Origin: Sedimentisphaerales bacterium
Lineage (GTDB): Bacteria; Planctomycetota; Phycisphaerae; Sedimentisphaerales; Anaerohalosphaeraceae
Assembly (NCBI GenBank): GCA_016926155.1
Contig: JAFGPC010000048.1
Location: 1 to 38,333 of the forward strand
Length of the DNA stretch: 38,333 nucleotides
Direction of reading: 5' to 3'
The stretch's first letter is position 1. The number at the start of each line of letters is the position of its first letter. The notes beneath the pieces were generated by a model. The model worked only from the letters and a program-made list of their open reading frames with translations, was not told where the DNA came from and ran no database searches. Shown one piece after another: positions 1-38,333 of this stretch. The position numbers were made by a program, and so were the translations under genes.

Positions 1-505
1 CTTGGTCTTCATTTAACAATTGAAGGATTTGTGGCATTTGCTTGATTTTTTCACCATATTTTTCTTTAAAATTCTCTGCCCCCTTCTTCAGTTCTTCACT
101 TTTTCCCTCAATCATCTGCTGAATTTTTTGTAGCTCAACCGTTCCTTCTAATGCCTCCTTGACTTTTTCAAGACCATTTTGCTGTTCATGTAGACTGTTA
201 TACGCACATCGTCTAAATCGTTTATTAATTTCTTTCTCGGCCTTTTCTTCTTCAGTTTCACCAGAAGTCAGGCACCATTCAAATTTAAATCGTAATTCAG
301 CCAAGATACGCAACATGGCTTTGGCGGGTAATTTATGTTCGTTCATTAACAATACAAAACAAGCATCGCAATATTTCTTTGAAACAACCAAAATAATTAA
401 AAGATATTCGTCCAGACGGCGAACCGGAGTGACAGACTTAAAAAGTGCATCTGTTTCAATAAACCATCGATCAGAAACTCCGTGATATTCTTCTGCTTTT
501 GACAT
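1..505 (-). CDS. DUF5677-like hypothetical protein (partial, runs off window)
   Basis: Open minus-strand frame of 168 codons starting at ATG 505-503 and still open at base 2, so the C-terminus lies outside the window. I do not recognise a definite function. The N-terminal half has a hydrophobic helical stretch (LLIILVVSKKYCDACFVLL) followed by KAMLRILAELRFKFEW, which resembles the helical core of DUF5677-type proteins. The visible C-terminal part (from about residue 95) is Glu/Lys-rich and probably coiled coil. The start codon directly follows a triple CACAGAG repeat whose last AGAG could act as a weak ribosome-binding site. It lies downstream of, and in the same direction as, the GxxExxY gene. 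The family assignment is from memory of the pattern only. Confidence 0.6.
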   Translation of the reverse strand, partial: MSKAEEYHGVSDRWFIETDALFKSVTPVRRLDEYLLIILVVSKKYCDACFVLLMNEHKLPAKAMLRILAELRFKFEWCLTSGETEEEKAEKEINKRFRRCAYNSLHEQQNGLEKVKEALEGTVELQKIQQMIEGKSEELKKGAENFKEKYGEKIKQMPQILQLLNEDQ

Positions 506-508
506 GAT

Positions 509-538
509 CTCTGTGTTCTCTGTGCCCTCTGTGGCAAA
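509..538 (-). repeat. CACAGAG triplet repeat, copy 2
   Basis: Read on the minus strand, three CACAGAG heptamers occur with exactly two variable bases between them (9-nt period), preceded by TTTGC. It lies between the stop of the GxxExxY gene (547) and the start of the DUF5677-like gene (505). A second copy with the same orientation and spacing lies at 926-957. Confidence 0.85.
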
Positions 539-546
539 TTAAAAAA

Positions 547-912
547 TCAGACGGAAATCCGTTTTATCCCATCCACCAAGCGTTTCTCAGAAAAGTTGAT
601 AATCAATCCGCGCTTCAGACCGGTCGCTTTCAAATAAGAGATAGTTTGTGCTAACACGACATTACCCGGTGTAGCAACCGCTTTAATCTCCACAACAACT
701 TCCTTTTCGACAAGCAGATCCAGCTTGAGCCCTTTAATCTCATGACCCTTATAGACTATATTTACAGGTACCTGTCTTTGATATTGAATCCTCCGCAATC
801 CGAATTCATGACACAAGGCTTCTTCGTAAATAGATTCCAGAAGTCCCAGTCCCAATTCTCTGTGGACTTCGATTGCTGCTCCAATAATTCGTTCTGTCAA
901 TTCATCTGCCAT
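547..912 (-). CDS. GxxExxY family protein (PD-(D/E)XK nuclease-like fold)
   Basis: A 121-residue protein with the family signature GLLESIY near residues 22-28, inside the conserved context AAIEVHRELGLGLLESIYEEAL. Further on, LDLLVEKEVVVEIKAV supplies the D...ExK arrangement of the PD-(D/E)XK superfamily. The length is typical for the family, which has no established biochemical role. The ribosome-binding site (GAGGT, about 9 nt upstream of ATG 912-910) is the end of the flanking CACAGAG repeat. The gene lies 50 bp beyond the gatA stop and is enclosed by two same-orientation repeat copies. This suggests that the repeat-gene-repeat block is a transferable unit, not an original member of the gat operon. 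Confidence 0.88.
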   Translation of the reverse strand: MADELTERIIGAAIEVHRELGLGLLESIYEEALCHEFGLRRIQYQRQVPVNIVYKGHEIKGLKLDLLVEKEVVVEIKAVATPGNVVLAQTISYLKATGLKRGLIINFSEKRLVDGIKRISV

Positions 913-925
913 ATTTATATTCTAC

Positions 926-971
926 CTCTGTGAACTCTGTGTACTCTGTGGCAAAAAAGAGATCACAGAGG
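926..971 (-). repeat. CACAGAG triplet repeat, copy 1, with inverted arm at gatA stop
   Basis: On the minus strand, three CACAGAG heptamers with two-base spacers occur at 950-926, preceded by TTTTTTGC. An additional inverted heptamer sits at 964-970 on the plus strand. The inverted arm (CCTCTGTGATC read on the minus strand) encodes the last two gatA codons (Pro-Leu) and its TGA stop. The other end gives the ribosome-binding site of the GxxExxY gene. Confidence 0.85.
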
Positions 972-2429
972 AGGTTGTCTTGTGAGCCAGTCGGTCTGTT
1001 TTTCGTACATGCGGGCGATACGGAGGAGTCTGTCTTCGGTAAACGGTCCCGAAAGGATTTGCAGACCGACAGGCAATCCGACCTTATCAAAGCCACAGGG
1101 AATACTGACACTCGGAACACCTGCCATGTTGGCGGCAAGCGTATACACATCGGCCAGATACATCTGTAACGGATCGGCCGTTTTTTCACCGATTTTGAAA
1201 GCCGTTGTCGGCGAGACGGGCATTATCACACAATCGGCCTGTTCAAAAGCCTTTGTGAAATCCTGTCGAATCAGATTTCGAACCTTCAGGGCTTTGAGGT
1301 AATACGCATCATAATAACCGCTCGACAGGGCATAGGTGCCCAGCATGATCCGACGTTTGACTTCGGCGCCGAAACCTTCGGCCCGCGATTTGGAATAGAC
1401 CTGGACATAGTCATCCGCATCCGTCGTACGATGTCCGTAATGCACCCCATCGTAACGGGCAAGATTGCTTGAGGCCTCGGCAGTGGCAATAACATAATAA
1501 CAGGCAATCGCATAATCGAAGTGGGGCATTTCAACCTCGACCAACTCAGCCCCCCTGTCTTTGTAGACCTGCAGAGCCGCTCCAATCGCATCAGCCACTT
1601 CTGTTTCTGCCCCTTCATTCAGATGAGACACTACGGCAATCTTCAATCCCTGGATCGGCTCTTCCAGATCCGCCAAATAGTCCGGCACAGAGGCCTGGCT
1701 TTCGCTGACACTTGTCGAATCGCGCTGATCATGTCCGGCAATCACATTCATCAGCAATGCCGTATCGGTTACGTCTCTGGTCAAGGGGCCAATCTGATCC
1801 AGGCTTGATCCATAGGCTACCAGTCCATATCGACTGACACGACCGTAGGTCGGTTTGAGCCCTGTAACTCCACAGAAGCTGGCCGGTTGACGGATGGAAC
1901 CGCCGGTATCCGAGCCCAGTGCAGCCCAACATAGCCGGGCCGCCACGGCCGCCGCGGAGCCACCACTGCTGCCGCCGGGTACACGAGTTGTATTCCATGG
2001 ATTAACGGTTTGTTTGAGTCCTGAGTTTTCCGTGCTGGAACCCATGGCAAACTCGTCCAGGTTGGTCTTGCCCAGGATCACCGCATCGGCATCAGTAAGT
2101 TTCTCGATCACATGCGCATCATAAGGACTACGAAAATCGGCCAAAATTTTCGAAGCGCATGTTGTAGAGCCTATTTGCATGCACATGTTGTCTTTGACGG
2201 CAATTGGGACACCCGCCAAAGGACCGATCGGATTCCCCGCAGCGATTCTGGCATCGACGGCAAAGGCCGATTCCATGGCCGCTTCTTTGAATGTCGTTAT
2301 ATACGCCCCAATTGTCGGATCGTGAGCATCAATCCGTCCAAAGACCTCGGTTACGGCGTCAATGCTTTTGATTTGCCCGGCGGCAATCCCATCCCGCAAC
2401 TGTCTAGCCGTCAACTCCAGCAAGCTCAT
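963..2429 (-). CDS. gatA: Aspartyl/glutamyl-tRNA amidotransferase subunit A
   Basis: A 488-residue amidase-signature protein, the glutaminase subunit of GatCAB, which converts misacylated Glu-tRNA(Gln) or Asp-tRNA(Asn) to the amide form. The Ser-cisSer-Lys triad is intact at Lys79 (PIAVKDN), Ser154 (GGSSGGS) and Ser178 (DTGGSIR), the same numbering as well-studied GatA enzymes. Length is normal. It starts 2 bp after the stop of the upstream hydrolase, with a GGAG-type site inside that gene's end, so the two are probably co-translated. gatC is one gene further upstream and gatB is not in the window. The extreme C-terminus (Pro-Leu-stop) is formed by an inserted CACAGAG repeat arm, so the ancestral tail may have differed. 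Confidence 0.97.
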   Translation of the reverse strand: MSLLELTARQLRDGIAAGQIKSIDAVTEVFGRIDAHDPTIGAYITTFKEAAMESAFAVDARIAAGNPIGPLAGVPIAVKDNMCMQIGSTTCASKILADFRSPYDAHVIEKLTDADAVILGKTNLDEFAMGSSTENSGLKQTVNPWNTTRVPGGSSGGSAAAVAARLCWAALGSDTGGSIRQPASFCGVTGLKPTYGRVSRYGLVAYGSSLDQIGPLTRDVTDTALLMNVIAGHDQRDSTSVSESQASVPDYLADLEEPIQGLKIAVVSHLNEGAETEVADAIGAALQVYKDRGAELVEVEMPHFDYAIACYYVIATAEASSNLARYDGVHYGHRTTDADDYVQVYSKSRAEGFGAEVKRRIMLGTYALSSGYYDAYYLKALKVRNLIRQDFTKAFEQADCVIMPVSPTTAFKIGEKTADPLQMYLADVYTLAANMAGVPSVSIPCGFDKVGLPVGLQILSGPFTEDRLLRIARMYEKQTDWLTRQPPL

Positions 2430-2431
2430 CG

Positions 2432-3196
2432 TTATGATTCATCTCCACTTTTTACGGCCTTATTGGTATGACTCAGGAGCCATTTATAAAGGTCCGGATT
2501 GTTATACGTCTCAGTCCAGGAATCGTGGCCGGCTTCGGGATAGATGGTCAGATTCGCATCGCCACCGGAACTTTTAATCGCAAAGACCATTCGTTTCGAC
2601 TCATCGACCGGCACGACATTATCCTTGCCTCCATGAAACGCCCAGACAGGAATATCCTTGAGTCTCCGTGCAAGATATGATTGTCCGCCACCACAGATCG
2701 GTACTATTGCGGCGAATCGTTCGGGATAGGCGCTGGCAATGGCCCAGGTCCCAAAACCACCCATACTCAAACCGGTCAGGTAGATTCGGGATTCGTCCAC
2801 ATTATACTTCTCGACAATGTCATCGATCAGAGCCATTATCGTCTCCACTTTGAGCGGCCACCACTGGCCGGACGGACACTGTGGTGACACTACGATAAAC
2901 GGCAGCTCCTTACCCTGTTCGATCAGTTTGGGAGGACCGTGAACCTTGACTTTGTTCAGATCGCTGCCGCGTTCGCCGGCCCCATGTAAGAAAATCATCA
3001 GCGGCCATTCGCCTTTCATATCATAATCCGCCGGCAAATGGAGCAGGTAGTCGATCTTCATCGTAACCGGCCGGTTCAGTTTCATCGCCTGCTGCTTCAT
3101 AGTCGCCTCATTGTCTTTCATGTTTTTCTCCCCGGCCCGCACGAGACCCACTGACAAACATAATCCCATCAACAGTCCCATTCGAATCGCTTTCAT
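2432..3196 (-). CDS. Secreted alpha/beta hydrolase (esterase/PHB-depolymerase-like)
   Basis: A 254-residue protein with an N-terminal signal peptide (about residues 1-22, MKAIRMGLLMGLCLSVGLVRAG) and an alpha/beta-hydrolase fold. The catalytic triad can be placed: Ser144 in GLSMGG, Asp192 in GGKDNVV and His224 in EAGHDSW, with an oxyanion-type HGAGERG loop near 71-77. This matches the prolyl-oligopeptidase/dienelactone-hydrolase-like esterases common in Planctomycetota, which often act on carbohydrate esters; the actual substrate is unknown. It lies between gatC (29-bp gap) and gatA (2-bp gap), an unusual place for an exported enzyme, and presumably shares their transcript. Confidence 0.88.
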   Translation of the reverse strand: MKAIRMGLLMGLCLSVGLVRAGEKNMKDNEATMKQQAMKLNRPVTMKIDYLLHLPADYDMKGEWPLMIFLHGAGERGSDLNKVKVHGPPKLIEQGKELPFIVVSPQCPSGQWWPLKVETIMALIDDIVEKYNVDESRIYLTGLSMGGFGTWAIASAYPERFAAIVPICGGGQSYLARRLKDIPVWAFHGGKDNVVPVDESKRMVFAIKSSGGDANLTIYPEAGHDSWTETYNNPDLYKWLLSHTNKAVKSGDES

Positions 3197-3225
3197 ACCG
3201 ATACCTCCCTTTTCAAATGATTCGT

Positions 3226-3534
3226 CTACGCCCCGGAATTGTCATCCAGGATTTTCGGCACTTTGTAAAATTCACCCTCCCGATCCGGCGCATTGGCCAG
3301 GGCCCGGTCCGTCGAGAGGGATGGACGGATCTGGTCGTCACGAAATACGTTATGAATCGGCAGACAATGCGCCAACGGCAGCACCTGTGACGTATCAAGT
3401 TCGTTGAGCTTCTCGACATATCTCAAAATTTCGCTCAACTCACCGGTAAACTGCTCGATTTCCGGCTCTGTTAATTCCAGTCTTGACAGCTTGGCTACCC
3501 GCCGAACCTGATCAATGTCAATCTTATGTCCCAT
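3226..3534 (-). CDS. gatC: Aspartyl/glutamyl-tRNA amidotransferase subunit C
   Basis: A 102-residue protein that stabilises the GatA-GatB complex of the tRNA-dependent amidotransferase. The family pattern is clear: an N-terminal VRRVAKLSRLELTEPEIEQFTGELSEIL, then LPLAHCLPIHNVFRDDQIRPSL and a C-terminal REGEFYKVPKIL. Length is typical. It is the first gene of the gatC-hydrolase-gatA unit and has a good promoter about 65-95 bp upstream. The rpmB transcript ends at a terminator before this point. Confidence 0.95.
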   Translation of the reverse strand: MGHKIDIDQVRRVAKLSRLELTEPEIEQFTGELSEILRYVEKLNELDTSQVLPLAHCLPIHNVFRDDQIRPSLSTDRALANAPDREGEFYKVPKILDDNSGA

Positions 3535-3598
3535 GACGTCCCCATCTCTACTTTACCTCACTGTACCCTGTCTACCATGTCGATATGCTCTGAGGGAT

Positions 3599-3627
3599 AT
3601 CGTAGCGGAAAAAGGGCTCTTTGGCAA
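3599..3627 (-). promoter_or_regulatory. Predicted sigma70-type promoter for gatC operon
   Basis: On the minus strand, TTGCCA (3627-3622) and TACGAT (3604-3599) are separated by 17 bp. They match the -35 consensus at 5 of 6 and the -10 at 4 of 6 positions. It lies between the rpmB terminator and the gatC start. Confidence 0.5.
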
Positions 3628-3678
3628 TGCTGCCCATGGGATATCCTCTTTCATGTGCTTTTACAGGTTTGTATGTCC

Positions 3679-3708
3679 AAAAAAAAGCGAGACATCCATT
3701 CGTCTCGC
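3679..3708 (-). terminator. Rho-independent terminator of rpmB
   Basis: Read on the minus strand, GCGAGAC (3708-3702), an 8-nt loop and GTCTCGC (3693-3687) form a perfect 7-bp GC-rich stem followed by eight T residues (3686-3679). It is 38 bp past the rpmB stop and separates rpmB from gatC. Confidence 0.92.
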
Positions 3709-3746
3709 CTTTGTTTATCGATTGATTCGGTTTGCTCGGACTAATG

Positions 3747-4016
3747 TCAACCAGCCACCTTCTCTTCCTGAGGTTTGTAGTTACGTTTTGCAGGTTTGAT
3801 CACCAAACCCATTTTGAGGGCTTTGGCTGAGACTTTGATCCGGCAGGCCTTGCCATCCACGATTGCGCGGACTTTCTGAATATTCGGTTTGAATTTGCGC
3901 TTTGTAACGCCGGTGATGTTTTTACCGACACCGCCATGTCGCTTGGCTTTACCGCGTCGGGCGATACTCTTACCTGTAGTGGTTCGTCGTCCTGTAAAGT
4001 GACATATTCTTGACAT
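3747..4016 (-). CDS. rpmB: 50S ribosomal protein L28
   Basis: An 89-residue, strongly basic protein of the large ribosomal subunit. The family start is visible as MSRICHFTGRRTTTGKSIARRGKAKR, followed by TKRKFKPNIQKVRAIVDG and RIKVSAKALKMGL. It is a single-gene transcript: a promoter lies about 85-110 bp upstream and a strong terminator follows within 70 bp. The start is preceded by GAGGAACGAACG, which gives a normal ribosome-binding site. Confidence 0.96.
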   Translation of the reverse strand: MSRICHFTGRRTTTGKSIARRGKAKRHGGVGKNITGVTKRKFKPNIQKVRAIVDGKACRIKVSAKALKMGLVIKPAKRNYKPQEEKVAG

Positions 4017-4100
4017 CGTTCGTTCCTCTGTCTCCGTCGGCTTAATCCGCCTACGATTTATCTCATAGTTCGCGTCTGTTAGAAACCCTAGAGCCAGATA

Positions 4101-4128
4101 ACTATAACGTGGAAGTACCCAATTGCAA
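4101..4128 (-). promoter_or_regulatory. Predicted promoter for rpmB
   Basis: On the minus strand, TTGCAA (4128-4123), a 16-bp spacer and TATAGT (4106-4101) match the sigma70 consensus at 4/6 and 5/6 positions. It directs transcription toward rpmB. Confidence 0.55.
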
Positions 4129-4180
4129 GAAGAAAAGGCTTTTTTTAGTTAAAAAGGGGCATAGGATACACCCTGTGTTG

Positions 4181-4224
4181 AATTTCCTTGCGGAAAAGGC
4201 AGGAAATTACTAGGCTTGTAGCCT
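4181..4224 (+). promoter_or_regulatory. Two adjacent hairpins in the leader of the SDR gene
   Basis: AATTTCCT (4181-4188) pairs with AGGAAATT (4201-4208) around a 12-nt loop, and AGGCT (4212-4216) pairs with AGCCT (4220-4224). The second hairpin ends just before the GGAG ribosome-binding site of the gene starting at 4240. There is no T-run, so this is not an obvious terminator. It matches no riboswitch class that I recognise. Confidence 0.35.
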
Positions 4225-4239
4225 CTTGGAGACAGAAAA

Positions 4240-5163
4240 ATGCCCCGGTTGAACCAGAAAAGACGGGTTTTGATTACAGGCTGCTCGAGCGGATTCGGTC
4301 TGCTTACAGCCGTCAAGGCGGCTCAGGCGGGATATGACGTGGTCGCAACAATGCGGAACCTGGACAAGGCCGGCTACCTGACCAAGGCGCTGGACCAGGG
4401 AGGTACGACTGCTACCATTGAAAAAATGGACATAACGAATCCTGATTCAATTCGAGAAATCGTCGAAAAACATGCCCCTATCGATGTTCTGATCAATAAT
4501 GCCGGCATTCTGATTATGGGTTCATTTCTGGATCTTACGGAAGCCGAGGTCCGTCGTGTACTGGAAACCAATTATTTTGGGGCTGTAGAGTTGACCCGGG
4601 CAGTCGCCCCTTCAATGATCGAACGTCAAAGCGGCATAATTATCAATATTGCTTCGCTGGCAGGGTGCGTCGGGCATCCATTTAATTCTGCTTACGCCGC
4701 CAGTAAACATGCCCTGATTGGTTTTTCCCAGTCAATCCGTGTGGAACTGATGCCTTTTAACGTCAAAGTCGTCTCGATGGAACCGGGCTACCATAAGACG
4801 GAAATCATCCGAGCCAATGCCAACCTGTCTGAAAATTTTTATAACAGAAAAAGCCCATTTTTTGAATGGAACCGTGGTTTTTTACGTTTAATGATGGATC
4901 GTGTGATTCCTAAGGCAGGGGAACCGGAGGCTGTTGCGGACAAGATTGTCAAGATCATGGAGCTCGATAAGCCCCAATTGCATTATGTACTGGGACGGGA
5001 TGCCCGCTGGGCAACGCGGTTCGAGTGGCTGGGTTTGGGACAGTGGTTGGCCTGTAAAGTATTTGAGAAACTGGAGATTGCCCGCCACCGTGAAAATCGA
5101 CGTGCGGAATATAAGAAGAAGCGTCGGAAACAGACACCAACTACTCGGACGCAGGAATCCTAG
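4240..5163 (+). CDS. Short-chain dehydrogenase/reductase
   Basis: A 307-residue classical SDR. The nucleotide-binding glycine motif TGCSSGFG is at residues 13-20, NNAG at 86-89, and the catalytic Ser139, Tyr152 and Lys156 are in IASLAG and YAASK. The substrate is unknown; the overall pattern resembles retinol-dehydrogenase or steroid-dehydrogenase-like SDRs. The last 30 residues are unusually basic (HRENRRAEYKKKRRK) and may be a tail that contacts membrane or nucleic acid. ATG 4240 follows a GGAG site. The stop is 3 bp before the next gene, so the two are probably co-transcribed. Confidence 0.92.
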   Translation: MPRLNQKRRVLITGCSSGFGLLTAVKAAQAGYDVVATMRNLDKAGYLTKALDQGGTTATIEKMDITNPDSIREIVEKHAPIDVLINNAGILIMGSFLDLTEAEVRRVLETNYFGAVELTRAVAPSMIERQSGIIINIASLAGCVGHPFNSAYAASKHALIGFSQSIRVELMPFNVKVVSMEPGYHKTEIIRANANLSENFYNRKSPFFEWNRGFLRLMMDRVIPKAGEPEAVADKIVKIMELDKPQLHYVLGRDARWATRFEWLGLGQWLACKVFEKLEIARHRENRRAEYKKKRRKQTPTTRTQES

Positions 5164-5166
5164 CTC

Positions 5167-6078
5167 ATGCCCAGAGCCCGCTATGTTTTGCTTATCCTTT
5201 TCATCTTCGGCTTTGTCCATACAAATAGTCAAACTACAAATCCAATAAAACTATCCCCCCCGAAAATTTTAGGGAAAGTAGACAATCCTGTAATCAAGGA
5301 AATTTCCGGGATGGTAACAGGTCGCCGTAATCCCAATATTCTCTGGGTTCACAATGATTCGGGTGACTTGCCGGTGGTTTATGCTTTGAACATGAAAGGA
5401 CAGTATCGAGGGACATTTGTTCTCCGGGGTGCTTCAGCCCGTGACTGGGAAGATATCGCCATCGGACCCGGACCGGAAAAAGATGTTTCTTACCTGTATC
5501 TTGCCGATATCGGAGACAACCAAGGCCTATGGAATTCGATTGCTGTATATCGTGTACCCGAACCCGCAGTAGATCCCAATGGCCCGGTTATCAAGAAAGC
5601 ATTGAAAAATGTGGTCTCGATTGGATTGAAATATCCGGATGGAGCGAGGGATACGGAAACATTGCTGATAGATCCAATCACTAAAGACCTCTACCTGATT
5701 TCAAAACGGGATCTACGCAGCCGGGTATATCAAGCGGCATATCCATATTCCACCGATCAGGTTAACGTCATGACCTTTGTTGGAGAATTGCCCTGGTCCT
5801 GGTCGACTGGAGGGGATGTGTCTCCCGATGGCCGGCTTGTCCTGGTACGAAATTATTTCTATGCCGGATTATGGAAACGGGATCTGACAAAACCCTTACA
5901 TGAGGCTTTTCTAAAACCTTCGTTTCGTCTTCCCGTCCCTAGCGAACGGATGGGGGAATCCATCGCTTTCACAATCGATGGTAAGGCCTATTTAACTGTT
6001 TCCGAAGGTCTTAATCGCCCAATTCATATTTTCTCCCTTCCAGATAATCTGACTGAGAGTCCAGCCTTTTCCCATTGA
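5167..6078 (+). CDS. Secreted propeller-like hypothetical protein
   Basis: A 303-residue protein with a signal peptide (about 1-21, [21 protein letters not shown]). The mature part has repeated strand-turn patterns such as [48 protein letters not shown] and [16 protein letters not shown], which suggest a beta-propeller with Asp-rich, possibly calcium-binding loops. The same family is seen as an uncharacterised extracellular protein in several phyla; I know of no assigned enzymatic role. It follows the SDR gene by 3 bp. A separate promoter for the downstream sulfatase begins shortly after its stop. Confidence 0.75.
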
Positions 6079-6111
6079 TGAGCTTTGTTCCGGCCTTTGG
6101 ACTTGGATTTC

Positions 6112-6140
6112 TGGTCAACCTCTGCTGTTTCTGTTATAAT
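6112..6140 (+). promoter_or_regulatory. Predicted extended -10 promoter for the sulfatase genes
   Basis: TGGTCA (6112-6117), a 17-bp spacer and a perfect TATAAT (6135-6140) preceded by TGT (extended -10). It lies between the propeller gene stop (6078) and the sulfatase start (6183). Confidence 0.6.
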
Positions 6141-6182
6141 CCATTTGCAAATTGCACAAATCGTTTTATCAGGAGTTACACA

Positions 6183-7616
6183 ATGAACATGCGAATGGAT
6201 CGACGCGAATTTCTCACCCTGGCCGGATACACTACGGCAGTCACGTTGACCGGTTGTTCTCTCGGCAACAGTATAGGTAATCATAGTAAGCCCAACATTA
6301 TCTTCATTCTGTCCGATGATATAGCACAGGGCGATCTCGGCTGCTATGGGCAGAAACTCATCAAGACGCCGAATCTCGACCAAATGGCCGCCGAGGGCAC
6401 GCGTTATTTACAAGCATATTGCGGCACAACAGTTTGCGCACCCTCACGTACATCCTTGATCACCGGACTGCACATGGGACACTCACCAATCCGCGCCAAC
6501 CGGGAGATCCAACCGGAAGGCCAGATGCCGATGCCGGCTGAGACGATCACCGTCGCGCAATTACTAAAGCAGAACGGCTACGCTACCGCCTGTATGGGCA
6601 AGTGGGGCTTGGGTATGTTCGATACCACAGGCAGCCCCTTGAAAAAAGGATTCGATCATTTCTTCGGTTATAACTGTCAGCGTCATGCGCATAGCTATTT
6701 CCCGACCTATCTCTATAACGACGACAAACGTTTCGAATTGCCTGAGAATAAAGATAATGCAAAAAAGATATATGCCCAGAACCTGATTGAAGAAGATGTC
6801 CTTAATTGGGTTCGACAACAAAAAAATCGACCATTTTTTCTATTCTATGCCGTCACCCTGCCGCATGGTAAGTACGAGATTGACGATCAGGGCATCTATA
6901 AGGACAAGCCGTGGTCCGAGCAGGAAAAAAATTACGCTGCCATGGTCACCCGACTCGATTCGGATATGGGGCGTTTGTTTGAATTACTCAAGAAATTGAA
7001 GATCGACGACAAGACACTGGTGATCTTCTCGGGAGACAACGGCTCTTCGTTTCGTCCTTCCTCACCACTGGGCAAGCGATTCGACCAGGCCTCCAACGGA
7101 TTACGCGGCTTCAAACGTGAATTGTATGAAGGTGGACTGCGTCAGGCCGCGATGACACGCTGGCCGGGCGTCATCCCCGCAGGCCGTGTCAGTGATGAAC
7201 CGTGGGCGTTCTGGGATTTTCTGCCGACCTGTATCGAGCTTGCTGGTGCAACACTCCCGGATGGTTTCCACCCCGACGGCTACTCGCTTGTCTCATTTCT
7301 CAAGGGTGGTCCTGCCCCGAAACGCGACTATTTCTACTGGGAACTTCATGAAGGCCGCCCCATCCAAGCAATACGTTTCGGCGATTGGAAAGCGGTGAAG
7401 AACGGTTCTTCAGCAGCTATCGAACTTTACGACCTCAGCAAAGACGTCGGTGAGACTACCAATCTGGCTTCCAGTAAGCCGGAATTGGTCACTAAAGCGG
7501 AAAGCTTAATGAGAATGGCGCGCGTGGAAGATTCAAACTGGCCGATGACTACCCGTAAAAGTTCAAGAAACGTGATACCTGGTTTAATTAAAACCAAACC
7601 GGCATCGCAAACTTAG
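6183..7616 (+). CDS. Tat-exported formylglycine-dependent sulfatase (1)
   Basis: A 477-residue arylsulfatase-family (alkaline-phosphatase fold) enzyme that hydrolyses sulfate esters, probably on polysaccharides. The start at 6183 is chosen over an upstream in-frame ATG because AGGAG lies 7 bp before it and a Tat-type leader begins there: [10 protein letters not shown], then a possible lipobox LTGC. Cys85 in CAPSR is the residue converted to formylglycine. Metal ligands include the Asp pair in LSDD (45-46) and SGDNGSS further on. Activation requires a formylglycine-generating enzyme, which is not in this window. A second sulfatase follows 48 bp downstream, indicating a two-gene unit. Confidence 0.95.
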
Positions 7617-7664
7617 ATTCAGAAATCAGCAGGAACATGATTCTACTAAGGAGCAACGAATCGC

Positions 7665-9149
7665 ATGAACCGACGACAATTTCTAAAAATCACAGCGGTT
7701 TCAGTAGGTGTCTCCTGTCTACCCGGTCTGTCATCCTTAGCAAAATCCGGTCGTAAGCACAATATCGTTTTTTTTCTGGTAGACGATCTGGGCTGGACAG
7801 ATTTGGGGTGTTATGGCAGTTCGTTCTATGAAACACCCAATATGGACCGACTAGCCGCAGAGGGCATGCGGTTCACAGATGCTTACGCCGCCTGTCCGGT
7901 CTGTTCACCAACCCGTGCCAGTATTATGACCGGTAAATATCCCACCCGTGTTGGAATTACTGACTGGATCCAGGGGATGCGTAAACAGAATCCAAAACTG
8001 ATCACCCCCGAGGACCGTCATGAACTGTCTCTGGAGGAAATCACCTTCCCCGAAGTACTAAAAAGGAATGGATATACCACATTTTTTGCCGGCAAGTGGC
8101 ACCTTGGCAGTGAAGGATATTATCCGGAAGACCAGGGCTTCGATATCAACATCGGCGGCCATGACAAAGGTTCCCCTCCAGGTGGGTATTTTTCACCTTA
8201 TAACAATCCCAAACTTTCCGATGGACCCAAGGGAGAATATTTAACTGATCGACTGGCCGAGGAAAGCGTTCGATTCCTGGAAACTCGAAAAGATCAGTCG
8301 AATCCCTTTTTGCTATATTTATCCTTTTATACGGTACATACACCTATCCAGGCCAAACAAGAACATATTGACAAGTACAAGGCTAAACTGGAGAGTTTGC
8401 CCGGACTAAAGGAGAATTTGTTTCGACCAGAACGTGTTTCTTTAACCAAACTTAAACAGAATGAACCATCCTATGCCGGTATGGTGGAAAGCATGGATAC
8501 TGCGGTTGGAAAAGTACTCGATAAGATTCGCCAACTGGGTATGGACCAAAATACTATAATCTTTTTCATGTCGGATAATGGAGGGCTGTCCACACTTCCG
8601 AAACGCCGTCGATGGGCGCCGACCAGCAATGTTCCGCTTCGAACCGGCAAGGGGTGGTGTTATGAAGGTGGTATCCGGGAACCGATGATCGTCAAATGGC
8701 CGGACGTAACGCAGCCGGGAAGTGTATGCTCAGTTCCAGTGATCAGTACGGATTTTTACCCGACGATTCTGGAAATGGTTGGTTTGCCTCTCCTGCCGGA
8801 ACAGCACAGGGATGGTATGAGTCTGGTTCCTTTGCTCAAGAGCGGCTGCGTACTCGATCGTCAGGCAATCTACTGGCATTATCCCCATTATCATGGCAGT
8901 GGTCATCGGCCCTCCGGCGCCATCCGGGCCGGAGATTGGAAACTGATTGAATTTTTTGAGGATAATACAGTCGAATTGTACAATCTTCGACGTGACTTGA
9001 GTGAACAGCATAACCTGGCCGCCGCCCTGCCCGATAAGGTCGACGGGTTGAAAAGGATGCTTAACGATTGGCGGAAGGCCACCGGGGCCAGAATGCCTCG
9101 GCCCAATCCCGATTACGATCCATCTAAAGATCCGGATGTCGAGCAATAA
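7665..9149 (+). CDS. Tat-exported formylglycine-dependent sulfatase (2)
   Basis: A 494-residue sulfatase with a Tat signal (MNRRQFLKITAVSVGVSCLPGLSSLA), the DDLGWTDLGCYGS metal-binding start and formylglycine Cys80 in CSPTR. FAGKWHLG (active-site Lys/His region) and FMSDNGG (metal Asp-Asn) are intact. It is more canonical than its neighbour and resembles the N-acetylgalactosamine-6-sulfatase/iduronate-2-sulfatase-like group abundant in Planctomycetota. The substrate cannot be fixed from sequence. AAGGAG precedes ATG 7665. The transcript ends at the hairpin at 9206-9244. Confidence 0.96.
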   Translation: MNRRQFLKITAVSVGVSCLPGLSSLAKSGRKHNIVFFLVDDLGWTDLGCYGSSFYETPNMDRLAAEGMRFTDAYAACPVCSPTRASIMTGKYPTRVGITDWIQGMRKQNPKLITPEDRHELSLEEITFPEVLKRNGYTTFFAGKWHLGSEGYYPEDQGFDINIGGHDKGSPPGGYFSPYNNPKLSDGPKGEYLTDRLAEESVRFLETRKDQSNPFLLYLSFYTVHTPIQAKQEHIDKYKAKLESLPGLKENLFRPERVSLTKLKQNEPSYAGMVESMDTAVGKVLDKIRQLGMDQNTIIFFMSDNGGLSTLPKRRRWAPTSNVPLRTGKGWCYEGGIREPMIVKWPDVTQPGSVCSVPVISTDFYPTILEMVGLPLLPEQHRDGMSLVPLLKSGCVLDRQAIYWHYPHYHGSGHRPSGAIRAGDWKLIEFFEDNTVELYNLRRDLSEQHNLAAALPDKVDGLKRMLNDWRKATGARMPRPNPDYDPSKDPDVEQ

Positions 9150-9205
9150 CCGCCAATATAATTTGAGCTTTCCAAGTGATCTCTCTCTTGCCAGTAATGA
9201 AAAGA

Positions 9206-9244
9206 AAATAGGTCGGGGCGAGAATCGCCTTGCGACCTATTTTT
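9206..9244 (+). terminator. Terminator after sulfatases, probably bidirectional
   Basis: AAATAGGTCG (9206-9215) pairs perfectly with CGACCTATTT (9233-9242), with the T-run continuing to 9244. On the opposite strand the stem is followed by TTTTCTTTTC, so it may also end the minus-strand gene at 9345-9677. Confidence 0.75.
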
Positions 9245-9344
9245 CGTGCGTATCAATTGCACCGGTGGATGTCGACAGGGCCATTCGTTCGAATGGCTCA
9301 GAAGCTTCTATTCCGGCCGGTACGATTGCCTTCTTGTGTCTTAC

Positions 9345-9677
9345 TTAGTCCTGGACACGTGCTTTGGCAGCAACAACTTCCGCAGCTCGGACCTTGGCGA
9401 CGGCGGCTTCGGCCTCTTCCTTGGCACGACGGGCCTTGATCACGATCTCTTCGGCACGACGAGCGGCTTCCTCGGCCTTTTCGACTTCCAGTTGTGCAGC
9501 GGCTTCCGCTTTCTGAATGGCATCTTCGGCTCGCTCTACGGCATCCAGAGCATCACGCTGTGCCTTTTCTGCGGCATGCAGGGCCTGCTCTTCGGCTTTG
9601 GCTTTGCTGACGGCCTTTACGGCTGCTTCTTCGGCTTTTTCGGCCAGAACTGTGGGCTTTGCCTTAGGTGTACTCAT
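9345..9677 (-). CDS. Ala/Glu/Lys-rich coiled-coil protein
   Basis: A 110-residue protein with almost continuous heptad-compatible helix (AEKAEEAAVKAV, AEEAARRAEEIVIKARRAKEEAEAAVAKV). It has no Gly, Cys, Asn or aromatic residue. ATG 9677-9675 is taken as the start because GGAG lies 8 bp upstream; an in-frame TTG six bases earlier is less likely. No signal peptide or membrane segment is seen. Function is unknown: it could be a structural or oligomerising small protein. The helix composition resembles AEEAARQVADLAEQALIHKAEAEQQ at the start of the acidic protein at 11215, so the genes may be related or work together. Low complexity means chance similarity is likely in searches. Confidence 0.65.
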   Translation of the reverse strand: MSTPKAKPTVLAEKAEEAAVKAVSKAKAEEQALHAAEKAQRDALDAVERAEDAIQKAEAAAQLEVEKAEEAARRAEEIVIKARRAKEEAEAAVAKVRAAEVVAAKARVQD

Positions 9678-10081
9678 GTTCAAATCTCCAATCCACCTGT
9701 TCCATCTTGATACGAATTAATTATCCGTTGATTCACATCAATCAACGATGCACGTCAGAATTTTCGGCCGACTTAAGGCCGTACTTAACTACTTCGTGGA
9801 CAAAGAAGGGCAAGTATTTCACTCGTTACGCCTTGCTTGTCCGGACTAATGCCTTCTCCGGTTTCGGAAAAAATAACGGTTTTTATCGGACGCCGGCTCG
9901 TTTATTCTTTTATCTGATCCTCGTGACCGTTATTTTCCGCACAACCAGCAACAAACGCCTCAAGTCCCTTTTTTGAAGTGCCGAACACGTATTCAAGTAT
10001 TTATGTCGGCGTTCCTTAAAGTATTGTAAATAACGCTCGAAAAGCAAAATAGGAAAGTAGGTCACAGGGAAGAGCAGCGTC
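9678..10081. promoter_or_regulatory. Divergent control region between coiled-coil genes
   Basis: About 400 bp without a convincing gene. It holds a perfect 8-bp inverted repeat (CGTTGATT, 6-bp spacer, AATCAACG) at 9726-9747 that overlaps a weak minus-strand promoter candidate for the coiled-coil gene. A shorter inverted repeat with CGGCC/GGCCG arms follows near 9765. The AT-rich part from about 9890 to 10080 presumably carries the promoter of the plus-strand acidic gene, but I see no clear -35/-10 pair there. Confidence 0.4.
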
Positions 10082-11182
10082 ATGTACCGAGAAGAGATGG
10101 AACGGATCCGGACCATTTTTGGGTCCGCACAACATACGCATCCAGAAGGTCACCTGGTCGAGGAAACATTGTCCGATAAATCCATCGACAACAGTGCCGA
10201 TACTGCAAATGCACTCTTGCCGGATATGGCCAACCGCATTCCCGACCTGGCGGAAACCTGTCTGCGACAACTGGATACGCTCGAATCCATCCATACCAGA
10301 CTTCCACAGCTTAGAGAACGTTGTCATCGGCTTACCGAATTGTTGCAACGGACACGGGATCAACTAATGGGATCTGCCGCAAACGGGAAGGATCATGAAA
10401 AATCCGTTCACCATAAATCATTCGAATTAGATACAACACAAAATCCCCATAATGTCGAATATAGTCATACAGGTACTGACAAGGAATCGGACGGGATCGA
10501 AATGCATCAGGGGGTAGAATCTATGGAATATTCCAGTAAATTGCAAACCTCGACGAAGTCGATGCAAACCATGTTGGAATCGAAGAATAACACCGAGATT
10601 TCAGGTCCGACAGTCGAATCTCAGGAAGCGGCCGATGATATTGATTTTCTCAACGAGTCAATTGACGACACAGTGCTTTTCGAAGAAGAACGAGAGCAGG
10701 CTTCTGCATCAATAGAATCCGTTCCCAATCCAGCCAAAGGATCAGAAATAGATTCTTTGCAAGGTATCCTATCAAAAGAAACGGTTTCCCATACAGGGGA
10801 TTCGACGGACGATTCGACTGAGTCGGCCGACCAGTTACTCCATACACTGGACGGTCTTGACGAAGAACTACTGCAATGCGCCCGAGCCACCGAACGAGCA
10901 GTCCGTGAACTCTTCAGCACAGATGATGAACATACCGGCCGTGTGTGGGAAATCGATGAAGATATGGATCAGGCCGAAGACCTGGGACTGGCTTTGACAA
11001 TGGGAAAACGGCGGAAGCCGGTTTCGGTTTCCAAATTCAAGAGCGTCAGTCGGATTCTGGATGAATTACATGGCAAAGTGCTTGATCTGACCGGTTCGGG
11101 TGAAGGATATGAACCAGCAGCCTATGAAGACTGGCTCGCTGAACTGGAGCAAATCGAAGCGGATCTGAACGAAGAAGCGTAG
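10082..11182 (+). CDS. Acidic hypothetical protein with terminal helical segments
   Basis: A 366-residue protein of unknown function, with no signal peptide or membrane segment. Residues 60-100 (IPDLAETCLRQLDTLESIHTRLPQL) and 265-285 (LLHTLDGLDEELLQCARATERAVREL) look helical. The middle (about 105-255) is Ser/Thr/Glu/Asp-rich and probably disordered. The C-terminal 80 residues contain a basic patch (MGKRRKPVSVSKFKSVSRILDEL) and end in WLAELEQIEADLNEEA. That last motif is echoed in LLAELGRIEAELEVAEEA near the start of the next gene, 32 bp downstream. ATG 10082 follows a GGGAAGAG stretch. Codon pattern and tight spacing support a real gene. Confidence 0.68.
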   Translation: MYREEMERIRTIFGSAQHTHPEGHLVEETLSDKSIDNSADTANALLPDMANRIPDLAETCLRQLDTLESIHTRLPQLRERCHRLTELLQRTRDQLMGSAANGKDHEKSVHHKSFELDTTQNPHNVEYSHTGTDKESDGIEMHQGVESMEYSSKLQTSTKSMQTMLESKNNTEISGPTVESQEAADDIDFLNESIDDTVLFEEEREQASASIESVPNPAKGSEIDSLQGILSKETVSHTGDSTDDSTESADQLLHTLDGLDEELLQCARATERAVRELFSTDDEHTGRVWEIDEDMDQAEDLGLALTMGKRRKPVSVSKFKSVSRILDELHGKVLDLTGSGEGYEPAAYEDWLAELEQIEADLNEEA

Positions 11183-11214
11183 CTGCAGAGAATATGAATC
11201 TTGGGAGATCACCT

Positions 11215-12813
11215 GTGAGTGATTGGGAAGAGAAAAATCTGGATGAACTGGACCAATCATTGGCTCAGGATCGAAAAGAGATCGATCTGTGTGACAGTCT
11301 ACTGGCTGAACTGGGGCGGATTGAAGCGGAACTGGAGGTAGCTGAAGAGGCGGCTCGCCAGGTAGCCGACCTTGCCGAACAAGCCCTGATTCACAAAGCG
11401 GAAGCGGAACAACAAGCCGTCAAGGCCCGAGAGGTCGTAGATGAAAGGGTACTTGAAAGAACGGTTCTTTCCGGAACAGATGCCGATAAGGAATTGGAGG
11501 GAGTAATCACAAAACAAACAACAGAACAGGCAACTGAGGAATCTGAGAAAACCGATATGGAAGAGGAAGTCTCTTTGGATGAATCGCTTGCATCACATGA
11601 AGATGAGCACACGACCCAAGCAAAAAATAACGAGGAAAGAATCGAGGACGGTCGGGAAGAATCCGTCGACGAAACAGAGAAAGAGATCGAGGAGGTAGAA
11701 TCCGTAGAGTCAATGCTCGAAGAACTCACAGAATCCGAACAAATTCCCTCCGACGAAGCGGAAGAAAACGATGAACCTTCTACACCAAAGGATCAAGATG
11801 CTCTTCTCGATGAAACCGAACCGGAAGAAACAACCGAGATGGCGGAAACTCCGGAGGAAATAGAAACGGCGCAGATTCCAGATGTGGAAGAAGATTCAGC
11901 GGAGGAAATGGAAGCCGGTAAAGTGGAAGAAACAGAGGAATCGGTGCTGGAAGAAGAACCGGTTTCGGTTGAATCTCAAGGCTCTGAACCGAAAGATATT
12001 CCGGATGAAGAGATGTCCCACGAACCAGAGAAGTCAAACTCGATCCAAGAATATGAAGAAGAGGATGCCGATACGCATGCACAGGAAGTAATAGACTCCA
12101 GCGAGCCGGTACAGGATGAGGTCGTAGATGTGGAGCAGGAGCAACCGCAAGAGAATCAGGAGGATCCTATCAAAGCAGAGATCGGTACGCAGACAGCAGA
12201 GGAAGTCACGGAGGAATCTTCGAGTGATGAGAAAGATGATGTCGATGCCTTACCGGAAACCGAATCAGAAGAAACTGCCAATGAAGCCACAATGAATCAA
12301 GAGTCTAATCCGGAAGACAAATCGGCAAGGGATACAATCCAGGAGGAGACAACGAAAGAGGAAGTTATTCCTGCCGATGAGGTTGATGCCGCCAATATAA
12401 TGCAAGATCAAGTATCGGAAGAAACACAGCCGGATGATTTACCTGTCGCCGAGGATGAATCAAATCCTGCGGATGAAGATGCAGCAGTGGTCGAACAGGT
12501 CGCCAACCAGGCCGAAAAAGAACCGTTCGAAGAAGAGGAAGAGACGGCCTTAGAAGAACAAACCAGTACACAGCCACTGGCAACGGAAAAGGAACATTCT
12601 TTGTCTGCGGTCAAAAATGCCCAGGATCAAGCGGTCGCAACAGTACAAATGCAGACAGATGCATCGGTCCAGACGATCATCCAGGCCGGTCAACAGGCTG
12701 CCGCCTCGCTGCAGGAACAGGCTACCCGGCTTTCTATGCCGCAAACGATCGCCGTTCCAATGAGCCAGTTTTCCAATAAGCGAAGACAGTATCATCTTCG
12801 CGGCCTATTCTAA
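11215..12813 (+). CDS. Very Glu-rich, largely disordered hypothetical protein
   Basis: A 532-residue protein if GTG 11215 is the start (GGGAG lies 7 bp upstream); an ATG 21 bp earlier lacks a good site. Three regions can be seen: an N-terminal coiled coil (about 1-85, ELDQSLAQDRKEIDLCDSLLAELGRIEAEL and on); a central 350-residue segment that is extremely rich in Glu, Asp, Ser and Thr and almost free of aromatics; and a C-terminal Gln/Ala helix (AVKNAQDQAVATVQMQTDASVQTI) ending in a basic, aromatic tail (SNKRRQYHLRGLF). No export signal is seen. Function is unknown: scaffold, filament or polycation-binding protein are all possible. It probably shares a transcript with the preceding acidic gene. 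Confidence 0.7.
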   Translation: MSDWEEKNLDELDQSLAQDRKEIDLCDSLLAELGRIEAELEVAEEAARQVADLAEQALIHKAEAEQQAVKAREVVDERVLERTVLSGTDADKELEGVITKQTTEQATEESEKTDMEEEVSLDESLASHEDEHTTQAKNNEERIEDGREESVDETEKEIEEVESVESMLEELTESEQIPSDEAEENDEPSTPKDQDALLDETEPEETTEMAETPEEIETAQIPDVEEDSAEEMEAGKVEETEESVLEEEPVSVESQGSEPKDIPDEEMSHEPEKSNSIQEYEEEDADTHAQEVIDSSEPVQDEVVDVEQEQPQENQEDPIKAEIGTQTAEEVTEESSSDEKDDVDALPETESEETANEATMNQESNPEDKSARDTIQEETTKEEVIPADEVDAANIMQDQVSEETQPDDLPVAEDESNPADEDAAVVEQVANQAEKEPFEEEEETALEEQTSTQPLATEKEHSLSAVKNAQDQAVATVQMQTDASVQTIIQAGQQAAASLQEQATRLSMPQTIAVPMSQFSNKRRQYHLRGLF

Positions 12814-12879
12814 GCAATCGCCAAATTATTCAGCTCAATCGAACAGAATCCCTTTTTCACATGGGACATAAATAATATT

Positions 12880-12912
12880 CTAGCATCGCACTAACATTCT
12901 GCTAATATGTCT
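12880..12912 (+). promoter_or_regulatory. Predicted Pho box upstream of phoB
   Basis: Three direct repeats with an exact 11-bp period and cores CTAGCA (12880), CTAACA (12891) and CTAATA (12902). Nine bases after the last core lies TATTCC (12917-12922) at the -10 position. This is the same layout as before pstS and the porin gene, and suggests autoregulation of phoB-phoR. Confidence 0.72.
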
Positions 12913-12958
12913 GGGGTATTCCTGGGTAGAGAATACTAACACCTTAAAGGGATAGCCT

Positions 12959-13660
12959 ATGGCCCGAGAAACGATCCTGGTTGTTGAAGATGAGGAAGAT
13001 GTTCTCGAACTGCTTCGTTACAACCTGGACAAAAACGGCTTTACCGTTCTGACCGCCATGACAGGGGAAGATGCTATTGATACAGCGCAGTCGGTCAAAC
13101 CGAATCTGATTTTACTTGATCTGATGCTTCCTGCCGTGGATGGATTGGAAGTATGCAAGATGCTCAAGAAAGAGTCTTCCACGGAGCACATCCCGATCAT
13201 CATGGTAACGGCCAAAGGGGATGAGGCCGACATTGTGACCGGTCTGGAGATCGGCGCCGACGACTACATTACCAAACCGTTTAGCCCACGAGTTCTGATC
13301 GCCCGAGTCAAGGCAGTATTACGTCGTCCTATCCGTTCGGCTGTTCCGGATCCGGCTGAATCTCCCCCGCTTCACCTTCACGGCATTGAGATCGATCCGG
13401 GCCGGCGGCGGGTGTTGGTCAGGGGTAAACCGATTGAGTTGACCAGTACGGAATTCGGCCTGCTGTATTTTCTGGCTTCCCGGCCGGGCTGGGTGTTTAC
13501 ACGATACCAAATCGTCGACGCCGTTCATGGAACCGATTATCCAGTGACGGATCGTTCGGTGGATGTACAGGTCGTGGGATTACGAAAGAAGCTGGGCTCC
13601 GGTGGGAAATTTGTGGAGACCGTTCGCGGGGTAGGATATCGTTTTAAAGACGTGGATTGA
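12959..13660 (+). CDS. phoB: Phosphate-type response regulator PhoB
   Basis: A 233-residue OmpR/PhoB-family regulator. The receiver domain (about 4-120) has the acidic pocket VVEDEED, phospho-acceptor Asp54 (LLDLMLP), Thr84 and Lys106 (YITKPFS). The C-terminal winged helix (about 135-232) contains ELTSTEFGLLYFLASRPGWVFTR and DRSVDVQVVGLRKKLG, with the typical RGVGYRF end. It starts at ATG 12959 behind AAAGG. The histidine kinase gene follows at 34 bp. The pst genes in the same window and the 11-bp repeat box upstream support assignment to phosphate control instead of another OmpR-type pathway. Confidence 0.93.
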   Translation: MARETILVVEDEEDVLELLRYNLDKNGFTVLTAMTGEDAIDTAQSVKPNLILLDLMLPAVDGLEVCKMLKKESSTEHIPIIMVTAKGDEADIVTGLEIGADDYITKPFSPRVLIARVKAVLRRPIRSAVPDPAESPPLHLHGIEIDPGRRRVLVRGKPIELTSTEFGLLYFLASRPGWVFTRYQIVDAVHGTDYPVTDRSVDVQVVGLRKKLGSGGKFVETVRGVGYRFKDVD

Positions 13661-13694
13661 ACAAGGCAAAACTGACGGGAACGGAACCAAATCC

Positions 13695-15470
13695 ATGCAA
13701 CGAAAAAAACTGCTCTGGCAACTTTACCCATATTACCTGGCAATCATTATATTGAGTCTGCTTGCCGTCGCCTGGTATGCTTCCGGTTCGTTGCGCCGGT
13801 TTTACCTAAAGCAGACTCGTTCCAATCTCGAAGCACGAGCCCGTATGATTCAAGAAAAGGCTGTAAATACCTACCGATCCCAGGGGACGCAGGCTCTGGA
13901 TGAACTAGTCAAACGGATGGGGCAAATCAGCAATACCCGAATTACGTATATTCTCCCGTCGGGCACCGTTATCGCCGATTCGGATGAAAGCCCCGTCGAT
14001 ATGGTTAACCATGCCGACCGGCCGGAGATCATTCAGGCCTACAAAGGACAAGTGGGCTGGGATTCACGTCCCAGCGATACTTTGAAAATCCGTATGCTAT
14101 ATGTAGCAGTACCGATTCTGGAGGGAGATCGGGTGGTTGGCGTGTTGCGCACTTCGGTTTCCCTAGCTTCGATAGACGAGGTGCTGACTGCGATTTATAC
14201 TCGTATCGCTATCGGAGGCTTTGTTATTGCGCTGCTCGCAGGTGTGTTAAGCTTTTTCGCTTCCCGACGAATAACCCGTCCGTTGGAGGAAATGCGTCGT
14301 GGAGCGGAACAATTCGCCCGGGGTGATCTGGGGCATAAGCTGCATGTCCCGGACTCGGAAGAGATCGCCTCCCTGGCAGAAGCGATGAACCAGATGGCCA
14401 TGGATCTGGATGAGCGGATTCGCACGATTATTACGCAACGCAATGAACAGCAGGCCGTACTGTCCAGTATGATCGAAGGAGTTGTGGCCGTCGACAAACA
14501 TTTCCACCTGATCAGCATCAACGATGCCGCCGCCGATCTGATCGGAATCCGAAATGAAGATTGCAAGGGAAAGAGCCTGCAGGAGGTAATCCGTAATACG
14601 GATTTGTATGAATTTGTTGTACGGGCCCTGCAAAGTAACCGGCCGATTGATGGGCAAATTGTTCTTCGAGAAATCGGAAAAGAGCAATTTATCCAGGCCC
14701 GGGGAGCCGTATTAATTGACGCCCACGGAAGTGAGATCGGGGCGGTGGTCGTGCTCAACGATGTTACGCAACTGCGACGACTTGAGAACATGCGAAAAGA
14801 CTTTGTGGCCAACGTATCCCATGAGTTGAAAACCCCCATTACGTCCATCAAAGGATTCATCGAGACACTTATGGACGGTGCTATCCACAATCCGGAAGAT
14901 GCAATGCGTTTTCTGGATATCATCGCCCGCCAGACTCATCGCCTCAACGCCATCGTGGATGACCTGCTGACTTTAAGCAAGATCGAACAGCAGACGGAAA
15001 AAACCGATATTGAACTGACCGCAGCATCCATTCGACCGGCTATCGCGGCGGCTGTGCAGCTTTGTGAAATCAAAGCCGGCGAAAAGCAGATTAAAATCGA
15101 ATGGGAATGTGATGAGGCTCTGCGTGCCAGGATCAATTCGGCATTGCTCGAACAGGCTGTGGTAAATCTGATCGACAATGCAATCAAATACAGTGAAACC
15201 GGCGCTTTAGTCCGGATTGAAGCCCTACAAACACAAACAGATGTGCAAATCCGGGTAATCGATCACGGCTGTGGAATCGAGGCAATGTATCTGCCGCGAT
15301 TGTTTGAACGGTTTTATCGCGTCGACAAGGCCCGCAGCCGAAAACTCGGCGGCACCGGACTGGGGCTGTCCATCGTTAAACACATTGCCCAGGCCCACAG
15401 CGGCCGGACCACGGTGCAAAGCACGCCAGGCCAGGGAAGCACTTTCACTATCCACCTGCCTCTACCCTAA
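13695..15470 (+). CDS. phoR: Phosphate regulon sensor histidine kinase PhoR
   Basis: A 591-residue membrane kinase that would phosphorylate PhoB. Order: TM1 (about 11-30), an extracytoplasmic domain of about 135 residues with a Cache-like strand pattern (ITYILPSGTVIADSDESP to MLYVAVPI), TM2 (171-189), HAMP (190-242), PAS (about 253-360), HisKA with His376 in VSHELKTP, then HATPase with LIDNAIKYSE, DHGCGI, FERFYRVD and GGTGLGLSIVKH. E. coli PhoR lacks such a large external domain; many Gram-positive PhoR proteins have one. It is the second gene of the phoB-phoR operon. Function in phosphate sensing is inferred from domain order and neighbourhood. Confidence 0.92.
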   Translation: MQRKKLLWQLYPYYLAIIILSLLAVAWYASGSLRRFYLKQTRSNLEARARMIQEKAVNTYRSQGTQALDELVKRMGQISNTRITYILPSGTVIADSDESPVDMVNHADRPEIIQAYKGQVGWDSRPSDTLKIRMLYVAVPILEGDRVVGVLRTSVSLASIDEVLTAIYTRIAIGGFVIALLAGVLSFFASRRITRPLEEMRRGAEQFARGDLGHKLHVPDSEEIASLAEAMNQMAMDLDERIRTIITQRNEQQAVLSSMIEGVVAVDKHFHLISINDAAADLIGIRNEDCKGKSLQEVIRNTDLYEFVVRALQSNRPIDGQIVLREIGKEQFIQARGAVLIDAHGSEIGAVVVLNDVTQLRRLENMRKDFVANVSHELKTPITSIKGFIETLMDGAIHNPEDAMRFLDIIARQTHRLNAIVDDLLTLSKIEQQTEKTDIELTAASIRPAIAAAVQLCEIKAGEKQIKIEWECDEALRARINSALLEQAVVNLIDNAIKYSETGALVRIEALQTQTDVQIRVIDHGCGIEAMYLPRLFERFYRVDKARSRKLGGTGLGLSIVKHIAQAHSGRTTVQSTPGQGSTFTIHLPLP

Positions 15471-15494
15471 ACCTATCGACACGGCTTTTCACTC

Positions 15495-15523
15495 TTGACA
15501 AAAACAGCATCCAAAGCTATTCT
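15495..15523 (+). promoter_or_regulatory. Predicted strong sigma70-type promoter
   Basis: A perfect TTGACA (15495-15500), a 17-bp spacer and TATTCT (15518-15523). It lies just after the phoR stop and 34 bp before the small membrane-protein gene, which is therefore probably transcribed on its own. Confidence 0.7.
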
Positions 15524-15556
15524 TTCAGGGAAGGATTTGTATAAAGGTTTGATTGC

Positions 15557-15991
15557 ATGAACCCGTTTTTTCAAGATCATATCCCCTATCTGATTGCAGG
15601 ACCGCTTTTGGCCGGATTGGTTTGTCTGATCCCAAAACAGAAAAAGATTTCACGTTTCTTCTCCCTGTTCTTTTTGGGGGTGGCATTGCAATATGTTCTT
15701 GCCGTTTTTTTCTTTTACTCTTTCCGTAACTATCTTGGAGAAGGTTATTCTTATATCGTTCTTGGCATATTCTGGGGAATCGGTTCTGCGATCCTGGCAG
15801 GTGTTGTTTTTGCCTTATGGCTAGGCGCCTATCTTTTTGACTGCCTGACTCTGCGCGGACCGGCTTTGACGGACCAAAACCAACATCCCAATAATACGCC
15901 GGCAACAGTAACTCTAAAAAAGAGCGAAGGAAATGCTCCGGAGACGAAAACAAATCACGATGGCTCTGGGAGTAATCATCAAAAGTATTGA
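15557..15991 (+). CDS. Small membrane protein, unknown function
   Basis: A 144-residue protein with three predicted membrane helices (about 9-25, 34-54 and 64-92) and a polar C-terminal tail of about 45 residues (QNQHPNNTPATVTLKKSEGN and on) that is likely cytoplasmic and disordered. No family is recognised. ATG 15557 follows AAAGG. It has its own promoter immediately after phoR and is not clearly linked to the phosphate genes. Confidence 0.65.
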   Translation: MNPFFQDHIPYLIAGPLLAGLVCLIPKQKKISRFFSLFFLGVALQYVLAVFFFYSFRNYLGEGYSYIVLGIFWGIGSAILAGVVFALWLGAYLFDCLTLRGPALTDQNQHPNNTPATVTLKKSEGNAPETKTNHDGSGSNHQKY

Positions 15992-16070
15992 AATTAGCAT
16001 CTCAATTAAGGTATTATTGAGACCGTAGCGCATTCGAATATCGATGATGAATTTAAACGGGAAACTTCGT

Positions 16071-17432
16071 ATGACCAGAATCAGCCTTATTTTTCTTGTT
16101 TCATTTGCCATTATCACAGGTGATGTCCGGTTAGCATTTACACAGACAACCGCTGTCAGTGCGAATGATTTTCTCAACAGTATCGGCGTAAATTCCGCTA
16201 TTTGCAGGCGAGGAGAAAGCCTGGAAAAGACTATCGACGCTGTCAGATACCTTGGGATTCGCTGGATTCGCTCGGGATATGAAGGCGGCGCCCCCGTGAC
16301 GGACTTGATTGAACTGTACAAGCAAACCGGCGTTCGATTCAGTTACGGTCTTATGAGTGGCGGCACGGATATTTCGAGACTGCTTAATGACGCGAGACAA
16401 TTGGCTCAGGCCGGCGCGCTGCTGGCCATTGAAGGGAACAATGAGGCGAATAACTGGGGCGTCACCTACCAAGGCCAAAGAGGAGGTGGGCAGCTGTCAT
16501 GGCTGCCGGTGGCAAAACTGCAAAGGGATTTGTACAGGGCCGTTAAGAACGATCCCGTCTTGAAAGACTATCCCGTCTGGAACCTCAGCGAGGGCGGAGC
16601 CGAGACGGACAATGTCGGATTACAGTATCTGACCATCCCGAAGGACGCCGGAATCTTAATACCGGACGGTACAAGATATGCTGACTATGCAAACTGCCAT
16701 AATTATATGACACACCCCAGTTGGCCCGGCCTGCATGACAATCAGACTTGGATTGCGGCTGATCCCACGCAGGCCTGTAGGGTAGACGGGCTGTATGGCA
16801 ATTATGGTTCGACCTGGCGGTATCATTATCCAGGATATTCCCAGTCCGACCTTTTGACACTGCCAAGGGTTACCACGGAGACAGGTGTCAAGATCGAAGG
16901 GCCCATCACCGAACAGATCCAGGCATTGCTTTATTTGAGCGTGTATCTGGATCAGTTCAAGCGGAGCTGGAAACATACTGTCATCTACCTGCTCAGAGAC
17001 CGTACCGATGAGGGAGGTAATCAGACCTTTGGTTTCTACAAACCCGACTATACCCCCCGGCAAGCTGCGACTTATGTACACAATCTGACAGCGATCCTGG
17101 CTGATGACCGCTCTATTCCAAAACCGGGGAATCTCAATTACTCGATACCGAATCAGCCGGCAACCGTTCATGATCTGCTCCTCCAGAAGAGCGATGGTAG
17201 GTTCGAACTTGTGGTATGGAATGAACGATTCACCGGTGGCTCGGACAACGTCACCGTAAATCTGGGCGCTGCTTTTGCATCGGTGGTCTTATATGACCCG
17301 ACGACCGGTGTATCTCCGATTCAACGCTTAAGCAACATTGCTTCCGTCGCATTGACCCTAAGTAATCATCCCGTGATTATCGAAGTCAGTTCAGCCCCGA
17401 TCAAAATGAATGAAACTCACGGTGGTTTTTAG
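16071..17432 (+). CDS. Secreted clan GH-A-like glycoside hydrolase
   Basis: A 453-residue secreted protein (signal peptide MTRISLIFLVSFAIITGDVRLAFTQ). The region after it has TIM-barrel features: GIRWIRSGYEGG, VRFSYGLMSGG, then IEGNNEANNW with Glu125 after Asn as expected for the clan GH-A acid/base, and VTTETGV with Glu270 as the candidate nucleophile. The last ~90 residues (HDLLLQKSDGRFELVVWNE, VTVNLG, VVLYDPTTG) look like a small beta-sandwich. I cannot name the family or substrate. The start at 16071 is preferred for signal-peptide shape and a GGGAA site; an in-frame ATG at 16044 would add nine residues. Confidence 0.75.
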   Translation: MTRISLIFLVSFAIITGDVRLAFTQTTAVSANDFLNSIGVNSAICRRGESLEKTIDAVRYLGIRWIRSGYEGGAPVTDLIELYKQTGVRFSYGLMSGGTDISRLLNDARQLAQAGALLAIEGNNEANNWGVTYQGQRGGGQLSWLPVAKLQRDLYRAVKNDPVLKDYPVWNLSEGGAETDNVGLQYLTIPKDAGILIPDGTRYADYANCHNYMTHPSWPGLHDNQTWIAADPTQACRVDGLYGNYGSTWRYHYPGYSQSDLLTLPRVTTETGVKIEGPITEQIQALLYLSVYLDQFKRSWKHTVIYLLRDRTDEGGNQTFGFYKPDYTPRQAATYVHNLTAILADDRSIPKPGNLNYSIPNQPATVHDLLLQKSDGRFELVVWNERFTGGSDNVTVNLGAAFASVVLYDPTTGVSPIQRLSNIASVALTLSNHPVIIEVSSAPIKMNETHGGF

Positions 17433-17656
17433 TGTTCGGCAGATAGTGTTCTATTGAACCTGTAGAACCGTAAGAATTCTCGGAGGCAAGGTAAATCGGA
17501 TCCTCGTTCTTGGTCCGGCCACGAGAATCGATTGGATCAGGATCTATTTTTACCCATTTCCAGAGTCAGCTTTTCTCCTTTTCAGACAGATTGAATTCTG
17601 CCTGCATCAAGCCCCGATAGCATGTCATCTAACGCCAAGGACAAACTTCCTGTCGG

Positions 17657-17686
17657 TTGTTTTGTCAGTGCAGCCTGTGTTATAAT
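17657..17686 (+). promoter_or_regulatory. Predicted extended -10 promoter for the PQQ-propeller gene
   Basis: A perfect TATAAT (17681-17686) preceded by TGT, with a weak -35 TTGTTT (17657-17662) at 18 bp. It lies 23 bp before the ATG at 17710. The rest of the gap from 17433 holds nothing else I can support. Confidence 0.55.
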
Positions 17687-17709
17687 AAGAACAAAGAAAG
17701 GAATAAATT

Positions 17710-19443
17710 ATGACAAGAGATGCGTTTTCAGGATTTATCTTACTGTTGATATCAATCGGATCTGCGTTCGGCTGGTCTGGGGCAAATCCGAATATGGTCT
17801 CCGATGTGAAAAACCTGCCAGACAATCTGGAAAGTGTTCAAATCCTCTGGGAAATACGGCTCGGTACACACCAATACAGCAGTCCTACATTCGATGAGGG
17901 ATGTATCTATATCGGGATTAACGATCTGGCTCTGGCTCATCCTTCCGTCAAGCGGACCAAGGGAGGGCTTTTGATGTGCCTGGATCAGGCAACGGGCAGA
18001 ATGATCTGGCAGCTACCGATCCCGCGTTTCATCGAGGGTAACAATCCGCCGATGCATTTCGGGCAATGGATGTGTGGTCTATGCTCTTCGCCGGTGATTG
18101 ACGGCAAGAAGATTTACGTGGTGGGAAATCGAGGGGAAGTTCTATGTGTCGATAAAAAGGGACAGACTGATGGTAATGATGGTCCGTTTATCAACGAGAA
18201 AGAGTATATTGGCGCAGGGATGGACTATACACTGACCGAAGCCGACGGTGATATTGTCTGGATTTACAATATGATCGGCAAGCTGGATGTTGTGCCGCAT
18301 GATGTGGCAGGCAGCACGGTGCTTGTCGAGGGCGATTTTATATACGTCACCACCGGTAATGGTATGGACCATACCCACGACAAGATGGCCAATCCGGAAG
18401 CACCAAGTTTGATTGTCCTGGACAAGCGAACCGGCAGGCTGGTCGCTGTTGATGCCGAAAACATCGCCCAGCGTCAATTTCATGGGCAGTGGTCCTCTCC
18501 TGCCCTGGCTGATGTTGACGATCGCAAGTTGATCCTGTTCGGGGCCGGCGACGGCATTCTTTACGCATTCGAGCCAATGACAGAAGTTTCATCAGAAGTA
18601 CAAAAGCTCACCAAAGTCTGGTCCTGTGACTGCAATCCAGATTATCTGCGCTATGACACACAGGGAAACAATCTTAGATACTCAGGATTCCGCAATAAGT
18701 ACCCCAAAGGACCCAGCCCGATCATCGCCACGCCGGTGACCCACGAAGGACAAATCTATCTGGCCGTCGGGCAAAGCCCGATCTGCGGGCCTGGTGAAGG
18801 CGCCCTGAACTGTATCGATGCCGCCACGGGCAAGGTTCTCTGGGTATATAAGGACATAGGTCGTTCTCTGGCAACAGTATCTGTCGCAGACGGGCTTGTT
18901 TATGCGGCCGATCTCAGTGGATATGTGCATTGTGTCGATGCCAAAACCGGTTCAGGATTGTGGAAACACGAAATGGACGCCGGGGCCTGGGCCGCTTCCA
19001 CACTGGTCGCCGATGGCAAGGTCTATGTGGCCGATGAGAAAAATATCCTGTGGATTCTCAAGGCTGGCCGGCAAAAGCAGCTTCTCTCGCGTAACCGCAT
19101 GGATTCGAATCCGATTACCTGTGTCGCTTTGGACAATATTCTGTATGTACCCACGCAGCGTCGCCTGACAGCTTATAAAATGGCAGCAACTGATCTTAGC
19201 CCGGATGATACATCAGAAAGAGTTTACGAAGTGATCGGAACGGTTCGCTATCAGCAGCTCGAAGGCGGCTTTTTCGGGATTGTGACCGAGGATGGCCGAC
19301 GATTCAATCCGGTAAACCTGCCGGAGCAATATCGGATCAACGGTTTCAAAGCCCGTTTTCGTCTGCAGGATGCCAAGGATCAAATCTCTATCCACATGTG
19401 GGGAAAACTGGTCGAAGTTCTGACTGTAGAGCCAATCGAATAA
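17710..19443 (+). CDS. Secreted PQQ-type beta-propeller protein with C-terminal small domain
   Basis: A 577-residue protein with a signal peptide (MTRDAFSGFILLLISIGSAFG). At least five PQQ-like blade repeats can be seen, such as GLLMCLDQATGRMIWQL, GEVLCVDKKG, LIVLDKRTGRLVAVD, ALNCIDAATGKVLWVYKDIG and VHCVDAKTGSGLWKHE. This makes an eight-bladed quinoprotein-like propeller probable, but no PQQ or calcium ligand set is clear, so enzymatic activity is uncertain. The last ~70 residues (VIGTVRYQQLEGGFFGIVTEDGRR to WGKLVEVLTVEP) form a separate beta-rich, OB-like unit that I remember from unrelated secreted proteins. AAGGA lies 7 bp before the ATG. Confidence 0.87.
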   Translation: MTRDAFSGFILLLISIGSAFGWSGANPNMVSDVKNLPDNLESVQILWEIRLGTHQYSSPTFDEGCIYIGINDLALAHPSVKRTKGGLLMCLDQATGRMIWQLPIPRFIEGNNPPMHFGQWMCGLCSSPVIDGKKIYVVGNRGEVLCVDKKGQTDGNDGPFINEKEYIGAGMDYTLTEADGDIVWIYNMIGKLDVVPHDVAGSTVLVEGDFIYVTTGNGMDHTHDKMANPEAPSLIVLDKRTGRLVAVDAENIAQRQFHGQWSSPALADVDDRKLILFGAGDGILYAFEPMTEVSSEVQKLTKVWSCDCNPDYLRYDTQGNNLRYSGFRNKYPKGPSPIIATPVTHEGQIYLAVGQSPICGPGEGALNCIDAATGKVLWVYKDIGRSLATVSVADGLVYAADLSGYVHCVDAKTGSGLWKHEMDAGAWAASTLVADGKVYVADEKNILWILKAGRQKQLLSRNRMDSNPITCVALDNILYVPTQRRLTAYKMAATDLSPDDTSERVYEVIGTVRYQQLEGGFFGIVTEDGRRFNPVNLPEQYRINGFKARFRLQDAKDQISIHMWGKLVEVLTVEPIE

Positions 19444-19600
19444 GTTAAACGGAAGCATTGACCTCATCATTTTCTTATATTTTTGAATTTACATTACATT
19501 CCATCTTCGACATGGAACGAGTTCGCACTTTGTTTGTCAAAAGAATATAAGGAAAACGATCTGTTAGCACCTTTTTAGAAAGGCATAGGAATCCAGATAA

Positions 19601-20026
19601 ATGCAAATCAAGCAAATCTTATTTAGAATTGCAGGGATTGCAGCAGTAATTGTATTCTTTCTATTGTTTCTTTTATTTTTAAATTCAATCTGTTTTGTTC
19701 CACAACCTGAACCTCTCTTAAGGACACAGGCAAAATTGAAAATTCTGCATCAGGCAGTGAATCTGTTCAAGCTGGATACCGGACGATATCCAACAGCAGA
19801 AGAAAGCCTAACTGCCCTTGTTCTCGAGCCGGCTGATGTGCAAAACTGGCAATCGGGAGGATATCTCGTGGAAATGGAGGTCCCGATGGACGGATGGGGG
19901 AATCCATTTATCTACTTATGCAATCCGAATTCCAGAACGCCTTTTATCATCATCAGTTACGGAGCGGACGGCAAAGAAGGAGGCCATGGATACAATACGG
20001 ATTTATACAGCACGGACCCTTTCTAA
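19601..20026 (+). CDS. GspG-like (type II secretion pseudopilin domain) membrane protein
   Basis: A 141-residue protein. A single membrane helix (about 10-32) is followed by a C-terminal domain with the GspG pattern: LKILHQAVNLFKLDTGRYPTAEESLTALV, DGWGNPFIYL, SYGADGKEGG and DLYST. These loops bind calcium in true major pseudopilins. The prepilin-peptidase site (Gly-Phe-x-x-x-Glu) is absent; the N-terminus is MQIKQILFRIAGIAAVIVFF, so it may be a membrane-anchored relative instead of a processed pseudopilin. No other secretion gene is nearby. Confidence 0.8.
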   Translation: MQIKQILFRIAGIAAVIVFFLLFLLFLNSICFVPQPEPLLRTQAKLKILHQAVNLFKLDTGRYPTAEESLTALVLEPADVQNWQSGGYLVEMEVPMDGWGNPFIYLCNPNSRTPFIIISYGADGKEGGHGYNTDLYSTDPF

Positions 20027-20068
20027 GGAATTCCCTACTCATTTTAAGCTGTTTGCCCCGGAATCTTC

Positions 20069-20098
20069 TTGAACTTCATCTTTCTGCCAAAGTATAAC
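20069..20098 (+). promoter_or_regulatory. Predicted promoter for small lipoprotein gene
   Basis: TTGAAC (20069-20074), an 18-bp spacer and TATAAC (20093-20098), matching 4/6 and 5/6 positions. It lies 49 bp before the ATG at 20147. Confidence 0.4.
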
Positions 20099-20146
20099 AA
20101 AAGAGGATGAATGTTGACAATTTACTAGAAAGAGAGGTTTTTTTAT

Positions 20147-20476
20147 ATGATTAAAGCTAATATCCCATTAACAATACTGGCTATTTTCTTTCTTTTTCTA
20201 GCCGGCTGCTCGGGAGGATCTTCTTATTACTACAACCCGGACAAGACACTACAAGAGACCCGTACTGACTGGGAAACCTGCAACGAAGATCTCCTGCGAA
20301 TCACCTTCAATGGACATGTCGTCGAAAAAGAATTTATCCTGGAACATTTTGAAGACCAAGCCCATCAATGCATGATCGACAAAGGTTATCGCCTTATCGA
20401 AAAAGACAAAATAGAAGGCCTGCAGTATGAGTCCGGCAAGAAGGGATATATCGAATACGGCATAGCAGGCCGATAA
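20147..20476 (+). CDS. Small lipoprotein, unknown function
   Basis: A 109-residue protein with a lipoprotein signal (IPLTILAIFFLFLAGC, lipidated Cys21) followed by a short Gly/Ser/Tyr linker. The mature part is polar, with Cys residues in TDWETCNEDL and HQCMIDKGYRLIEKDKIEGL that could form a disulfide. The pattern resembles small periplasmic or outer-membrane lipoproteins of unknown role. It lies upstream of the porin gene but is separated from it by the putative Pho box, so co-regulation is not implied. Confidence 0.72.
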   Translation: MIKANIPLTILAIFFLFLAGCSGGSSYYYNPDKTLQETRTDWETCNEDLLRITFNGHVVEKEFILEHFEDQAHQCMIDKGYRLIEKDKIEGLQYESGKKGYIEYGIAGR

Positions 20477-20600
20477 TCACAGGTACCTCATCAAAACCAT
20501 CGTAACAAATTAAGCTGCAGAAATACCACTTGGACATAAACGAATTGCTGACGTATTGTTGTAATTTTTACCTTACTATACAGTTTTTTTTCTTCATATG

Positions 20601-20654
20601 CTAATCCAACTTTAACCTGTCTCTCACAAGTCCCTAATGCACCCCTTGTACTTT
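20601..20654 (+). promoter_or_regulatory. Predicted Pho box and -10 upstream of the porin
   Basis: Four direct repeats with an exact 11-bp period and cores CTAATC (20601), TTAACC (20612), CTCACA (20623) and CTAATG (20634). TACTTT (20649-20654) lies 9 nt after the last core, the same spacing as in the pstS and phoB boxes. Cores are more degenerate than at pstS (4 or 5 of 6 matches to CTAACA). Confidence 0.6.
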
Positions 20655-20729
20655 AAACTTCGAAGGCAATGTCCGGGAGCGGCCTGGGCACATTCTGGTC
20701 GAGCGAAACGAGTGTAAGGAGTTGCACGG

Positions 20730-22010
20730 ATGAAGAACAAAACAATGTGGATATTGTCGCTGATTGTCCTGTTTGCGGGCGCAGGGGCAGTCAGAGCCGA
20801 TGAGATCTCAGATCTCAAAAAGGAAGTGGAGAAGCAATATGATGTCCTGCTCAAAATGCAGACGCAGATTATAGAGCTGGAAGCCGCCCAGAAAAAGACC
20901 GCCGATGTGGTCGCCAAAGGCGCCGCAGTGCCTGACGGTTCACTGATGGAAAAGATCAAGTGGATCGAAAATTTGCGTATCAGCGGCGATTTCCGGTATC
21001 GGATTGAGAATCAGGATTTCTCAACACGGAGCGATGAACGGGATCGGCACCGCATCCGGGCCCGTGTCAAGCTGGAAGCCGACATTACCGATGAATGGAC
21101 CGTCGGTATTCGGATTGCCAGCGGCAGCAGTGATTCGCCTACGTCCACCAATCAGACCCTGGGCGGAGACGGCGGGGACGGCTTCAGCAGCAAGGATATC
21201 TGGCTGGACCTGGCCTATGCCGATTGGCATCCCACAGATGATTTCAACATCATCTTCGGTAAAATGTCCAATCCGTTCTACAACGCGGGAAAGCACCAGT
21301 TAGTCTGGGACAGCGATGTCACACCCGAAGGCGGCGCTGTCAATTATGCCTTTAAGCTGTCGGAATCACTCTCCGGAACCGTAACCGGTGCCGGATTCTG
21401 GGTGCAGGAAAACAGTTCCGCCAGAGATGCGGCCATGTGGGGCATCCAGGGTATGCTAAAGAACATGATGGCGGATGGAAGCTACCTTCTCGGTGGTGTC
21501 ACCTATTACGATTTTCTGCGTATCGAAGGCAATGCCTTTGCAAATCTTAGCCAAAACGGGAACACCTGGATGGGCGGACCACCAGCAACCAACTATGTGT
21601 ATGATTACGATCTGTTCGAAGCCTTCGGTGAATATGGGTGCAAGGCCGGTGATATGCCTGTGACAGCATACGGCACCTATATTGTAAATACAGCCAGTTC
21701 CGTTCATGAAGATACGGCATGGGCGCTGGGATGTAAGCTGAACAAAGCCAAAGATCCGGGAACATGGCAGTTCGGATACGAGTACAGGGATGTTGAGGCG
21801 GACGCTGTAATCGGCGGGCTCAGCGATTCGGACTTCGCCGGCGGCGGAACCGGAGCCAAGGGACACAAGTTCAATTTTACCTATCAGCTTGCCAAAAATA
21901 TCCAGGCTTCACTGAACTATTTCTGTGCCGAGCGACATGATAATGCCGTTTCCGGATACGACGGACAGTCGATGAATACATTTCTCGGTGATATTGTGAT
22001 CAAATTCTGA
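20730..22010 (+). CDS. Outer-membrane porin (Porin_5-like), candidate phosphate-limitation porin
   Basis: A 426-residue protein: signal peptide (MKNKTMWILSLIVLFAGAGAVRA), a short coiled coil (about 24-62, EISDLKKEVEKQYDVLLKMQTQIIELEAAQKKT), then a long beta-rich region with the family pattern LRISGDFRYRIENQDF, RDRHRIRARVKLEADI, WTVGIRIASG, IWLDLAYADWHP and IIFGKMSNPFY, ending in a terminal Phe as expected for an outer-membrane barrel. The N-terminal coiled coil may trimerise or anchor it. A predicted Pho box lies upstream and Na/Pi transporter genes lie downstream, so a role in phosphate or organophosphate entry is inferred; ion selectivity is not visible. Confidence 0.85.
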   Translation: MKNKTMWILSLIVLFAGAGAVRADEISDLKKEVEKQYDVLLKMQTQIIELEAAQKKTADVVAKGAAVPDGSLMEKIKWIENLRISGDFRYRIENQDFSTRSDERDRHRIRARVKLEADITDEWTVGIRIASGSSDSPTSTNQTLGGDGGDGFSSKDIWLDLAYADWHPTDDFNIIFGKMSNPFYNAGKHQLVWDSDVTPEGGAVNYAFKLSESLSGTVTGAGFWVQENSSARDAAMWGIQGMLKNMMADGSYLLGGVTYYDFLRIEGNAFANLSQNGNTWMGGPPATNYVYDYDLFEAFGEYGCKAGDMPVTAYGTYIVNTASSVHEDTAWALGCKLNKAKDPGTWQFGYEYRDVEADAVIGGLSDSDFAGGGTGAKGHKFNFTYQLAKNIQASLNYFCAERHDNAVSGYDGQSMNTFLGDIVIKF

Positions 22011-22062
22011 TTTGCCAATTTGTCCTCCTCCTCATCCTTGTTGGGTTGACCAACCTGATAAG

Positions 22063-22098
22063 AAAGGGCGACATCACACGGTGTCGCCCTTTGCTTTT
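22063..22098 (+). terminator. Rho-independent terminator of the porin gene
   Basis: AAAGGGCGACA (22063-22073) pairs perfectly with TGTCGCCCTTT (22082-22092) over an 8-nt loop, followed by GCTTTT. It ends the porin transcript 50 bp after its stop. Confidence 0.9.
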
Positions 22099-22127
22099 AT
22101 CCATTTGTAGACTTTTGCCCTGTGGAT

Positions 22128-22160
22128 TTAATACAACTTGAACACTACGCTAACCATCGC
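22128..22160 (+). promoter_or_regulatory. Possible degenerate Pho box, distal to first Na/Pi gene
   Basis: Three 11-bp-spaced cores TTAATA (22128), TGAACA (22139) and CTAACC (22150) resemble the CTAACA repeats. A TATCTT hexamer follows 17 nt after the last core, not 9. The match is weak. Confidence 0.3.
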
Positions 22161-22345
22161 CGATGAAATGTGTATCTTACTTAACCATATCCTGATCGTC
22201 AGAGCATCAGAGATGACCTGAACCGATACACTGGATTTTCTCACAGAAGCATGTGAATTTCCCATGGGAACAGTCGTGGAAAAGCGACCGGAATCGGTTT
22301 GCAAACAGAAGAGGCTTTCGATCCGGAAACCAGGGGGGCTTTTCT

Positions 22346-22389
22346 TTAATAAAATACTGGCCTCATTCTAATGATTTGCTAAGATAGGG
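22346..22389 (+). promoter_or_regulatory. Possible degenerate Pho box, proximal to first Na/Pi gene
   Basis: Four 11-bp-spaced hexamers TTAATA (22346), CTGGCC (22357), CTAATG (22368) and CTAAGA (22379) lie about 45-85 bp before the ATG at 22432. The second is poor and no good -10 follows at 9 nt. The 421-bp gap from 22011 otherwise holds only the porin terminator and the distal candidate box. Confidence 0.35.
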
Positions 22390-22431
22390 ATGTCGTTTTT
22401 TCCCTGAATCAGAATCAAGTAAGGAATCGGT

Positions 22432-24114
22432 ATGGACTGGGAGTTGACGTTTACGATCATTTTTCAGGTGCTGGGGGGATTGGGCATCTTTCTGCTGGGT
22501 ATGAAGCAGATGTCCGAGGGCATGCAGGAGGTGGCCGGAGATCGACTTCGTCGTTTGATCGGGTATGTCACAAACAATCGATTCTTGGCCTGTGGCGTGG
22601 GTACTACGGTCACCTCGATCATACAGTCCAGTTCTGTGACAACCGTAATGGTCGTAGGAATGATCAATGCCGGTCTTATGACACTGCGCCAGGGGATCGG
22701 CGTCATTTTCGGCGCCAATATCGGCACGACGATGACCGGTTGGCTGTTGACACTAAAAATTGCTGATTACGGTCTGCCGATGCTGGGGATCGCCGCGTTT
22801 TTCTATTTGTTCAGTAAAAACGACCGGATTCGCTTTACTGCTGGAGCAATTATGGGCCTGGGGATGGTGTTCTTTGGTCTGCAATTGATGAGTAAGGGCC
22901 TGCATCCGATTCGGGGAATGGAAGGATTCAAAGAGTGGTTTTCTCGATTCGAGCCAAATAGTTATTTCGGTGTCATGAAATGTGTGCTTGTCGGTGCGAT
23001 TCTCACCGGAATCGTCCAATCCTCGTCAGCAACACTGGGCATTACCATGTCGCTTGCGGTCACCGGAGTCATCACGTATCCAACCGCTGCAGCGCTGGTA
23101 TTAGGTGAGAATATCGGTACTACTGTAACTGCCCTGCTGGCCTCGATCGGGACCACGCGTGTCGCCCGTCGTGCCGCTTATGCTCACACTTTCTTCAATG
23201 TGCTGGGCGTCTTATGGATCACCAGTCTTTTCTTTTTATACATCAAATTTATCCCCTGGATCATGCATATTGATCCTGCCCAGACGATCTATACGGACGA
23301 AGGGACCAGCTATCCAAATGTTAAAATTGCCATTGCGGCGACACACAGCGGATTCAATATAATCAATACGCTTCTTTTTTTACCTTTCATCGCTTACATG
23401 ACCCGGTTCCTTGAGTGGCTCGTGCCCGATCCCAAAACGCCGGAAAAGCCGCATTTGAAATACCTGGATATCCGCATATTGGATACCCCGGCGATTGGAA
23501 TCCAGCAATCCCAGAAAGAGGTCCACCGTATGGGCGATTCCGTAGCGCAAATGCTGCGGGACCTGGAGCAGGTTCTGACTGCCGACAAACGAAAGAAGGA
23601 ACTGGAAAGCCGGATCTTCCAAACCGAGCACGATCTCGACCTCGTACAAAAGGACATTGTCGAGTTTCTCGGTGGGATTATGGAAGGCAATATCTCCCAC
23701 GACGTCGTCGACCGAGTACGGAGACAACTTCGTATTTCCGATGAATATGAGTCGATCAGCGATTATGTCATGAACATTTTAAAACTTCGACTGAAGCTAT
23801 ATGACAACGAGCGACAGATCTCCGAACAAGGCAAAACAGAACTGTTGGATCTCCACCGGCATGTAGCTGCCTATATCGATATGATCAACGGATCGGTTGT
23901 GCTGGGAACCGGGAGGATCCTTAAGGAGGCCCAGGTGCAGGGTACGGAGATCACCCATCTGATGAAAGAATATCGATCCAGTCATCTGAATCGCGTAGAA
24001 GCAGGTGAGGCGTCTCCGCTCAAGAGCCTGATCTTTACAGATATGCTGAATGCATATCGACGCATTAAAGACCATGGACTTAATATAGCCGAGGTCATGG
24101 CTGGCGAAAAATAA
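22432..24114 (+). CDS. Na/Pi cotransporter family protein with PhoU-like tail (1)
   Basis: A 560-residue inner-membrane protein. The membrane half (about 1-325) has the inverted-repeat hallmarks of the family: QSSSVTTVMVVG with GANIGTT in the first half and QSSSATLGITM with GENIGTT in the second. The C-terminal ~210 residues are helical and PhoU-like (SQKEVHRMGDSVAQMLRDLEQ, ISDEYESISDYVMNIL). Members move phosphate with sodium; some (E. coli YjbB) export it, so direction is not certain. It is the most divergent of three tandem paralogues. GGAATCGGT precedes ATG 22432. Confidence 0.9.
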   Translation: MDWELTFTIIFQVLGGLGIFLLGMKQMSEGMQEVAGDRLRRLIGYVTNNRFLACGVGTTVTSIIQSSSVTTVMVVGMINAGLMTLRQGIGVIFGANIGTTMTGWLLTLKIADYGLPMLGIAAFFYLFSKNDRIRFTAGAIMGLGMVFFGLQLMSKGLHPIRGMEGFKEWFSRFEPNSYFGVMKCVLVGAILTGIVQSSSATLGITMSLAVTGVITYPTAAALVLGENIGTTVTALLASIGTTRVARRAAYAHTFFNVLGVLWITSLFFLYIKFIPWIMHIDPAQTIYTDEGTSYPNVKIAIAATHSGFNIINTLLFLPFIAYMTRFLEWLVPDPKTPEKPHLKYLDIRILDTPAIGIQQSQKEVHRMGDSVAQMLRDLEQVLTADKRKKELESRIFQTEHDLDLVQKDIVEFLGGIMEGNISHDVVDRVRRQLRISDEYESISDYVMNILKLRLKLYDNERQISEQGKTELLDLHRHVAAYIDMINGSVVLGTGRILKEAQVQGTEITHLMKEYRSSHLNRVEAGEASPLKSLIFTDMLNAYRRIKDHGLNIAEVMAGEK

Positions 24115-24227
24115 GAGCATTCATCGCGTTATGGACTTCGCCGGTATAGGCAACTATGAGGATGTCTTGGTGTATGAGGGGATGTTTTTACCTCTCTAAA
24201 TGATCTGCAGACAAACAGGAAGCAGCA

Positions 24228-25946
24228 ATGGTAGAAATGATTTTCAAAACAATCGGGGGGCTGGCGCTCTTTCTTTACGGGATGACTCTGCTATCCGACG
24301 GCTTGAAAAAGGCGGCCGGAAACAGGATGCGTCAGCTTCTGGAATCCATGACAGGTAATCCGTTGATGGGCTTCGCCGTCGGCATGACGGTGACGGCCAT
24401 GGTGCAGAGCAGCTCGGCGACGACTGTGATTGTCATCGGACTTGTCAATGCGGGCCTGATGACTCTGCGGCAGGCAATCTGTGTAATCATCGGAACCAAT
24501 GTAGGTACTACGGCAACCGCATGGATCGTGTCTCTGACAAGTTTTGAATTTAAGATTTCCAATTATGCCCTTCTTTTCGTCGCCATCGGTTTACTTCTCG
24601 ATATGGTGGGAAAAACAAGAAAAACCAAAAGCATCGGTCAGATACTGGTCGGATTCGGCATCCTGTTTCTGGGTATCGATTTCATGAAGGAATCCTTCAG
24701 CGGTCTCAAAAGCAGTCCGGCCGTGATTGACTGGTTGACCGGTCTGGCCGATAAGCCGATCCTGGCTCTGCTGGGAGGAGCCCTGATCACGATGGTGATC
24801 CAGAGCAGTTCCGCTTCCATCGCCATGGTCCAGAGTCTTGCCGGCAGCGGCGCCTTCGGCAGTGAGTGGGAAAGTGCATTGAATGTTGCCATCCCGTTTG
24901 TGCTGGGGTGCAATATCGGGACAACCATCACCGCCCAAATTGCCGCACTTCGGACAAATGTGGCCAGTCGAAGAACTGCCTGGGCTCATACCTTGTTCAA
25001 CGTGGGAGGATCGGTCATTGCATTACCTCTGGTTTATCTCGGCTGGTATGGAAAGCTTGTGCATATTGTGGCTCCCTGGGAATTGACAGCAAAAACCGTT
25101 GTGCCAACGATTGCTGTTGCCCACACCTTGTTCAATGCTGCCAGTTCGGTTCTGTTTCTGCCTTTAGCCGGCTGGCTTGAGACTCTGGTAACGAAATTTA
25201 TTAAGCCGCGTCGGGGAGAGATGGTCGACCACATGGTCGTTCTCGAGCAACATCTGCTGGACACCCCGGTCCTGGCTTTGCAACAATCCAAGCGGGAAAT
25301 CGTTCGAATGGCCAGGGAAGGAAAACACGCCCTGGAAATAGCGATCCAGGCGTTGATGGCCAGTGATAGAAAGGGTGTGGAAAGTACCCGAAAAATCGAG
25401 GACCTAGTGGATGCCTACCAATTTCAAATCACCAGTTATCTGGTGGATCTTTCCCAACGGCAATTGGATGATGAGGTATCCCGCGAACTGCCGGTGCTGC
25501 TTCACATGGTCAATGACCTGGAGCGAGTCGGAGACCACGCCGTTAATATTGCCGAAATTGCCGACCGTAAAATTGAGCACGGAATCGTGTTTACAGAAGT
25601 AGCCAGCGAAGAATTCAAAGGAGCTGTGGACGAAATTAATCAGATGTTTGATAATATCATTCAGTCCCTGGACAAGAGCGACATCCAGGCGGCGCATCGA
25701 GCCTTGTCCAGTGAAAACAAGCTGAACCGGATGCAGGTACAGTTTCGCCGTCATCATGTGCAGCGAATGACTGATGGGGTCTGTGCTGCGGAGGCCGGCG
25801 TGATTTTCATTGACGTGGTGGACAACATCGAAAAGATCGGGGATCATCTGACCAACGTTGCCCAGTCGGTCATCGGAGGGATTCAATGGGCCGGGATCAA
25901 GGGCAGCATGCTGAGTGGTGAATATGAAGCAATCATTGAGGAATAA
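24228..25946 (+). CDS. Na/Pi cotransporter family protein with PhoU-like tail (2)
   Basis: A 572-residue paralogue. Membrane repeats QSSSATTVIVIG/GTNVGTT and QSSSASIAMVQ/GCNIGTT are intact. The PhoU-like tail (about 345-565) contains two metal-site-type motifs, HMVNDLERVGDHAVNIAE and VDNIEKIGDHLTNVAQ. By hand comparison this tail is about 85% identical to that of the next gene, while the first ~160 residues are clearly less alike. GGAAG precedes ATG 24228, 113 bp after gene 1; I see no promoter or Pho box in the gap, so co-transcription is likely. Confidence 0.9.
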   Translation: MVEMIFKTIGGLALFLYGMTLLSDGLKKAAGNRMRQLLESMTGNPLMGFAVGMTVTAMVQSSSATTVIVIGLVNAGLMTLRQAICVIIGTNVGTTATAWIVSLTSFEFKISNYALLFVAIGLLLDMVGKTRKTKSIGQILVGFGILFLGIDFMKESFSGLKSSPAVIDWLTGLADKPILALLGGALITMVIQSSSASIAMVQSLAGSGAFGSEWESALNVAIPFVLGCNIGTTITAQIAALRTNVASRRTAWAHTLFNVGGSVIALPLVYLGWYGKLVHIVAPWELTAKTVVPTIAVAHTLFNAASSVLFLPLAGWLETLVTKFIKPRRGEMVDHMVVLEQHLLDTPVLALQQSKREIVRMAREGKHALEIAIQALMASDRKGVESTRKIEDLVDAYQFQITSYLVDLSQRQLDDEVSRELPVLLHMVNDLERVGDHAVNIAEIADRKIEHGIVFTEVASEEFKGAVDEINQMFDNIIQSLDKSDIQAAHRALSSENKLNRMQVQFRRHHVQRMTDGVCAAEAGVIFIDVVDNIEKIGDHLTNVAQSVIGGIQWAGIKGSMLSGEYEAIIEE

Positions 25947-26028
25947 ACAGTGCCTTAGATCTGCCATTGCTTCAGCCATGAATACCTGATTCAACATAGA
26001 CAACAAGGCGAAATGTAAGGGAGTATGG

Positions 26029-27762
26029 ATGGGTATTGATTGGAAGGAGTTGGTTTTCTTTGTTGTAGGAGGCCTCGGTCTGTTCCTTATTGGTATGGGG
26101 ATGATGTCTGAGGGACTCAAAGAGGTAGCCGGACGAAAGCTCAAGCAAGTCTTGGAATCAATGACCAAACAGCCACTCGTTGGCTTTGCGATGGGAGCGA
26201 TTGTAACCGGATTGATTCAAAGCAGTTCTGCAACAACTGTAATGATCATCGGACTAATCAACGCAGGCCTGTTAACACTTAAACAAGCCATTTGTGTTAT
26301 ATTTGGCGCCAACGTAGGTACTACTATAACGGCGTGGATTGTTTCATTGACTCAGTTCGAAGGCTTCAAAATCACAGACTACGCTCTTCCGGCAGTAATG
26401 ATTGGCTTTCTCCTGCAAGTACTTGGAAAAAAACGAAAAACTAAAAGTATTGGAAAGATTATTATAGGCTTTTCCGTTCTTTTCATCGGTCTGGGATTCA
26501 TGAAAGATGCCTTTGCCGGTTTGGAAGAAAATCCTCATGTGGTCCAATGGCTGGCCGGGATAGGGGGAAAACCGCATATCGCCCTTCTTGCGGGGATGTT
26601 CATTACCATGCTGATTCAGAGCAGTTCGGCTTCTATCGCGATCTTTCAAATGATGGCTGTCGGCGGAGCTCTTGGGGAAGACTGGATCAATGTGCTTAAT
26701 GTGGCAATCCCCTTCATGCTGGGCAGTGATATAGGGACAACTATCACAGCACAAATTGCCGCCCTTCAAACCAATGTCCCAGCCAAACGTGCTGCCTGGG
26801 CACATACGATGTTTAATGTAATCGGAGCTGCATTGGTCCTTCCTTTTTTCTATGCCGGCCTTTTCACAAAAGCTGTCCTGGCAATCAGTTGGTGGCAACT
26901 GGGGCCCGGTACGATCCTGTCTACCATCGCAGTGGCCAATACTCTTTTCAAATTTTGTTGTTCGGCCCTTTTTCTTCCATTTTCTAGTCAATTAGAAGCA
27001 TTGGTCAAGCAGATTGTCCGCCAGAAAAAAGGTGACATAATTATTCGGCCTGTGGTTTTGGAAGCCAGATTGCTAGACACTCCTGCAATCGCCCTGGAAC
27101 AGTCCAGACGAGAGATCGTACGGATGGCGCAGGAAGGAAAACGGGCTTTGGAATCGGCCATTCAGGCGTTAATGGACAGCGATAGAAGGGGTGTGGAAAG
27201 CACCCGAAGAATCGAAGACCTGGTGGACACGTACCAATTTCAGATCACGACCTATCTGGTTGATCTTTCCAAACGACAGTTGGATGAAGATGTCTCTCGA
27301 GAATTGCCGGTCTTATTGCACATGGTCAACGACCTGGAGCGGGTTGGGGACCACGCTGTAAACATTGCAGAAATTGCTGATCGTAAGATTGAGCATGGAG
27401 TCGTGTTTACTGAAGTTGCCAGCGAGGAATCCAAGGGAGCCGTGAAGGAGATATTCAAAATGTATGAAAATATCCTTCAGGCGCTGGATAAAAATGATGT
27501 TCAGGCAGCCCATCGAGCCTTGTCCAGCGAAAATAAGCTGAACCGGATGCAAGTGCAGTTTCGCCGTCATCATGTGCAACGAATGACCGATGGAGTCTGC
27601 GCTGCCGAGCCCGGGGTGATTTTCATTGACGTTATCGACAATATTGAAAAAATTGGAGATCATCTGACCAATATTGCCCAGTCCGTAATCGGAGGGATAC
27701 AATGGGCCGGTATCGAAAGTAACACGTTGAGCGGAGAATACGAAGCCATTATCGACAGCTAG
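26029..27762 (+). CDS. Na/Pi cotransporter family protein with PhoU-like tail (3)
   Basis: A 577-residue third tandem paralogue with QSSSATTVMIIG/GANVGTT and QSSSASIAIFQ/GSDIGTT membrane repeats. The tail again carries HMVNDLERVGDHAVNIAE and IDNIEKIGDHLTNIAQ. A run of 35 residues ending in MTDGVCAAE is identical to gene 2, pointing to a recent duplication or gene conversion. AAGGGAG lies 5 bp before ATG 26029, which sits 82 bp after gene 2. pstS follows behind its own Pho box, so this set ends here although no terminator hairpin was found. Confidence 0.9.
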   Translation: MGIDWKELVFFVVGGLGLFLIGMGMMSEGLKEVAGRKLKQVLESMTKQPLVGFAMGAIVTGLIQSSSATTVMIIGLINAGLLTLKQAICVIFGANVGTTITAWIVSLTQFEGFKITDYALPAVMIGFLLQVLGKKRKTKSIGKIIIGFSVLFIGLGFMKDAFAGLEENPHVVQWLAGIGGKPHIALLAGMFITMLIQSSSASIAIFQMMAVGGALGEDWINVLNVAIPFMLGSDIGTTITAQIAALQTNVPAKRAAWAHTMFNVIGAALVLPFFYAGLFTKAVLAISWWQLGPGTILSTIAVANTLFKFCCSALFLPFSSQLEALVKQIVRQKKGDIIIRPVVLEARLLDTPAIALEQSRREIVRMAQEGKRALESAIQALMDSDRRGVESTRRIEDLVDTYQFQITTYLVDLSKRQLDEDVSRELPVLLHMVNDLERVGDHAVNIAEIADRKIEHGVVFTEVASEESKGAVKEIFKMYENILQALDKNDVQAAHRALSSENKLNRMQVQFRRHHVQRMTDGVCAAEPGVIFIDVIDNIEKIGDHLTNIAQSVIGGIQWAGIESNTLSGEYEAIIDS

Positions 27763-27887
27763 ATGACTTTTTGGACGATTCTGTCCACCCTGCAAGGAAA
27801 GATCACGGGGAGTTCTTTTTAACAAACCATATGGATTTTTTTCTGATCATTCAAAAACTTCATCGACTTCAAATTGCTCGTGGGATT

Positions 27888-27930
27888 CTAACAACGCTCT
27901 AACACAGGGCTAACAAACCAAACGTATCTT
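27888..27930 (+). promoter_or_regulatory. Predicted Pho box and -10 of the pst operon
   Basis: Three identical CTAACA cores start at 27888, 27899 and 27910, an exact 11-bp period. Nine bases after the last core lies TATCTT (27925-27930), a -10-like hexamer, 54 bp before the pstS ATG. The geometry equals the E. coli Pho box (7-bp repeats, 4-bp spacers), with the core changed from CTGTCA to CTAACA. Confidence 0.85.
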
Positions 27931-27983
27931 TCAGTAGAGCATTGGACAGGAATAAGAAAGGTATGTAAGGGAAAGGTAAAGAC

Positions 27984-28850
27984 ATGAGCAGAAGGACAAA
28001 AACAAACTTTAAGACGTTCGTCGGAACCCTCCTGATTTGTGGAGAGTTAATGGCAATTACTTTAGTAGCAGCAAACCATGTAATGGCCCAGACCAGCCGA
28101 CTGAACATTCAGGGCAGTACAACGGTTGGACCGATCGGCGACGCTTTTGCAGAGGCGTACAAGGCCATGCATCCGGGAATCAATATCACCGTGAATAAGA
28201 CCGGCAGCGGCGACGGGGCAGCCGCCATTGTTGATGGCCGATGCGATATCGCCATGATGAGCCGTTTTATGAAGGATACGGAATTTAAGAAAGCGGTTGT
28301 GAATGATATTTTCCCGGTCGCTCATGTGATCGCCATGGATGGAGTATGCGTAATCGTACACCCTTCCAATCCGGTAAAATCCCTTGGATCGGCTCAAATA
28401 CGGGCTATATACAAGGGTGAAATCTCCAACTGGAATCAGATTGGCGGACCAAACCTGCCGATCGTAGCCATCAGCCGCGATACCTCTTCCGGGACCTATG
28501 AAACATTTGAAGATCTGGTCATGAAGAAGGAAAAGATGGCCTCCGGCGTCGAATATGTAAGCTCCAATCCGCAGGCACACGCCCGTGTCAGCACGACAAC
28601 GGGTGCCATTGGGTATGTCGGGCTCGGTTTTGTAGATATGAAAGTCAGGGCCCTACAAATTGACGGCGTGGCGCCAAGCCGCTCCACGATAGCCTCCGGA
28701 AAGTATCCGGTAAGCCGGCCTCTGTTCCTGTTCACCAATGGCTATCCCAAACTGGGTTCTCCCATACACGAGTTCTGTACCTTCTATTTAACCGAAAAGG
28801 GGCAGGAAATTATCGAAGCCAAGGGATTTGTTCCCCTGACGAACTACTGA
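27984..28850 (+). CDS. pstS: Phosphate ABC transporter, periplasmic binding protein
   Basis: A 288-residue PstS-family protein with a long signal peptide (about 1-35, ending in ANHVMAQ). Ligand-site patterns are visible: IQGSTTVGPI near the start, NKTGSGDGAAAIVDGRCDIAMMSR in the middle, and RDTSSGTYETFEDLV, the phosphate-binding loop of the second lobe. It captures phosphate for the PstC-PstA channel. It is the first gene of pstSCAB-phoU, behind a near-perfect Pho box; AGGAAAGGT-type sequence lies before ATG 27984. There is no lipobox, so a soluble periplasmic form is expected. Confidence 0.95.
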   Translation: MSRRTKTNFKTFVGTLLICGELMAITLVAANHVMAQTSRLNIQGSTTVGPIGDAFAEAYKAMHPGINITVNKTGSGDGAAAIVDGRCDIAMMSRFMKDTEFKKAVVNDIFPVAHVIAMDGVCVIVHPSNPVKSLGSAQIRAIYKGEISNWNQIGGPNLPIVAISRDTSSGTYETFEDLVMKKEKMASGVEYVSSNPQAHARVSTTTGAIGYVGLGFVDMKVRALQIDGVAPSRSTIASGKYPVSRPLFLFTNGYPKLGSPIHEFCTFYLTEKGQEIIEAKGFVPLTNY

Positions 28851-28952
28851 TAGTATAATGCCCGGAACAGCAGTCGGCCGCTCACGTTCGTATGGAGTAT
28901 CAGGTAGACCGGATAAAATACAGGAAGTCAGACACATGACAAGGACCGGACC

Positions 28953-29975
28953 ATGAAGCAGCCGGATATTTCACCGAATGTGAGTGTGGCAAAAGATACA
29001 TCCTTGCAGGCAGTGGTCGAGTTTTCTCGGCCACTGCTTCTTACACCGGGTCAGGATCTGGCAGGGTACATCGGCAGTCGTGTAGGCAGGGCTCTCATCT
29101 TTTTGATTACATGCGTCTCCGTGCTTGCCGTGCTTTTGATCTTTTACTTTATCATCCGCGAAGCGGTTCCGTTTGTTACATTGGAATCTGTGAAGACATC
29201 ACTGGCTCGTATCAGTGAGTTTCTGACCAGTAAAAACTGGTTTCCGGAACATGAAGAACACCCGGAATTCGGCGCCCTGACAATTATCGTGGGTTCCATA
29301 TATGTCACTGTGGTAGCCCTGATACTGGCGGTGCCTTTCGGGGTGCTCTCGGCGATCTTTTTGAGCGATATCGCTCCGTTTACCGTCCGTGAAATTGTCA
29401 AGCCTGTAATCGAGCTTCTGGCGGCCATCCCTTCCGTGGCGTACGGTTTCTTTGCGATTGTTGTTGTCGCACCCTGGCTACAGAATAAATTCGGCTTCAC
29501 CACCGGCGCCAATGCCCTGAATGCAGCCATGATCCTGGCACTGATGGCGGTGCCGACTATCATCAGTGTCGCTGAGGATTCGCTCTCGGCCATTGGACGG
29601 GAGATTCGTGAGGCTTCGTACGGATTGGGAGCAACGCGGACCGAAACCATGCTTAAGGTGGTTATCCCGGCCGCTCACAGCGGGATTATCGCATCGATTA
29701 TTCTGGGGATGATGCGGGCCATCGGAGAAACCATGGTCGTTTGGATGGCCGCGGGCATGGCAGCTCAGGTTCCCTCTCCATGGTGGGATCTATCCCAGTC
29801 GGTTCGCCCGATTACTGCGACCATCGCACAGGAAATGGGCGAAACACCGCAGGGCACCCCGCACTATTATTCCCTGTTCGCGCTGGGGGTGCTGCTACTA
29901 ATCTTTACCTTCGGCCTGAATATGGTCAGCGAACATTTTATGTCCAGGGTCAAACATAAAGGGGGATCGGCATGA
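28953..29975 (+). CDS. pstC: Phosphate ABC transporter permease PstC
   Basis: A 340-residue inner-membrane permease with a first helix at about 47-68, a periplasmic stretch, and a five-helix transport core. The ABC-permease coupling motif is present (REASYGLGATRTETMLKVVIPAAHSGIIASIILG), followed by MRAIGETMVVWMAAG. The N-terminal ~45 residues are cytoplasmic and longer than usual. It overlaps pstA by 4 bp (ATGA), so the two subunits are translationally coupled. Length is normal for the short PstC type. Confidence 0.94.
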   Translation: MKQPDISPNVSVAKDTSLQAVVEFSRPLLLTPGQDLAGYIGSRVGRALIFLITCVSVLAVLLIFYFIIREAVPFVTLESVKTSLARISEFLTSKNWFPEHEEHPEFGALTIIVGSIYVTVVALILAVPFGVLSAIFLSDIAPFTVREIVKPVIELLAAIPSVAYGFFAIVVVAPWLQNKFGFTTGANALNAAMILALMAVPTIISVAEDSLSAIGREIREASYGLGATRTETMLKVVIPAAHSGIIASIILGMMRAIGETMVVWMAAGMAAQVPSPWWDLSQSVRPITATIAQEMGETPQGTPHYYSLFALGVLLLIFTFGLNMVSEHFMSRVKHKGGSA

Positions 29976-31591
29976 GCACATACATGACGATTCGCAGGGC
30001 CTGGGATAAAGTCTTTACCATCCTTTCCGGCGGTTCGGTGGTAATCCTCGGGATCTTGTTGGTAATTGTCCTTGTACCCATGCTGGGAAAGGGTTGTTCT
30101 GCTGTCTTTTTCCGTGAGACGATTGAATTTCGCAAGATGGAATTTGCCGAGCTTGGACGGGGAGACGAACAGAAACTGAAAGAGGAGGTCGCCCAAGTAA
30201 CGGAAGCACGAAAACCAATTTATGATTTGATAAACAACTTCAGCGAAGGAATTGATACCGAGCGGCAACGCAATCGGGCACGAGAAATGTACCGCCTTTA
30301 TGGGGAGCAGCTTCGACTCAAAAACACCCCAAGCGAACAATACAGTGAATACCGAGGGCGAGCTAAGGACCTTAGGAATTTGCTGCAGGATGCATACGAG
30401 GCAATAGACGCTGAAACCGCTAAAAGCTTCCTTCAGAAAGTCCTAGAGAAACGAAACGATCCGATATTTCAGGATACTGCTATCAGTGAATATTTCCACA
30501 TGGCTGAGAGGTACATGCGGACCGTCGAAACGATCGATTTGTCCAAACGAGATCAATATGCCATAGCTTTGAATGAAGTACAGGAAGCTCTGAAAAAGCT
30601 TCTGGGACCTCGCCCCAGTGAAGATCTGCCTCCGCTGGCGGAAAATCGATACGGCGCAACGCGATGGGACCTTATGCAGCGGGATCTGGATCACCTTATG
30701 TATGCTACGGTATGGGTAGAGGAGGAGCCGGGGCAACCTTTGGTCAAAAAGAAAATCCCCAGGACCGATCCATCACAGTTCGGTGGGACGGAATTGAAAC
30801 CTTTGTTCGGAACAGTAAAGAATAATCTGGATGCCATATTCCGTCCACAGCGGCGGTTTTACTGGCAGTATTTCATTGATGGAAGTACTCCCGGCCATTT
30901 TTTCGGAGGGGTCGGACCGGAGGTGCTGGGAACATTACTTCTTTCGATTTGCGCCATGCTTTTTGCCGTTCCGCTGGGAATCATTTCCGCCGCTTATTTG
31001 GTCGAATGCGGTGGGAACAACTTCGTGATGAAGGTTATCCGGACATGCATTAACACACTGGCAGGCGTACCAAGCATTGTGTTCGGATTATTTGGTCTGG
31101 CCTTTTTTGTATTGGTTGTTTTTGGCAAACCTTGTATCCTGGCTGCCTCGTTGACGCTGGGCCTGCTGGTCCTTCCCGTTGTGATCCGGGCCAGTGAAGA
31201 AGCTATCCGAGCTGTGCCGCGGACCTATAAAGAGGCGTCACTGGCACTGGGTGCCGGACGTTTTCGCACATTTGTTATGGTGATTCTTCCGGCGGCGATG
31301 CCCGGTATCCTAACGGGAATCATTCTCAGTGTCAGCCGAGCGGCGGGGGAAACAGCCCCGATCCTGTTTACCGGAGCAGTGTTTTTTGGAAATGTGCCGA
31401 AATCACTAATGGGCCAGACGCCTGCCCTGTCGTACGGCATCCATGGGATTGCCACGGGTGACCGGGTCGGAATGCAGATGCCGCATCAGCAATTTGGAAT
31501 GGTGATGACGCTGGTTCTTCTGGTTCTGTGCCTGAATATGGCGGCGATCATACTACGGGCGCGAATCAGCAAGAAACTGAGAGGATACTAA
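29972..31591 (+). CDS. pstA: Phosphate ABC transporter permease PstA, long form
   Basis: A 539-residue permease. TM1 is at about 19-38, followed by a ~275-residue external region (40-315) that is charged, helical and partly coiled coil ([54 protein letters not shown]). The conserved core resumes at [16 protein letters not shown] and contains the coupling loop [24 protein letters not shown] and [17 protein letters not shown]. Usual PstA is about 280-300 residues; extended forms are known from Gammaproteobacteria, typically together with a long PstC, which is not the case here. Stop TAA overlaps the pstB start (TAATG). Confidence 0.93.
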
Positions 31592-32499
31592 TGGAAGTGA
31601 GCGAACCAATGCCGCAGACACCTGAAAAAAAACCAGATCTGAAACCGGCCGAACCCATTGGCAGCCAACCATCGTCGATCCGGATTACAGCCGGCGCCGG
31701 TCGGCAAGATCGCCCTTCCACAGCGTCAGGAGTATCGTGTGAATCGTCCTCTATTATCCGTTCGAAAAACTTCAGTTTATATTACGGGCAAAAAGCGGGC
31801 GTCAAGGACATCACCATGGATATCGAATCTCGTATGGTGACGGCTATCATCGGCCCCAGCGGCTGCGGAAAGAGCACTTTCCTGCGAAGCATCAATCGAA
31901 TGAATGATCTGATCCCGCATACAAGGGCCGAAGGCGTTCTCGCCGTAAACGGGGTGAATGTCTACGATAAACGAATCAACCTGGTCCATCTGCGTCAGCA
32001 GGTGGGAATGGTCTTTCAGAAACCAAATCCCTTTGCCAAAAGTATCTATGACAATATCACCTACGGCCCAAAGCTTCAGGGGATTCGTCGGAAAGCCTTG
32101 CTGGATGAAATCACGGAAAAATGCCTTCGTGATGCCGCTTTATGGGAGGAGGTTAAGGATGACTTGAGCAAGTCGGCACTAGCACTGTCCGGCGGCCAGC
32201 AGCAGCGCCTCTGTATCGCCCGAACTCTGGCAACCAAGCCCAAGGTCGTTTTGATGGACGAACCCTGTTCCGCCCTGGATCCGCTGGCAACGGCCAAGAT
32301 TGAGGATTTGATCGGCCAGCTAAAAAATGAATACACGATTGTCATCGTAACCCATAATATGCAGCAGGCGGCCCGAATCAGTGAAAAAACCGCGTTTTTC
32401 TGCCTGGGAGAACTGGTGGAATACGGTGATACAGGACAACTCTTTACGAATCCTGAAAAGAAAGAAACCGAAGATTATATCACCGGACGATTCGGATAA
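31591..32499 (+). CDS. pstB: Phosphate ABC transporter ATP-binding protein
   Basis: A 302-residue ATPase. Walker A GPSGCGKS is at 88-95, signature LSGGQQQR at 199-206, Walker B VVLMDEP at 219-225 and the switch His at 255 (VTHNM). The Pst-specific NRMNDLIP and [10 protein letters not shown] segments are present. The ~55 N-terminal residues before [12 protein letters not shown] are extra, Pro/Ser-rich and probably disordered. ATG 31591 shares its A with the pstA stop, which implies coupled translation; ATG 31609 is an alternative start. It drives phosphate import through PstC-PstA. Confidence 0.96.
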
Positions 32500-32512
32500 A
32501 AGGAGAACCAAC

Positions 32513-33178
32513 ATGTCCGAACATTTGCGACGCGCCATCGAAAATTTGAAAACCAAGTTGCTCAATCTCTGCAGCGCTGTAGAAGAACAGTTATTCAAGG
32601 CAGTCAAATCCATCCAAACCCAGAATGCCAAACTGGCCCGCGACGTGGTCGATCTGGACAGCCGTATTGATGGAATGGAGGTAGATATTGAAGAGGAATG
32701 CCTCAAACTTCTGGCATTACATCAACCCGTTGCCATCGATCTTCGTTTTATCGTCACGGTCCTGAAGATCAACAACGACCTGGAGCGAATCGGGGACCTG
32801 GCGGTGAATATAGCCGAGCGAGGGGAATTTCTGGCTAAACAGGAAAAAATCGATGTGCCTTTTGATTTTGAGACGATGGCCGACAAGACCCAGATCATGC
32901 TGCGAATGAGTCTGGACGCCTTGGTTAAGCTGGACTGTGCGATTGCACACAAAGTACTGTTGGCTGACGACGAAGTGGATGCAATCAACCGCCAAATGTA
33001 CCAACAGGTTAAAGAGACGATTATCAACCACCCGGAATGGACCGAAATCGTGATCCACCTGCTCAGCGTCTCGCGGCACCTGGAGCGCATTGCCGATCAT
33101 GCGACCAATATTGCCGAAGACGTGATCTATATGGCCGAAGGATACATTGTTCGACATCGCACTGAGCAGTACAAATAA
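32513..33178 (+). CDS. phoU: Phosphate signalling protein PhoU
   Basis: A 221-residue, two-repeat helical-bundle protein. Each repeat has the metal-site pattern: INNDLERIGDLAVNIAERGEF in the first and SRHLERIADHATNIAEDVIYM in the second. PhoU links the Pst transporter to PhoR so that the regulon is silent when phosphate is plentiful, and limits uptake. AGGAG lies 7 bp before ATG 32513, 13 bp after pstB, so it is the last gene of the operon. The same motifs occur in the tails of the Na/Pi paralogues. No terminator hairpin was found downstream. Confidence 0.96.
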   Translation: MSEHLRRAIENLKTKLLNLCSAVEEQLFKAVKSIQTQNAKLARDVVDLDSRIDGMEVDIEEECLKLLALHQPVAIDLRFIVTVLKINNDLERIGDLAVNIAERGEFLAKQEKIDVPFDFETMADKTQIMLRMSLDALVKLDCAIAHKVLLADDEVDAINRQMYQQVKETIINHPEWTEIVIHLLSVSRHLERIADHATNIAEDVIYMAEGYIVRHRTEQYK

Positions 33179-33353
33179 GTAATTATCCTTGTTTTTTCCT
33201 GCAAAAGTGCAGGTGTCGGCCACTTCGACAGAGTTCTATCACCATAGGAAGCATATAGACAAGACGCTAAAACGTAGTCTTTTCGCCTTTTTGCGAATAT
33301 TTGGAGAAGTCGTTCATACCGGCCATCCCCCTTTTGCCCCCTACAGATTCTCC

Positions 33354-33381
33354 TTGCAGAGTATTTGGATTTATCTATAAT
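33354..33381 (+). promoter_or_regulatory. Predicted promoter for tRNA-Leu
   Basis: TTGCAG (33354-33359), a 16-bp spacer and a perfect TATAAT (33376-33381) lie 77 bp before the tRNA. A 6-bp perfect hairpin (GGCCCG/CGGGCC, 33397-33415) sits in the leader between promoter and tRNA. Confidence 0.5.
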
Positions 33382-33457
33382 GGCATGGTTTTACAAGGCC
33401 CGTTCGCTTCGGGCCATAGTTTGTCTAAGTAATTTGTAAAAGAAGAGTTACGGACAA

Positions 33458-33540
33458 GGCCGAGTGGCGGAATGGCAGACGCTGGGGACTTAAAATCCCC
33501 TGCCCGCAAGGGCGTGTGGGTTCGAATCCCACCTCGGCTA
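33458..33540 (+). tRNA. tRNA-Leu (anticodon UAA)
   Basis: An 83-nt class II tRNA that folds fully. Acceptor GGCCGAG (33458-33464) pairs with CTCGGCT (33533-33539, one G-U) and is followed by discriminator A73, required for leucine. The D stem is GCG/CGC. The anticodon stem GGGGA/TCCCC encloses CTTAAAA, giving anticodon TAA. The long variable arm is GCCC/GGGC with GCAA loop, and the T stem is GTGGG/CCCAC with TTCGAAT. CCA is not encoded. Confidence 0.97.
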
Positions 33541-33649
33541 TGTTCCTGACGAACCAGAATTGAGAAACATAGTATATGCTGATAATGTCGTATCGGCTAT
33601 CTGGGTTTCCCGATGGTTTTGTACGCAAATTATGATGGGAGAACAGTTT

Positions 33650-34978
33650 ATGAGTAGTGATATACGATTGCAGGACATTGAGAATCCAAATTTGTTTCGG
33701 GATACCTTTCCCTATGTGGAATTTCCCAAGGTTGTTTTCGACAGTAATCCGGTTCCCTATGACTTTCCCGAACAAATCTGGATTACTGATACGACTTTCC
33801 GTGACGGGCAGCAGGCTCGTCCCCCTTACACGCCCGAACAGGTCCTGCGAATCTACGATTTTATGCACGAAATCGACGGTGGCAGCGGTTTGATCCGCCA
33901 GAGCGAGTTCTTTCTATACTCCGACCGTGACCGCAAAGCTGTCGAATTATGTAAAGAAAGAGGGTATCAATATCCCGAAGTGACCGGCTGGATTCGGGCA
34001 GTAGCGTCCGATTTTCGTCTGGTCAGCCAGATGGGCTTGCAGGAAACGGGCATTTTAACTTCGGCAAGCGATTATCATGTGTTCCTGAAGCTTCGAAAGA
34101 CCCGCAGCCAGGCCCTGCAAAGTTACCTGGATATTGTTAAAGCCGCTCTGGACAGCGGAATCAATCCTCGGTGCCATTTTGAGGATATTACCCGGGCCGA
34201 TTATGACGGTTTTATCCTTCCGTTCGCAGTTGAACTGATGAAACTATCTAAAGAGTATAACAAACCAATTAAGATCCGGATGTGTGATACACTTGGCTTC
34301 GGTGTGCCTTATCCAGGCGTGGCCCTGCCACGAAGTGTACCCAAACTGGTTCATGGTTTGCGCAGCATTGGTGTCCCCTCTGAATGGCTTGAATGGCATG
34401 GACATAATGATCTTCATAAGGTCCAGGTCAATGCGGCCGTCGCGTGGTTGTACGGCTGCAGTGCTGCTAACTGTGCGATTTTTGGCGTCGGTGAACGAAC
34501 GGGTAATCCACCGCTGGAGGCACTGGTCATCGAACACGCCCAGCTTCGGGGCACCAATCCCAAAGTCAATTACGAAGCGATTACCGAACTGGCTAAATAT
34601 GCGGAAAAGGACTTGGGCTTTACTCTGGCAGGCAACTATCCATTGGTCGGCAAGGACTTTAATGTAACGCGTGCGGGCATTCATGCCGACGGTCTGTTGA
34701 AAAACGAGGAGATTTACAACTGTTTTGATACAAAGAAACTGTTGGGTCGACCCGTAGGTGTAGCAATCACCGACAAAAGTGGCGCAGCGGGTATTAAACA
34801 TTTCATCGAAGAACAATACGTTATTGATATCGCCAAGCATGATCCGCGAGTCATGCAGATCAAGGACAAGATCGATGTGGAATACGCCGCCGATCGGGTC
34901 TCGGCGATCTCGGAACAGGAAATGGAGGCATGGATCGTCGAGGCGTTCGGGGCCGATCTACCTCCGCGCCGCGGGTAA
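33650..34978 (+). CDS. LeuA/HMGL-family acyltransferase, probable Re-citrate synthase
   Basis: A 442-residue enzyme of the DRE-TIM (HMG-CoA lyase/isopropylmalate synthase) superfamily, which condenses an acyl-CoA with a 2-oxoacid. The metal and catalytic motif is WITDTTFRDGQQARPPY (Arg51, Asp52), and the second metal motif is EWHGHNDLHK. CHFEDITRAD, KIRMCDTLGFG, GVGERTGNPPLE and KDFNVTRAGIHADG are also present. No LeuA regulatory domain follows. The DGQQARPPY form matches my memory of Re-citrate synthases of anaerobes more than of LeuA or homocitrate synthase. ATG 33650 is chosen because GGGAG lies 8 bp upstream. Confidence 0.8.
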   Translation: MSSDIRLQDIENPNLFRDTFPYVEFPKVVFDSNPVPYDFPEQIWITDTTFRDGQQARPPYTPEQVLRIYDFMHEIDGGSGLIRQSEFFLYSDRDRKAVELCKERGYQYPEVTGWIRAVASDFRLVSQMGLQETGILTSASDYHVFLKLRKTRSQALQSYLDIVKAALDSGINPRCHFEDITRADYDGFILPFAVELMKLSKEYNKPIKIRMCDTLGFGVPYPGVALPRSVPKLVHGLRSIGVPSEWLEWHGHNDLHKVQVNAAVAWLYGCSAANCAIFGVGERTGNPPLEALVIEHAQLRGTNPKVNYEAITELAKYAEKDLGFTLAGNYPLVGKDFNVTRAGIHADGLLKNEEIYNCFDTKKLLGRPVGVAITDKSGAAGIKHFIEEQYVIDIAKHDPRVMQIKDKIDVEYAADRVSAISEQEMEAWIVEAFGADLPPRRG

Positions 34979-35079
34979 TTGAAAACGGATACAACCCATG
35001 GTCCCGCCACCGTGATCGGAAAAGGAGCAGGATCTGTTTTTCAATACAATGGATGTAATCTGGGTAAGGTAAGGATGCA

Positions 35080-35850
35080 TTGAGCCAGAACACGATTCAG
35101 GCGATATTATTTGACTTGGGCGAGACATTGATCTGTTTCGGGCCGATCAAGCCGGGGCCGTTGTTTCGCGAGGCGGCAGAGAAATCGTACGCCTATCTCA
35201 AGAGCCTCGGCCAGCCGGTCAGTGGCTTTTTCCGGTATTACTGGGCCAACTTAATCGGCCTTCGGCTGCATATTTTCCGGTCTCTGTTGACGTGTAATGA
35301 TTTTGACGCTCTGGAAGCCTTGCGAAAAACCGGCCGAAAAAAAGGCTTTGATCTGACTGAGGAGCAATGGGAGGAGCTTCATTTTCGCTGGTATGAGCCG
35401 CTGTTTCATATCGCTCAGTTTGAAAACGACCTGCGTGAGACGCTGGGTCGCCTGTCCGAGACGCTCAAGCTGGGGATCGTGTCCAACACGTTTGTCCATG
35501 CCTCGGCGCTGGAGCGGCATATGGAGCATATGGGCGTGCTGAATTTTTTTCATCCGCGTCTGTATTCGTATGATTTCCCGTTTCGCAAGCCGGACAAGCG
35601 GATCTTTCTGGAGGCGGCCCGGCAGATTGGTGCAGCGCCGGAGGCGATTCTGTATGTCGGGGACCGCATCAACAAGGATGTGCTGGGCGCGATGGCCGCG
35701 GGGATGGCGCCGGTCCTGATCACCGCCCATACCAACCGGGGCAAACGCATCCCCGAAGGGACCTATCAGATCGACCGGCTCTCTGAATTACCCTCTCTTG
35801 TTTCCAAGATCAATGATTCAGGCAAACCGGCAGAAATAGTAAGCAGATAG
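35080..35850 (+). CDS. HAD-superfamily hydrolase
   Basis: A 256-residue haloacid-dehalogenase-like phosphatase. Motif I is FDLGETL with nucleophile Asp12; the second motif-I Asp is Gly here, as in many members of subfamily IA. Motif II is GIVSNT, the motif III Lys is in FRKPDKRIF, and motif IV is YVGDRINKDVLGAMAAGM. The cap region (about 20-100) is helical. The substrate is unknown, probably a small phosphate ester. The start is TTG 35080 with AAGG 5 bp upstream; the nearby ATG is out of frame. It follows the LeuA-like gene by 101 bp. Confidence 0.9.
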   Translation: MSQNTIQAILFDLGETLICFGPIKPGPLFREAAEKSYAYLKSLGQPVSGFFRYYWANLIGLRLHIFRSLLTCNDFDALEALRKTGRKKGFDLTEEQWEELHFRWYEPLFHIAQFENDLRETLGRLSETLKLGIVSNTFVHASALERHMEHMGVLNFFHPRLYSYDFPFRKPDKRIFLEAARQIGAAPEAILYVGDRINKDVLGAMAAGMAPVLITAHTNRGKRIPEGTYQIDRLSELPSLVSKINDSGKPAEIVSR

Positions 35851-35925
35851 CAATTGACAGATTGGAGGCGAGCCCTTGCAGCTTCCGTACAGACGGAACA
35901 ATTTATATCGGTCCGAGGAGGGGTC

Positions 35926-36597
35926 ATGCGAAACACAATTAATATCCCTTTTGTTGTAATGATTTGCCTGTGTCATTTCGGATGCAGTATCCAGTCGAAA
36001 AGCCAGGGGACTCCTTCCCGGCTGGATGATGGATTTTGGTCGTTTTATTCAGCCGAACCCGGGGTGGAAATGGAGGATATCTGGCGGATAGAAGATGATG
36101 TCCTTATTTCCAACGGTTTTCCACTTGGTTACCTGTATTCGATGGATCAATTCGATAATTTTGTACTCACGCTGGAGTGGCGCTGGCCGCCGGATAAAGA
36201 ACCCGGCAAAGGCGGTGTACTGATCCGGATGACCGGAGAGAGAAAGATCTGGCCCAGAAGCCTGGAGGCCCAGATCAACGCCGGGGATGCGGGAGATTTC
36301 TGGGGATTGGACGGATATACCCTTTCCGGACCAAACGACAGGATGCGTTCGCTTGACCATGAACAATTCGGAAAACTGACCAATCTTCGAAAGACAGAGG
36401 CCCTGGAAAAACCCGCCGGCCAGTGGAACCGCTATAAGATCCGAGCAGAGGGGGATACAGTTACCCTTACGATCAATGGAGTAGAAGTCAATAAGGCGAC
36501 TGGATGCGAGGCCCACAAAGGCCATATCTGCCTGACCTCGGAAGGAAGCGAGATTCATTTTCGAAATATCCAGTTAAAACTACTGTCGAATCAGTAG
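35926..36597 (+). CDS. Lipoprotein with 3-keto-disaccharide hydrolase (DUF1080-like) domain
   Basis: A 223-residue protein with a lipoprotein signal (MRNTINIPFVVMICLCHFGC, lipidated Cys20). The rest is one concanavalin-like beta-sandwich of the DUF1080 type: FWSFYSAEPG, IWRIEDDVLISNG, FDNFVLTLEWRWP, GGVLIRMTGE, SLEAQINAGDAGDFWGLDGY, GQWNRYKIRAEGDTVTLTINGVEV and ICLTSEGSEIHFRNIQL. The family is expanded in Planctomycetota and linked to 3-keto-glycoside cleavage. The ATG at 35926 follows GGAGGGG. It begins about 75 bp after the HAD gene. Confidence 0.88.
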   Translation: MRNTINIPFVVMICLCHFGCSIQSKSQGTPSRLDDGFWSFYSAEPGVEMEDIWRIEDDVLISNGFPLGYLYSMDQFDNFVLTLEWRWPPDKEPGKGGVLIRMTGERKIWPRSLEAQINAGDAGDFWGLDGYTLSGPNDRMRSLDHEQFGKLTNLRKTEALEKPAGQWNRYKIRAEGDTVTLTINGVEVNKATGCEAHKGHICLTSEGSEIHFRNIQLKLLSNQ

Positions 36598-36646
36598 GGA
36601 CTTTCAATAACATGGATAGATTCGGGGAGTAGAAATTGGGACATAA

Positions 36647-37174
36647 ATGAACTTGTTACACAATTTATGGCAGATGATTATCTCCAAAGAAAAACGCAGA
36701 TGTATGCGCAATCTGAATCGAGGTGTCTTTAATGTCATAATGAAAAGCAGATATGATCGTGCAATCGAACAATTGAATGAAGTCATCAATTCAAAGGCCC
36801 GTACCGATAGAAACCACCTTCTCGAACTACAAACACTTGGGCAGGCCTTTATATACAAGGGAGAATATGAAAAAGCGAAAGAGTATCTAAATCAGGCGTT
36901 GGATTTAAGTATAAAGGTTAATAACAGATCCTGTGATTTATATGATTTCCTTGGATTCACCCATTTCAAAACAGGTGACTGGGTAAAAGCTTTGTATTTC
37001 AGCAGATTGGCTTGTCAACATAGCAAGAGTAGTTTTTTCAATCGCATTTATATGAAATACATGGGTACTGCGGAAAGTAGGAAACTACTTTTGGAAGAAC
37101 ATGAAGACATGCTTCCGATCCTCACTGCATATTACAAACAGAATACCAACAAATTCAAACTTCCACATGAGTAG
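36647..37174 (+). CDS. TPR-like repeat protein
   Basis: A 175-residue protein with two to three tetratricopeptide-like units: SRYDRAIEQLNEVINSKART, LLELQTLGQAFIYKGEYEKAKEYLNQALDLS and LYDFLGFTHFKTGDWVKALYFSRLAC. These normally mediate protein contacts. No signal peptide is evident and the N-terminus is basic. The final 45 residues are not repeat-like. The partner and role are unknown. It lies alone, 49 bp after the DUF1080 lipoprotein gene. Its base composition is more AT-rich than its neighbours, which may indicate a different history. Confidence 0.75.
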   Translation: MNLLHNLWQMIISKEKRRCMRNLNRGVFNVIMKSRYDRAIEQLNEVINSKARTDRNHLLELQTLGQAFIYKGEYEKAKEYLNQALDLSIKVNNRSCDLYDFLGFTHFKTGDWVKALYFSRLACQHSKSSFFNRIYMKYMGTAESRKLLLEEHEDMLPILTAYYKQNTNKFKLPHE

Positions 37175-37309
37175 AATTTGAACTTACTTCGACATCTCCA
37201 AAAAAGAGCCACCCACATTCCCCTCCGATGGATTGGCCGGGGTGACCCCAAGCACCAATCCGACCTGTGGGCGGCAATATGCTTGATTGCTCTGTTTTCT
37301 GGTCAGGCT

Positions 37310-38152
37310 TTATGACTTCGCTTGCGGATTCTTTCCGGAGAGGCGGTCTTTGATGTCACCCAGCAGGGAAACCATCTTTCCCATCCCCTCGGCCATGGCA
37401 TCCGATTCATAGTCCTGGATGGCGTAGGTCGGCTGGACTTTGGCATCTCCGCAGATAACGGCCAGGAGATTGCCCACGACCTTGGACTGATGGGCCGGGT
37501 TGATGGCGATGCCGCGGTCCCTGAGATGGGCGATGGCTCCATCAACGATTTCGACGGCCCCTTCGACGACGATCTTGCGGGCATCGACGAGGGCCTGGGC
37601 CTGCTGTCGGACGAGCATGGCCTGGGCGATCTCGGGGGCATAGGACAGGTCGGAGATTTCGTAGGAGATGATCCGGACGCCGGCGGCTTTGGCCTTCTCG
37701 GACAATACGCCGACCATCTCCTGACCGATGTGGCTGGTCTCATCCTTGAGGCTCACGCCGTTGTCGGCGGAATAGGGATACTTGGAAGCGACCTGCTTGA
37801 GAACGGCGACGGCCTGGGATTTTACAAAGGCCAGATAGTCTTCCACTTCCAGGGCGGCCTTGACCGAATCGACCACCTTGAAGGTGCAGATGGCGGCGAT
37901 GATGACGGGATTGGCATTGGCATCGGCGACGACGGACTTGGGGATCTCGATGGTCTGCTGCTTGGTGGTCACGGTGATGACCTTGCGGCCCCACAGATTG
38001 ACAAAGAGCATACCCGGCGTATTGAGGACACGGGCCAGCTTGCCCCAGATCAGGATCAGCTTTTCCTCCTGCGGATGGACCACGATCCAGCTTCCCAGTA
38101 TTGTTATGGGTAAAAAGAGGATGCCCAGAATCAGTGATAAGAGTGAATCCAT
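37310..38152 (-). CDS. SPFH/band-7 (stomatin-like) membrane protein
   Basis: A 280-residue protein with an N-terminal membrane helix (about 3-25, LLSLILGILFLPITILGSWIVV), then the SPFH core: EKLILIWGKLARVLNTPGMLFV, VTTKQQTIEIPKSVVADANANPVIIAAICTFKVVD, VEDYLAFVKSQAVAVLKQVAS and VRIISYEISDLSYAPEIAQAM. A coiled-coil tail follows (LVRQQAQALVDARKIVVEGAVEIVDGAI). Such proteins form membrane rings that organise microdomains or guard proteases. No NfeD-like protease partner is visible here. AGGAG lies 9 bp before ATG 38152 on the minus strand. Confidence 0.9.
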   Translation of the reverse strand: MDSLLSLILGILFLPITILGSWIVVHPQEEKLILIWGKLARVLNTPGMLFVNLWGRKVITVTTKQQTIEIPKSVVADANANPVIIAAICTFKVVDSVKAALEVEDYLAFVKSQAVAVLKQVASKYPYSADNGVSLKDETSHIGQEMVGVLSEKAKAAGVRIISYEISDLSYAPEIAQAMLVRQQAQALVDARKIVVEGAVEIVDGAIAHLRDRGIAINPAHQSKVVGNLLAVICGDAKVQPTYAIQDYESDAMAEGMGKMVSLLGDIKDRLSGKNPQAKS

Positions 38153-38209
38153 GTTTCATTCTCCTTGTAATTTCTATTGTTTAATGGGATCCGTTTCCTG
38201 CTTTGATAC

Positions 38210-38238
38210 AACATATCCGCATTTCTACGACGCTACAA
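38210..38238 (-). promoter_or_regulatory. Weak promoter candidate for the SPFH gene
   Basis: On the minus strand, TTGTAG (38238-38233), a 17-bp spacer and TATGTT (38215-38210), 58 bp before the start codon. The -35 match is only 3 of 6. Confidence 0.3.
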
Positions 38239-38333
38239 GCCTTGTTTTGTGACGGTTTTTTCGGCCTTCATTAAATTTTTCGGGTATCTTTGATGCCGCG
38301 GATTCCTATAATTGTTAGTCTTTATATAGATCA

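Follow-up and report, generated by a model that had tools for sequence, protein, structure and literature searches.

A putative Pho box with an altered CTAACA core upstream of pstS in a Sedimentisphaerales bacterium

Results

Identification of the repeat array

Three CTAACA repeats in 11-bp phase upstream of pstS in a Sedimentisphaerales bacterium constitute, as we hold with high confidence, a PhoB-type Pho box with an altered core, which would be bound by PhoB and would activate the pstSCAB-phoU genes under phosphate starvation. The box is very probably a variant of a well-known type of regulatory site, with a letter code unlike that of Escherichia coli. PhoB as the binding protein, activation as the outcome and TATCTT as the -10 element are each what we infer from the sequence. 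The array lies in the window, by which we mean the whole stretch of 38,333 nucleotides analysed, corresponding to contig C94 of a 5.0-Mb genome. All boxes and phosphate-related genes described for the window are on the forward (+) strand.

In a Pho box, PhoB binds head-to-tail to units of 11 nt (PMC4415409). In the present genome, direct units of 11 nt, each with a core of 6-7 nt and a less conserved spacer, occur in tandems of at least two; they lie upstream of pst and phoB, recur before other phosphate genes, and are accompanied by a PhoB-PhoR pair encoded in the same genome (12959-13660 and 13695-15470).

Direct reading of the letters places CTAACA at 27888..27893, 27899..27904 and 27910..27915, and TATCTT at 27925..27930, 9 nt past the third repeat, exactly as claimed in an earlier note on this DNA. 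TATCTT is a putative -10 element, at the offset that is modal among related boxes, and the 9 nt in front of it read AACCAAACG. The two spacers within the triple, ACGCT and then CAGGG, are unlike each other, and the start codon of pstS (27984) is located downstream of both the triple and TATCTT. The same note had considered an in-phase triple of this kind improbable, in agreement with our counts: it is the single exact hexamer triple at step 11 in the window, against an expectation of 0.005 per random window (estimated from 400 windows of a first-order Markov model). When as many as three mismatches were allowed, the CTAACA triple was found at two places in the window, before pstS (no mismatches) and before phoB at 12880 (two mismatches), and at none in 100 dinucleotide shuffles. 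CTAACA-N5-CTAACA occurs in the whole 5.0-Mb genome at the pstS site only. A calibrated sequence model (R1) trained on relatives likewise ranked the pstS site first genome-wide (E 0.0035), with few sites besides it. This model missed the phoB and porin boxes of the window, and a periodic matrix was therefore relied on within the window.

Phosphate genes and further boxes on the contig

The array is followed by pstS, encoding a phosphate-binding protein (27984..28850; TIGR02136, 267.8 bits, above cut-off), the permease genes pstC (28953..29975; TIGR02138, above cut-off) and pstA (29972..31591; TIGR00974 on residues 294-533, above cut-off), the ATPase gene pstB (31528..32499; ABC_tran and operon position) and phoU (32381..33178; TIGR02135, above cut-off). 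The starts of pstB and phoU are probably further downstream. The pstA frame comprises 539 aa with the permease domain from residue 294, and either has a long N-terminal extension or starts much later.

Further upstream, the contig encodes a PhoB-like response regulator with the recognition helix DRSVDVQVVGLRKKL (12959..13660), a PhoR-like sensor histidine kinase with HAMP, PAS, HisKA and HATPase domains (13695..15470), and a porin (20730..22010; Porin_5, with a weak Porin_O_P match). The regulator scored 250 bits against the TIGR02154 PhoB equivalog, under the cut-off of 296.2, yet this was its best NCBIfam match; it is named PhoB-like because of its synteny with phoR and the phosphate genes. 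Between the porin gene and the pst operon (22432-27762) lie three successive genes for Na/Pi cotransporters with a PhoU domain (copy 1, 22432..24114; copy 2, 24228..25946; copy 3, 26029..27762). Elsewhere on the contig, CTCTGTG repeats at 9-bp steps (509-535 and 926-952) flank a small reverse-strand frame (547-912), and two sulfatase-family genes are neighbours at 6075-9149.

Both strands of the window were scanned with a matrix trained on relatives only, the window's pstS and phoB having been left out. The core frequencies of the matrix are C (79%), T (94%), A (89%), A (95%), C (69%, T 29%) and A (63%). Five sites were obtained, all of which precede phosphate genes: pstS, which scored highest (25.6 bits), the porin gene, phoB and, with two sites, the first Na/Pi-PhoU transporter. 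Once shifted registers of the five sites were set aside, no other score in the window exceeded 9.0 on either strand, and the maxima in five random windows were 4.1 to 8.3. Boxes before phoB and the porin gene had been predicted earlier, and both were recovered by the scan. The phoB box, CTAGCA-N5-CTAACA-N5-CTAATA (12880..12907; 18.7 bits), is followed after 9 nt by TATTCC, while the porin box (20601..20639; 20.6 bits) has four units, CTAATC, TTAACC, CTCACA and CTAATG, followed after 9 nt by TACTTT; together with the pstS box and its TATCTT, these boxes share one geometry. The first Na/Pi transporter gene has a putative box well ahead of it (TTAATA, TGAACA and CTAACC; 22128..22155; 19.5 bits) that is without a -10 at 9 nt, and a weaker putative box is found directly before the same gene (22346..22384; 12.3 bits). 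Both Na/Pi boxes, being without the 9-nt geometry, are less certain than those of pstS, phoB and the porin gene. Since the same box precedes phoB, the porin gene and the Na/Pi transporters, the contig appears to represent a phosphate regulon.

Conservation of the repeats in related genomes

Upstream of 26 pstS genes, pairs of CTAA[CT] were spaced by 11 bp in 29 cases, by 22 bp in 16 and by 33 bp in four, and each other spacing up to 40 was seen at most once. The corresponding numbers upstream of 30 phoB genes were 27, 11 and three, with other spacings almost never observed. Both sets were chosen as pstS and phoB upstreams and include the window's own two loci; in coding and far-upstream control sequences from the same loci, CTAA[CT] was rare. 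The cores are kept across genera while the spacers vary freely. The earlier note had made its reading depend on whether the repeats recur before pstS orthologues of close relatives, where we found them to be strongly conserved.

Among 59 genomes from the family and order, a search allowing no more than one mismatch placed the CTAAC triple at 47 places, compared with 30 for a reversed control pattern (both tallied from the match table). By our own count, based on pstS and phoB match coordinates and the downstream genes, 33 of the 47 places precede pstS, phoB, porin or Na/Pi genes, as do nine of the ten exact CTAAC triples. The triple is present in 21 of 34 genomes with a close PhoB versus five of the 25 others (Fisher p 0.0017), and the reversed control pattern showed no association with a close PhoB (p 1.0). 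In three loci of the order (L125, L145 and L146) no box was found in the 300 bp before phoB, despite a similar PhoB helix. Some weak genome matches, to glutamyl-tRNA synthetase in G039, a NikR-like protein in G002 and secreted proteins, were judged to be due to chance or unclear. In two families of the order, a CTAAC-type box lies upstream of DUF3450 genes (L261 in G056:C11 and L262 in G027:C23), which suggests that a DUF3450 gene belongs to the phosphate regulon.

The recognition helix of PhoB and a second regulator

Base contacts of E. coli PhoB are made by T194, V197, R201 and R219 (PMC3264566). At these positions, the window PhoB has S for T194 and G for R201 and keeps V197 and R219; it also has Q and V where the E. 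coli protein has H198 and R200. It is reasonable to suppose that loss of R201 accompanies loss of the G in CTGTCA, and the change in the helix would explain the changed core. Over all 126 PhoBs, residue 201 was associated with the box (p 6e-6), but not significantly so outside the order (p 0.19), and two of the 57 PhoBs with R201 were scored as boxed. The tree of PhoBs contains a single well-supported independent pair for covariation of residue 201 and box. The link between them thus appears to be confounded by descent, and independent covariation is suggestive only.

Another regulator of the OmpR family might read the box in place of the window PhoB or alongside it. A second PhoB-like regulator in the genome (L239, G000:C63:32484-33161) is 50% identical to the window PhoB and has a similar helix, RSVDVQIAGLRQKM. 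Its own box (G000:C63:32410-32446), with the units TTAACC, CTAATC and CTAACC, is located ~75 bp upstream and ranks second genome-wide in the calibrated sequence model. Moreover, a good pstS box is present in genomes G041 (L008) and G014 (L017), in which a PhoB of the window's type was not found; as these assemblies are 96% and 92% complete, respectively, the phoB gene may simply be missing through an assembly gap, or another regulator may operate there. However, the box precedes phoB itself in most genomes of the order, the phoB, porin, Na/Pi and pst genes are all located on one contig, and presence of the close PhoB is correlated with that of the box among the 59 genomes. A role of another regulator at the box is thus unlikely, and the window PhoB is the preferred candidate for its binding.

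Distance between the box and the -10 element

Of 50 related boxes, 21 have TANNNT at 9 nt past the final hexamer, one has it at 11 nt, and no offset other than 9 nt is represented more than six times; the remaining 29 boxes have no TANNNT at 9 nt. For phoA and pstS of E. coli, letters located upstream of the genes give 11 nt between the hexamer and what we take to be the -10. The E. coli placement, which the earlier note had cited as a parallel, is thus not reproduced: the modal distance here is 9 nt. The distance from a Pho box to its core promoter has been reported as strict (PMC10294691), and the present boxes make a case for asking whether it can shift by 2 bp.

A fixed distance to a -10-like hexamer would also fit repeats that belong to a constitutive promoter, or that an alternative sigma factor recognises, and to which no activator binds. 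Such a site would, however, not yield two to four in-phase copies at 11 bp, with spacings of 22 and 33 bp being common, and the matches are concentrated before phosphate genes; furthermore, a standard sigma-70 promoter scan of 27760-28000 identified no promoter. We regard a promoter element of this kind as very improbable. Slippage can produce short perfect repeats, but a chance repeat or recent tandem duplication is hardly credible given the differing spacers ACGCT and CAGGG and the expectation of 0.005 per window, and the constancy of the cores among variable spacers in other genera argues against recent duplication in particular.

Discussion

Comparison with known Pho boxes

The proposed PhoB box resembles that of E. 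coli in its 11-bp direct repeats before pstS and phoB and in the accompanying PhoB-PhoR pair (PMC4415409), as well as in having a fixed distance to the downstream -10. The two differ in the core, which is CTGTCAT/CTGTCA in E. coli and CTAAC[A] here, in the number of units, usually three or more here, and in the regulator, where R201 and H198 of E. coli PhoB correspond to G and Q. The Bacillus subtilis PhoP box is composed of direct TTAACA-like repeats and has the AACA core and the direct repeats in common with the present box; its first base is T, versus C in 79% of the units here. The cyanobacterial SphR box, CTTAACCT, contains at least three repeats of 8 bp (PMC1906773). In a comparison of the boxes alone, the TAAC core and the usual three tandem repeats are common to both, whereas the flanking bases differ. 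In Desulfovibrio vulgaris, a PhoB site tested by EMSA, AGGTTACAGCATAGTTAC (PMC6456213), has two repeats at an 11-bp step, as read from the printed letters, with a GTTAC core versus CTAAC. The Streptomyces PhoP box, GTTCACC, is built from 11-nt direct repeat units (PMC4415409) as here, with different core letters.

Taxonomic distribution

The box is frequent in the order. It becomes weaker in the class beyond it, where looser boxes with the units TTAACG, CTAACG and CTCACG precede phoB in other families. A further Phycisphaerae genome, from beyond the first set, has a pstS box of 9.3 bits with 9 nt to TATTTT. Outside the order, the strict triple was no commoner than the control pattern in a sample of 294 genomes of the phylum. 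PhoBs with a similar helix, accompanied by comparable boxes, were also found further afield: in a Desulfobacterales genome the phoB upstream region scored 18.5 bits and a second site 23.4, while the scores in Spirochaetales were 14.7 bits for phoB and 13.6 and 9.4 for pstS. The description of the box as lineage-specific in the earlier note accordingly holds for its frequency in the order and the lack of excess elsewhere in the phylum, but is too strong in view of the boxes in further families of the class and among some Desulfobacterota and Spirochaetota.

We tentatively consider it possible, albeit with less than even confidence, that a PhoB branch without R201 (Q/H198, V200, G/S/A201) has recoded CTGTCA to CTAAC[A] and shortened the distance from box to -10 by 2 bp, and that this branch with its code spans Phycisphaerae and some Desulfobacterota and Spirochaetota; vertical descent and transfer are here taken together as the means of spread and not separated. 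If true, such recoding would imply a shifted contact between PhoB and the sigma factor.

Proposed regulation and implications

Under phosphate starvation, PhoR (13695-15470) would phosphorylate PhoB (12959-13660), which would then occupy the repeats head-to-tail on one helix face, with one monomer per 11-bp unit. PhoB is predicted to bring in RNA polymerase at a promoter with TATCTT as its -10 and no -35, the box taking the place of the latter, and pstSCAB-phoU would be switched on. By its own box, phoB would be subject to autoregulation. The most probable mode of action is autoregulated activation when phosphate is low, given that the contig encodes both PhoB and PhoR and that a box precedes phoB itself.

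In a literature search we found no description of a Pho box for Planctomycetota. A defined motif would make phosphate regulons predictable from sequence alone in a large and mostly uncultured group of bacteria. In addition, the box and its regulator may provide a natural, testable case in which the recognition helix of a response regulator and its DNA code have changed together.
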